From Hericium rajendrae (lineage: Eukaryota; Basidiomycota; Agaricomycetes; Russulales; Hericiaceae): a DNA stretch of 64,000 nucleotides. Location: contig CM065880.1 in NCBI GenBank assembly GCA_033439255.1, positions 1,488,001 through 1,552,000 of the forward strand, written 5' to 3'. Under the pieces are notes generated by a model. That model made no database searches. It saw nothing but the letters and a program-made list of their open reading frames with translations, and had not been told where the DNA came from. The translations under genes and the position numbers were made by a program. Numbering within the stretch: the stretch's first letter is position 1; each line of letters starts with the position of its first letter. This document shows positions 1 to 64,000 of the stretch, one piece after another.

Positions 1-450
1 CAATTTTTCTTTTTCTTATCTTTCTAATGTTGTTATTTTTGTAGTCTGTTTTACTTTTTTGGTAGTTTTAAGATAAGTCTTATAATCTTTGTTTTATTTT
101 TCAGTCTGATGTTGTTATATTTGTTGCCTTTTTACTTTTTTTTGTAGTTGAGGTCAGGATAATTACTTATGTAGTTGATATGATATTTGTGTAGTCTATA
201 GATATATTACTTGATTAAAAAGCATAAATTCAATGTATGATATCAGATTTAAAATTGCTATCAGGTTTAAAGCTGCTATCAGCTTTAAATCTGAGGCCAG
301 ACATGAAATCTCAGGCCAAACATGAAATCTGGAGTCAGACATGAAATCTGAAGCCATACATAAATCTGAGATCAGAAGTAAAACCTGAGGCCAGATATAA
401 ATCTGATTGTATCTGTGATACTATACCCTGCATGATTGTCTGATGTGTCT
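1..450. repeat. AT-rich block with degenerate TCTGAT/TCAGAC repeats
   Basis: No gene is seen. From about 235 to 420 a unit of roughly 25-30 bases recurs, built on words such as CAGACATGAAATCTGA and AAATCTGAGGCCAGA. The TCTGA/TCAGA words match the subterminal repeats of the CATCAGG-type transposons further right, so this is probably the inner edge of another such element whose end lies outside the window. Confidence 0.5.
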
Positions 451-452
451 GA

Positions 453-1060
453 ATGTTGCTTCCAGGTGCAATCAGACATGGCCAGAAAGTTTGTAAAAGT
501 ACTGATGCTGTCTGTTCTGCACTTACACCAGCGGCCTTTTGCCTTCTATTCAGGGTTATGCCACCAGGGATGATTCATGAGGTGTACATGTCATGCAACA
601 CTATTTCTATCGGAGGGCACTTCCTGAGCTATGAAACTTTGCATCTTACGCAGTGGACTTGGTATGTCGATCATGCCATCCAATCATCTCTGACCAATGT
701 GGATCACCACTCCATGCTCTGGTTACTCTGTCGAATGGTTATAGCTCTATGATATCAGAGAATATGTGCACATCTATCTTTCCTGCATGTGTGTATGTTT
801 GATTTTTTTCTCTTCTGCAGGCATTTGCATGCGAGCCTTCCTTGCCCTTTCAGACATGATCATTTGCCTAGAGGATTATTTTTCCCAAAAACAAAAGCAT
901 ACGTATGACTTGTTTGCATGAGAAGATCTGGAGAAATGGAAGGAAGCACGTCACATTGTGAAGGTCATTATGGACAAGAATACGTTGATGGCGGATGAAG
1001 TCTGGAGGCAGTCTTTGGTTTCTGGTCCTGGCTGGGATAGATGCAAAAACACATATATTG
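453..1060 (+). pseudogene. Remnant of a JmjC-like (cupin) gene
   Basis: The plus strand encodes MPPGMIHEVYMS followed by SIGGHF and then SYETLHLTQW. This resembles the last part of a JmjC fold, where a metal-binding His lies in a strand followed by a GGHF segment, as in the complete JmjC-like gene at 20241-24929 (RPCTRHWVYG then GRHFYAQACL). After a probable intron (about 745-820, ending TTCTGCAG) the reading ALSDMIICLEDYFSQ and DLEKWKEARHIVK looks like the next exon, in a frame broken by stops. The first iron-ligand region is not present upstream, where repeat DNA begins. Known: JmjC proteins are Fe(II)/2-oxoglutarate oxygenases. Inferred: this is a 5'-truncated dead copy. Assignment is tentative. 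Confidence 0.4.
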
Positions 1061-1503
1061 ATTTTGCTTGTATTCACATGAGCTGATCTTGTAGTTTCTT
1101 TAGATCCTTTGATCGCTACATGCATATTCCACCTGTTTGAGATTTCTAGATGTGAACACATGAGATCTTGAATAGTCTGACCATTTCAAAATCAGACAGA
1201 TCTACTGTCCGATGCATGCATATAGGTTGTGTGCAAATTTCACAAAGGGGCCTTTGCCGGCATTGTTAAAGTATCTGATCATCGATCATGGCACCAGCAG
1301 ATCAATGCATTATTTTTACTCTCGTAGAGCCACTCTTTTGCCTTCTTGGAACCCATTATCATCAAAGCATAATAATCATTTCCTCAGGCCTCATGTCTGT
1401 GCTTGCATGTTTTGGATGCTTCTGTGGATACATCATATATAAACAGTTCACAATGTAGTGCGAGTGTGCTGCAAGGTCGACAGCCCTCGCAGGTTCCACA
1501 CTC
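1061..1503. other. Intergenic stretch without recognisable gene
   Basis: Several short open frames occur but none shows a motif or plausible splicing. It lies between the JmjC remnant and the 3' end of Helitron H1. Confidence 0.4.
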
Positions 1504-1600
1504 ACTTGAGGGGAGAGGGCCGATGCTTCGCACGGCAAGACAATTTCTTTTTTATTTATTTATTTAGTCATTAAGGTGCATAAATAAGTAAGCTTGCTTC

Positions 1601-4600
1601 TCACTCTTTTGCATAATGCAAATTATCAAAACCTGACAGCATATCTTCAAACTCACATTGCCTACCAGTAATTACTCCATCATAGTACCAGATCCTTTTT
1701 CCTTTGTCAATAATTCTTGCAGTAAAATGAACATCTCCAAAATACACTATAGCCACCAGTTTGAATGATGTCTTTTCATTATTTGTGTGATGCTTCATGG
1801 TAAATGAGTGATTTATTTTAATGTTGTGATAGTCAAGTTCTACTGCTATCAATGGTGGACTGTTGTTGATAAAAATAGTAGTAGTATAAAGTGCACTATT
1901 GCACTGAGGGCATTTTTTCATACTAATTCCATTCATAATTTTTCCTAATTCACTAGCAGTATTTGAGTCTGCAGACAAGCTAAAAATATGTCATACAAGA
2001 TTATGAACATTTTCAGTCACAGAATACTCACAAGATGTACAATTGTCTTCTACATATCCTACATCTGTTTGACATGCAAGTATAACAAAGGTTGACTCTC
2101 TGATATCAGTTCTCACTCCTTGTGTATTAAGAAATTTGATACATCAGGAACCTTCAAAACTTTCTGATTTACCCTGCAGACATCTGATCAGTCTGCAAGC
2201 ATTCTGCATTGACACTTTTTTGATTCTGCAACTAGCTGAGAGTAGCTAATGTTGTCTGAGAGTATCTGATGTGTCTGATGCAATTGCTGCAGATCATGCA
2301 GATACAGTCAGACACTATCAGATGTCTGCAGGGTAAATCAGAAAGTTTTGAAGGTTCCTGATGTAGGATCAAATTGTGTGAGCAAAGCTCTAACATTTTT
2401 TCTTACTAACTCAAAGTCAGAATGTTCCAAGTGAGTCCATTTATTATTCAATGTACTACAGTAATTGTTCAAATTTGCTAAGTGATCTTCCCAAAGATCT
2501 TTTTTTGTCCTAAAAATATGATAAAGGATGGTAAACAATGTATCATATGCACAGCTCCAAGTTTGACCACACCATTTCAATCCAATAGGAGAAGAAACTT
2601 TTACCTTTGAAGCACTACTTGTTTTTTGTTTTTTTATCTTTCTCTTATCAGCATCTTCTTTACTAATCTGATCTAATGCTTTTGTTCTATTTGTAGTATC
2701 AAAGCTATCTGGCTTCTCTTCAAACGTTACAAGCTTTCTTTTTTTTAGATTATCAAGCTCCTCTATATTATTTTTATTAATTGTAGTAGTCTTTTGTTTG
2801 ATTAAAATTGTCCATTCTGCATTTTTTGTGTTATGAACAAGTTCAAAAGGATCTAATTTTGTCCATTTGAGTGGAGCAGGCACATTTGGTGGAACATAGT
2901 CAACTCCTTTCCACATTTGATACTGCTGGATGCAAGCTGCTCTAGTAGGAGCATCAATGATTGTAGGAAGTTTCTTGTAATATTGAAGATATGTTATCTC
3001 ATCTAATAGCTCAAGCTCTCTAAATTCTGATCTTAGATATCCAGGGAGTCTTCCTTTAATTTTGTCAGTATTAAACTGCTGAAGAATGGCTGTTCCAGCA
3101 ATACTTGAGCTTCGTGAGAGAGCAGTATAGACTCCTCTTTGGTCCTTACAATTTTGAATATCAACAACATTGAATGGTCGTGTTCTTCCTTGAGAAGCAT
3201 AGTCTGTCATTGAAAAGTCAGGTAGGATGGGAATCTGAGATCTACTAATCCATATTTCTTTGTCATTGGGCATGAAGCATTTGATTTTCTCTTCAACTCT
3301 GGAGATAGGAACAACATTAAGAGGCAGCCCTGTGAGTTGCACTGGCTTAGGTGCACAAGTCAATCTCACAAAGACTACATCTAACACAAGCTTATCATCA
3401 ATACCAGTATGACACTTCCATCCTATGACCACACCTTCAGCTCCATTGATAACACACATCTCAGTTGCTTCATTGTGTTTAAGCATGACAAGCATTCCTA
3501 TACACAAAGATAATTTTCCTGCATAGTGTTTAGTCATAGATGGAATTAACTCTCATAGTTTTCTTTGCAAGGTAGTGTGAATTTGATTGTTTGCTCTTAT
3601 AGGATCACTATACATATTTTTTTTCTTTTTACTTGACAAAGATTTATCAGCCTTATGTCATCTATCTATGGAATAAAAGTGTACAAGCTTTTGGCCTGAC
3701 TCTATTCCACATCGAATTGTTCCTGCTTCATTAATTTCATCTCTCTGAATATTGAATGATGTAATGATAGATACATTTTGAAATTGAGGATCTGCAATGT
3801 TGGGTCTATTGGCTCCAGGTCCTGTAATTCTAGATCTAAGAAGGTTGATATCATCTTCTGTACAATATTTGTATCTTATATCTTCTAAAGCTCTTCTGAA
3901 TCTAGCATCATCAGGTGTCTGTGTTTTTTGGTGCATATTCTGTCTTAAAATTACTACAGTTACAAACTGATGCCATAATGCTTTTCCTAAACAAGCCTTT
4001 TATTTTAGATGAGAATGAGTAGTGTGAATTACAGTATCTACATCTTGGCTGTATAAGGCACTATTAGCAGGAGGAGGCAGTTGAGCAAAGTCACCAGCAA
4101 GAATGATGTTTACACCTCCAAAAGGCTGATCTTCTACTTTTAGTGCACTACTCATTTGGGCACTGATATTGTATAAACTATTGCAATCTACCATAGACAC
4201 CTCATCTAAAAAGATGTACTGAACATGTTGAAGCCTAGTACGAATATCAGCCAGAGTAGATACACTTTTGCCTCCTTCTGGTTAAAATTTATTGATAGCT
4301 AACATGGAATGGTATGTTGATCCTCCTATCAAAGTTGCTGCAGCTCCTGTGGATGCCATGATTAAAAATTTGTAAGACTCTTGTCTCTGCTCAAAAAACT
4401 TGATCATAGCTTTGATGACTTGTGACTTGCCTGTGCCAGTCATACCCTCTAAATACATCTTGAGCTGCTCAGACTGTGGAGTCACAGTATGATTTGCAAT
4501 AATTTTGAATGCTCTTGATTGCTCAACATTTAGTGTGAATGTCTTAGCTATTTCATCAATGTTTAATCTATCTTCTGGATTTTTTGGATGATAATTGTAA

Positions 4601-4975
4601 TCTAAATATGTTTTACTCACCAACTTGACTTCATTTACATTATAAGGATCTCCATAGGAAGTATCATTATTCTTTTCTGCATTGCTAGCTTCAAGATCTC
4701 TTTTGACCAAAATGATATCTTTTTCTCATGCTAGAGTTGCTTTCCATTCCTTTTGAGACTTGGATAACATGACATTCTCATCAATAGCATTTTCTGTCTG
4801 CTCTATTTTACTTGGATTTAACCATCCAGTATCTTCAATAACTTTATGCATCTTGTACATATCTGTCAGTCTTTTCTGTTGTTTTTTGTCTATATCATCC
4901 CATTCTTCTTGAAGCTTTTCTGTAAGACTATCAACACCCCAGTTGGTAGTTGCTTCATCTTCATCATGTTAACCA
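1601..4975 (-). pseudogene. Helitron Pif1-like helicase, C-terminal half, with USP-like tail (H1)
   Basis: Read on the minus strand it shows, in order: Walker A (GMTGTGKSQVIKAM, about 4.43 kb), motif II (DEVSMVD, about 4.2 kb), motif III (GDFAQLPPPANS), the motif V/VI region (YASQGRT, YTALSRS) near 3.1-3.2 kb, and a C-terminal extension with WSCAYDTLFTIL near 2.55 kb and VHFTARIID near 1.7 kb. The Rep part is missing because of the 5' truncation. The frame is broken in several places; at 3658-3660 a Trp codon of H2 (TGG) reads TGA. At the A-run near 3620 this copy keeps 8 A and an open frame, whereas H2 has 9. The product would unwind DNA in rolling-circle transposition, but this copy cannot make it. 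Confidence 0.8.
2142..2363. mobile_element. 222-bp CATCAGG MITE (family A), TSD TA
   Basis: Ends are CATCAGGAACCTTCAAAAC and its complement, and the inside is filled with TCTGAT/ATCAGA words. It interrupts H1. The uninterrupted site is visible in H2 near 45387 (TTTGATAGGGTC in reverse complement), so the duplicated target is TA. A second copy of identical length lies at 10404-10625. Confidence 0.9.
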
Positions 4976-5811
4976 TCTTTTTCATGAGAATAGGTCCAGA
5001 AATGACTGAGATATGAGCAAATCACTGTAAAAGATACCCTTGAGGAGAAGGTCAACTTAATCGCATCCGATCGGCACAACCAGTGGTGCTATTGACACGC
5101 TCAAGATACCGTTGGAACGGTCTGATTTATACCTTTCTAACAGTGTATTGCACAAGACCATCGGACAAGTATTGAGAAAACGCGGTGGCAATCACTGAAG
5201 GGTCAGTGTTAGAGACAGGGGCAAACTTGTTGAGGCCATATCTTTTTATTGACTCATCCAATAGTAATGTACCTAGTGTCATTGGAAAGTTATAATAAAG
5301 ATCTTTCTGATGCAATCAAGGGAGCAACAATGGCATCAGTATTTAAGGAGGGATACTTGAATTATCAGAAAACCTCCTATTTGACTATTTTCGAAGTTTT
5401 TTGAGCTTTTACATAATCAAACCAACAGGCTTGATGACATCTTCTTGTACGGCCGTACCAAAAGACGTCATTTTGCCCGTGCTGCGGATTACATAAGCGA
5501 TTTATAAGCAGGAAAAAATCGAAAAAATCATTCAAGTCTAGGGCAAATCATCAAATCATCTGAGAATAGGCACATACTGAGTAGTATAAAAAATCAGTAA
5601 AAATAGTATTAATATGGCCATTGATAGTACCATTCAGAAACACTTGAGTTTCTGTTTATAGCTAGAGAATTGACAGAGATATAGTCAAATTACTAATTTA
5701 GACCCCTAGAAGACAAAAATAAAATCAATCTAAGCAACATACAACAGTTGACAGTCTTTCAAAGGCCACACTTATGTACTTCATAAATGTAAACACAATT
5801 TTTGAGAAGTC

Positions 5812-5858
5812 ACATGCAACAGTGAGCCTGACCAGGCTCGCTGTTGCACATGACCATT
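5812..5858. repeat. Palindrome with CAACAGCGAGCC arms
   Basis: A near-perfect inverted repeat: CATGCAACAGTGAGCC, short loop, then GGCTCGCTGTTGCACATG. Versions recur at about 6123-6168 and 15415-15460, and as a duplicated half near 25090-25160. It is a fixed part of the Helitron-like elements here. Confidence 0.7.
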
Positions 5859-6489
5859 ATTTTGTCATTAGTTCAACTCTTGCTGGTAACAAAGTTTAAA
5901 ACTTGGGGGAAGAGGGCCGATGCTCTGCACGGCAATACGATTCCTTTTGAATTGTTCTAACTTTGTAGTGTTATGCTCACAGAATTAATAAGATAACAGA
6001 GAATTGAATATACTAGTATTGTAATGCTGCAAAAATCTCCATCTTCAAAGTATGTTGTTTTACACTTATCTCTTATTTTTAAACTTTGTTACCAGCAAGA
6101 GTTGAACTAATGACAAAATAATGGTCACATGCAACAGCGAGCCCGGTCAGCCTCGCTGTTGCATGTGACTTCTCAAAAATTGTGTTTACATTTATGAAGT
6201 ACATAAGTGTGGCCTTTAAAGGTCTGTCAACTGTTGTATGTTGCCTAGATTGATTTTATTTTTGCCTTCTAGGGGTCTGAATCAGTAATTTGGCTATATC
6301 TCTGTCAATTCTCTAGCTATGAACATAAACTCAAGTGTTTCAGAATAGGACTATCAATGGCCATATTAACACGATTTTTACTGATTTTTTATACTACTCA
6401 GTATGTGCCTATTCTCAGATGATTTGATGATTTGCCCTAGACTTGAATGATTTTTTCGATTTTTTCCTGCTTATAAATCGCTTATGTAA

Positions 6490-6573
6490 TCCGCAGCACG
6501 GGCAAAATGACGTACTCCCGTCCCCCTCATGATGTCATGGGACGAGAGTATGTCATTTTGCCCGTGCTGCGGA
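6490..6573. repeat. 84-bp palindrome (TCCGCAGCACGGGC arms)
   Basis: The arms TCCGCAGCACGGGC...GCCCGTGCTGCGGA enclose CATGATGTCATGGGAC. A more GC-rich version with the same arms lies at 26526-26609. In copies a and c the same place holds a different palindrome (about 5440-5480 and 16375-16430, TACGGCCGTAC core). This suggests small palindromic inserts that can be exchanged. Confidence 0.75.
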
Positions 6574-7404
6574 TTATGTAAAACCTTGAAAATAGTCAAA
6601 TAGGAGGTTTTGTGATAATTCGAGTGTACCTCCTTAACTACTGGAGATATCATCAATCCCTTGATTGCGTCAGAAAGTTCTTTATTATACCTTTCCATCG
6701 ATGCTAGGTACACTACAATTGGATGAGTCAATAAAAAGATATGGCCTCAACAAGTTTGCCTCTACCTCTAACACCAACCCTTCAGTAATCGCTACCGCGT
6801 TTTCTCAATACTTATCCGATCGTCTTGTATAATATGCCGTTGGAAAGGTACGAATCAGACCTTTCCAAAGGTATCTTTAGCGTGTAAATAGCGCCACTCA
6901 TTGCTCCACTACAATGCAATCACTATGATCTCCTCCTCAAGGATATCTTTTGAAGTGATTTGCTTATATCTCAGTCATTTCTGGACCTATTGTCATGAAA
7001 ACAAATGTTCTGAGGAGGTAAAATTTGCTCTCATTATATTACCATACATCACACTCACTTACATCAATAAAAAGATACAGACTTTACTATGAAGTACATT
7101 TATCCACTATCTTGTGACAAGTTTGCACTTTTTCATACTGAGAACTTCTGGTCCTAATATGACTAGCATTGACTTAAATATGCATATAGTCTAACAATGA
7201 TTTAGTTAGATTTAAAAGACTGAACATCTCTAAGAAATATCCAAAATTATAAGAATGGCAATTGGCAGAATCAAACTTATAACCTCACTTTATATGAGAA
7301 ATTAGTTAGAGTAAATGATTCCAAGAAATTATAATGAGATATAAATGTTATGTATAATGATTGTGAACAGTGACAGTGAGATATGTTGATTGTAAAATGA
7401 AATA

Positions 7405-7500
7405 AAAGAATTCAAGGTTGAACTGGAATTGAACCTGCAAACTCGTCAGATTGTTAACTTGTGATTATATAAGCCAACTGCCAAATGGGGATGGTCATCG
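7405..7500 (-). other. tRNA-like segment (A-box and B-box) near a Helitron-like 5' end
   Basis: Read on minus: TTTGGCAGTTGGCTTATA resembles an A box and GCAGGTTCAATTCCAG a B box with a T-arm stem of four pairs out of five. The acceptor stem does not pair, so this is tRNA-derived rather than a working tRNA. Parallel copies lie at about 7850-7945 (minus) and 19515-19590 (plus). Confidence 0.5.
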
Positions 7501-7737
7501 TTTTGGTGTCGTTTTCGATAGGAAAAGCTGGTATAGAGTAAACGATTCTAAGGAATCGTAAATAAAAGATAAGTGTAAAACAATATACTTTGAAGATGGA
7601 GATCTTTGCAGCATTACAATACTAGTATATTCAATTCTCTATTATCTTATTAATTCTGTGAGAATAACACTACAAAGTTATAACAATTCAAAAGGAATCA
7701 TATTGCCGTGCAGAGCATCGACCCTCTTCCCTTAAGT

Positions 7738-8155
7738 CTCAGAGTGCCTTTGTTATGCAACAACTATATTGATATTATAATTTATATCTAAGCTTGTTTA
7801 TCAGATTATCAATAATAGTACTATTAGATATTAGATACTAAAGTGTAAAGAGAGTCAGGCTTGAACTGAAATTGAATCTGCAAACTCGTCAGATTGAAGA
7901 TGCATGATTATATAAGCCAACTGCCTAATGGGCATAGTCATCTTTCATGTATCATTTTCACTATGAAAAGGTGATATAGAGTAAATGATTTTAAGGAATT
8001 GTAATATAGAATCTTGTGTATTGTACATACTTGTTATATATTTCAGCTAGATGCACATTATACACTATTATCCATACTTGTACTATAAATACTTGTAGTA
8101 TCAATGTCAGATACTGTATAGTTGAAGAAAGCTAATAGCTAATCATATGATCAAT
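7738..8155. other. Fragmentary Helitron-like 5' end and AT-rich spacer
   Basis: No gene. 7850-8012 holds, in reverse orientation, another tRNA-like segment followed by the 5'-type terminus (GAGTAAATGATTTTAAGGAATT at about 7978). The rest is AT-rich with no feature that I can assign. Confidence 0.45.
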
Positions 8156-9000
8156 CATCAGGAACCTTGACAAATTTCTTTTTTATCTGAGAGTCTCTAA
8201 TAGTATCTGTAGGTATCTGATTGATCTGAGACATCTGATTTTTTTTTAAATTTCTGACTAATCTTCTGCAATGATCATCAGAAAGTGTCAGATAGTAGTC
8301 AGTTCAGTTCAGATCTTTCAATTTTATTCAGACAGTATCAGAAGTGTACAATTTAAAAAAAGATCTATTCAGATCTGTTCAAATAATATCAGAAATCTAT
8401 GTAAAAAATCAGATTGCTATCAGTATATATCAAAATTAGCATCAGTTGATCAAGTCATCAAAAGTTGTATAAAAGATAAATCAGAATAGTAAAGTACTCT
8501 CAGAATGATCTCAGTAAATATCAGAATTCTCAATGTTTATCAGAAATGATCTCAGTAAGCATCAAAATATCTAAACTTTATCAGAATAATTTCAGTGAGT
8601 GTCAGAATTTTTAAGATCTGTCAGAATAATCTCAGTGAGTATCAGAATATCTAAATTTTGTCAGAAATGATTTCAGTAAATGTCAGAATTCTTAAGTTTT
8701 ATCAGAATGATCTTAGTAAATGTCAAAATTTGTAAGTATTGTTCAAATGAGACTAGTAGCTGTTAGAATGATATTACTGTTAAATATTGTTAAAAGTTAA
8801 TACTGAGCTAGTATTATTACTCTTAGCATCAATAAGCTATCTATAGACCAAAAATTAAAGAGAGTAGGATAGTATACACATTTTAACTTACTAAACTTAA
8901 AGCTTTTATATATATTTGAGCTGATTAATATTACTACTAATCAATAGTAATATACATAAGAGAAGTCAGACTAAAACTACATTTGTACAAGTTCAAAGTA
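8156..9000. repeat. Left terminus and subterminal repeats of the Plavaka-type element
   Basis: After the CATCAGG terminus, words of the form TCAGAAT, ATCAGAA and TCTGAT recur many times between 8200 and 8760, mostly as (A)TCAGAATNATCTCAGTAA-like units of about 55 bp. In CACTA elements such subterminal arrays bind the transposition proteins. 8770-9000 is AT-rich 3' flank of the transposase without repeats. Confidence 0.65.
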
Positions 9001-9022
9001 TGAAAACAAAAGAGAAAAATAT

Positions 9023-12000
9023 TTAAAAAGCAAAATTATAAGCATGATGATCAGAATATTTGTTAACATAGAAAGAGGGAAACACATCTAATGAATAGCT
9101 ATATTTAAAATCTGTAGGAAGAAACTCAGTTCCATATACACCAATAAGATGTGCTCCTCGAGAAATTGTATTCATATGAACTATAGCCATTACATTTTTA
9201 CCCTGATCATCAAGTTCCTGTTCTACAATCTACATTCCTGTGTCTGGATCAGGAGAATCTCCAATAGGTACAAACCATTCAACAAGTGCACATGGATAGA
9301 CATTTTGATTGTATTTGAAAGAGAAGAACATTCTCACTTGTGCAATATAAATTCCCTGCATTCCAGGTAGATCAGAACTATGCTGTATAAAAACACAGTC
9401 ACATCGTGAATATTGATTGTGCCATTTGGGACAAGAATAAATGCGATGATGATGCATGCCTTTTATTCCTGAGATATCACTAAGAGAATAATATCTAGCT
9501 ATAGCAGAGTGAAAGACATCAATCTTGTAAGGTGCTGGTGGACATGCATCCAGATCAACATGCATAGAGGTTAATTCAGATGTTCCATAGAACTGATCAA
9601 ATAAAAATTGTCGAATAAGTGTAGGAAGATTGGACAAGTTCTGACTTTGTGCAAGCTGATTCAATTTTCGAGGATATCCTCTTTTATGTGTCTTAGACAG
9701 AGTTACTTGATTAGTTATATCATCTCCTTCAGTAACTCCATAATTTGAAAGTTCTATGTCTTCATTGTCCAAATCTTCTGCAGTTGGATCTGGCATATTT
9801 TTTGACTGCTCTGCTATAAATCCCAAAGGCTTATCTAGCATGCCACGCTCAATAAAGTCCTGTGTGCAAACATTGAGTTTATCAAGTTTTTGATTGGTGA
9901 TTAGCATCTGGTCAAGTGCATTAAATCTGCTAGAGCCATGGCTCTTTTACAGCTTTAATATGTTTAGACTCAGTGATAGAAGAATCAAGTCCACCTAGCA
10001 CTGCAAAGTCTTCAATTAAAGGCCTATAGTACTTCAATGAATGCTGCCTAGGAAGTGAAATTCCTTTTAATCGAACATCACTATCTATAAAGACTTGACG
10101 TTCCTCATGAAAAAGATTGAGAGTGGCATCTATAGCATCTAATGTATCTTCATCAATGATAGGCTGTCGTACCATATAGGCAAAATCCAAAAATGCTCGA
10201 ACAGCTCGCACCATCTGTGGTGGAACATGACCATTGATAGCAGGAAGAAAAACTTTCATCAGAGCTTTGGAGTCATCTCCTGTCCATTGTGAAAATCCAC
10301 GTCCATCAGGAAATCGACGCAGCTCAGGAAATAATGGAACAGCAGCAATCCTTCGATCAATATCTGTTATAATTCTTATTGCTCCAGTTGGTCCATGTAC
10401 TTTCATCAGGAACCTTCAAAACTTTCTGATTTACCCTGCAGACATCTGATCAGTCTGCAAGCATTCTGCATTGACACTTTTTTGATTCTGCAACTAGCTG
10501 AGAGTAGCTAATGTTGTCTGAGAGTATCTGATGTGTCTGATGCAATTGCTGCAGATCATGCAGATACAATCAGACACTATCAGATGTCTGCAGGGTAAAT
10601 CAGAAAGTTTTGAAGGTTCCTGATGTTGGTAAGATATTGTTCTGTCCAAAGGACTAGATGATCATGAAATGAACCTTTGATAAGTTGATGAAGTAAATCT
10701 GGAGTCAAAAGCTCATAAATGTCTGCACGTTCAAAATCATCTGTAAATGGCTATGATTAAATGAAGACAATCAGTTAATGATGAATGATATATAATTTCT
10801 AATAACATACCATGATATCTCCAACAATTCCATACTTAGACCATAGTTTATCTTCCTGAAGTGCTTCCATAAGTAAAGATGTGTACTCATGGCTATGCCT
10901 TATACCATCACCACTATCTAGATCCTTTGGTGGACAAGTGCATTTTGGACACCAATTTTTGACAATACATGCCATAAGTACTTGCTCAGGATAATCTGCA
11001 ATATATGGACCAATACCATAAATGACTCGATGTAAATGTCCATCAGGACAGCAAACAATGTCTGGCATAGTCAATCCAGGCTGCAAATGCTTCAGGATCA
11101 TTTTTAAAGATTCATGCATCATATGTCTCCAAAATTTTTTGAATTCAGGACTACTTCGAAATTCTTTATCTGTTTTTCCAACAGATAAAAATCCAACAAC
11201 ACTTACAGCATCACGATGAGTATGACGAACATTATTGTGCACATTGCCAATAGATGCATATAGTGGATAATATTCATTATTTCCTGTACCAACAGATACA
11301 GTTGTTTTATCACTGCTTAAGATCACAGGTACAAACATAGCACCATGAGTATTTGGATCTTCAGCAATCTTATCAGCCTGATGCCATGCCCAATTTCCAG
11401 ACATAAAATTTGTCCACTGTCTTTTGCCATTTGCTTTAAAGTCCTGATGTGGAGCATAGTCAAACTCATTCTTAAAATCAGGATTTGCAAGTTGACTCTC
11501 AATTACTGATTTTGGATTGCAATACCACATCTCATATTCAGTAAGCATCCATGCAGGTGGATTATGTTCTGGGATGGGACCTTTATATTTGACTATAAAA
11601 GACAACCAAGGTGTATTTGCTAGTGGTATAGCATCAAGAGTTTCCAATAAATCATCATTGTTTGCAAAAGGTGGATCAACATTATGGTGTGCAGCCCATG
11701 CATGCATCAAGTCATCATTGAAGTCTGCAGATGTCTGTCCTCGACGAAAAAGCAAATCTGCAATGGTATATTCTATACGATCACGAAATGGAAACCAATC
11801 ATGAGCTGCTCTTGACTCAGGTAAATTTGCAGGAGGAGCATTAGGTGGTAAATCATTTCCAAGCTCATCACATGGTGTGCCATCAATAATTGGATGCAAC
11901 AATGTCTGAGATCCATCATCTCTATGTGTAGACATAAGGCTTGGAACATCATCATCATCATCATCATGTTGTGCAAGTAAACTGGCATGACAAGTAGACT

Positions 12001-12229
12001 CATCATTATCAGACATAGGTGATAGGTCAACCATTGAAGCTAGTGAAGTTGTAATAGGAGTCACAAGAGCACTAGCAGAGGTTTGTGTAAATGTAGAATG
12101 TATAGCATACATATGCTGCTGCAAGCCACGTTCTGTCACAAAGCCTCTGCGACAAGTCCATGAGCATAAACATGGATAAGCCAGACTATGAGGCTTATGA
12201 ATTTTTCGAGAGCCTCGACCACGAGCCAT
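9023..12229 (-). pseudogene. Plavaka transposase
   Basis: It starts at ATG 12229 (MARGRGSRKIHK). An N-terminal C2H2-like finger (CLCSWTCRRGFVTERGLQQH) is followed by a linker with an acidic run, the conserved core (DWFPFRDRIEYTIADLLFR, WAWHQADKI, FVPVILSSDKTTVS, YYPLYASIGNVHNNVR, CCPDGHLHRVIYGIGPYIAD, CPKCTCP), then after an intron (10751-10810) ADIYELLTPDLLHQLIKGSF, SQWTGDDSKALMKVFLPAI and a C-terminal QLFYGTSEL-like region. These are recognisable Plavaka signatures; the family is a CACTA-related cut-and-paste transposase of fungi. Damage seen: a MITE at 10404-10625, a frame change near 9930 after HIKAVKEPW, and TGG to TAG at 9230-9232. Otherwise it is close to full length, so inactivation looks recent. 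Confidence 0.85.
10404..10625. mobile_element. 222-bp CATCAGG MITE (family A), TSD TT
   Basis: Same length and near-identical sequence to 2142-2363. It interrupts the transposase between the codons for TEQYLT and KVHGPTG. The flanking dinucleotide TT is present on both sides. The insertion is therefore younger than the host element. Confidence 0.9.
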
Positions 12230-12259
12230 GATCAATTAATATGTCAAGAATAGTTTGTA

Positions 12260-12560
12260 AGCTCGTAAATTTATAACACTCTTTTGAATGCAGGCACTCA
12301 GTGGCCACAGCAAATATGCAGCAAGTGTTTCTATTTCTTGAACACGAGCACTAAGTGGCCACAGCAAGCCCAAGTGACAAGTCTCTCAAGTACAGGCACT
12401 AGATGGCCACAGGAAAGCTAGCAAGCAGCAAGGGCCTTCCAAACAATGCCAGTAGTATGTGCCCAAGTTAGACAACTAGATCTCGTTTTCGAACAATGGC
12501 ACTTAGTGGCCAGACACGCAAAGCAAGTTACACAGGGCAAGTCAAGTCACTGTTTCGGAC
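12260..12560. repeat. GGCACTNAGTGGCCACAG repeats between divergent genes
   Basis: Four to five irregularly spaced copies of a GCACTNAGTGGCCA core (about 12291, 12347, 12403 and 12497) lie upstream of both the transposase and the accessory gene. Position suggests a shared bidirectional promoter or a protein-binding array; no function is shown by the sequence itself. 12561-12834 has no gene that I can support. Confidence 0.55.
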
Positions 12561-13200
12561 GACAATAGTATGTCGTACAGTGCTCAGAATAATGGAACAA
12601 CTAGAGCACTCTTCAATAGCAGTAGTATGCAGTATATAAATCGTGTGGTGAGACTGAAGTCGAAGGGCTGTTGTGCGGACGTGCAGACTTCAAGTTGTGG
12701 CTTGGAGTGACAGACGGACCTCCGGATGGACTCCTGGGACCAATTCCGGCCACAGTACCGTGACACTCGTCGCGACACTCTTGCGCTTGCGACACTCTTG
12801 TTCCTGCCAACAACCACCCATACCTGTCATCAGCATGCCTATTGTCACTCACTCAAGGGCTAAGGACCCTGACCTTTCTGCTAACGAGGACCTCCCTCCA
12901 CCACCACCCAAGAAGAAACTCAAGAGATTGAATCCACCGACCACGTCGACTACGACCACAAGCCGGCACCGTGCTAAGGCTCCAAAGAAGGTGCCTGTCT
13001 GCAAGACACAGGCCCAGCGCCGAGCAACACAAAAGGCCAAGCTGGTTGCTCAACAGCAGGCAGCTGAAAGTGTTGCACGGTTCGAGCAGAACTTGTTCGC
13101 CATCGATGCAGAGGCTGCCTGGGATGCAGCAAGGCCAAAGGCACGACTTACTAGGAAAGTGGCTCGAGTCATTATCGAGCGCCCACCGGTGCGCGCGAAG

Positions 13201-13515
13201 GAGGAGCATGTAGAGAAAGGTGCAGGGACAAAGTCCAGGGGTGAGGGCCAAGGTGTGGGCAGCACAAACAGCCCTGATAATATGGTAGTCGACAAAGGTC
13301 AGTTATCAAGTTTATCTTGAGCAGGAGGTGAGTACTTACTGATACAAACAGTTAATGAAGAGATTCCGCACGCTGCTACTGAGCACCCGGGGTACTCGAA
13401 GACAGGTGTGGAGAAGGGTGTGGAGAAAGGTGTGGGGACGAAGATGGGGGGTAAGGGCCAAGGTGCACGTCATACAGCAAATAGCTCTGATAATATAGTA
13501 GTCGACAAAGGTTAA
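13201..13515 (+). repeat. Tandem exon-plus-intron duplication in the accessory gene
   Basis: The segment encoding EKGAGTKSRGEGQGVG...SPDNMVVDKG with its 5' splice site is repeated about 200 bp downstream as EKGVGTKMGGKGQGAR...SSDNIVVDKG, again followed by a GT donor and an ACAAACAG acceptor. Both versions keep the reading frame. Confidence 0.7.
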
Positions 13516-15190
13516 TGTTCGTCTTTAGCTTAGCAGAAAATCAGTACTCACCAGTCACAAACAGAGCTCCCCCACGAAAGCGTGGACCACGAAATTCCTG
13601 AGAATCTCCCAAGCGAGATGGAATCTGAGTCCAGTGGGACTGAGGATCCACTGGTGCCACGAACGTGGACAGAGTCACAGATTGTCGGACAATGACAAGA
13701 AGAGGAGGAATTGGAAGGGGGCAAGGATGCTGAGAAGAGGTGCGAAGAGAAGTTCGAAGAGCAGTTGAGACTCTCGCGTGAGCAAACCTCGAGGTGGGAG
13801 AAGGAGTTGGAAGAGATTGGGCGAGATATCGAGGATATTCGGGAGGAAGACAGGGCGAGGGAGGCTAGATGGGCAGATCAGATTGAAGGTAAGTGAATAT
13901 CTCGATGTAAGATGCACCTGAAGACCTCCTTCAACACAGACAACTCTGATCGAGACCCAACATTCGATCTGATTGAGGACGATGTCGAGTATGACCGCAC
14001 AAGATCGAAAACAGATCAAGACGTCGAAATGGAGTCAGCTTCCAGTACGGGAAAGGCTCAAAAGCGAAAGTCGAACACAGTAAAGGGAAAGGACAAGGGT
14101 AAAGGCAAGGAAACGGCAAAGAAGAAGAAAGACAAAGGCAAGACCTTCAGGGAGATGGTGAGTGAGCAAAAAAATGTGTTGAAGGTGAGGCAGACTTAAT
14201 TGGGAAGTTTGGCGCTGAGAGATAAGTGACTTGTTCGATTCACATGTCTAATGTACATGTCTTTCTAACAATATCCCTCCTCTACTTTGCATGTACTCTT
14301 GGGCTCGTTCTTTCTCATCTATTCACCACTATCTCTCGATGATTCCCTGCCGCGTTCGTCCACCACTCAGTCTCGCCAAGAAATGCATAAAGACTGGCCT
14401 TCCCTCGGACTGGCGTGATAAGGTGGACAAGATAAGTCGACAATGCGGACTCAATACCAATATCGTGCAGCAGCAGGAGCTGCCAACGGACGTGTTCGAG
14501 GATGACGAGAAGTTCGAAGGGGTTGAGGACCCTCATGCCGGGCGAAAGGGGACCAAGGTATGTACTTCGTTCGTGATAACACTGTGCTAGACTGACGATC
14601 TTTTCATCCGCGTGTCTACTGTACTGCAGCATGCTCAATTGTCTTCATCCAGTGTTCCTCGACTGCCGGCTCCTTACAGTCCACTCTTGCACCCATCACA
14701 CCAACACCTGTCTCCCGCACCACAGCCCCTCATGACCATCTGCACACCGTTCGTTTCGCGCAAGATACCATCTCTGGCAACATGAAGCCCAAGTCAGCAC
14801 ATTCGGTCAGCACTCCCATTGCCCCAGAAACAGGCATTTCAGCCCAACGCGATCATCCAGGTATGTCGAATAATTATACTAGTTAAGTACACCATGCTTA
14901 CTCCCATTGCAGTGTCCTCGATTTCTCAACTAGCCTCTACCTATCGTAACACCTCCCGCTTGGTCTCAACACCAAACGTTTCTGCCACAGGTGCTGCATC
15001 TCGCATGCCTGGCACAGTTTCAAGCTCCAAGAGTGCGACATCATCAACATATCGTGCTGGTCCAATGCCTCCAATGTCCTGAAAAGGAGGACAAACTCCT
15101 CGGGCCACGTTTGTTTCAGCTGCACCAGAGAAAAACTCGACGGTATGTAATTGCTCTATTTGCCGTGTATGTACATTTATACTAAGTACT

Positions 15191-17262
15191 ACTTGGGAGA
15201 AGAGGGCCGATGCTCTGCACAGCAATATGATTCCTTTTGAATTGTTATAACTTTGTAGTGTTATTCTCACAGAATTAATAAGATAATAGAGAATTGAATA
15301 TACTAGTATTGTAATGCTGCAAAGATCTCCATCTTCAAAGTATATTGTTTTACACTTATCTCTTATTTTTAAACTTTGTTACCAGCAAGAGTTGAACTAA
15401 TGACAAAATAATGGTCATGTGCAACAGCGAGCCTGGTCAGGCTCACTGTTGCATGTGACTTCTCAAAAATTGTGTTTACATTTATGAAGTACATAAGTGT
15501 GGCCTTTGAAAGACTGTCAACTGTTGTATGTTGCTTCATCAGGAAGGTTGACAACTTTCTGATTGACCTGACAATTTCTAACCCTACTGACAGCTTCTGA
15601 TTGACCTGATCCACCTGAAAGCAATCTTGAGAAGCAAATATCTGATCAGACTTTTACATTCAAGAAAAGACATTTATTGTCAGATATATAAGTTTTTAAT
15701 CTCTAACTAACAGATATATCAAAATCTTTGATATCTGAAATTTTTGAAAATCTGAGAGTGTCTGATTTGAAATCTGGAGGTCAAATATCAGTCAGATGGA
15801 TCAGACAGTGTCAGACACCATCAGATGCTCTCAGACAGTTGCAGATAATTTTCAGATATTTGACCTCCAGATTTGAAAAAATTCTCAGATCAAACACTCT
15901 CAGATTTAGAAAATTTCAGATATCAGAGATTTTGTTATATCTATTAGTTAGAGATTACAAACTTATATATCTGACAATAAATGTCTTTACTTAAATGTAA
16001 AAGTTTGATCAGATATTTGCCTGTTAAGATTGCTTTCAGGTGGATCAGGTCAATCAGGAGCTGTCAGTAGGGTTAGAAATTGTCAGGTCAATCAGAAAGT
16101 TGTCAACCTTCCTGATGTTAGATTGATTTTATTTTTGTCTTCTAGGGGTCTAAATTAGTAATTTGACTATATCTCTGTCAATTCTCTAGCTATAAACAGA
16201 AACTCAAGTGTTTCTGAATGGTACTATCAATGGCCATATTAATACTATTTTTACTGATTTTTTACACTACTCAGTATGTGCCTATTCTCTGATGATTTAA
16301 TGATTTGCCCTTAGACTTGAATGATTTTTTCGATTTTTTCCTGCTTATAAATTGCTTATGTAATCCTCGGAACGGGCTCGATGACGTCTTTTGGTACGGC
16401 CGTACAAGAAGATGTCATCAAGCCTGTTGGTTTGATTATGTAAAAGCTCAAAAAACTTCGAAAATAGTCAAATAGGAGGTTTTCTGATAATTCAAGTATC
16501 CCTCCTTAAATACTGGTGCCATTGTTGCTCCCTTGATTGCATCAGAAAGGTCTTTATTATAACTTTCCAATGACACTAGGTACATTACTATTGGATGAGT
16601 CAATAAAAAGATATGGCCTCAACAAGTTTGCCCCTGTCTCTAACACTGACCCTTCAGTGATTGCCACCGCGTTTTCTCAATACTTGTCCGATGGTCTTGT
16701 GCAATACACTGTTAGAAAGGTATAAATCAGACCGTTCCAACGGTATCTTGAGCGTGTCAATAGCACCACTGGTTGCGCCGATCGGATGCGATTAAGTTGA
16801 CCTTCTCCTCAAGGGTATCTTTTACAGTGATTTGCTCATATCTCAGTCATTTCTGGACCTATTCTCATGGAAAAAAATGTTCTGAGGAGGTAGAATTTAC
16901 CTTTATCATGTTATCATACATCCCACTCACTTACATCAATAACAAGGTGCAGAATATCCTATTAAATATGTTTATCTGTTATTTCAACAAGTTTGCACTT
17001 TCTTATACTAAAATCTTTCAGTTCTAATAAGACTAGCATGATTTACATGTGCATACAGTTTAACACTAATTAAATTTGATTTAGTAGACTGATATCTCTA
17101 AGAAACATTCAAAATCACAAAAATGACAATTGCCAGAATCGAACCTACAACCTTACTTTAAGATGTGAGAAATTATTACTATAAAAGGCATTACATTGGC
17201 TGGGTGTCATCTTTTTTGAGTTGAAAAGTGGGTTAGAGTAAACGATTCTAAGGAATCATAAT
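15191..17262 (-). mobile_element. Non-autonomous Helitron-like element (copy c) in an intron
   Basis: The 3' end (plus-strand ACTTGGGAGAAGAGGGCC) lies at 15191 and the 5'-type end (GTAAACGATTCTAAGGAATC) ends near 17262. It lies wholly within an intron of the accessory gene, between GTATGTAATTGC and GGTTACAG. It is the best copy for defining the family, about 1.49 kb without the 581-bp MITE at 15537-16117. A B-box-like word (GGTTCGATTCTGG on minus) occurs near 17140. Confidence 0.7.
15537..16117. mobile_element. 581-bp CATCAGG MITE (family B), TSD TT
   Basis: Long inverted arms of roughly 250 bp end in CATCAGGAAGGTTGACAAC. The empty site (TTGCTTAGATTG) is seen in the sister element at about 5728 on the opposite strand, so the duplicated target is TT. 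Same family and same length as 42783-43363. Confidence 0.9.
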
Positions 17263-18263
17263 TTTGGATGCTGATCTCATGGTTACAGCGTACATCAACG
17301 GCGCGATCAACAGTGCAATCAACGGCATCAACTCCCTGCATGCAAGCCAGCAAGAAAACCCCTCGATCGAGCCAAAAGAACATCTCGGACGTGCGCATGG
17401 TAAGTTTAATTATTATCATTAATTACAAGCTAATGAGTGGTATGGTATAAGGAACTTATCATGCCCGAGGATGCTGATATCGAGGACAATGGCAATGACC
17501 ACGACGATTCGAATGGCCCTGCCGACGGATTAGTCAAGTATACGGTGCATCATCTGCCCCCTGGCAGCCAAGAGCGCTTCAGCAAGACATATGTCTCAAG
17601 GTGGCACTGCTACTTGGGCATGCTCGAGAAGCCTTGGGATGCCATTACCCCTGACTTCATCCCTGATGCTCAGGCATTGTGAGATGACATCTTTCCTGAC
17701 ATCCCTCATACCATTGAGGAGAGTGGTCCCGTCTTTTTTCTGGTGCGTATCTAGTTCTCACACCGTAGCATTTTTTAATAGTACATCTTTAGACCAAGCA
17801 ACAGTCGTACGACTGGTGCAGCAAATTTGGTTCTCATGCAGTAGCTGCTGTTTCTATATATCTGGAGTTTTCAGGGCCGAATCGTGAACACGAGATGGCC
17901 GAAGCTGCATGCTGGATGCTTGGCATGGACAATGCACCTGAAGATTTTCGGGTGCCCTTTATCTACAGTGAATCAACTAAGGCTGAAGATGGGGAAGATG
18001 CAGTAAGTCTTTATTTGTTTCTTAATGATGCTGATTTAATTTTGTGTAGGTGTACAGTGGCTCTTTTCTTACATCACCCATTCTTCGAACATTCGCTCAG
18101 TGCCATCTCATGTACATCATGTTAGTTGCACCGAAGTCACACCTGACTTCTTTTGCTGTTGGTGCATTGGCATTAGCTACGAGTGCGGTACGTTCCATTT
18201 CGTATATATCTATTTCAGGTCTAATTAACCGCTAGGTCGAGTGTGCCTTTTTGCGGCTTGTTG

Positions 18264-18455
18264 CATCAGGAACCCTTTCAGTCTTCTTAGTAACCTTGTT
18301 GGTCTGGTTTGGATCTGGTGGATCTGGTTTCTGTCTGATTTGTCTAGTTTTTGTCAAATTTCAGATAAAAATCAGATAAACCAGATAGAAACCAGATCCA
18401 CCAGATCCAAACCAGACCAACAAGATCACTAAGAAGACTGAAAGGATTCCTGATG
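18264..18455. mobile_element. 192-bp CATCAGG MITE (family C), TSD TG
   Basis: An almost complete palindrome: CATCAGGAACCCTTTCAGTC to its complement, with a centre rich in CCAGATCCACCAGATCC. TG flanks both ends. It lies within the last intron region of the accessory gene. Confidence 0.85.
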
Positions 18456-18867
18456 TGAATTTACAGCTGAAGACTTGCTTGACGACAAGGTGAAGGCAAA
18501 AGGCCAATTCAATTCAGGATTGTGGGTCACGATTACGTGGGAGTGGGTGACCAGCACCAAGAAGGTCTCTGCAGTAAAGTGGGAGAAGATTATTTCTGGT
18601 GCAGCGCCTTACCTTAAATCTCGACTTCGGCCAATTCTCAATCAGGCTTGTCATTCTGTTGCATCTGAGCATCGTCTGGCTTTGCAGGAGAATCTAAGTG
18701 AGTAGATTGGTACTGGTCAGACTTTTATCATTTCTTGCTGCTGCCTAGCTTTTCTTACTCTAGACTACTATATGCTCTCCTTTGCTATGCTTGTCTTTCT
18801 AGTCTCTTAGTCACATAGGTGTCTGGTTGAATTACTTTATATCTTTTAATCTGGAAAATTTAGAGTT

Positions 18868-19430
18868 GCAGTCATTTCTGATCAGTCTGATGAGTCAACT
18901 TTTCTGATCATTCTGATCTGACCTAGCTTTTCTGATAGATCTGACTCAACTTTTCTGATGATTCTGATCTGACTCAACTTTTCTGATGATTCTGATCTGA
19001 CTTAACTTTTCTGATGATTCTGATCTGACTTAACTTTTCTGATGATTCTGATCTGAATTAGCTTTTCTGATCATTCTGATCTGACTCAACTTTTCTGATC
19101 ATTCTGATCTGACTCAACTTTTCTGATCATTCTGATCTGACTCAACTTTTCTGGTTATTCTGATCTGACTCAACTTTTCTGGTTATTCTGATCTGACTTA
19201 ACTTTTCTGATATTGAGTCAGTTTTTTATTCATATCTGATATAATTCTGATTTTTTTATACAAATCTGATAGAAGTCTGAGAAAATGAAGGAACTCTGAT
19301 CAACATCTGAGATGATTCTTATTTTTATGGACAAATCTGACAGATTCTTTAAAACCAATGAAACTCTGACATGTCTGATCAAAATAAAATTTCTGAGACA
19401 TCTGAAAAAAGATAATAAATCTGTAGTCAG
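18868..19430. repeat. 28-bp tandem repeats, right subterminal block of the Plavaka-type element
   Basis: About eleven copies of a unit like CTGACTCAACTTTTCTGATG plus ATTCTGAT, drifting into looser TCTGAT words after 19210. Composition matches the left subterminal block and the CATCAGG MITEs. Confidence 0.7.
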
Positions 19431-19436
19431 AAAGCA

Positions 19437-19640
19437 TTTACGATTCCTTAGAATCGTTTACTCTATACCGGCTTTTCCTATTGAAAACGACACCAAAACG
19501 ATGACCATCCCCATTTGGCAGTTGGCTTATGTAATTGCAAGATCATCAATCTGACGAGTTTGCAGGTTCAATTCCAGCTCTGGCCTGACTTTTTCTTTTA
19601 CGCTTTGTTTTATTTACTATAACTCGGTGAGTTCTTGACC
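19437..19640 (+). mobile_element. 5' end of a Helitron-like element (copy d) with tRNA-like segment
   Basis: Begins TTTACGATTCCTTAGAATCG, a hairpin of six pairs, followed by TTTACTCTATACC and a tRNA-like segment (A-box-like TGGCAGTTGGCTTATG, B box GGTTCAATTCC) at about 19515-19590. No matching 3' hairpin is found to the right, so it is probably truncated. It replaces the right terminus of the Plavaka-type element. Confidence 0.55.
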
Positions 19641-20240
19641 AATTCACTTGTTTTCAAATGTGTCAGAATTTACTCATTCATCATTTTTTAACCTATTCTA
19701 TGCATCTTGATCTATGCAAAACTTGCAGAACGTAAAGCACTCTTGCATTTTGCCCTTAGTGTACTTGATTTAAAGGTATCACTTAAGTATCACTTAAGTG
19801 AGTCTTTTGTGGGCTAACTCTCCTCTCTCTTCTGATTGTCAACTCAAGGGGTTCCTCTTGCAGTCGACAGCTTGGTTTAGCTAATGTTTGATATGTGTAG
19901 ACCTTTCTGCAATGGCTTGATCCTTGCTAGCCAGCTGCAGCTGACATTTGTCATCCTTGTCAAAAGGGTTCTCTTTTTAACAGCAAACTTTCTCTATTTG
20001 ATCATTTGATCATAAACCACTAGTTAGCTCTCCACATCTATCTGTGTCAGACATGTAGCATTCCTAGCATTATATAATGAGAAAGTGAGAATGAAGTAGA
20101 TGATCCGCCCAATGAATTCAAAAAACTAACTATATTGTGCATCATCACTCTCTTATACTCTATCTTAGTGAAAAATAAAAGAGAAGTCAATAAACTCTGC
20201 TTTCCTGCCATACAATCATTTCTACTATAGAGTAATATCA
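19641..20240. other. Intergenic spacer
   Basis: No gene or strong repeat is seen. It is the 3' flank of the JmjC-domain gene. Confidence 0.4.
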
Positions 20241-23200
20241 CTATTTGTGACGAGTCTTCTTGGATGGCTGACTTGAATCCTGATCTCCCATCTTTCTCTT
20301 TTCTAGCTCTTCTTCTGCTATGCCCCCACCTATAGTCTCCCAAACTGCCAACGATGATTCAAAGTGAGTTTCCACCCAGCGAGGACTCTCATAGTCATCC
20401 GCCTTCTTCCATACAGGTCTTGATTCATCTCCAACATAAGGCTGTAGGCTTTCAGGAAGGTCAGCATCTTTATCCAACCACCACTCATCCATTTCCTCTT
20501 GAATATTCAGCTTCTTGCTCCAGAACTTGTTCAGATCAGAGCAGAGAGAGGTGTACAGATCAGAAGAGGACCTTCTTGGGCCAATAGCTTGAAGAAGATC
20601 TGGCCTGATCTCAATCTGCTCACTATAGTGGATCCAAGCTTGAGCAACATCTCTGCTGATGCTAGTAAAAAATTTCAGAGGATAGGCCCACTCCTCCTGA
20701 CAACCTTCACTGAGGTAGTGCTTCATCATCTTTGTCAAAGCCAGTCCATTGATAATTTTGTGAGCTTGAGCTGTAGCATCAGGTCGAGGCACAAGATTCT
20801 TGACAGCTGATAAGGTTGGTGCAAAGATGACAGCATGTGCAGCTGCCAAAAAGATGTGCATCCCTTGAACTGTGTTGATGTCTGGGTATTGAGCTACAAT
20901 ATAATTAGACAGAATATTAAAGATAAATGTAAAATATGACTCACCACCAGAAGAGGGATGGTCTAAAAGATAAGCCCACCAAGCCATAAAATCAGCTAGT
21001 ATAGGACGGACAGATGGATGAGATGTGTTATTGTGAATGGTTCCCAGCATCTGAGAATGAATCTGTCCAAAAAAGCTATGATCCAAGCAGGCTTGGGCAT
21101 AGAAATGCCGACCATAAACCATGGTTGCCTCAATTCCATACACCCAGTGTCGAGTGCAAGGCCGTTGATAGCTAAATGAATGTCAAAAGTCAGAATTGAA
21201 AAGCAAAAGAACAATTATTTTTACTTACAGAGTCTGGCCTGGCTGCAAGAGAATAGCTTCTACATAGTACTCATTGAGATCTAAATTAGAAAAGTCATGG
21301 ATGTCCAGATAGGTGTTCAAGTTGCTGATATCGTCCTTCCATGGATCTTTGGGTGTAAGCAGAATCCAGAGCTTGCTACCAACCAAAGGCTTTGAAGCTG
21401 TAGCTAGACCATCTGTATCCTCATGGAAGTCTGAAATAGACCCTTTAGTTGCTACAGTGGCCCAGGACAAATCAGTCGTTGGCCTATCATGCAGATGAGT
21501 CTGCAAAATAGCCTCAGAGTGCCTCAAGACAAGTTCATGACTGGCTAGAGAGCTGAGTATTCCTTAGTTAGTATAATTAGAAAACAGATGTAAATTATAA
21601 TCATACCTAAAGTTGGGCATTTCTGCCAAAGGTTCTGGGCAAGCATTATCTAACCCATTCAAGATCTTGCCATCATACAAGGTGCACAGATCTTCTGAAA
21701 GCAGTTCTGGATCCATGCCTGCTAGAAAAATGTCACGGCGTGTGCCCTTTCTCAACTGCGCCTGTGCATTGTCTGCAGACCTATAAGCCATATCTGCCAT
21801 ATAAACATTTATTAGTTTCTGTCCTATGATATAAATATAATCTTACCTTGAATTTCAACAATTTCATCCAGATCACCCAATCTTCCCATAGACTCTTCAT
21901 TCCAACTCCATCTTCTGGAACTAGACTGACTATGCACCAAGATATGCCTGCGAGAGAAGATGCTTTGAATGATAGTGGTGTCTAGATCTGCAAAACTGTC
22001 ACAGGAGGTAACATAGACTGCTGAGCTAGTGTCTCTGTCAGGATGTTCCTGTTGTTTGGCAGACTTGTTACACATGCGTGGCTGTCCATCTGGCTGTAGG
22101 CTGGCGAATAGAGCAGTTTTTAGCTTGTTGCCTAAAGTAACCTGAAAGTCGTCCTATTGAATACTAAGTGTTAGTGGTAAAAACAAAATAAAGCTTGTAG
22201 TCACTCACCTCATTCTCCATAATAAGAGGTATATAAGGAACATTGACCATATCATCTCTTTTTGCACAGTATGCAGGAAGCATGATAGGCTCAGAATTTA
22301 GCTAATTTAAACAAAGCAAGTCAGTAATAAAGCTCTGAATAATATAGCATGCATACCTTAGCAGGTTTCTTATCTAATGCAGGCAGTTTCTAATATATGA
22401 TTAGAATTGTTATATGCAAACAAAAATAGTAGGATCAGAAGCTTACTGGTATGTTAGCCAGCTCATAATGCAGTGTATTGATCTTGTTTTTAAGACCTGA
22501 ATGATTTTGTTGTCTGGAACACTACCTTGTTTTCTGTCTTGCATGTTTCTGATAAACCTGTTAGGATCCACCCTGATCTCAATCTCTTCCTGTGTCTGCT
22601 CCTCTGGCTGCTCTGCTATTTTGTCTTGTTGTTTCTTCTGCAGCTCTTTCTCCTTCTCCTCCTTCTCTTTTTCCTCCTTCTCCTTTTTCTCTTTCTCCTC
22701 CTTCTCCTTCTTTTCCTTCTCCTTCTTCTCCTTCTCCTTCTCTTTCTTCTCCTTCTGCTCCTTTTCCTTCTTCTCCTTCTCCTTTTTTCTCTCCTTCTCC
22801 TTAACTTTCCTTTGCTTTTCCTCCTGCTCTGAATCCTCCTCTTCTGAATCCTCCTCTGAATCCTCTGACTCTGACTCTACCTCAACTAATTTCTTCACCA
22901 CTTTCTTCTGCCTTGGAGACTTTGATTTTTTAGCTAAAAGATAATTATATTAGATTATTGGATTGAATACATAGCAAATTAAGACTTACCTGGATTGCTT
23001 TTCCAAACTGCCACAAGACCTTGTACAATTGCATTTGGATCTACCTTACTGAAATTTAAGCCAGCCATGACCTCAGCAATAGTAGTTCTAAAGTCATCTG
23101 GCAGACTATGAACTAATTTCTCTGTCTTTGCATTCAGCACTATATCTTGGGAAAGGTGTTCTTCAGCTTCATCAGAAGATGTTGACTCATCCTGCTGTTC

Positions 23201-24929
23201 TGCTCGTCCTAAAAAGAGTATTAGATCAGCAAAAATCAAAGATCATATTGTAAACTCTAACCATATTTGGGCTCCTGAAACCAGGTGGCCTCATCTGCTA
23301 TATCTTCAGTTTTAGAAAAATGGGTTTTCCAAAATTGCAACAGTTCTGGCACATGCACATTGGCAGGTGCACCACGTGCAATAGCAAACAAAGCAATCCA
23401 GATCATTCTCTCAAATTTGACCAGATGTGGAGGCCGCTGCACATTTCCCAGAAGAATCATGACCTAGAATATATATATGTTTGATATCAACAGAGAAAAT
23501 AATATTACTAAATAGAACATACCTGTAGATATGCAGATCGACTGAAGGCCTCTATATGCAATGATCGTCCCAGAAATAGCACAATAGGAGAGAAAGATAG
23601 GCAAAGTAGAATGGGTGATAGCCATTTAGAACGTTTAGGCTTGTCCATGTTTTTAATTTTATCATCTGATAGGTCGGCATCTCTATAACAAGACTGATAT
23701 TAAAAACAAATGGTTCATTAAGTCTAGATAATATGACTTACATAAATATGTTTTGCCAGAATATATCATCTTCAATGATGAAGATATATGCCTACAGTTA
23801 CATTATTAAATTTGTAGTAAGGTATAAGAAATTGAGCTCTATTACCTTCATAAAAGCCTGCAGGCCAGCAGCTGCTATCTCAAAATGCTGAATGATACGA
23901 AAGGATAAGTTGGCCTGTTCCTTCTTCATCACACCCTCCAAGAGAGCACTTGTGATCTGAGCTGCAACCTCATCATTCCATATTCCTGATGACCAATGAT
24001 TTTCAAGGACTTTCATAGTTGCAGATGTGATACTGTCACTTGATGTGGTGGCCACTGTTCCATCAGAGAGTGCTAGCTTGTTGGGAGTATGAAATGCATC
24101 ATATGCCTTGTCAATGACAGTTGGCCAAGACTTTAGATCATCCACCACCTTAGACACATCAGATTATTAAGCAAAAAAAAAAGAATAATAGCTCATACTG
24201 ATTTCAAAAGACTAGTCTTTTGCACAAGCTGCTTGTATGCAGCAATCTGAGGCATATGCAAGTGCTTCTGGCCTCGAGCAGGAGTCATATCGTGAATCTT
24301 GCAGATGACATCGACAATCTGGTATCGTGCGATCACATTTGTGACCAGAGTCAGATGACCAGAATAGAGGTTCAGAACCGCATTGAAGATCTCTTTGCGT
24401 TCCTGCTCATTGTTTAGATTTTTACCACCTTCAACCATAAGCCTCCAGAGATTGGCTTTTTCTGGAGGTGGCAAGTCATAGAACCCTTCTTTGCCCCAAG
24501 AATCCATGTGTGTGAGAAAGGTCTGCATGACATTTAATCACAGCATCACAAATAGAATGAAGAGTATGGCATTACCTCATAGACAGTAGACAACCAGTCT
24601 TCAGCATCCTGATCTGCTAGTACCAACATTTTCATGGCCTCTCTGTCTGGTGCATGTGCACGCCTTCCCTGCAACAAGGTTCGGATTGTGGAGACAGTCA
24701 TGATATCCCCATTGAACCAGGGTAGGGTGTGGAGCAGCTTTGCCTCTACTCTGAAGTCTGCCTTCTTCTCTTGTGCCTTATCTACAGTCACTACGGCTGG
24801 ATGGATGGTGGCTTTACTGAACTCCTTAGAAGGTATGAAACTGGCAAGGGATGACTTGAATGAGATATCAGATCAGAAATGGACTCAGGGGTCATACCTG
24901 ATATCAGGCTGTGCTGGCTTAGGAGGCAT
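20241..24929 (-). CDS. JmjC-domain (Fe(II)/2-oxoglutarate oxygenase-like) protein, about 14 exons
   Basis: Start ATG 24929 (MPPKPAQPDI). A first intron from GTATGACCCC to GAGTTCAG joins in frame to SKATIHPAVVTVDKAQ. The N-terminal half is helical and unrecognised (LHTLPWFNGDIMTVSTIRTL, YDLPPPEKANLWRLMVEGG), followed by a Glu/Ser-rich and then Lys/Glu-rich low-complexity stretch. The C-terminal third carries a JmjC-like core: SDFHEDTDGLAT gives the HxD-type metal pair (His at 21423-21425), GSKLWILLTPK, LLQPGQTLYQRPCTRHW gives the distal His (21147-21149), then YGRHFYAQACLDHSFFGQIH. The exons that I checked across 20241-21600 splice in frame by GT-AG rules with no stop. Length is roughly 1,100 residues. 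JmjC proteins usually demethylate histones or hydroxylate proteins; the substrate here is unknown. Fungal genomes often carry expanded, transposon-linked copies, and the degraded copy at 453-1060 fits this. Confidence 0.65.
22620..22850 (-). repeat. Purine tract encoding a Lys/Glu run inside the JmjC-domain gene
   Basis: About 170-230 bp of CTCCTT/CTTCTC on plus, read on minus as repeated KEKEKKEK. It separates the unrecognised N-terminal half from the catalytic part and is likely a flexible charged linker. The plus-strand open frames over it are artefacts of composition. Confidence 0.7.
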
Positions 24930-25084
24930 GATTAGATGAAGATTGGAGAGTCTACAGAAGGTCAGATGCACCATCAACATAGAGCAAAAGAGAGTGAGAG
25001 CCTACCTTGTCTGTAGCAAAGATGACAGCAAAGAGCAAGAGAGATGTGGCAGCAATGAGGCCGGGTGGCTGAAAGTGAACATGA

Positions 25085-25165
25085 TCACATGACATCTTTG
25101 ATCATGTGCGACAGCGAGCCCGACCGTCCTCGCTGTCGCACGTGATCCCTCACCGTCCTCGCTGT
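25085..25165. repeat. Duplicated half of the CGACAGCGAGC palindrome
   Basis: GTGCGACAGCGAGCCCGACC is followed by CCTCGCTGTCGCACGTGATC, and the second half is then repeated in tandem. It is a GC-richer relative of the palindromes in the Helitron-like elements. Confidence 0.65.
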
Positions 25166-25269
25166 CGCACGTGATCCCTCAGGATTGCGAGACAAAAAAA
25201 AAAAGAAACAAATTTTATTTGAAGTCCCTAATATACAATACAGTGGTATGCTACCTAGCGTGATAAGAC

Positions 25270-26075
25270 GGAAACGTGCAGAGTCAAAATCGAGACCAAA
25301 CTGTCATGATTTCGAGCTGCAGGACATGTGGGGCATACCCACACCATGCAGCAGAAGTCTGACCCAAAATCACGACCAAACGGTCGCGATTTTGGGCCAG
25401 CACGACGTGTGGGTGTACCCACATGTCCCGGATGCGAACCCTCTCGTACAGGGCTAGAAACGTCACCGAACGGTGACGTTTCCAGTCCTGCACCATGCAG
25501 AACAGGTCCGGGTCGTATAGACCCAAAATTGCGACCAAACGGCCGCAATTTTGGGTCCGTACGACGTGTGGGTGCTACCCACACGTCCCGGACACGAAGA
25601 GTCTCGTACAGGGCTAGAAACATCACCGAACGGTGACGTTTCGAGCCCTGCACCATGGAGGACAAGTCCGGGTCGTATAGACCCAAAATTGCGACCAAAT
25701 GGTCGCAATTTTGAGTCCATACGACGTGTGGGTGCTACCCACACGTCCCGGACACGAAGCGTCTCGTACAGGGCTAGAAATGTCACCGAACGGTGACGTT
25801 TCGAGCCCTGCACATGGAGGACAAGTCCGGGTCGTATAGACCCAAAATTGCAACCAAACGGCCGCAATTTTGGGTCCGTACGACGTGTGGGTGCTACTCA
25901 CACGTCCCGGACACGAAACGCATCGTGTAGAGCCAGAAACGTCACCGAACGGTGACAATTCTGGCCCTGCACGGCATGCGGGAGTTACCCGCACGCTGCA
26001 CAAGAAGAACGGGTCGTACAGACCCAAAATCGCGACCAAACGGTCGTGATTCCGGGCCTGTACAATGCAGAAAGA
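25270..26075. repeat. Tandem array of hairpin units, period about 160 bp
   Basis: About five units, with starts such as 25558, 25718 and 25877 spaced 160 and 159 bp. Each unit holds three palindromes: GACGTGTGGGTG/CACCCACACGTC, ACGTCACCGAACGGTGACGT, and one built on CAAAATTGCGACCAAACGGC. The array is GC-rich and CpG-rich compared with its AT-rich surroundings. No gene; all reading frames over it are by-products of the repeat. Confidence 0.85.
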
Positions 26076-26310
26076 TTACATACCTTATTCAGCTAGCGAA
26101 ACGCTGGCTGCAACTGCCCGGGGCAGTGCTGGAAGCCCTGGCGCCGGAAGTAAGGCCGTTGGGCCGGAAGTGAGCGCGGTTGTGCCATTCCGAGGTCGTT
26201 GGACCTGAATGAGGCCATTGGGCCCTGCGCGCGAGCCTCGGGGGGCAATGGAGGAGGTCGGAGGAGTGGGGAGAGGGATGTGGTAATGTTGCAGGGGATG
26301 GGCTTCAAAC

Positions 26311-26347
26311 GAGCACCAACTCGCTCGAAACGAGCGAGTTAGTGCTC
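26311..26347. repeat. Hairpin, 17-bp arms
   Basis: GAGCACCAACTCGCTCG, loop AAA, CGAGCGAGTTAGTGCTC: one mismatch in 17 pairs. It is isolated between two other repeat blocks. Confidence 0.7.
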
Positions 26348-26525
26348 ATCATTAGTTAAAAGATTGAGATAAGAAAGTTTATTACTCACCTGCGTGGTCT
26401 GCAAAGCCTCCCAACATTCCACCCTGCCCCAACTACGCGAGAAGAATGCGAGAAGAACGAGTACTTACCAGAGAAAGAGCAAGAGAGAGGACTTGCGCTG
26501 GAAATCATGATCGGGCCTTACGTAA

Positions 26526-26609
26526 TCCGCAGCACGGGCGAAATGACGTACTGCCGTCCCCCTGGTGATGTCATGGGACGGGAGTACGTCATTTCGCCCG
26601 TGCTGCGGA
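26526..26609. repeat. 84-bp palindrome related to 6490-6573
   Basis: The arms TCCGCAGCACGGGCGAAATG and complement enclose CCTGGTGATGTCAT. It differs from the 6490 copy mainly by G/C at sites that are A/T there. It is followed by an apparent unrelated upstream region of the next gene; 26610-27252 holds no gene that I can support. Confidence 0.75.
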
Positions 26610-27252
26610 CGCTGCGGGCGCTTAGTGGGCGCTTGCTGCCAGGCTCCTTACTTCTTCCTGTCATCTCGACAACAGTGCTCAAATCTCGTCTTCTTCGTGG
26701 TTTTCTTTAGCGGTGAGTCTAATTATTCTTATAATCTTTGTATAGATGTATAAAATGGCTAAAATAAATCATAACACCTACTATCTTTAGCAATCCGAGT
26801 GTGGATTGTCAATTCACCGGCATTTTGAGTACTTTTGGTATACTGTCGGAGCTGAGTGCTTCCTTTTAGCCGTTTATCTTGATAGTAAGCTATATTTTCC
26901 TTATATCATATGTATATGTATATGCTAATGTTATTATAGACAGAGGTCTCAATAGCAAAGAGTCGACCCCTAACATTGGTGGCATCTTTGGAGCTTTTTG
27001 TGGGGTTTGAGCAGTTCGGTCAGTTCGGTACGAGGTAGGTACTTCTTTTTAAGTGATTCTTTTTGGAGTGAATCTAATTGGTCTATCCATATGGGCCTAA
27101 AGCTAAAGATAGAGCAATAAATAGCTACTTTTCAACAACAACAATAAAAATATTTCAATTTGACATTTTTAGTGCTTTTTTCTATAGTAAGTCAACTTCT
27201 CTCATATTGTTTGCAAGTACTAAGACTGATATAAATTATAATAAATATAGTT

Positions 27253-30200
27253 ATGGCTTCTCAAACTCTACCAAATGATCTAAAATCATTACAATTACAT
27301 GGTCGGGATTCTGAACTTCCTCCTATTGGCATACGGCCAGATCATCCTCTGCATGCAAAGAACTTTTTGAATAGCAATGATTCTTTGTACAATACATTCA
27401 AGGATGGTACAACATATGTGTGCATAGTGGATACAAGTTCAGCAGGCAAGCAGAAAAATGCAGAGTATGCAGCTCGAGTTGGAGTACCTCGGGGTACCTT
27501 GAGAGAGATGAAAGACAAATTTGGTGAGTGTTTTGCTAACATTTTTGGACAGCTACTAATAAAAATAATATTTGTCAGGCTTGATTCAGTTGAATTCTGG
27601 TGATATGGTGTTTGTACGATCACAACAAGATGGAGATGTGACAAGCAAGAAGGATCTTTTTCAGGGAACCATGATAGCAGGGTATGTTGTTTAAACTTTT
27701 TAGCTTGGTATCACTATACTAATTCAAGAACTTTATGTGATAGAAAATTTTTCTCTTCAGAAAAAATGGAGCATTTGCAACAGGCATTGGAAAATGCTCT
27801 TGGAGAAGAGGAGGAGAGTACAGCATCAATGCCTGTTTGGGATTTGGATTCTAAAACATTATTGGGTGGTACTGCTTTTGAGCGTACTGGTATTCTGCCA
27901 GATAAATCAGGTAGAACATATCAGATTGGACCAACACATCAAAAGCCACCACATCTTTTTGCGCCTTCAAAAAATGGCAAGTTAGAGAAAGGTGGAGAGT
28001 TGACAGATGCACAGAAGATGTCTAAAGAACTATTGGATGTAGGTTTATAAGATCTTTCCAATATCAATTTGGCTAAAGCTGTATAGGCAACTACTGGCTT
28101 GTTTTCAGAGGGCTATAAATGCTTGCCAGGCATACAAAATTATGTTCAGTCTTTTGCAGACTTGCATCCTTTTCCCAAAATTGGATCGTCAGACAATTTT
28201 ATGACCCAGGCCATGCAAGTAAATATCTCAAATGCCACTACTTCTGAAGCAGGTTAGTAAAATTGAAATGAATATAACAAAGATTCAAAATTAATATTTA
28301 CATAGATGTGGATCTTGCATCTATCCTTGGTCATTATGGTGGCAAACATAAAGATGGATATGATGCCCTTGGAGCTTTTACTGCTATGGTTTCTCATTCT
28401 AAGCATCCTAAAAATGGATACGATCCTGGTCGCTTTCACTTGCTAGAGCTTGGTGTTTTCATCGTGCTAGAGGATACTTTGGCTTGTTATTTTTCAGGCT
28501 TGCTTATGCATGGTGGTACTTCTCCAAAGGCTCCTTTAGGAACATCACCATCGGCCTTGAAGACTACAGTTCGCCTCAATGCTATTGGTTATCCAAATGA
28601 TATCTTGTATGATATGAAAGGCATCTTACCTTTGTGCGCTTGGTCCTCAAAATCATCAAAGGAAGGCTTTTTACCTTTAGGTCCTGAAGTTAGATATTAG
28701 TGAGTTCTACTTGTAATATTAAAGCTATATATATTGATTTATCTTTGTAAATTTAGTCCAGAGGATAGAAGTGACACTACAGATAATCCCATCAATGCTG
28801 GCAAGGGTAGCTGGGCTAGAGATGGACACATCATCATGCAGCCTGACTCCTTACTTGATTTTATTGTACGACATCTTCTGTTGTTGTGTATTTTCATATG
28901 TGCACAGATCTGGCCCAAGCTTCAAGTTTGTTGTTCTTACTTGATTATTTTGTTGATTATTGATATTTCACTCTATAGGTTCAAATTGATGTTGACAAGT
29001 TTGTCTCTGCTTTTAGCATCAAATCAACAGATTCAAATTCATCTCATCGATATGTTGCAAAAACTTGGGCTCTAGCACCTGGTCAAGTTGCAGTGCATAT
29101 CGATAACATTGATACTATTCCTATCACTGTGGTTCCATCCGCTACAAATGGCCAAGAAGTGGTAGAAGATCCAAGACATCCTGTCCTGAAAAGATGGAAA
29201 GAATGGTTAATTCAAAACTACAATCTTATGCCCAGCAATCACAAGTCTTTCCCAAAGCTATTCATTGATCCAGATAATCCATTAGAGTCTCAAGTGTTAG
29301 GTGGTAGTTATTTGGGAGGTGTGTTTACATTTTTTTGATATAAAAGAGATTCAACTAAATTATCTTTTATATAGGAAAGACAAAGGCCTATACAAGATCC
29401 AAGCCAGGTAGTAATTAACTTATGGTGCATTAGCTAAGACTAATTGCTCAACATTTTTTTCTTTGTAATAGCAAAACTACGCAAACCTAAGCACTTTTCT
29501 GTTGGCAGTTTGAAAACACGTTCCAACATAAACAAGAAAATACGATCTGTAGCAGATGCACTTATTTCTCCATACAAGGAAAAAAATCAGACAAAGGAAA
29601 GAAAAGGACCAGAGAAGATGACAATGAAGAAGGAATACGAAGAAGCAAGAGGTTGTGCCACAGGGTGAATTATGCATGTTAGTTTTCAACAATTACATAT
29701 AACATATTTATTATATACTGAGCATAGTATGAGATCAGATGAAGACCAAGATGAAGATGAAGAAATGAGAGATGCTTCAGATGAAGATCAGTGGCAAGAT
29801 GAAGATGAACAACATGATGATGAAGAACAGGAAAATGAAGATGAACAGGAAGAGGAGAACAGTGCTGATCAAGTACAAAAAAGCCTTGCAAATGTGGAGA
29901 AGACTCTATCTTGGAGCCAAGAGTGCTTTAAAGATATGCTTTCCTCAAAAGAATCTGATGATAGAGATGGTATTCTGCTTTCTTCTATTTTACGATGGAA
30001 AGGTATGGAGATTTTTTTTTAGTTAACAATATGAGTCTAACATCAAGAGCAGAATACTTTTCAGTAGAATCACTCAAAAATGACTTGGAAGCACTCTCTA
30101 CTCATAGAAACTCCATTTCTGCATCCTCCTCTAGTTATGTTGTGGGGCCGTCTACACATATCAGCCTCAGCAACATGGCAACAGCTATTAAAAAATGCAC

Positions 30201-32051
30201 TCCTGGATGTCTGGACCCTTTGCCTTCAGTTCAGAAAGGCCTACAAAACATTTCTGATCTTCTTCATAACATTGCACTTCAATCTCTAGACACTCGTTGC
30301 AATCAATTTATAGTTATGATGTCTCATATGACAGCATGGCTATGGATTGATCATATTGCAAGCTACTATGCAGATCAAGTCTTGAATGTCCATGCTGAGG
30401 ATGAAGAAAACTGGATTGTGAAGCTTGGGCAAATATTGTTGGCTGCTGCTAATGCAACTAATTCATGCAATATCACTCTGACACCATCCCATTTTACTTC
30501 AAATCTTTCTACTGTGCCCAGTGTTATCTGTCTCCCACCTTGTCGCAATGATCTCAGCTCTGTTGACTTTAGCCCTCGAAAACACTTTCTTCAGCAATCT
30601 TTACGAATGACTTTAGGACAATGGTTAAATCCTGATCAAACTGTCTCTCCTCATGCTGTTGCTCAAGCAGTATTTGTACAGAATCTAGTCTCTATTGCAG
30701 GTATGTTTATATATCAATAGTAATATTTTATAATATCTCATCATGATAAACAGGGATAGAGATTCTTTACTTGGAAAAGACTTTTGTTCTCTTCTGTGGA
30801 TTTAGTCCAATGGTGGCAAAGAAAAAGCTATGGCGCTCCGTATCTCAAGATGATTTACAACATTTTTCAACTTGGCTATCTCATCATGCTATTGTCATAC
30901 CAGACACGGAGGAGCATAAACTCATGATGTCCATCAATGATGTTTGTGATCAATATTCTGGTTTCAACAAAGATGCTCGTAAACATATTGAGACCTTGCC
31001 AATTCCCTCTACTGCTAGTCAGTCTGAAGAGAGACATTCCCCTTCACCACATCCTCCTCTATTTTCTCATCCTCCACTTGGCCACATAAAATGTCTAAAG
31101 TTTCTGCATGCAGCTATATTCTTCCTGGATAGATCTTCTTTGAAGAATGAGCTGTCATTTACAGGTGATCTAGAATCTGCACCTCCAGAACATCAGGCCC
31201 TCCTTACAAAAATGGCTACACGACTTGACCATTATCTTCCCTTTCGTCAGCGTGCACCAAGTCTTGTGAGGATGAGAGAAGATGATACTCCTTTTTCGCC
31301 AACAAATGTTCACTCTCAAGCTGGATTTTTCAGTGCTCTGATCTTCCGTGGCATCACTTATGGTTGCCAGTTTGTCTTGGATCAGAAGGCCATGTTTTCA
31401 GACCTAAAAGACTGGTCAGCCTGTTATGACAGCCTTAAATCCAATAAATCCTCAAATTATTTCTGTAACACCACAGCTTATGGTTGTCCAACCGCGTAGT
31501 GTTGAACATGCAGACAAATATTGGAGGGCAGCAAACATAGAATGGAAGAATTTGGTGGAAAGAACAGCACATTGCTCCTTTACAGCATTCTACAAGTGCA
31601 TCAAAAACAAAAAGTCAAAAACAAATGAAGTCATGTTCTATGGCTTTGGACCGCTTGTGGCTTATCTTCTCACTGCAGACTATGCTTATACAGATGTCAT
31701 TGATATGCCATCAGAGTATGATATGGGTGAACTTATATCAGAGATCCAAGCAGGAGCACTGAAAGGCCTAGCAAAATTACAATTGATCCATCCTAAGGAG
31801 AAAAACAAGATGGTCATCAAAGATGCATTTGTTTTGCTATTTCATTTTCTAGATGCACAGCTGACTATAGAAGAGAAAGAGAAGATGGTGTTTGATCCTA
31901 TTATGCTGGAACATACTTTATGTAAAGTATCTCGACTGTGGAACTTTGGGTTAGAGCAGTTGGTAAGATGTCTTATATATTTATAAGTGATCAACTCTGA
32001 TTTAATCTGTCTTATAGTAACTTGTAACAGATGGACGGAATGAAATATTGA
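27253..32051 (+). CDS. TET/JBP-like 2-oxoglutarate dioxygenase with long C-terminal extension
   Basis: Start ATG 27253 (MASQTLPNDLKSLQ). The first exons join in frame by short GT-AG introns. The catalytic core reads GHYGGKHKDGYDALGAFTAM (HxD at 28347-28355), then GRFHLLELGVFIVLED, FSGLLMHGGTSPKAP (distal His 28509-28511) and an Arg (28572-28574) suited to bind 2-oxoglutarate. HxD...H with HGG fits the TET/JBP branch, known to be expanded beside fungal transposons, where it oxidises 5-methylcytosine or thymine. After it come a Lys-rich tail, an acidic run and about 600 residues that I do not recognise (MTAWLWIDHIASYYADQVL, FGPLVAYLLTADYAYTDV). The frame shifts somewhere in 31430-31500 unless an intron there is missed; the last exon ends at 32051. 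It converges on the next gene, 64 bp away. TET assignment is by motif only. Confidence 0.5.
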
Positions 32052-32115
32052 ATAGGTATCACGCGTACAGACAATCCAAAAAAAATACTTCGCAACAAAC
32101 AATATTAATATTGAT

Positions 32116-33366
32116 CTACGCAGAACTAGAATCTTGCATAAAGGTGTCCTCTAAGCCTTCTACGACCGTGCTCTTTGTCTTCTTCACCTCTCTTGACATA
32201 GCGTCAACTGAGACCACATATCCAATGCGCCTTTTCAATACCTTTGGAGGAGATGCCTTCTTCTGAAACTCAATAGAGTATGCTTGCATATCATAGGCCT
32301 AGTAACAATCTATCCGTAAGTCTCATCTATACAAAGATACAAACAAATTTACCTCTTGCAATTGACGATCAAGAATAGCTACAGATCGCAACTTGCATGC
32401 CATCTGATACAACCCTTTTTTTCCAGACAGAGGTACCGTAACAAAAGACACTTGCACCTGAACAATCTGACCAGGTCGAATGATGGCTGGATCAATAGTG
32501 ATATAGTGATAATCAGAAGATCTAGAGGTTTTAACATTAGTAAAATACAACACAAGAGTCGGCATAGAGTTGACGTACGTGCTGTTCCACTTTCTTTCAT
32601 AGTACTCAACCTTATTATCATCAAGATGAGCACCTGCAGTGGATGTGGCCAGTAGCAAGACGCCTTGTGGATCCACGACATCCCCAAAGGGTACAGGACT
32701 TGAGCCGTTGACAAGTGAGAGAGGAGTGACGTAATGGTTGGCAAAGCTAAGGCTTGCATGACTCTCAACTTGATCAGGAACCCATGGTCTGAGACCTTTC
32801 ACCGAATAGATGCTATCTATGAGACGATGGATAGCTGCAACACCGGCAACTGATTGATCAAAGAGAGGAGATCCTATTCCTAGTAGGCGAACGCTCTGTT
32901 TCGCCCAAATGATCTTTGTAGGTAGACTGTCATATGTTTTTAAGCAAAGAGAAAGACGACAAAAGCAGATAATAACACACCTGTTGCGATCCAAAATTGG
33001 TGGCAAGTCATAGTCTAACAAGACACCTTGTCCTTCCCAGACGGCTTCCTCCATCTCTGCATCAGGATCCGAGTTTCGCAACACAACCTTTGCAGATCCA
33101 TCTACGGCTTTATGTGCGACATAGTTCTCTCTCAAGAACTTCATCTAACAAAGCTAGTTAGCTGAATTCTAACAATAGTAAGGTATGAATACGCACATCA
33201 GACATATTGCTGAGTTGAAGATGACGTGGTAACTGCTTTACAGCATCATCACTGATCTTTATAAGATGTGCTCCTACATATTCATGAGACAAACTATACA
33301 GAGACAAAACACCAATCACTTACGGCAATCTGGCTTGTCTAAAAACTCAATCAAAGGTATAGACAT
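32116..33366 (-). CDS. Conserved-looking unknown protein, 5 exons, intact
   Basis: Start ATG 33366 (MSIPLIEFLDKPDC). Four short introns (for example a donor GTAAGTGATT after GATTGCC, and GTGTGTTATT after CGCAACAG) splice in frame to about 370 residues ending MQDSSSA (stop 32116-32118). Readable segments: VWEGQGVLLDYDLPPILDRN, GSPLFDQSVAGVAAIHRLID, FANHYVTPLSLVNGSSPVPF, DPAIIRPGQIVQVQVSFVTV and a basic C-terminus. No signal peptide, membrane segment or known catalytic motif. The PGQIVQVQVSFVTVP strand pattern suggests a beta-rich domain. It faces the next gene head to head across tandem repeats and may share its regulation. Confidence 0.6.
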
Positions 33367-34725
33367 CTTAAATGATGCGTAGAATGTATGGATAATGAAA
33401 ACAATCCTAAGAGGGGGGAAAAGAAGAAAGATAGGACAGGATGGCAGAACTGCAAAGAATGGACGGAGCATTCAAAATTACGATGTGGTCTGATTCTGAC
33501 TCTGTTTTTTCTATTGGTCCGCATTAACAACAAGATCATCTAGATTCATAGCAGCACAATCCGGTCTATGTTCTTTGTGAACGTAGTAAGGTGCGGGCTT
33601 ATTTTCAAATGTATCAAGATTACAATTCAACAATTTCAATTTCAATAATCCTTTGTGATCGAGATTTCTTGGTGTCATCTCCGCTTAAGTCCGGTCAAGG
33701 CTTGGCTACTCGAAAGATCTTGCTTAGAACATATTGCTTCCGAATCAACGGTCAATGGCTTCATGTTATGCCTAGCGCTTTGCTCACTGCTTCTTTCAAT
33801 TGCTCTCTTGAAATTTCATTGCTGGTTGTCCCTCTTCCGGTCCAATGGGCATCCTGTGTTTTATGTTTGTTCCGAAGCTTCAGGTCCAATGGTACGTGTC
33901 ATCTTGTCTTAAGCTCGCTTAATGTTCAGCTACTTTGCAGATCTCGCTTAGAACATATTGCTTCCGAATCAACGGTCAATGGCTTCATGTTATGCCTAGC
34001 GCTTTGCTCACTGCTTCTTTCAATTGCTCTCTTGAAATTTCATTGCTGGTTGTCCCTCTTCCGGTCCAATGGGCATCCTGTGTTTTATGTTTGTTCCGAA
34101 GCTTTAGGTCCAATGGTACGTGTCATCTTGTCTTAAGCTCGCTTAATGTTCAGCTACTTTGCAGATCTTGCCTAGAACATATTGCTTCCGAATCAACCAT
34201 CAAGGGTTTCATGTTATGCCTAACACTTTGTTGTCCGGTTGAAATTCTATATTTTACATTTCCAATGTTGGCTACAAACATCCTAAGAACATACGTATTT
34301 TTACCGTACTTCGGGCCAACGCTGAAGCATTTTGTAGATCTCAGGTTCCGATTCTCTTGTTCATCTTGCTCTGCATCTTGCTAATTCTTATTTGTTTTGG
34401 ATATTCAGTTACTACTTGACACGTCACCATACCCCAAAGATCTGTCAGACCGATTTGATAGGTGACTACACAAATTCAGATGTAAGCACGATCTCTATCA
34501 TAATATTTCCAATTGCATCGTTTATCCGTGCATTCACAAAGTATGACTTGAGGTCTAAGTCAGATTTACACCTGTCCTAAACTCCTATCCTCATTTTATA
34601 TAAGAAGAGAGCAGTTCAATCGCTTTGCCTCAGCATTTGCTGCCCCACTGTTCTTCTGCATCTTTGCTGGCACTTCATTTGTCTTATTGCACATCTATTA
34701 TCCTCTTTTTATACCTTTTTTCATC
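33367..34725. promoter_or_regulatory. Divergent intergenic region with 224-bp tandem repeat
   Basis: This 1.36-kb region separates two head-to-head genes. A 224-bp unit starting GAACATATTGCTTCCG at 33727 repeats at 33951 with very few changes and begins a third time at 34175 before breaking off near 34240. No gene is supported here; the open frames follow the repeat. The position suggests a bidirectional promoter, but no specific control element can be named. Confidence 0.6.
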
Positions 34726-36906
34726 ATGAATACTCGGTCTCGCAGCAACAAGGACAAGGTCCTTGCTCTTCCTTCCACCCCTGTTCATAAGCCCAAGATG
34801 ACCGTTCAACCTTCGGCTCCCAAGGGACTCAGCCGAACATCATCTCTGGCTAGCTCACTAGGTTCTATGAACTCGTATGTCTTTATTTTGTGCAATTATA
34901 TGATTGGGCTAATGCTGTTGACAGTAGGAAGAGAGCTTTGGAAGAGCCAGCGTTCGAGTCCGATGAAGAGTACACTTATCTTTTTGGGATTTTGTTTCAT
35001 ACTTTTCTGACCATTTTGTGCGTAGGCCAGAGTTGCAGACTCCATTGACTACACGTTTTAAACGGATGGCTAAAGCAGATCGGTGAGTTTTTTTATCTTT
35101 TACTGTTCAGATATGCATTAACATAAGAATAAGAGAGCCTCTCAGCTTACGCAAAACATCAGAAACGACTAACAATAATGGAACTGCTTCTGCCCCAAAG
35201 AAACAGAAGATGAACGAGAAGTACGTATATGTTTTTTTTCATACATTTGCTTTCTTGATATTGTTGTCTTTGCAGAAAAGAGCGTACTTTGGTATCAGAT
35301 GATGAGTACGTGATTTTATTGCATTCTTCACATGCATAGTCCAAGCTTGCTTAGCTTTATAATTGTACTTGGCAGTCCATTTTCGATTAAGGAGGTTAAT
35401 CCTCAGAAGACGTATGTCGTACAGTTTTATCTGTAGAATGATTGCTGATTTGCCTACACATTATAGATCAAAGGATGTCTTTTTAGATGACGAAGCTGCT
35501 GACACTACAGATGCAATGGTTTCTGATGACGTGCAGAAGAGCACGGATGAAAACAAAGAGAATCAAGACAACATTGACTTGGACGTGATGGACAACAATC
35601 TGTATGTTATTGTCACATCTATTGGAATACTAAATCATTCTTCTTTCAGAATTCCAGAGGGCTGCAATGTCACCATTGCTACGTTGATTGATCCCCTTAT
35701 GACAATGTTTTACAAACAACTTCCCCCTCTAAAGTATGCTTGATTTTTGTTGTAAGCTTTTCCAAATGACTTACGACTCTTTTTTCTTATAGCACGTCTA
35801 CTAGTCTGATTGGTGGCAGTGTAGATGTCATGACCTATGCAGTTAGTCGTCTGACAGATGATGCCTACGGTAACATTACACTCGAGTAAGTTTATTGTTC
35901 AACTCATTTCATCATACAATATATTAATAGGGTATGTGCACAGCTATCTCCTTCAGATTATCACATTTCAGGAGAACCGATCTTTGAATTTGATGAATCC
36001 CTCTCGTGCAGATCCAAGTGACTTTGTTGCTATGCCTTTAGGCACCGGCCATGCTATTGCATTCAAGGACGGAAATAAAAGCACAGCCTTGTGTCTCACC
36101 GTTGGATTTGTTGTAGATTCTCATCTAGCCAATGCACGGGTGCTGGAAAGCAGTATGTTCTTTATTGTTATCATCTCTTGTATGCAATTTGACTATCTTA
36201 TTTTAGATGGACGTCAGATCAAAGAGCTCTATGTCTCTCCCTTGAGCATGGAATGGGAAAGGGCTTTGGCATTCTACGGCCTGGTCTTTCAGAAGTCCAA
36301 GCTAAGCATATACTGCATGAACAATGCACTTCCTTTTTCAACTGCGATGAGTCCGGTTGCACCTTCTTCCTCCAAAAAGAAATCTCAGTCATCCGGCAAG
36401 TTTTGCCCATTATCTTTATCAACCTGAGATACTAAGTGGAACTATACATTAGGCTCCAAGGAGTTGGCCACTCCGTCTTCCAAGTCACGAGACAAGTGGT
36501 CCAATGTTAGCCCAGCTTCTCAGGCTACAGGGACCGATGCCACATTCAAGATGGGGATCAAAGGAATGAGTAAGAGAGCCATTCCGGTGTCCTATGATGG
36601 TAAGTGCGTCTATCTTGTTGTTTTCATCAACTAACTCCGTCTTTTTGTTATACAGTTCCAGTGTGGGACTGCACCGCACTTTACAAGCGTATTGGTGATG
36701 GAGGATCTGTTGACCGAGGAGATCCATCTCTTTTGTTCGGTAGAGCTCATACGCATTCTGAGGTCAAGGTGATTCAGGATGATTTGCATGCTGGAGATGT
36801 AGTTGCGATTATTCATACCACATCCCATTGGATGAAAGGCGATTTCTCCAACCTTAGTCTTAACATCCAGGGTGTCTACTTGCTTGCTCGCGAAAAGGAG
36901 GATTAA
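34726..36906 (+). CDS. Unknown spliced protein, about 13 exons
   Basis: Start ATG 34726 (MNTRSRSNKDKVLALP). A Ser/Lys-rich N-terminus is built from several very short exons, most ending in Asp/Glu codons just before GTACG or GTATG donors. Later exons read IPEGCNVTIATLIDPLMTMF, GSVDVMTYAVSRLTDDAYGN, DFVAMPLGTGHAIAFKDGNK, ALCLTVGFVVDSHLANARVL, ELYVSPLSMEWERALAFYGL and VWDCTALYKRIGDGGSVDRG, ending LLAREKED. All joins can be made in frame; one (SSG to SKELATP near 36393) seems to use a GC-AG intron. No known domain is recognised. Intact reading through so many introns argues that the gene is, or was recently, under selection. Confidence 0.6.
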
Positions 36907-37018
36907 TATATTACTTAGTAGAAGCGTTGAAATTCTAAAATCTTTGTTTTGACTTTTATATTAGGACTCAAATATATCTTTTTAATTATGCATCATTGCG
37001 TGTGATTGAAAAAAAAAT
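36907..37018. other. 3' flank of unknown gene and start of Helitron H2
   Basis: Short AT-rich spacer. The exact 5' base of the Helitron cannot be fixed. Confidence 0.4.
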
Positions 37019-37024
37019 TCAATT

Positions 37025-37054
37025 GGATTCTATCGCTATTGAGCGATAGAATCC
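37025..37054. other. Perfect 13-bp hairpin at Helitron 5' end
   Basis: GGATTCTATCGCT, loop ATTG, AGCGATAGAATCC. Smaller relatives have CGATTC-CTTA-GAATCG at the equivalent place. It may be a recognition structure for the Rep nuclease. Confidence 0.6.
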
Positions 37055-38822
37055 CATAAACGAGGTAGAGATCCTTGCTTAGACCATCGCCTTAGTGCTA
37101 TTATTTGCTATATTTGTGGTGAGTTCTTTGATGATATATTTAGATAAGGACCACTCCAATTGCTACGTGCAGCTAACATTGGCCAAAGTGCCTGTATCAA
37201 AGTGTACAAATAATTGGGCCAAGGTGCTCGCACTACAAAAATTACATGTTATGACGTGCTTAATTTTAATATTGCTATTATGCATAACCGAAGCCAAATT
37301 GAGCAGACAAAAGTCCTTCTTTATTGAATGGATATCATCTTATAAAGATAGTATATCATACAACACACAAGATAGTATGAAAAGTAATATCTTGTTGTCA
37401 ATAAATATCAAAAAGCCACAAATGTTAGGTGGTTCTACTACAAAGGCAACTTGGTCATATGATGAAATCTCAGACTTTATACAAGGAGATGCTATATTTC
37501 ATAATAACACATCTTGGAACTTCGTTTCTCATAGTGAAGATTTAATACCAGCAGCTAATGATATGATTATAACTTCTATTCCAATTTCCAAGCTGACTAG
37601 GCTCACAAAAAGTGCTATTATTAATATATGCTGTCAACATAAGATACAAGCAAACAATCAAAATATGTTGCAAGACTTGCAAAATAAATTGAACAATCAT
37701 AGCTGTAAGACAGAAAATTGTCAACAATATTTCACATTGTTTAAACTTGCTAAAAATAAAAATAGCATAAAATGTAAAAAATATAGAAAAAATACAAAGA
37801 AGGTCCAGCAAGATGAATCATGTTTTCCTCCAAGTCCTCCTTCAAAAACACTTATTGAAGATATTGTTTCTGAATACTGTAATGATATACAATCAAATAT
37901 GATATTGGAGAGCTTATGTAGTGTCTGTGGTCTTTTGACTTCACTTCAACATCTGACAGATCTGTCTGAACATGATTTAGACTTGTCTATCCTTGAAACT
38001 GACAATATTTTCATTGCAAGGCAGGAAAGACACATGTCATCAGATATAATACAATCTTATAAAGGACCCTTACTTGATAAACACTCACAAAGCATCTGTA
38101 ATATTTGTCTTCAAGAGTAAAAAAGAGAAAGATACCAAAACATGCTCTAATCAATGGCAATTGGATAGGTGAGATTCCAGAGCAGCTACAGAATCTCAGC
38201 TGGACAGAAAAGATGCTTATCTCAAGGGTGTGTCACAACCGATGCATTGTATGCGTGCACAAGTCTGGCTTACACAAAATGTCAGCAAATGCAGTTTTTT
38301 TCTCTACTCCTATGCCTAAGATATATGCAAAGCTTCCACCTAGCCTTGATGAATTAGATGAAGTTATGGCATTTGTTTATATAGGTCAAACTCAGCCTAC
38401 AGAAAAAGAATTTAAGCAAACGCCTCTTTTGGTTCGAAGAAACAAAGTTGCTCATGCTTTAGAATGGCTTAAGCTTAATCATATTGATTATGCTGACTTG
38501 GATATATCTTATGAGAATCTGAACACATATCCAGAAGACATTCCTCCTGTAGTTGTAGAGTGCAAAATTTCAGATGATGCTATTGAGTCTGGAATGATGT
38601 CGGTGTCTGATGAACCTCTTCAAGGTGTAGAGTCTGGAAAATGTCCCTTTATTGTACATGGTTTGATAGGTGGAGATTTGGAGAAAAAGACTACTCAACA
38701 GCTTAGAGCAATTGCTTTACAGCATATGAGAGGCAAGAACAACAGAGCTTTAGGAGTTGGACAAGCTGCAAATCCAGAGTCAATATATAACAATCCTCAG
38801 CTTCATCAGCAATTCGGTTGAA

Positions 38823-39114
38823 CCCTGACGCCCTGACGGCCCTGACAGCTTTAGCAGCTATAATACTTAAGCTCAATATATTGTTAAAACACTCGTACAG
38901 CCGGTAGCATCAAATATAGTTGATGTCTATGATTATGGCTAAACTTACGCACTCAGAGTTGCCAGCCTGACAGCCCTGGAGATGAGAATTTGGGCATGAA
39001 ATTCTCACCCTGACCATGCTTTGGGCATAGATGAAGCCTGGAGACTGAATCGCACTGACACGTCCTGACTGCACTGAAAGTTACCATATATGGTAACCGT
39101 CAGTGCGCTCAGGG
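38823..39114. mobile_element. 292-bp insertion with CCCTGA inverted ends
   Basis: It interrupts RepHel between NNPQLHQQF and ITDVYPQIFPW. The left end CCCTGACGCCCTGACGG and the complement of the right end CCCTGAGCGCACTGACGG are similar inverted repeats. Inside lies a perfect 18-bp palindrome (GTTACCATATATGGTAAC). No clear target duplication is seen. It is unrelated to the CATCAGG families. Confidence 0.55.
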
Positions 39115-39835
39115 CATCTGCCTAATTACTGATGTTTATCCTCAAATATTTCCATGGCTATTTCCATATGGCCTAGGGGGTGTTGGCAATAGCAATGGCA
39201 GTGTAAAAATCTCTGATCATGCAAGAAAAAATGATCTATTGATGTACCATGACAAAAGATTTCAATATGAGGCTATGTTTCCCTTGGTCTGTATCAATCA
39301 CGATCAAATCAAAGAGAGTACAACAGGTGGTTACCTTTTGGCCAAAAAAGCCAATTTTTCCAATATAGCAGATAGACTCATGTCAGTGAATCCAGAAGTT
39401 CTGAGTCAACTTATAGATAGATTGGCTGAGGGAGAAAGAGTACAACCAGAGACAGATGAGGAAAAACTCTGTTATCAAATTATCAATGATTTGGACCATG
39501 TTGCTCATCATGTACAAGGTTCAAAGACAGGTCGCAAATATATGAGAAATGAGATCTGGTCTCTTATATCATATTTGGGTGCTCCGTCTTGGTTTATTAC
39601 ATTTGCACCAGCAGATCTTAAACATCCTATCTGTTTGTATTTTGCTGACAAAGACATAAGATTCTATCCAAAGCTTTATGGAAAGGATGAGCAGTTTCGT
39701 CTTATTGCTAGCAATCCTGTAGCAGGTGCCAGGTTTTTCAAACTCATGGTGGACTTGTTTATCAAACATGTATTGAGATTCAATGACAAAAGAAGAGGAT
39801 TGTATGGTAAGACTGCTGGATACTACATCAGGAAG

Positions 39836-40406
39836 GTTGACAACTTTCTGATTGACCTGACAATTTCTAACCCTACTGACAGCTCCTGATTGACCTGATC
39901 CACCTGAAAGCAATCTTGAGAAGCAAATATCTGATCAGACTTTTACATTCAAGAAAAGACATTTATTGTCAGATATATAAGTTTGTAATCTCTAACTAAT
40001 AGATATAACAAAATCTCTGATATCTGAAATTTTCTAAATCTGAGAGTGTCTGATCTGAGATTTTTTTCAAATCTGGAGGTCAAATATCTGAAAATTATCT
40101 GCAACTGTCTGAGAGCATCTGATGGTGTCTGACACTGTCTGATCCATCTGACTGATATTTGACCTCCAGATTTAAAATCAGTCACTCTCAGATTTTCAAA
40201 AATTTTAGATATCAAAGATTTTGATATATCTATTAGTTAGAGATTAAAAACTTATATATCTGACAATAAATGTCTTTTCTTGAATGTAAAAGTCTGATCA
40301 GATATTTGCTTCTCAAGATTGCTTTCAGGTGGATCAGGTCAATCAGAAGCTGTCAGTAGGGTTAGAAATTGTCAGGTCAATCAGAAAGTTGTCAACCTTC
40401 CTGATG
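39836..40406. mobile_element. 571-bp CATCAGG MITE (family B), TSD TA
   Basis: It is flanked by TA on both sides (39834-39835 and 40407-40408). Its middle is in the opposite orientation to the 581-bp copies. It splits the Rep domain just before the HUH motif. The TIRs fuse open frames on both sides by chance. Confidence 0.9.
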
Positions 40407-42782
40407 TATGGAACTGTGGAACAACAAGGTCGTTTAAGCCTTCATTTGCATACTATGATCTGGATTCAAGATTGTTTGTCACCTCAGGAAATTAGAGATA
40501 GAATTTTAGACCCTACTTCAGAGTTTCAAAAGGAGATGATTAGATACTTAGAAAGTTGTCATCAAGGAGAATTTATAGATAGCACTATGGCAAAAGTAGA
40601 AAATGACATGATACAACAAGTAGAAAAGGATGTACACTATGTTGAACCAACTCAAGTTTTACCAGAAGCTCCACCCAAACCATGCAAAATACATGTAAAA
40701 AAAGATGATGTACCTTTAGTATCAAGCTTTGAAGTGGAGCATAATACAAATGAATATGTAATGGATTGCAGCAATTGTCAAGAAACATGTTCATGGTGGA
40801 CACATTTTAAAAAGAGAGTCAATGAACTTTTATATTTGTCTAATGTTCACAGTTGCGATAAAGGAGGTTGCAAGAATAAAAAATATGACAGTTGCAAAGC
40901 TCGTTTTCCAAGAGACACATATCTAGCTTCTTTAATAGACAAGGACAGTGGTAGCATTATCATGAAAAAAGGAGAGGCCATGCTCAATACATTTTCCACA
41001 CCTTTAACATATCTTTTGGGATGTAATACAGATGTAACTAGTATGCTTTCAGGAACTGCCATTAAGTCTATTGTTGCATATATTACTGACTACATTATCA
41101 AGTCACCTTTAAATACTCATGTCATGTTTCAAGCTATTCGCAGTGTATTTGATAAAAATACTACTTATATTGGTGGTGACAGCTCTAGACAAGAAAAAGC
41201 AAGAAAGTTAATAGTTCAGATAGTAAATTCTTTGACTGTAAAATTAGAAATGGGATCTCCCATGGCATGTATGTATCTTTTGTCTCATCCAGATCACTAC
41301 ACAAGTCACTTGTTCAAGGTTTTCTTTTGGAGTACATATGTAAAACAAGTGAGCCAAGATTGGAATCAAATTGATGATTTTCATGAAAATGTTCCTGATA
41401 AAGTGATACTAAATCAAATTCGAGGAAAGTTAGTAGGCTTGTCTCCAATTCTTGATTATATGTATAGACCAAAAGAACTAAGTGATGTGACTTTATATGA
41501 TTGGATACGTCTATATGAAAAAAGGCCATTGAGTGGACTAAAAAAATCAAAATCATATTCCTCAAGTAAAAAATCACAGTCTAAGGATGAATACATCTTA
41601 GATATGAATGTGGATGATACTGAAAAAATGGACATTGATGTGAAAGAAGAAGAGAAAAAGAGAAAAGAGATAGAATATGAAGAGGAGGAGAACAATGACT
41701 ATGTATATACTGATGAAGAAGAAGAGGATGAAGAAGAGTATGATCCAAATGATAAGGATTATGATCCAAAAAATCATAATCAAGATACAAAGAAAAAAAT
41801 AGTACCAAAAATGTTATTTATTGAGCCTCATCCTCAATTAAAAAGTCATTATATTCATAAATTTGATGAGAGCAAAAGTAAAGTGCCAAACTTCACTGGA
41901 GGTCCTTTGCCCAGAAGGGATAAAGGAAATAGAGAGGAGTATTGTCAGACTATGCTTATATTATTCAAGCCTTGGAGATCTGGTCTGGATCTCAAAAAAG
42001 AACAGTCATGGGATGATGCATTTGAGAATTACAAGTTTACTTCTCGACAAAAGCAGGTGATGGATTTTTTTCAAATCAAATATGAATGCAATGATGCTAG
42101 AGATGATTTTTCTGCACAACGAAAACAACAAGCACTGAATGATAGCTTTGGTGATAAAATCTTTGCCACATTTCAGCATGAGCTTGATGGTCAACATGAT
42201 GAAGATGAAGCAACTGCCAACTGGGGTGTTGATAGTCTTACAGAAAAGCTTCAAGAAGAATGGGATGATATAGGCAAAAAACAACAAAAAAGACTGACAG
42301 ATATGTATGAGATGCATAAAGTTATTCAAGGTACTGGATGGTTAAATCCAAGTAAAGTAGAGCAGACAGAAAATGCTGTTGATGAGAATGTCATGTTATC
42401 CAAGTCTCAAAAGGAATGGAAAGCAACTCTAGCACGAGAAAAAGATATTATTTTGGCCAAAAGAGATCTTGAAGCTAGCAATGCAGAAAAGAATAATGAT
42501 ACTTCCTATGGAGATCCTTATAATGTAAATGAAGTCAAGTTGGTGAGTAAAGCATATTTAGATTACAATTATCATCCAAAAAATCCAGAGGATAGATTAA
42601 ACATTGATGAAATAGCTAAGACATTCACACTAAATGTTGAGCAATCAAGAGCATTCAAAATTATTGCAAATCATGCTGTGACTCCACAGTCTGAGCAGCT
42701 CAAGATGTATTTAGGGGGTATGGCTGGCACAGGCAAGTCACAAGTCATCAAAGCTATGATCAAGTTTTTTGAGCAGAGACAA

Positions 42783-43363
42783 CATCAGGAAGGTTGACAA
42801 CTTTCTGATTGACCTGACAATTTCTAACCCTACTGACAGCTTCTGATTGACCTGATCCACCTGAAAGCAATCTTGGGAAGCAAATATCTGATCAGACTTT
42901 TACATTCAAGAAAAGACATTTATTGTCAGATATATAAGTTTTTAATCTCTAACTAATAGATATATCAAAATCTTTGATATCTGAAATTTTTGAAAATCTG
43001 AGAGTGTCTGATTTCAAATCTGGAGGTCAAATATCAGTCAGATGGATCAGACAGTGTCAGACACCATCAGATGCTCTCAGACAGTTGCAGATAATTTTCA
43101 GATATTTGACCTCCAGATTTGAAAAAAATCTCAGATCAGACACTCTCAGATTTAGAAAATTTCAGATATCAGAGATTTTGTTATATCTATTAGTTAGAGA
43201 TTACAAACTTATATATCTGGCAATAAATGTCTTTACTTAAATGTAAAAGTTTGATCAGATATTTGCCTATTAAGATTGCTTTCAGGTGGATCAGGTCAAT
43301 CAGGAGCTGTCAGTAGGGTTAGAAATTGTCAGGTCAATCAGAAAGTTGTCAACCTTCCTGATG
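42783..43363. mobile_element. 581-bp CATCAGG MITE (family B), TSD AA
   Basis: The uninterrupted site is present in H1 near 4375 (GAGACAAGAGTC on minus), proving a 2-bp AA duplication. It lies just after Walker A. Same length as 15537-16117. Confidence 0.92.
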
Positions 43364-46019
43364 AAGAGTCTTACAAATTTTTAATCATGGCACCTACGGG
43401 AGCTGCAGCAGCTTTGATAGGAGGATCGACATACCATTCTATGTTAGCTATCAATAAATTTCAACCAGAAGGAGGCAAAGGTGTATCTACTCTGGCTGAT
43501 ATTCGTACTAGGCTTCAACATGTTCAGTACATCTTTTTAGATGAGGTGTCTATGGTAGATTGCAATAGTTTATACAATATCAGTGCCCAAATGAGCAGTG
43601 CACTTAAAGTAGAAGATCAGCCTTTTGGAGGTGTAAACATCATTCTTGCTGGTGACTTTGCTCAACTGCCTCCTCCTGCTAATAGTGCCTTGTACAGCCA
43701 AGATGTAGATACTGTAATTCACACTACTCATTCTCATCTAAAACAAAAGGCTTGTTTAGGAAAAGCATTATGGCATCAGTTTGTGACTGTGGTAATTTTA
43801 AGACAGAATATGCGCCAAAAAACACAGACACCTGATGATGCTAGATTCAGAAGAGCTTTAGAAAATATGAGATACAAATATTGTACAGAAGATGATATCA
43901 ACCTTCTTAGATCTAGAATTACAGGACCTGGGGCCAATAGACCCAACATTGCAGATCCTCAATTTCGAAATGTATCTATCATTACATCATTCAATATTCA
44001 GAGAGATGAAATTAATGAAGCAGGAACAATTCGATGTGGAATAGAGTCCAGCCAAAAGCTTGTACACTTTTATTCTATAGATAGATGGCATAAGGCTGAT
44101 GAATCTTTGTCAAGTAAAAAGAAAAAAAAATATGTATAGTGATCCTATAAGAGCAAACAATCAAATTCACGTTACCTTGCAAAGAAAACTATGGGAGTTA
44201 ATTCCATCTATGACCAAACACTATGCAGGAAAATTATCTTTGTGTATAGGAATGCCTGTCATGCTCAAACACAATGAAGCAACTGAGATGTGTGTTACCA
44301 ATGGAGCTGAAGGTGTGGTCGTAGGATGGAAGTGTCATACTGGTATTGATGATAAGCTTGTGTTAGATGTAGTCTTTGTGAGATTGACTTGTGCACCTAA
44401 GCCAGTGCAACTCACAGGGCTGCCTCTTAATGTTGTTCCTATCTCCAGAGTTGAAGAGAAAATCAAATGCTTTATGCCCAATGATAAAGAAATATGGATT
44501 AGTAGATCTCAGATTCCTATCCTACCTAACTTTTCAATGACAGACTATGCTTCTCAAGGAAGAACACGACCATTCAATGTTGTTGATATTCAAAATTGTA
44601 AGGACCAAAGAGGAGTTTATACTGCTCTCTCACGAAGCTCAAGTATTGCTGGAACAGCCATTCTTCAGCAGTTTAATACTGACAAAATTAAAGGAAGACT
44701 CCCTGGATATCTAAGATCAGAATTTAGAGAGCTTGAGCTATTAGATGAAATAACTTGTCTTCAATATTACAAAAAACTTCCTGCAATCATTGATGCTCCT
44801 ACTAGAGCAGCTCGCATCCAGCAGTATCAAATGTGGAAAGGAGTTGACTATGTCCCACCAAATGTGCCTGCTCCACTCAAATGGACAAAATCAGATCCTT
44901 TTGAACTTCTTCATAACACAAAGAATGCAGAATGGACAATTTTAGTCAAACAAAAGACTAATACAATTAATAAAAATAGTATAGAGGAGCCTGATAATCT
45001 TAAGAAAAGAAAGCTTGTAACATTTGAAGAGAAGCCAGATAGCTTTGATACGGCAAATGGAACAAAAGCATTAGATCAGGTTAGTAAAGAAGCTGCTGAT
45101 AAAAGAAAGATAAAAAAACAAAAAACAAGTGGTACTTCAAAGGTAAAAGTTTCTTCTCCTATTGGATTGAAATGGTGTGGTCAAACTTGGAGCTGTGCAT
45201 ATGATACATTGTTTACCATCCTTTATCATATTTTTAGGACAAAAAGAGATCTTTGGGAAGATCACTTAGCAAATTTGAACAATTACTGTAGTACATTGAA
45301 TAATGAATGGACTCACTTGGAACATTCTGACTTTGAGTTAGTAAGAAAAAATGTTAGAGCTTTGCTCACACAATTTGACCCTATCAAATTTCCTAATACA
45401 CAAGGAGTGGGAACTGATATCAGAGAGTTAACCTCTGTTATACTTGCATGTCAAACAGATGTAGGATATGTAGAAGACAATTGTACATCTTGTGAGTATT
45501 CTGTGACTGAAAATGTTCATAATCTTGTATGGCATATTTCTAGCTTGTCTGCAAACTCAAATACTGCTAGTGAATTAGGAAAAATTATGAATGGAATTAG
45601 TATGAAAAAATGCCCTCAGTGCAATAGTGCACTTCATACTACTACTGTTTTTACCAACAACAGTCCACCATTGATAGCAGTAGAACTTGACTATCACAAC
45701 ATTAAAATAAATCACTCATTTACCATGAAGCATCATACAAATAATGAAAAGACATCATTCAAACTAGTGGCTATAGTGTATTTTGGAGATGTTCATTTTA
45801 CTGCAAGAATTATTGACAAAGGAAAAAGAATCTGGTACTATGATGGAGTAACTACTGGTAGGCAATGTGAGTTTGAAGGTATGCTGTCAGGTTTTGATAA
45901 TTTGCATTATGCAAAAGAGCGAGAAGCAAGTTTACTTATTTATGCACCTTAATGACTAAATAAATAAATAAAAAAGGAATCGTCTTGCCGTGCGAAGCAT
46001 CGGCCCTCTCCCCCCAAGT

Positions 46020-46197
46020 TCTGATTGCAGATAGGCAAATCTGAGACAATCTGATGGTCAAATATTCTGAGATTATGTGCAGCTATCTGAAAGCATCTGA
46101 TGCTCTCTGATTCTATCTGATTCTACCTGATTCATCTGATTCATCTGAGATCAGATAAATCAGATACCCTCAGACACTCTCAGATTGCTCTCAGACT
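46020..46197. repeat. TCTGAT-rich segment, left part of a CATCAGG-type element
   Basis: Dense TCTGAT/ATCAGA words lie between the Helitron 3' end and the gypsy 5' LTR. Its continuation is probably 56809-56852, because the gypsy target duplication AGACT joins the two. Confidence 0.55.
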
Positions 46198-46621
46198 TGT
46201 CACAGATCGCTCCATTTCTCTCTGCCTTCTTCTCTGCCATCAAGGCATTGCGTCGGTCATGTGCTCCAGCAGCCCCATCACATGTTCACTTCCTCACATG
46301 ACCTGGGGCTATCCTTCACCCATGCTCTTGTTCCCCTTTGGGACATCCTATTGTTCTCCCTCCCATTGTTCTCCTTTTGGCCACCATTGTTCTCACTCTA
46401 TTGTTCGACCTGTTATGGTGTCCATTGTTCTTTTTCCCATTGTCGTCCCAGTACTTATAGGCTCCCTGTCGCTCGCCTATTTCCCTAAATTGTCCATTTC
46501 ATCTGTACCGTACTGTATCTCCAATACAGGTCACTGCACTGCTAGTCGCTCTCTGCTCTCTCGCTCCCATCATCGCTGGTGACTTGGGTGGTTCTCTGCT
46601 GTCTACGACCGAGTCTTGACA
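46198..46621 (+). repeat. 5' LTR of the gypsy element
   Basis: 424 bp, begins TGTCACAGATC, ends GAGTCTTGACA. It matches 56385-56808 apart from about 13 transitions. Confidence 0.92.
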
Positions 46622-47860
46622 CCTGGACAATCTCTCATACACTCACCTCACCTCCCTCCTATCGCCCATCATATCTTTCTTCTTTGAACCCTTCACCGCT
46701 GACATCTTCACCGAATCTCGACATCCATTCCATCAACCTCATCTTCCCTTCCCCATCGCCAACACCATCGAGGGCAGTGCACTCATCCCCCTCCTCCGCT
46801 ATTGTGCTGTGAAGCATTGGAAAGCCAAAGGAGTTTGGTTTCGATTGAGGTCGTGGAAACCACGTGCAGGTGCTATCTCCATTGCCTTATATGTTTGAAT
46901 TCGAGTTTCCTTTGACGTCGACTTGCAAGAATTCACGTTCGGTGCCTCGGACATCGCTTACCACTGTCGCCAACCCAACCGAGGATCCCCTGCAAGTATC
47001 CTACCATCGACCTCGTTCCCCTTTTGCACACTAGGTTTCTTCACCCCCGAACCCTCGCCTGAGCCTGTGTGGGCCAGAGAATGCCTCGGCCACCGATTCC
47101 TCAGAACCCCATACTCAGATCCCCTGTACCCTCGTGCTCTTGGTCATCGCCCAGTTGCGGCTGACTTCCTCTAGACCTCACCATTGATCCCACCGACCCC
47201 CATTTCCAGACCACAGAACCATACCCACTTGGCATCTTTGCCTCGCTTGACGAATACTTCATCTACACCCTTTCCGGCATTGTTCGAGTAGACTTCGTCA
47301 CTCCGGACGAGGACGAAAACGGTCCTGCACAGTGGTACTTCGCTGATCATGATGACCAGGCAGACCTCGAACTCAATGACTTTGACATCGCAGCTACAGA
47401 ACACCGCCGTCTACATCCCGCTACCCCACCGCTTCCCACTGTTGCCCTTTCTAGTGCAGATTCTCCCCCTGCTCGCACTGCACCACTTGTTGTTCCCCCA
47501 GGTATTACCTTCAACCCGATAACCAACAACTACTACGCATACTGCTCCGACACCAATCGGCTTGTAGTCAGTTGGAGACCCAGCCTCGTAGAAGAAAGTG
47601 ATCTGTGGTTTTGGCAGGCCAGTACCCTCTTCTTAACCACTGCAGAACTTGCACTCTCTCAGGCAGTTATAGAGAATCTTGCTCAGCAACAAGCTACCCG
47701 CCTCAATACCCTTCGGGTTCCACTACCACCACCTGTTTCGACCCCTACCCCAGTACCAGTCCCCTCACCTGCTCCACCTGTTGCTGCTGTTGCATCGACA
47801 TCCACCGTCAACATCAAACCAATCATCGCCCCAGCTCCCCCTGTCCAGCCATCCATCAAC
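46622..47860 (+). other. Leader and N-terminal gag-side region of the gypsy element
   Basis: GC-rich and Pro/Thr-rich in translation with several broken frames. No separate gene is supported. Confidence 0.5.
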
Positions 47861-49812
47861 ATGTCCAACCCTGAGATCGGCGTCAAACCTGCTCACTTTG
47901 AGGGAGATCGTTCCAAGTCCAAGGAATTCCAGCTGCGTATTTGCTTATTCCTTCGTGCCAACTCTGTCAGGTATAAAGAGGATACCGCCCAGATCTCCCT
48001 CTTTCTCGACCTCTGCCAGGGCCCCATTGCCGGCCAGTGGGCCACCCAGCATGTCGAGGAGATCCTCGAGGATGATGACCTCGTGGCTGCAAATAAGTCT
48101 CCAGCTCATGTTCCTCGTTACGCCAACCTCACCGCCCTTTGAACTCACTTCAACTTGGACTTCTCCCCCCTTGACGACTCCAAGGATGCCTCTCATGCCA
48201 TCCAGACCCTCCAGATGGGTACGCGCCCAGTAGTCGACTACATCACCGAGTTCGAGTCCTTTGCCCCTCGCACTGGCTACAACGATGTGGCCCTGATTGA
48301 CTGGTTCCTGCATGGCCTCAACAGTGCCCTGCGGGATGATTGCCAGTGCAGCTACCCCATGCCCACCACCCTGGCTGAGTGGAAGGCAAGGGCCTATGAC
48401 AGGAATGCTGCCTACCTCATGCGCACCCGGTTCCAGAGTCCCCGCCCTACAACTGGGTGCACCCCGGTGAGCACTCGCTCCCCTCAGTCCACATCTACTG
48501 GCCGATCCTGCACAGTTGCTGCTACAGGTGCCCAACTGCCCAAACTCTCGGAGCCTGACCGTGAGCACCTCAGGCGTGAGGGCAGTTGCTTCCGCTGTCG
48601 CCAGAAGGGCCATGGCTTTCGTGACTGCCCCCTCAATGCTGACTCCAACCCCCGTGCCCCAATCCCTCGTGTCCGAGCACTAGAAACTGGCTCTGCCCCG
48701 GGAGTAGCTCCAGAACATGCCGCCGCTGCCCTCGCTGTCCCCACCATCAACAGGTCTATCGCCGACTTATCATCGCAGTTGAAGGACTTGAGCGAGGAAG
48801 AGAGGGAAGAGGCGAAGGCTGCATTAAAGGACATGGTTGAGGGTTTTTAAAGCGCCCCCCGGTCACGTCGTCCGTGGGTGGCAAAAAACATTTCTTTGAT
48901 CCATCGAATCACTTCTCTGTACTATCCGACCCCTGTGAGCAATCGTATCCATCGTCTTTGCACATGTCCGCTATCACACCCAACCGTCAGACACCATCCA
49001 TTACGCTCCAGGCCAAGATTATCACTGCCCCGATCAAGAAACAAATCGACGCTGAGGCACTTCTTGATAGTGGTGCAGAAGGCATCATTATGCACCCTGA
49101 GTTTGCCAAGAAACACCAGTTCCCCCTCAAGAAACTCCCTAAACCCTTTCCCGTTCGCAACGTGGACAACTCCAAAAACATCATGGGCTGGGTCTGCTAT
49201 TCAGTCAACCAGAACATCTGCATTTATGCCAAGGACTCGACGTCCTTCCATGAGGAGACAGCTGAGTTCTATCTCATTGACATTGGCGACTATGACATTA
49301 TCCTTGGGACCAATTGGTTACAGGAACACAACCCGGAAATTGATTGGGTCTCTCGTCATGTCGACATGACTCGCTGCCCTCCCTCTTGCACCCTGAATAA
49401 GCCCCCGGTCAAAAACCTGTCCACTCACACAGAATGCCGCCAATCAGCCCCTCGTCCACCAGTCCTCAGTACTGCTGCTGTACTGCTCCCTCCACCTTGC
49501 CCCCCTCTATTGCTCCCACTGCCCCTGCCATTTGTTCCTGCTCCACTTCCCAAATACGTGATCCCTGCTCACCGAGTCCAAGGCGTCCGCCTTCGCTGCA
49601 TCCACCTGTCCAAAGTCCCTGCACGTCTATTCACCGAGGACGATGACTCGCAACCTAACGTCGATGATGACTGGGTTGAAGAGGGTCTTCACCTAGCTGG
49701 TGTTCTTCCTGACTGGGACACACCACCCCCTCCAGATGACGACCCAGACTACCAACACACCATCCATATCTGTCGCTCTTTCACCAATGCTCAGAAACTG
49801 GCTGAGCATGTG

Positions 49813-50095
49813 CATCAGGAAACCTGGAATGTTCTGATTATTGTCTGATTTAGTCTGATTTAGTCTGATTTAGTCTGATTTTGCCTGATTCCAGATGATC
49901 AGACAGAAGTTAGGTAGGTCCCTATCATCCAGGTGCTTGTCAGACAAGTCTGATATCAGACCGAAGTCTGAATCTATCTGAATTTTATATAAAAATAACC
50001 TATATAAAATTTTATCCATATGTGGATCAGAGGTCTAGACATATCAGACAAGAGTCAGACAGTCAAAAAGTCAGACATTTCCCCTTTTCCTGATG
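49813..50095. mobile_element. 283-bp CATCAGG MITE (family D), TSD TG
   Basis: It begins CATCAGGAAACCTGGAATG, ends CCCTTTTCCTGATG, and TG flanks both sides. It lies inside the gypsy element. It appears identical, base for base by eye, to the copy at 58547-58829, so this family moved very recently. Confidence 0.92.
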
Positions 50096-52723
50096 TGGCC
50101 ACCTGTGTTGCAGAGAAGTCCTTTGCTGAGATGGTTCCCCCTCAGTATCAGGATTTCCAACCCGTCTTCGATGAGGAATCCTCCCATCGCCTTCCCGAAC
50201 GTCACCCTTGGGATCATGCCATCGACCTGAAAGATGGTTTTGAACCCCGTTCATGCAAGGTCTATCCCATGGCTCCCACTGAGCAGGAGGACCTCGATTC
50301 GTTCCTTGATGACCAGGTCAAGAAAGGCTACATCTGTCCTTCCAAATCCCCTATGGCGAGTCCCTTCTTCTTTATCAAGAAAAAAGATGGAAAACTACGC
50401 CCCATCCAGGACTATCGCTCAAGAATGAATATCCCCTACCCCTCATCTCTGAACTCGTTGACAAGCTCAAGGGTGCCAAAGTCTTCTCCAAGATGGACGT
50501 TCGTTGGGGTTACAACAACGTTCGCATCAAGAAGGGCGACGAATGGAAAGCTGCCTTCAAAACCAACTGCGGTCTCTTTGAACCCCTGGTGATGTTTTTT
50601 GGCCTTACAAACTCCCCTGCCACGTTCCAAGGAATGATGAATGAACTTTTCAAGGATCTCATCGACACGGGCAAAGTTGTCATCTACATGGACAATATCC
50701 TCATTTTCACCGAAACTCTCGAAGAACATTGTGACCTTGTGCGCAAAGTCCTCCAATGCCTCCAGGACAATGACCTCTTCCTCAAACCAGAGAAGTGCTC
50801 TTTCGAGCAGCCCTCAGTTGAGTTCCTCGGTCTCATCGTCTCCCATAACATGCTTGCTATGGACCCTGTCAAGGTTGCAGGCATCGCTGAATGGCCTGCC
50901 CCCCGTAACATCAAGGACGTCCAGTCCTTTGTTGGCTTTGGCAACTTCTATTGACACTTTATCCAGGACTTCTCCAAAGTTGCTCATCCCATGTTTGACC
51001 TTACCAAGAAAGACCATCCTTGGGCCTGGTCTGCTGAATGTCAACATGCCTTTGCAGCTCTTAAAGCTGCATTCACCTCGTCCCCAGTCCTTATCATGCC
51101 TGACCCGTCCAAACCCTACCTGGTTGAGGTCGATGCCTCAGACTATGCCACAGGAGGTATCCCATCCCAGTGCAGGGAGGATGAGCAATGGCACCCTGTT
51201 GCTTACATCTCCAAGGCCTTCACCGCCCCTGAACGCAACTACGACATTTATGACAAGGAACTCCTGGCCATCATCCGTGCCCTCGAAGCCTGGCACCACT
51301 ACCTGGAAGGCTCTCCCCATACTGTGGAGATCTGGACCGACCATAAGAACCTGGAATACTTCAAGTCTGCCCAAAAGCTGAGTCGTCGTCAGGCTCGCTG
51401 GGCTCTCTTCCTCACTCGTTTTGACTTCACCTTGATCCACAAACCCGGTATTCACCACCGGCCAGATGCCATGTCGAGACGACCTGACCATAGAGAGGGG
51501 ATGGACGACGACAACTCAGATCGTGTCCTTCTCGACCCCAAGTACTTCCAGATTCGTGCTACATGTCTAGCTGCTGTCAAGTCCATTGGCAATGCTGATC
51601 TCTGCCAATGCATTCGCAATGCCAAGACCAAGGACATTGAGGTCGTTCAAGCCCTTGATGTGATCCTGAACAACGGTCCTCGCTCCCTCATCAAGAACCT
51701 CCAAGAATGGAACTACGAGGATGGCCTCATCCTCTTTCGTGGCAAAGTCTACATCTCTGCTGACAAGGACCTTCGTCGAGACATCATCAAGCTGCATCAT
51801 GACACTCCCATGGCTGGTCACCCCGGATGCTACAAGACCTACGAGCTCCTCAGTCGCAACTACTGGTGGCCCGGTATGTCTGTCTTCGTTCGCGATTATG
51901 TTGATGGCTGTGCTACCTGCCAGGCCACCAAGGTTCAAAATCACCGCCCTCATATTGAAACAATTCCCAATGCCATCCCTACCCGTCCTTTCCAAGACAT
52001 TACCTCAGACTTCATCGTCAAACTCCCAGAATGCCAAGGCTATGACTCCATCAATGTGGTTGTCGACCGTTTTACAAAGCACGTCTCCTTCACTCCTTGT
52101 AAAGAGACCATTACCAGTGATGGCACAGTCGACATCCTTTTTGACAGGATTTATCGGAACTATGGCCTCTGGGAACGTCTCATCTCTGATCGTGGCCCAC
52201 AGTATGCAGGCAAAGTCATGCGTGGCGTCTTTGACAAACTTGGTATCAAGTCCTCCCTCAGCACCGCCTATCATCCACAGACCGACGGCGAGTCAGAACG
52301 CGTCAATCAAGAACTCAAGCAGTTCCTTCGCACCTTCTGCAACTACCGTCAGGATGATTGGGTCCAATGGCTCCCTTACGCTGAGTTCTCGCACAACCAC
52401 CGTATCCACAGCACCACTAACCGAGCTCCATTCGAAATGTTCCTTGGCTATATTCCCACTGCCATCCCCACTGTCAACCCCACATCATCTACACCCGCCA
52501 TCGAGGATCGTTTCCATCATCTCAAACAACTTCGCACTGAGGTCCAGGCCAGCCTTCAAACAGCTGCTGATCTCATGAAGCGCAACAACCAGGACCATAT
52601 GCATGACACCATCCACTTCCAGGTTGGTGACAAGGTCTGGCTCGATGGCAAGAACATCAAAACCACATGACTCAAAGCTAAGCTTGCTGATCGACGCCTG
52701 GGACCTTTCAAAATCACTGACGT

Positions 52724-55700
52724 TGGAGTGGCCCAAGGGCACGAGCTAAGCCCAAGGATGATGATAGCAGGATGCCGACTGCATACAGGAGGCAGACTCT
52801 ATCTAAGTGGATGCTGACTAAGCCTCGGCATCCTCCGAACCTCTGGATGCAGGGAGCCTCTGGCTCCCTAGTCCATCAGTAAACCAGCATTTGTTTGAAT
52901 GGTGTCTGACTTTGTCTAATCTGATCTGATTCTGTCTGGTTCTGTCTGGTCCAGATGATCAGACAATCAGACCAATTAGACGGGTCCCTATCGTCAAGTG
53001 CCTTTCAGACATTTTTGTCTGATGTCAGACTGAAGTCTGAGTCTATCTGAGCTCTATATAATAATAATCTATATGTAATTCCATCCATATGTGGGTCAGA
53101 AGTTTAGACATTTCAGACAACTGTCAGACAGTCAGACAGTCAGACATTTCCCCTTTTCCTGATGCAGGTGCCCCCCTCGAAAAAAGCGACGTCCACGTCG
53201 CTGGTGAACAACCCTAAGAACCGGAACTATGAACCCAACCCAAACCTCGAAGAACTCGACCCAGCTCCCAAAGGCATGGATCACCCTGCCAGTCCAAAGG
53301 CAGGGCCTCGAGCTTGACCGAATGTGGAATTGATGGTGAGGATGAGACAATGACCGACGGTCGGTCCGCGCGAAGACCAGTGGGATGTCAACGTGTGATG
53401 ATGGGCTCCGAAGTCGGAATGAATGGTCGAGATGGGCATGAAGGACGAGTGGGCCGCGGCTGAGATCGCCGTGCATGCCACTTGAGGGAATCGAATGGCC
53501 GCGCAGAGCTGGAACGAAGAATGGAAAAATCGCGAGGTGCAGGAGAGATCAATGGAGCGGGATGGGTAATAGCAGGTAAAGAGGCATCATCGGCCCACGA
53601 GAATGGAGTTAAATGAGTATGTGTTGTAGTAAAAGAAGTATGGGAGTCATTATGGGACAATGAATGATTGTTATGGGACAAGGAAACATTAGAAAGCGAT
53701 ATTTGAGTATCAGAAAATGTTGGCAGGGATGGAATAGGTGTGATAAGGTCAGGACACAGGGCATGGATGTACGGCAGGGTCTGTATACCAGAGTCATTCC
53801 GAAGGGGTGGGACCAAGTCGTCTGTCTGAACAATAGCGACGGCGCACGGAACGCTGCGTACCTCGGATCAATGCCGCTCATATCCTTCTACAATCCCTGC
53901 TTCCAGCCCATCGCGGAATCCGTCCGCGCGACCTTTCCTCGTTCCGGATTGCCAACTGGCTTCCATTCCATCCTGAAAGCCTACGTGCTTTCCTTTTGTC
54001 ACTCCTGCAGCCTCACCCTTAGCAATCGCCTTCGCGAGGATCTCGGTAAGGAGACCGGGTTCGATCTCCTGCACGATCCTGGCGCGGGCGTGCGCAGAGG
54101 TGTGTGGTGTGTTGGAGGTGCGCAACGGTGGGACATGGGCATTCGCGGGCATGTCGTACGTATGAGTGCCGGTGATGAATGGGGTATGCGAGTCGAGATG
54201 GGGTGAATTGGGCTGCGCGGGGGAATCGGCTTGCACGCTGACGTGAACGCGGGTGGTTGGAGCGAGTGCTCGGGCTGGGGCGTCAGACTGAATGCCGGCG
54301 TCAACGTGCAGAGTCGCAGGGTCAAGGTGCGGAGTCGTGTTGCATGCACAGGCGGGTGGGGAGAGAGTTGGGGTGGGGTTGTCCGTCTGGACGTCGGCAT
54401 TGGTGTGCGGAGTTGCGGGAACCATGTTGAGGGGAATGGGTGGTCGCGAATCGGTAAGTGAGGGGAGGGGATGCGGCAGGGTGGAGAATTGCACACCGGT
54501 GTCAACGTGCGAGGCCGGGTTGGATGTCTCGGTGGTCGGGGATGGTGTACACAGGGTGTCGTCCGTCTGGATGCTCGAAGTGACGCACGAGGATGTACTC
54601 ACCTCGGTACGCGCGACCTCGAGCCCTTCGCGGTATCCAGCCCATCTCCCCAGCTCGTACGCGTCCTTCCATCCCTGCTCCTGCTGGCGCATCTTGGCCC
54701 TCGCATCCCTCCTCACTTCTCTCCTCGCGATCTCCTTTCCTTCATCTAACCCTTCTTTCCAGCCTCGCTCTCGGCCCTCCGCTAGAGCCTTCAGTCGAAC
54801 CTCGCGGCGTATCTCTATTCGCACCTCGTTCTGCGCATCCTCGATGATGTTATTGAGGAGGTCCTTGTCGATCTCCTCGACGGACATGGCCGGGCTCGTA
54901 CGCGGTGCGAGCAATTCGGGTTCGCAGCTGAAATCCTCGGCATGACAGGATAAGTGCACGGGGCATGCGAGAAAGACGGTGGGGGGGCCCGCAGCATCGA
55001 TAGCGGTCACGAGATCTGCGACTGCTGCAGCTGCGAGGGTGGATAGCGTGGCAAACGGGGTGTGCGCTGCGTTGATCGTGTCCGCGAGTTGACAGATAGG
55101 CAGTCGTTGTGCGGAGACGGCGGAGATGTCGTTTGACATGCTGATAGGCATGGTCAACGCAGGCAGTGGCTCGTGGGGCTCGGGACACGAGTCGGAGGTG
55201 CGGCGCTCGTGGGTCTGCGGCATTGCGATGGCAACGGGTCTTGTTGCCCGTACGTCGGTGCTTGCTGGCTCGAAAACGAGTGAGGCATTGATGGTGGGCT
55301 GCGCGGGGGCTGCTGCACGAGACGTGCGAGTCGCGTCTGTCTCGTGGCTAACGCGTGGTTGCTGCGTGGTCGTGGGGGGTTCCCTCACGGCTGATGCTGG
55401 GGGCATGTCGACGAGGGTGGTGTGCATGTCGAATGTGACTGTGGGGCTTGCAGTGGGAGCTAGAGCTGGAGCGGCTGCTGCTACTGCTCGGCGCGTGGCT
55501 GAGCACTTCTTGCCCATATCGGGTAAATGCGTGGGTGGTGCTGAATGCAGGTGCGAGTTGTAAAACTACAAGCACGGGGGGTCCTTGACGAGGACACGAG
55601 AAACATGAGAACACGAGGACACGAGAGACACAGGATAGACTTGGGCACTTGAACGGACGAGAAATGCGTGTGACACGGGGCACGAGAACGGGACATGAGG

Positions 55701-55961
55701 CGTGCAAGAGACAATGAAAATGCTGCGAAAAGACAGAAAAAAGCTGGAAAAGCTAGAAGTGACTCAACCCAAAGCTGAAGTGGGTCGAATCACACTCTCA
55801 TCACCAAGATGGAGTGGCCCAAGGGCACGAGCTAAGCCCAAGGATGATGATAGCAGGATGCTGACTACATACAGGAGGCAGACTCTATCTAAGTGGATGC
55901 TGACTAAGCCTCGGCATCCTCCGAACCTCTGGATGCAGGGAGCCTCCGGCTCCCTAGTCCA
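52724..55961. mobile_element. Small non-autonomous LTR element nested in the gypsy element
   Basis: Direct repeats of 152 bp (52724-52875 and 55810-55961), each TGGAGTGG...CTAGTCCA, enclose 2.9 kb and are flanked by a 4-bp duplication ACGT. The uninterrupted target is seen in the second gypsy copy near 57870. No gag or pol parts are recognised, so this is a LARD/TRIM-like passenger. The two LTRs differ at 3 sites. The inner part begins with a segment related to MITE family D (about 52876-53165) and then becomes GC-rich with a long antisense frame. Confidence 0.8.
53868..55517 (-). CDS. 549-residue open frame inside the small LTR element, possible captured gene
   Basis: A single intronless frame starts MGKKCSATRRAVAAAAP. 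It is Ala/Pro/Thr-rich at the N-terminus, has an Arg/Glu-rich helical part (EIRREVRLKALAEGRERGWK) with repeated GWKEGLDEGKE / GWKDAYELGRWAGYREGLE / GFQDGMEASWQS / GFRDGLEAGIVEG units, and a middle part with recurring SIQTDD, VDTGVQF, ADVQTDN, VDAGIQSD and VSVQADS. The frame runs antisense to the carrier. I know no function. Unknown proteins with such QTD repeats seem familiar from Agaricomycetes, but that is memory, not evidence. Lack of introns fits a retro-copied transcript, or a frame kept open by GC-rich composition. Confidence 0.45.
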   Translation of the reverse strand: MGKKCSATRRAVAAAAPALAPTASPTVTFDMHTTLVDMPPASAVREPPTTTQQPRVSHETDATRTSRAAAPAQPTINASLVFEPASTDVRATRPVAIAMPQTHERRTSDSCPEPHEPLPALTMPISMSNDISAVSAQRLPICQLADTINAAHTPFATLSTLAAAAVADLVTAIDAAGPPTVFLACPVHLSCHAEDFSCEPELLAPRTSPAMSVEEIDKDLLNNIIEDAQNEVRIEIRREVRLKALAEGRERGWKEGLDEGKEIARREVRRDARAKMRQQEQGWKDAYELGRWAGYREGLEVARTEVSTSSCVTSSIQTDDTLCTPSPTTETSNPASHVDTGVQFSTLPHPLPSLTDSRPPIPLNMVPATPHTNADVQTDNPTPTLSPPACACNTTPHLDPATLHVDAGIQSDAPARALAPTTRVHVSVQADSPAQPNSPHLDSHTPFITGTHTYDMPANAHVPPLRTSNTPHTSAHARARIVQEIEPGLLTEILAKAIAKGEAAGVTKGKHVGFQDGMEASWQSGTRKGRADGFRDGLEAGIVEGYERH

Positions 55962-56384
55962 ACGTCCTGGGCCCAGTCTCTTATCGACTGAAGCTACCGC
56001 CCACCTGGCGTATCCACCCAGTGTTCCACACATCCCTGTTGTCCCCTTACAAGGAAACCGATGCTCATGGTCCCAACTTCCCTGCACCACCACCTGACCT
56101 TGTGGAGGGTGAGGAAGAATATGAAGTTGAGTCTGTCCTCGATGCTCATCTCACCCGGAACAAATGCGGCATTGAATATCTCGTCAAATGGGCAGGCTAC
56201 CCTGATTCGGAGAATCAGTGGCTTTCATGTACCTCCCTTTCCAATGCCCATGGTGCAATCACCGACTTCTACACCTGCCATCTGCATGCACTCAAGGCTC
56301 CCAATCTTCATGGACTCATCTACCTCGACCCCGTCCATGCTCATCACACACTTCAGGCGAAAGTGCATCTTAGAGAGGGGGTGA

Positions 56385-56808
56385 TGTTATGGATCACTCC
56401 ATTTCTCTCTGCCTTCTTCTCTGCCATCAAGGCATCGCGTCGGTCATGTGCTCCAGCAGCCCCATCACATGTTCACTTCCTCACATGACCTGGGGCTATC
56501 CTTCACCCATGCCCTTGTTCCCCTTTGGGACATCCTATTGTTCTCCCTCCCATTGTTCTCCTTTTGGCCACCATTGTTCTCACTCTATTGTTTGACCTGT
56601 TATGGTGTCCATTGTTCTTTTTCCCATTGTCGTCCCAGTACTTATAGGCTCCCTGTCGCTTGCCTATTTCCCTAGATTGTCCATTTCGTCTGTACCGTAC
56701 TGTACCTCCAATACAGGTCACTGCGCTGCTAGTCGCTCTCTGCTCTCTTGCTCCCATCATCGCTGGTGACTTGGGTGGTTCTCTGCTGTCTACGACCGAG
56801 TCTTGACA
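56385..56808 (+). repeat. 3' LTR of the gypsy element
   Basis: 424 bp, preceded by a purine run (GAGAGGGGGTGA) typical of a polypurine tract, and followed by the target duplication AGACT. Confidence 0.92.
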
Positions 56809-56852
56809 AGACTGGTCTCAGGTCAAAAAGAAATTTGTTAAGGTTCCTGATG
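56809..56852. repeat. Right terminus of a CATCAGG-type element
   Basis: Reads, in complement, CATCAGGAACCTTAACAAAT, nearly the same as the Plavaka left end at 8156 (CATCAGGAACCTTGACAAAT). The gypsy element landed inside this transposon. Confidence 0.7.
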
Positions 56853-57040
56853 CATAGCAGACCTTGTTCAGCTGCACAAGGTCTGGTGGCTGTGCTTAGC
56901 TTATGTCAACAGTAGTTGATGTTGCACTCTCTGCTCTTAGTTCTTTTCTTTAGATAGCTTTGAAGTCAGTGTAATACTATTAGTAGTGCACACTGACTAC
57001 AAGGCTTGGGCATGCCCAGTCTCTATCTGCAGTGAGTTAC
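56853..57040. other. Spacer between two transposon remnants
   Basis: No gene or clear repeat is recognised. Confidence 0.4.
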
Positions 57041-57999
57041 TGTCAAGACTCGGTTGTAGACAGCAGAGAACCACCCAAGTCACCAGTGATGATGAGAGTG
57101 AGAGAGCAGAGAGCAACTAGCAGTGCAGTGACCTGTATTGGAGGTACAGTACGGTACAGACAAAATGGACAATCTAGGGAAATAGATGAGCAACAGGAAG
57201 CCTATAAGTACTGGGACGACAATGGGAAAAGAACAATGAACACCATAACGAGTCGAACAATAGAGTGAGAACAATGGTGGCCAAAAGGAGAACAATGGGA
57301 GGGAGAACAATAGGATGTCCCAAAGGGGAACAAGGGCATGGGTGAAGGATAGCCCCGGGTCATGTGAGGAAGTGAACATGTGATGGGGCTGCTGGAGCAC
57401 ATGACCGACGCGATGCCTTGATGGCAGAGAAGAAGGCAGAGAGAAATGGAGTGATCCATAACATCACCCCCTCTCTAAGATGCACTTTCGCCTGAAGTGT
57501 GTGATGAGCATGGACGGGGTCGAGGTAGATGAGTCCACGAAGATTGGGAGCCTTGAGTGCATGCAGATGGCGGGTGTAGAAGTCGGTGATTGCACCATGG
57601 GCATTGGAAAGGGAGGTACATGAAAGCCACTGATTCTCTGAATCAGGGTAGCCTGCTCATTTGACGAGATATTCAATGCCGCATTTGTTCCGGGTGAGAT
57701 GAGCATCGAGGACAGACTCAACTTCATATTCTTCCTCACCCTCCACAAGGTCAGGTGGTGGTGCAGGGAAGTTGAGGCCATGAGCATCAGTTTCCTTGTA
57801 AAGGGACAACAGGGATGTGTGGAACACTGGGTGGATACGCCAGGTGGGTGGCAGCTTCAGTCGATAAGAGACTGGGCCCAGGACGTCAGTGATTTTGAAA
57901 GGTCCCAGGCATCGATCAGCAAGCTTAGCTTTGGGCCGTGTGGTTTTGATGTTCTTGCCATCGAGCCAGACCTTGTCACCAACCTGGAAGTGGATGGTG
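57041..57999 (-). mobile_element. 3' fragment of a second gypsy copy
   Basis: On the minus strand this is the integrase-end/chromodomain region (57464-57999) followed by one LTR (57041-57463). It supplies the uninterrupted version of the site where the small LTR element entered the first copy. It is cut at 57999/58000 by a CATCAGG terminus. A truncated, broken fossil. Confidence 0.85.
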
Positions 58000-58546
58000 C
58001 ATCAGGAAAAACTGGAGTTTCACTAAATCAGATGATGTGCCTATAGAAGCATTGATGTGCCTATAGAAGCACTGATGTAGATATAGAAGCACTGATGGTA
58101 GCTACCGGTGTTTTCTGGCTGATCCTGTAGCTCTTCTATTACATACTGTATGACTGCATTCAGGTCCCATAGCTTGTCTTGTCCTACCATAGTCTTCTGT
58201 AGTTTTCTGTAGTGACACTGTCTTTTTAATTCATTATATTGCTCAAAAGTCTTTCAAAAGTGATGTGAGGCTTCTATTTCATCATATGATCTGCCAGTTT
58301 TGATTACTAATGTGCTATCACCACTAGTGACATGTTACGCACACATATGTGCCTCTAAGCAAGTCCTGCTCATACTGTGTGTCTGCATTTTTTTGTGGTT
58401 CCAAGGCAAGCAGGAAATAACTCAGAACAAATGTGAGTGTATTAAAATACTCTTGACTAACACTTTTTAACAAGTCTAGGATAACACCCTTGCATAGACG
58501 ACTTCAAGTTTCAAAAGGTATGTGTGGCTGACACTTTGACACCATA
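58000..58546. other. CATCAGG terminus of unidentified element and spacer
   Basis: 58000 starts CATCAGGAAAAACTGG, directly at the break in the gypsy fragment. A short repeat (TGATGTGCCTATAGAAGCA, three times, 58031-58095) follows. No partner terminus is found and no gene is seen. Confidence 0.4.
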
Positions 58547-58829
58547 CATCAGGAAACCTGGAATGTTCTGATTATTGTCTGATTTAGTCTGATTTAGTCT
58601 GATTTAGTCTGATTTTGCCTGATTCCAGATGATCAGACAGAAGTTAGGTAGGTCCCTATCATCCAGGTGCTTGTCAGACAAGTCTGATATCAGACCGAAG
58701 TCTGAATCTATCTGAATTTTATATAAAAATAACCTATATAAAATTTTATCCATATGTGGATCAGAGGTCTAGACATATCAGACAAGAGTCAGACAGTCAA
58801 AAAGTCAGACATTTCCCCTTTTCCTGATG
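58547..58829. mobile_element. 283-bp CATCAGG MITE (family D), TSD TA
   Basis: Same length and apparently identical sequence to 49813-50095. TA flanks both sides. Confidence 0.92.
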
Positions 58830-59260
58830 TAGATTTTGATGTTGTGCACCAAGCACTACACCGATTTGCATGTATGTACATGCATTCGAAAGCTACTGAT
58901 TGCCGCTTTCTGAAACATCAGAAATGTTGCCGGTGCGTTCACTCATTGTAAAGATATCCTCAAAACATGTTCTTGCTAACAGTTTCAGAGATTCTGTTGT
59001 AGTGCCTCGAGTTTTTCACCCATCAGGGCACACAATAACTCGTTCGAAAGCTCTTGATGAGCTCCTTTTAATGAGATAAAGATTTTCATGGTATGTCCAA
59101 TATTTGTCATGATATATCCAATTTTCACTCAAAGGGACGATTTTTAAATCTTCTTGGATCAGGTTGTGTAGGGCACTGTTCGAAAGCTATGCTCAACCGC
59201 ATTCAGGAATGTCTGAAATGTCAGCGGTGCATGTTCTCATTGTGAAGATCACACAATACA
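58830..59260. repeat. Imperfect local duplication
   Basis: A segment with TTCGAAAGCT, GAAATG and CATTGTRAAGAT at about 58886-58955 recurs at about 59178-59250, and a third diverged version seems to continue at 61465-61560 on the other side of the foldback element. No gene. Confidence 0.45.
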
Positions 59261-61460
59261 GTGACTTTGGCCGCAACCTACGGGCCAGACAAAAGTGGCC
59301 TAAGGCCGTAAGTTACGGGCTGGTCAAACCCAGCTGGAATGAGGGTTTTTGGTCTGTAAGCTACGGGCCAGCTGGATCTGGGAATAGACCATAAGTTACA
59401 GGTCAGCTTATATAGATGTGTACCATAGGTTACGGTGGAGCTGGCAGGGGGTATCTCTTGGGTGCCGGACTAATGGAATTAAATCAGAACTGGACTACTT
59501 TTTCTAGCTTCAGACTGCTTTTTTAGGGCTTGGACTAGTGGTTGAAAATTGAACTGGATTACATAAGATAACACAGGACTACGGACTATAGAAGATTATG
59601 GAATAGGACCATCAGACAGGACTTCGGACTTGTATTGAATAAGACTTCGGACTATTCCACAGGACTTCGGACTACTCTATAGGACTTTGGACTATTCTAT
59701 AGGACTTTGGACTACTCTATAGGACTTCGGACTACTCCATAGGACTTCGGACTACTCCATAGAACTTCAGACTACTTAATAAAACTTCGGACTACTTAAT
59801 AGGACTTCGGACTACTTAATAAAACTTCGGACTCTGAACTAGACTAAGGACTCTGGACTCTGGACTTCAGATTGAGAACTTTGGATTAAGGATTATAAAA
59901 TAGGACTATAGACAACAGACTTTGGACTAGGACTTAAAACTCCGGAACATGACTCCGGACTCTAGACTACTACAGATCAAAAACTTCGGACTCCAGACTC
60001 CGGACTTCGGACCTCAGACCTCGGACTATAGCCTTGAGACTTCAGACTAAAGTCTAAATAATAGAATGAAACTAAGGATTATAAGCTAGCATTCTTGAGA
60101 GCTTGTTTAAAGTAGTGGCACAGTAATCCATTTGATGTGATATAGCTGCAACACAGTGACTATACTCAGCGGAGTTACAATATTAGATGTCGGTGATTGC
60201 CGAGCACTACATCAGAGGCTAATTTTTAGACTTTACTAACTTATATCTGCCATCTCATATACTATAGTATCTTAAATATAAATCTGTTGCATTTTATAAT
60301 ATTATATGAGTTGAAAGTATATGCTGTTATTTTTGCTAATTTTATAGTATTTGATTTGATTTGTTATGACTCAAATACCGAGAATCTAGATATGGGTCTT
60401 GTGGCTGTACAACTAAAGACGCGTCAACTTGAAAGTTTGATTGTTACTAGCTACTATTGTTTTGTCCTGCTCTTTTTCTTCATCCTATAATAATTTAATT
60501 CAAAACTCAAGTAGCCTTTTTTATATACAAATTAGTCTGTTGAATAATTTTAGAATATATATTTATAGTTCTTAGTTCTATCTTATAGTCCATAGTCTGA
60601 TCATAGATCTTATAGTCCTTAGGCTAATTTTCTGATTCTAAATCTGTCTTTGTAGTCCTTAGTTCTATTTTATAGTCCTTTGTTTTTATTTTGTAGTCCT
60701 TAATTTGATTTTATCATTAGATTAGTCCTGATGCCTATTTTATGGTTCAGTCTGAAGTTTGAAGGCTATATATAGTCCGAGGTCCGAGGTCCGAAGTCCG
60801 GAGTCTGGAGTCCGAAGTCTTTGATCTGTAGTAGTCTAGAGTCCGGAGTCATGTTCCGGAGTTTTAAGTCCTAGTCCAAAGTCTGTTGTCTATAGTCCTA
60901 TTTTATAATCCTTAATCCAAAGTTCTCAATCTGAAGTCCAGAGTCCAGAGTCCTTAGTCTAGTTCAGAGTCCGAAGTTTTATTAAGTAGTCCGAAGTTCT
61001 ATGGAGTAGTCCGAAGTCCTATGGAGTAGTCCGAAGTCCTATAGAGTAGTCCGAAGTCCTGTGGAATAGTCCGAAGTCTTATTCAATACAAGTCCGAAGT
61101 CCTGTCTGATGGTCCTATTCCATAATCTTCTATAGTCCGTAGTCCTGTGTTATCTTATGTAATCCAGTTCAATTTTCAACCACTAGTCCAAGCCCTAAAA
61201 AAGCAGTCCGAAGTTAGAAAAAGTAGTCCGGTTCTGATTTAATTCCATTAGTCCGGCACCCAAGAGATACCCCCTGCCAGCTCCACCGTAACCTATGGTA
61301 CACATCTATATAAGCTGACCCGTAACTTATGGTCTATTCCCAGATCCAGCTGGCCCGTAGCTTACGGACCAAAAACCCTCATTCCAGCTGGGTTTGACCA
61401 GCCCGTAACTTACGGCCTTAGGCCACTTTTGTCTGGCCCGTAGGTTGCGGCCAAAGTCAC
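59261..61460. mobile_element. 2.2-kb foldback element with arms of 20-bp repeats
   Basis: The ends are exact complements for at least 26 bp starting GTGACTTTGGCCGCAACC. The left arm (59261 to about 60060) and right arm (about 60755 to 61460) mirror each other, and each contains about ten copies of a 20-bp unit (ATAGGACTTCGGACTACTCC). The AT-rich centre (60090-60740) has no convincing gene. No clear target duplication is seen. Confidence 0.8.
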
Positions 61461-62016
61461 ACCATTGACTGTGAAGATATGCCAAAACTGCTGTTTGACC
61501 CCCATTTTCAGAGATTTTGCCACTGATGCATGAGTTCTGCACCTAACATAGCGTATGAGGGCTTGCTTGGAAGCTACGAATAAGAACATTCAGATGAGCC
61601 AAAAAGATATGTGGTGCATGCAATATTCATAAAGTTATATCACTTTTTGTGTCTACTAAATGTCACTTATAGCATTCTGGCCATAGCGCCTTGAATATCC
61701 AACAGATCATGGCGTACAAGGTATCGTTCAAAAGCAACGATTCATCTGGCTTGGTCAGTACTAGGTACGTGTTAATCAGATGAAAACTGATGTTTGTAGT
61801 AGAGAAATGCAGAACTCTCCAGGGGACCCAGATACTCTCCCACGCTCCTTGCAGCTAAGGCGCACAACAGGGCAGAACACAGATGGCCATATCTGGCAAT
61901 CTGATTTCTGCCAGCATTGGACAAGTGTAAGTCAGTGTAGAGTTCATATCTATAAACACTGAAGGAAATTTTGTAAGTAATATAACTTGCAATGTTTTCA
62001 TTTTTCATGCAGGAGA
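61461..62016. other. Spacer
   Basis: No gene recognised. About 61885-61915 holds a diverged copy of the hairpin arm described at 62017. Confidence 0.35.
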
Positions 62017-62054
62017 CAGAAACCAGATTGCCAAATATGGCAATCTGGTTTCTG
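62017..62054. other. Perfect 17-bp hairpin
   Basis: CAGAAACCAGATTGCCA, loop AATA, TGGCAATCTGGTTTCTG. Followed by a CTCT-rich tract. Confidence 0.75.
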
Positions 62055-62299
62055 CCTTTGGTGTTGTTTGGCCTCAGGATTTGCCAGCAGCGCATCATCT
62101 TTGCCACTCTTTCTAAGTCTCTTCTCTCTCACTCTCTTACTCTCTCACTTCTCTCTCTCTTGTTTTATTGTAAGTCTGTTATTCTTTTGTTCTCATCTCT
62201 TTTCATGTTAGAAGGGTGTAAGAGAAGGCTACAAGAGTGATACTGGTACATTGTATGTATGTTTGTTTTTATTTTATTGGTTGTTTCAGTGCTGACATG

Positions 62300-62615
62300 C
62301 TTGCTCATCTGCCCTCTACCTGCCCGCTCGTCCATGCAACCATCCACATGCATGCCTGCCTGCTTGCCTGCTCACTTGCCTGATGGCTTGTCTGCTTGCC
62401 TGATGGCTTGCCCACTTGTCCGATGGCTTGCTCGCAATCTGCTTGCCTGCCTGCTCATCTGCACACCTGCCTGCTCACCTATGTACCTTTCCACTTGTTT
62501 ACATGCTCGTCTGCTCACCTGCTTGTTTGCATGCCCGTCCACTCACCTGCTTGTCTACATGCTTACCTGCTCACTCGCATGCCCACCTGCTGACTCGCAT
62601 GTCTGTCTGACCTAT
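62300..62615. repeat. Minisatellite of TGCYTGCC/TGCTCACC words
   Basis: Irregular 8-12-bp units such as GCTTGCCTGATG and CTGCTCACCTGCTTG fill about 300 bp. All three plus frames stay open and give Cys/Leu/His/Pro-rich repeats, which is a composition effect and not a gene. 62616-62809 has no feature. Confidence 0.75.
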
Positions 62616-62809
62616 GTATGTACTACAGTAGAGGGGGCTGGTGTTTATATATCTGTGAGATGACAGCACAAGTGGCCTAATGTAGTATGGAGTAGTGATT
62701 AGCTAGCTCATGTTATGTAGTTATTTTTAAATAAAGTTTTTGAATGTTCTGATATATTGCAATTGAGTGAAATATAAGGATATCAACAATTGTTTATACA
62801 TTGAATTGT

Positions 62810-62995
62810 ATAACTACTGTAAAGAGATTCATTGCTACAGTAGAGACATATTCACTACAGGTTACTACGGCTCACTATCGGAGCCACGGTAGTAGGGAGA
62901 GGTCCTACAAGTACTACAGGAGCTATGGGAGCTATAGGTCACTATGGTAGGATTCTGATCACTACTGTAGCTCATGGTAGCCCACTGTAGCTCTT
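62810..62995. repeat. Short CTACAGTAG/CTACGGTAG palindrome cluster
   Basis: Repeated CTAC(A/T)GTAGC, GCTACAGTAG and GCCACGGTAGTAG-like words. Degenerate; origin unknown. Confidence 0.45.
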
Positions 62996-63252
62996 CCTGT
63001 TTTTCCAGATGCTGTCGTGCATATCATCAGCAAGAGCCAAATTTAATGGCTAGTCTGATGATCTGACTGATCTGAAAAATTTTAAATGTCTGATACTCAA
63101 ATATGAATAAAACAATGAGTAGATACTTTTTCAACTTCAGAAAATTTTCAGATGCTATTAGAGTTATCAGATTTTCAAATATCTACAGAAGTAGACATTT
63201 TTTTCAGAAATTAGAGGCTGTTTCAGAAAAATTCCAATATATCAGACATAAT

Positions 63253-63660
63253 CATGTAGGTCTCTGTTTCTCAGACAAAATCAGACCTTTCAGACTTTGA
63301 CATGTTGTCAGATATAAGAATCCTTATCAGACATTCTAAAATCTTCAGACAAATCATGTAGGTCTCTTTCTCTCAGACAAAATCAGATCTTTCAGACTTT
63401 AACATGTTGTCAGATATAAGAATCCTTATCAGACATTCTAAAATCTTCAGACAAATCATGTAGGTCTCTCTTTCTCAGACAAAATCAGATTGCTCAGACT
63501 TTGACATGTTGTCAGATATAAGAATCCTTATCAGACATTCTAAAATCTTCAGACAAATCATGTAGGTTCATATTTTTCAGATCAAGTTAGACATTTTAGA
63601 CGTTTACATTTTGTCAGATATAGAGATTATTATTAGATATTTAGAAATCTTCAGAAACAT
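63253..63660. repeat. 102-bp tandem repeat, four units
   Basis: Units start at 63253, 63355, 63457 and 63559 (CATGTAGGTCTCT), and a fifth begins at 63661. The content is again TCAGAC/TCAGAT words, so it looks like a subterminal array of a CATCAGG-type element. Confidence 0.85.
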
Positions 63661-63673
63661 CATGTAGGTCTCA

Positions 63674-64000
63674 CATCAGGAACCTTCAAAACTTTCTGAT
63701 GGACCCTGCAGAGTCTGATCAACTGCAAGACCTGATCCAGCTGCAGGCTCTAATTAGAGATCAATTTCTGATCAGAGCTTTTATATTTTGAAATCAATAA
63801 CTATTGACAGATATAGTAGTCATCCAACTCTAATCATTAGATGCAACAAAGTTTTCAATATCTAAAATTTATATAAATCTGATCAGTTCTGATTAGTCTG
63901 TGAGCATTCTGCATTGATACTTTTTTGAATCTTGAGGTCAAATATTCTGCAGCTAGCTGAGAGTAGCTGATGTTGTCTGAGAGTATCTGATGTGTCTGAT
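63674..64000. mobile_element. Left part of a longer family-A element, cut by the window edge
   Basis: It begins CATCAGGAACCTTCAAAAC and runs to the end of the window without its right end. It contains the inner sequence of the 222-bp MITEs plus extra internal sequence, so the 222-bp form is an internally deleted derivative. Confidence 0.75.

Follow-up and report, generated by a model that had tools for sequence, protein, structure and literature searches.

Genes and features of the locus

The stretch of Hericium rajendrae DNA analysed here, 64,000 nucleotides long and referred to as the window, contains a block of three spliced genes (g1, g2 and g3, 27253-36906), preceded by a divergent gene (g0) and followed by a Helitron Rep-helicase region. 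The initial annotation described the three-gene block and overlooked both g0 and the Rep-helicase region. The features are as follows.

19440-46018, plus strand: proposed complete Helitron2 of 26,579 bp (26.6 kb) lying between T and T, based on family ends, ATIR and flank composition
19440-19457, plus strand: 5' terminal hairpin ACGATTC-CTTA-GAATCGT, within which lies the 5' ATIR ACGATTCCTT; identical to the 5' end of copy A
24929-20241, minus strand: g0, 17 exons, 1271 aa, JmjC-like 2-oxoglutarate/Fe(II) oxygenase by residue pattern (model, shuffle control, residues)
24930-27252: divergent g0/g1 intergenic region with GC-rich palindromic tandem repeats (25361-26063), a long hairpin (26526-26609) and a CpG o/e of 1.02
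27253-32020, plus strand: g1, 15 exons, 1336 aa, TET/JBP-like dioxygenase (hand-refined model, shuffle control, residues)
33366-32116, minus strand: g2, 5 exons, 346 aa, function unassigned (hand-refined model, shuffle control)
33672-34230: tandem repeat in the divergent g2/g3 region, 224-bp unit, about 2.3-2.5 copies (computed in the window)
34726-36906, plus strand: g3, 13 exons, 505 aa, function unassigned (hand-refined model, shuffle control)
37083-45952, plus strand: Rep-helicase region after g3, open frames taken from stop to stop
38102-38818, plus strand: DUF6570, in the Rep-helicase region
39059-39886, plus strand: Helitron_like_N (Rep), PF14214, 2.7e-24
39823-40407: MITE-like insertion in the Rep-helicase region, 98% identical inverted copy of 42783-43363
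End of 40290-42794 together with 43255-44136, plus strand: PIF1 helicase, PF05970, 1.7e-18
42783-43363: another insertion belonging to that MITE-like family, missing from the Rep-helicase fragment at 1504-4977
45974-46018, plus strand: 3' ATIR AAGGAATCGT (45974-45983), hairpin GCCGTGCGAAGCATCGGC (45987-46004) and terminus CCCAAG, followed by T

The introns of g1, g2 and g3 are all GT-AG with the exception of one GC-AG intron in g3, and the spliced models contain no internal stops. As a control, the best automatic model for each gene stretch was compared with 100 dinucleotide shuffles of that stretch; the automatic models of g1, g2 and g3 have 13, 3 and 10 introns, respectively, and differ from the hand-refined ones. 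The score of g1 was 263.6 against a shuffle mean of 105.9 (sd 13.7, maximum 133.3; 61 of the 100 shuffles yielded a model and 39 none), that of g2 was 70.9 against 33.7 (sd 7.1, maximum 46.1; 95 yielded a model), and that of g3 was 110.7 against 59.1 (sd 8.9, maximum 78.9; 64 yielded a model). For g0 the score was 255.5, with a shuffle mean of 109.3 and a maximum of 130.8 (43 of 100 yielding a model). The initial report of three open, spliced genes arranged plus/minus/plus is thus upheld, each gene scoring above its dinucleotide-shuffle controls, and the 224-bp tandem repeat noted across the g2/g3 divergence is likewise real. The 64 bp given as the distance between g1 and g2 is obtained only with an alternative last exon of g1 (ending at 32051); the more natural last intron places the stop at 32020 and leaves a gap of 95 bp. 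The g1 intron at 31465-31513 is weak, a frame shift being the alternative.

Neither g2 nor g3 has a relevant profile or PDB sequence match (Pfam searched with the whole proteins; PHROGs, NCBIfam and PDB with g2 and part of g3). A likeness between their C-terminal parts was considered and rejected, as the comparison gave nothing significant. The single-sequence AlphaFold model of g2 exon 4 is strand-rich but of no confidence (pLDDT 38). We regard as chance the matches of g3 to PHROGs 16841 (E 0.055) and of g2 to the NCBIfam AbiEi antitoxin (E 0.056) and to PDB 8jgn and 8jgm (E 0.5), and also the weak Pfam matches among the cargo proteins (RRN3, BUD22, AAA_8, DUF6978, SNU71_N and Archease). Relatives were sought in viral contigs and prokaryote genomes, a search that is uninformative for fungi: the viral contigs held no relatives of g1 (first 561 residues), g2, g3 or a Rep-helicase piece and no match to the TET-like or JmjC-like motif pattern, and the prokaryote genomes held no match to the TET-like pattern.

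Ends and extent of the proposed element

The first open frame of the Rep-helicase region starts 177 bp past g3, and this region probably belongs with the gene block. It carries both the Rep and the PIF1 helicase that characterize Helitron2, in separate pieces divided by the two MITE-like insertions; a further copy of this insertion family lies at 15537-16117. Because the two insertions split the Rep-helicase, the copy at 19440-46018 is probably no longer autonomous. The C-terminal part of the region resembles a ubiquitin protease by motif.

The 5' end of the Helitron2 reads ACGATTCCTTAGAATCGT directly after a T, and its 3' end reads AAGGAATCGT, a hairpin, and CAAG directly before a T. Four 5' ends of this family are present in the window (19440 on the plus strand; 7559, 17259 and 8002 on the minus strand; 0, 0, 1 and 3 mismatches, respectively) together with five 3' ends (46018 and 7736 on the plus strand; 1505, 5902 and 15192 on the minus strand). 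A T precedes every one of the 5' ends and follows every one of the 3' ends. With up to three mismatches, 19440 is the sole plus-strand 5' end in the window and 46018 the sole plus-strand 3' end downstream of it, with no further plus-strand family 3' end inside 19440-46018. Both termini of copy A (5902-7559) are delimited by its nesting, without target duplication, in copy C. The 5' and 3' ATIRs pair at 10 of 10 positions in the 26.6-kb element and in copies A and B, where copy B shows an identical change in both ATIRs, and at 9 of 10 in the 8002/1505 pair; truncation of the second Rep-helicase copy (1504-4977) leaves its link with the 8002 5' end putative. A 10-bp ATIR by itself is modest evidence, since 5% of left-end shuffles give a match equally long.

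The placement of these signals agrees with Helitron2. At 19440 the 5' ATIR lies 0-2 bp from the 5' end and within the 5' hairpin, and insertion is beside a T without target duplication. Known Helitron2 elements carry the 3' ATIR upstream of the 3' hairpin, at a distance from the 3' end put at about 20-30 bp in PMC3627910 and at 20-40 bp in PMC5148889. Here 35 bp separate the end of AAGGAATCGT from 46018, which slightly exceeds the first range and falls inside the second. The 5'-TC, 3'-CTRR and A/T target of Helitron1 are absent, the ends here being ACG...CAAG between two T residues.

Composition changes at both ends. The density of TCTGA/TCAGA per 100 bp is 5.7 for 19140-19439 and 8.1 for 46019-46204, compared with 0.7 and 0 in the adjoining 300 bp inside; of all 200-bp stretches in the window, 7% have a density of at least 3 per 100 bp. 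When the outer flanks were compared directly the best E was 0.03, the common feature being the TCTGA-rich style only. Over 132 bp the right flank resembles the MITE-like elements at about 75%, and no match to these was found for the left flank; given these two comparisons, an empty site is not demonstrated. The full 26.6-kb unit is present in one copy in the window.

Our preferred explanation, to which we assign a probability of roughly 60%, is that a single giant Helitron2 (19440-46018) of a mushroom-type basidiomycete carries the block as cargo and encodes TET-like and JmjC-like enzymes that would counter silencing. The ends, the gene models and the catalytic residues can be read directly from the DNA; that everything between the ends moved as one unit we infer. 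In the order from the 5' end, this unit would comprise g0 (minus), g1 (plus), g2 (minus), g3 (plus) and the Rep-helicase (plus). The suggestion that the three genes travel with a transposon is consistent with this explanation, but a free-standing three-gene module is not. Terminal repeats around the block, which that module would have led one to expect, do not rise above chance, and no ends other than those of the Helitron2 at 19440 and 46018 were found. A TIR transposon carrying the three genes alone was rejected for the same reason.

An unlikely alternative is that two adjacent things have been read as one: a Rep-helicase Helitron would start near the hairpin at 37022-37057, 19440 would mark an older Helitron lacking its 3' end, and the block would be neighbouring DNA. 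There is indeed a hairpin with 16-nt arms between g3 and the Rep-helicase, one interrupted repeat cannot be demonstrated from the outer flanks, and the CpG and codon profiles of g2 and g3 are unlike those of the Rep-helicase. However, no 9-mer of the hairpin at 37022-37057 recurs at the 3' end or at the 19440 5' end, 19440 pairs 10/10 with 46018, and no unpaired family 3' end was found in between. The 37025 hairpin was also tried as a candidate 5' end and rejected, having no 9-mer in common with the 3' end.

The TET/JBP-like core of g1

We examined g1 for residues expected of TET/JBP dioxygenases. All of the candidate active-site residues (H293, D295, D298, H347, R368 and Y374) are encoded in exon 5 (28306-28699, residues 279-409). 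The HxD...H...R core claimed for this gene is present: H293, D295 and H347 form the HxD...H iron triad and R368 corresponds to the 2-oxoglutarate-binding Arg, while D298 and Y374 supply the Asn/Asp at H+5 and the aromatic residue at R+6. According to the residues given in PMC11040006, the counterparts of D298 are NgTet1 Asp234 and CMD1 Asp350, that of T304 (H+11) is hTet2 Thr1393, and those of Y374 are CcTet Phe391 and hTet2 Tyr1902. The base-contacting His/Arg at R+8 is absent from g1, which has N376 instead. This position is Arg in CcTet and His in hTet2 and NgTet1; it is a secondary base contact already variable among known TETs, and it is therefore not treated as family-defining.

The core shares the fungal TET-type HxD...H...R arrangement with CcTet and with the AG-type TETs of Kyakuja/Zisupton transposons, but it differs from them in detail. 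CcTet has Gly331 at H+5 and Asp337 at H+11 where g1 has Asp, as in NgTet1 and CMD1, and Thr, as in hTet2. Neither the AG-type hallmark (Gly/Ser at H+5, Asp at H+11) nor the PE-type hallmark (HxE, compared with HKD in g1) of transposon TETs is found.

A match of the core to a 2-oxoglutarate oxygenase profile, a further expectation of the initial annotation, did not materialize: Pfam gave no oxygenase family, at E up to 1 when the complete protein was searched and at E up to 10 for its core, and NCBIfam, PHROGs and PDB sequences searched with the core gave no oxygenase family or related sequence. This is not decisive against a TET, because Kojima 2025 (PMC12730594) describes TETs of transposons that proved similar only in structure-based comparison, with an HHpred E of 1.4 to CMD1, and profiles built on sequence can therefore overlook such TETs. 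The single-sequence AlphaFold model of g1 exon 5 has a pLDDT of 37 and is unusable for fold. A match of g1 to PHROGs 22304 (E 0.1) is regarded as chance.

It is possible, if rather doubtful, that g1 belongs to a different class of 2-oxoglutarate oxygenase, acting on a substrate other than DNA bases, or that HxD...H...R arose by chance. Such an interpretation would account for the missing oxygenase profile match, and the pattern, which was drawn up post hoc from the sequence, is also matched by 26 of 2000 shuffles (about 1%). It fits less well with the agreement of the pocket positions H+5, H+11 and R+6 with known TETs, and with the fact that TETs are known transposon cargo. The TET/JBP-type active-site layout proposed initially is retained; we call g1 TET/JBP-like rather than a proven member, and its catalysis on 5mC is predicted from residues.

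The JmjC-like gene g0

The fourth gene, g0, is divergent from g1 and has a lysine/glutamate-rich middle. It contains residues of JmjC type, S911, H914, D916, K931 and H987, and these supply the HxD/E...H triad and a 2-oxoglutarate-binding Lys about 17 residues past the first His (K931 is H+17). The predicted residues of Jmjd6 are His187, Asp189, Lys204 and His273 (PMC2453528). Like Jmjd6-type oxygenases, g0 has HxD, Lys at H+17, a distal His and Ser/Thr at -3; unlike them, it has the distal His at +73 and not +86, and it lacks profile similarity. The pattern, also drawn up post hoc from the sequence, is matched by 4 of 2000 shuffles. No JmjC, cupin or other oxygenase match was obtained in Pfam (two pieces and the core), NCBIfam and PHROGs (core) or PDB sequences (pieces), the lysine-rich middle being left out, and g0 is for this reason named JmjC-like and not a family member. 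The match to PDB 2qr6 (E 0.73) is regarded as chance.

The hairpin at 26526-26609, upstream of g1, has a 91% identical counterpart in family copy A and a diverged version at the corresponding place in copies B and C.

Base composition and codon usage

The CpG o/e is 0.18 in g0, 0.24 in g1 and 0.13-0.27 in parts of the Rep-helicase. This depletion suggests that the element was methylated in the past, and any protection was therefore incomplete. In g2 and g3 the CpG o/e is 0.59-0.61 and GC3 is above that of the Rep-helicase; with this differing CpG history, g2 and g3 could be a later arrival. Codon usage of g1 correlates at 0.93-0.94 with two Rep-helicase pieces, at 0.82-0.86 with the other two, and at 0.91 with the transposase of Plavaka, and so does not discriminate; short ends of inserted elements are included in two of these Rep-helicase pieces.

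These data also bear on the idea that the genes form a host or foreign cluster into or beside which transposons jumped, the Helitron link being accidental and the dioxygenases serving the fungus. We consider this improbable. The open, multi-exon, divergent genes do look maintained while the Rep-helicase is broken; however, the CpG depletion of g0 and g1 resembles that of the Rep-helicase and of Plavaka genes (the Ty3-type element is less depleted, 0.70), Helitron2 ends enclose the genes, and fungal TET genes are repeatedly transposon-borne (PMC12730594).

A possible anti-silencing role and known systems

Under the preferred explanation of one giant Helitron2, the Rep-helicase would move the element as single-stranded DNA between its hairpin ends. 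The TET-like enzyme would oxidise 5-methylcytosine in the element's own DNA, the JmjC-like enzyme would demethylate or hydroxylate a chromatin protein, and the element could thereby evade silencing for long enough to express the Rep-helicase. More tentatively, the locus may represent a two-enzyme eraser cassette on a rolling-circle transposon, in which a 2-oxoglutarate oxygenase for methylated DNA and a JmjC-type oxygenase for a methylated chromatin protein share a divergent promoter region and, with two helpers, make up a mobile anti-silencing module. Fungal transposon TET genes are supposed to undo silencing. If our explanation is correct, a JmjC-type enzyme beside a TET gene would suggest a joint attack by the transposon on DNA and chromatin marks, and the anti-silencing idea would become testable by comparing copies with and without the enzyme pair.

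Kojima 2025 (PMC12730594) has already described a Helitron2 of Agaricus bisporus that carries a TET gene. It is likewise a Helitron2 with a TET/JBP gene in a mushroom-forming fungus, but its TET is given there as PE type, with HxE, whereas g1 has HxD; the main text of that paper contains neither 'JmjC' nor 'jumonji'. Three features are apparently new here: how large the element is, a TET core that departs from both the AG and the PE hallmarks, and the JmjC-like partner. In the literature compared we found no report of a fungal Helitron of 26.6 kb. The HELPO1 Helitrons of Pleurotus ostreatus, in the portion of PMC4289320 available, are also mushroom Helitrons and carry one to four cargo genes, but they measure 1.5-13.7 kb, insert at AT, have CTRR-type ends and include no oxygenase cargo that we found. 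With the Helitron2 group (Bao and Jurka 2013, PMC3627910; Fusarium FoHeli, PMC5148889) the element shares a 5' hairpin with a 5' ATIR, a 3' ATIR upstream of the 3' hairpin and T-adjacent insertion; FoHeli1 and FoHeli2 (PMC5148889) are about 5-6 kb, compared with 26.6 kb and four cargo genes here.

Genes within the proposed element

We propose that the gene block lies within a single large Helitron2, which would carry as cargo the genes listed here.

19440-46018, plus strand: proposed Helitron2 of 26.6 kb (the large element)
24929 to 20241, minus strand: g0, a fourth gene upstream of the three-gene block, 17 exons, 1271 residues, JmjC-like oxygenase by residue pattern
27253-32020, plus strand: g1, TET/JBP-like dioxygenase, 1336 residues
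32116-33366, minus strand: g2, 346 residues
34726-36906, plus strand: g3, 505 residues

Gene-model statistics show g1, g2 and g3 to be real genes, as the initial annotation had claimed. Their hand-refined spliced models contain no internal stop, and the automatic best models of the three stretches outscore all dinucleotide shuffles that yielded a model (61/100, 95/100 and 64/100 shuffles, respectively; the remainder yielded none). The coordinates originally given for them stand with one exception: g1 ends at 32020 and not at 32051, which widens its gap to g2 from the reported 64 bp to 95 bp. The 224-bp tandem repeat across which g2 and g3 diverge was recovered, and a check for terminal repeats around the three-gene block returned none above chance. 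The g0 model scores 255.5 versus 130.8 for the best shuffle (43 of 100 yielded a model); g0 and g1 diverge from 2.3 kb of palindrome-rich DNA. Within this region, positions 25361-26063 hold 160-bp tandem repeats of GC-rich palindromes, which are CpG-rich and flanked by CpG-depleted genes.

No meaningful match to g2 was found in Pfam, PHROGs, NCBIfam or PDB sequences; g3 had none in Pfam and likewise none in PHROGs, NCBIfam and PDB (323 C-terminal residues as query). A single-sequence model of g2 exon 4, itself without confidence, is dominated by strands. Plant Helitrons carry single-strand-binding proteins, and by this analogy one might guess that g2 and g3 are DNA-binding helpers.

Oxygenase-like residue patterns of g1 and g0

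The HxD...H...R core ascribed to g1 was found as H293, D295, H347 and R368, and all of the named active-site residues, these included, are encoded in exon 5. Three further pocket positions (D298, T304 and Y374) agree with structurally known TETs, whereas N376 (R+8) disagrees with them, since known TETs have His or Arg there. Offsets were counted from numbers that we assume for the iron-binding His of NgTet1, CMD1 and hTet2 and for the hTet2 Arg. For CcTet, His326 and Arg385 are stated in PMC11040006; following the residues named in that source, D298 (H+5) corresponds to Asp234 of NgTet1, Asp350 of CMD1 and Asn1387 of hTet2, T304 (H+11) to Thr1393 of hTet2, and Y374 (R+6) to Phe391 of CcTet and Tyr1902 of hTet2. 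The g1 pattern, drawn up with the protein in view, is matched by 26 of 2000 protein shuffles, and neither the profile searches of the protein nor the PDB sequence search returned a relative. PE-type transposon TETs posed a similar difficulty in Kojima 2025 (PMC12730594). The hallmarks described there (Gly or Ser at H+5 with Asp at H+11 for the AG type, HxE for the PE type) exclude g1 from both types.

The residues noted in g0 are H914-x-D916, K931 (at H+17, within a GSKLW motif), H987 and a Ser at -3, a pattern that was drawn up post hoc and is matched by 4 of 2000 shuffles. We take its likeness to mushroom JmjC-like proteins as a lead, not as a test. The corresponding residues of the Jmjd6 model, as given in PMC2453528, are His187, Asp189, Lys204, His273 and Thr184. 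Profile and PDB sequence searches with the parts of g0 on either side of its lysine-rich middle gave no match. Among the literature matches listed, we saw none about a Helitron with a JmjC or jumonji gene; Iyer et al. 2014, who reportedly linked TET genes to fungal transposons, might mention JmjC partners. The words "JmjC" and "jumonji" are absent from the main text of Kojima 2025 (PMC12730594), according to which a TET-carrying Helitron2 is already known from Agaricus bisporus.

Helitron termini and extent of the element

Downstream of g3 lies a Helitron Rep-helicase, and self-comparison of the window revealed further members of the same family.

Downstream of g3, plus strand: Rep-helicase region, domains split among separate open frames, with DUF6570 (2.5e-42), Helitron_like_N (2.7e-24) and PIF1 (1.7e-18), all plus strand
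1504-4977: second, truncated Rep-helicase copy, matching the 3' part
5902-7559, minus strand: copy A, a short non-autonomous relative nested within copy C
4979-5901 and 7560-7737: copy C, another such relative, its own 5' end missing

Because copy A is nested in copy C, both of its termini are delimited: the 5' end reads ACGATTCCTTAGAATCGT after a flanking T, and the 3' end reads AAGGAATCGT, a hairpin and CCCAAG before a flanking T. These ends show the Helitron2 features described by Bao and Jurka 2013 (PMC3627910) and in a Fusarium study (PMC5148889), namely a hairpin containing the 5' asymmetric terminal inverted repeat (ATIR), a 3' ATIR that precedes the 3' hairpin, and insertion adjacent to T. 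The 3' ATIR lies 35 bp from the terminus here, compared with about 20-30 bp and 20-40 bp in the respective accounts. Four 5' and five 3' ends of the family are present in the window, and T flanks 9/9.

On the plus strand, with at most 3 mismatches allowed, 19440 is the sole 5' end and 46018 the sole later 3' end. The ATIRs of this pair match at 10/10 positions, as do those of copy A and of copy B, a further short relative with an identical variant base in both ATIRs; at 8002/1505, a pair presumed to enclose the second Rep-helicase fragment, they match at 9/10 and one change is common to both ends. A 10-bp match alone is modest, being equalled by 5% of left-end shuffles. Copy A shares 94% identity with the large element over ~145 bp at 19440, and the 8002 end shares 82% with it over ~150 bp there. 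A long hairpin upstream of g1 (26526-26609) recurs in copy A at 91%, and the matching place holds a diverged palindrome in copy B (24/29 arm positions paired) and a shorter one in copy C (16/19). The sequence of this internal hairpin varies among copies (6481-6581, 16340-16460, 5395-5530 and 26526-26609), the long palindrome being kept by A, B and the large element and the shorter by C. We consider it quite probable that 19440-46018 is a single element.

A perfect hairpin with a 13-bp stem, GGATTCTATCGCTATTGAGCGATAGAATCC, is present as a single copy in the window at 37022-37057, between g3 and the Rep-helicase. Alternatively, a Rep-helicase Helitron would start near this hairpin, the 5' end at 19440 would belong to an older Helitron, and the gene block would be a neighbour and not cargo. 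The full-length copy is indeed the only one in the window, the second Rep-helicase copy is truncated, and CpG and codon statistics set g2 and g3 apart from the Rep-helicase; however, the hairpin at 37025 has no 9-mer in common with the 3' end, and the ATIRs of 19440 and 46018 do match. TCTGA/TCAGA-rich DNA outside 19440 and 46018 ceases at those ends (at least 6 such words occur in 7% of the window's 200-bp stretches). Direct comparison of the two flanks gave a best E of 0.03, which does not demonstrate one common repeat; the right flank resembles MITE-like elements (75% over 132 bp), and the left has no such likeness. We assign a giant Helitron2 with g0-g3 as cargo, its proposed working included, a probability of about 0.6, and regard two separate elements as unlikely. 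At 26.6 kb, the proposed Helitron2 exceeds the upper size of 14 kb given for fungal Helitrons in a 2019 review (PMC6431247) and the 13.7 kb reached by HELPO1 elements of Pleurotus (PMC4289320).

Two insertions of one MITE-like element, 98% identical to each other and devoid of CpG, interrupt the Rep-helicase, and this copy of the large element is therefore probably not autonomous at present. The 580-bp MITE-like element has three copies (15537-16117, 39823-40407 and 42783-43363) that are 98-99% identical, a likeness that suggests recent spread. The C-terminal part of the Rep-helicase (44081-45949, plus strand) contains a Cys box WCGQTWSCAYDTL, CxxC pairs and a His box, which we take to be the ubiquitin-specific protease motif; this part resembles such a protease and had no profile match in Pfam or NCBIfam. 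Tegument-type deubiquitinases are reported as cargo of animal Helentrons (PMC9741609).

CpG depletion and neighbouring transposons

The observed/expected CpG ratio is 0.18 in g0, 0.24 in g1, 0.13-0.27 in parts of the Rep-helicase and 0.26 in a Plavaka gene; it is 0.59-0.61 in g2 and g3, 0.70 in a Ty3-type element and 0.71-1.02 between the genes of the two divergent pairs (g2/g3 lower, g0/g1 higher). TpG/CpA excess is 1.28-1.40 in g0, g1 and the Rep-helicase parts and smaller, 1.22-1.24, in g2 and g3. Depletion together with excess makes it look as though methylation once affected the bodies of g0, g1 and the Rep-helicase but not the presumed control regions. The pattern fits a protected control region and can also stem from base composition. 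Depletion in these three bodies counts against full protection by the TET-like enzyme.

The Plavaka transposase (9230-12235, minus strand) matches PF18759 with E 7e-103 in frame 10802-12235; the Plavaka superfamily has also been reported to carry TET genes. Taken with the TET-like gene, the Plavaka element suggests that the host is an agaricomycete. A Ty3-type LTR retrotransposon (46205-56808, plus strand) with RT RNase H, integrase and chromodomain starts 186 bp past the Helitron 3' end, and its direct repeats of 417 bp are 97.6% identical.
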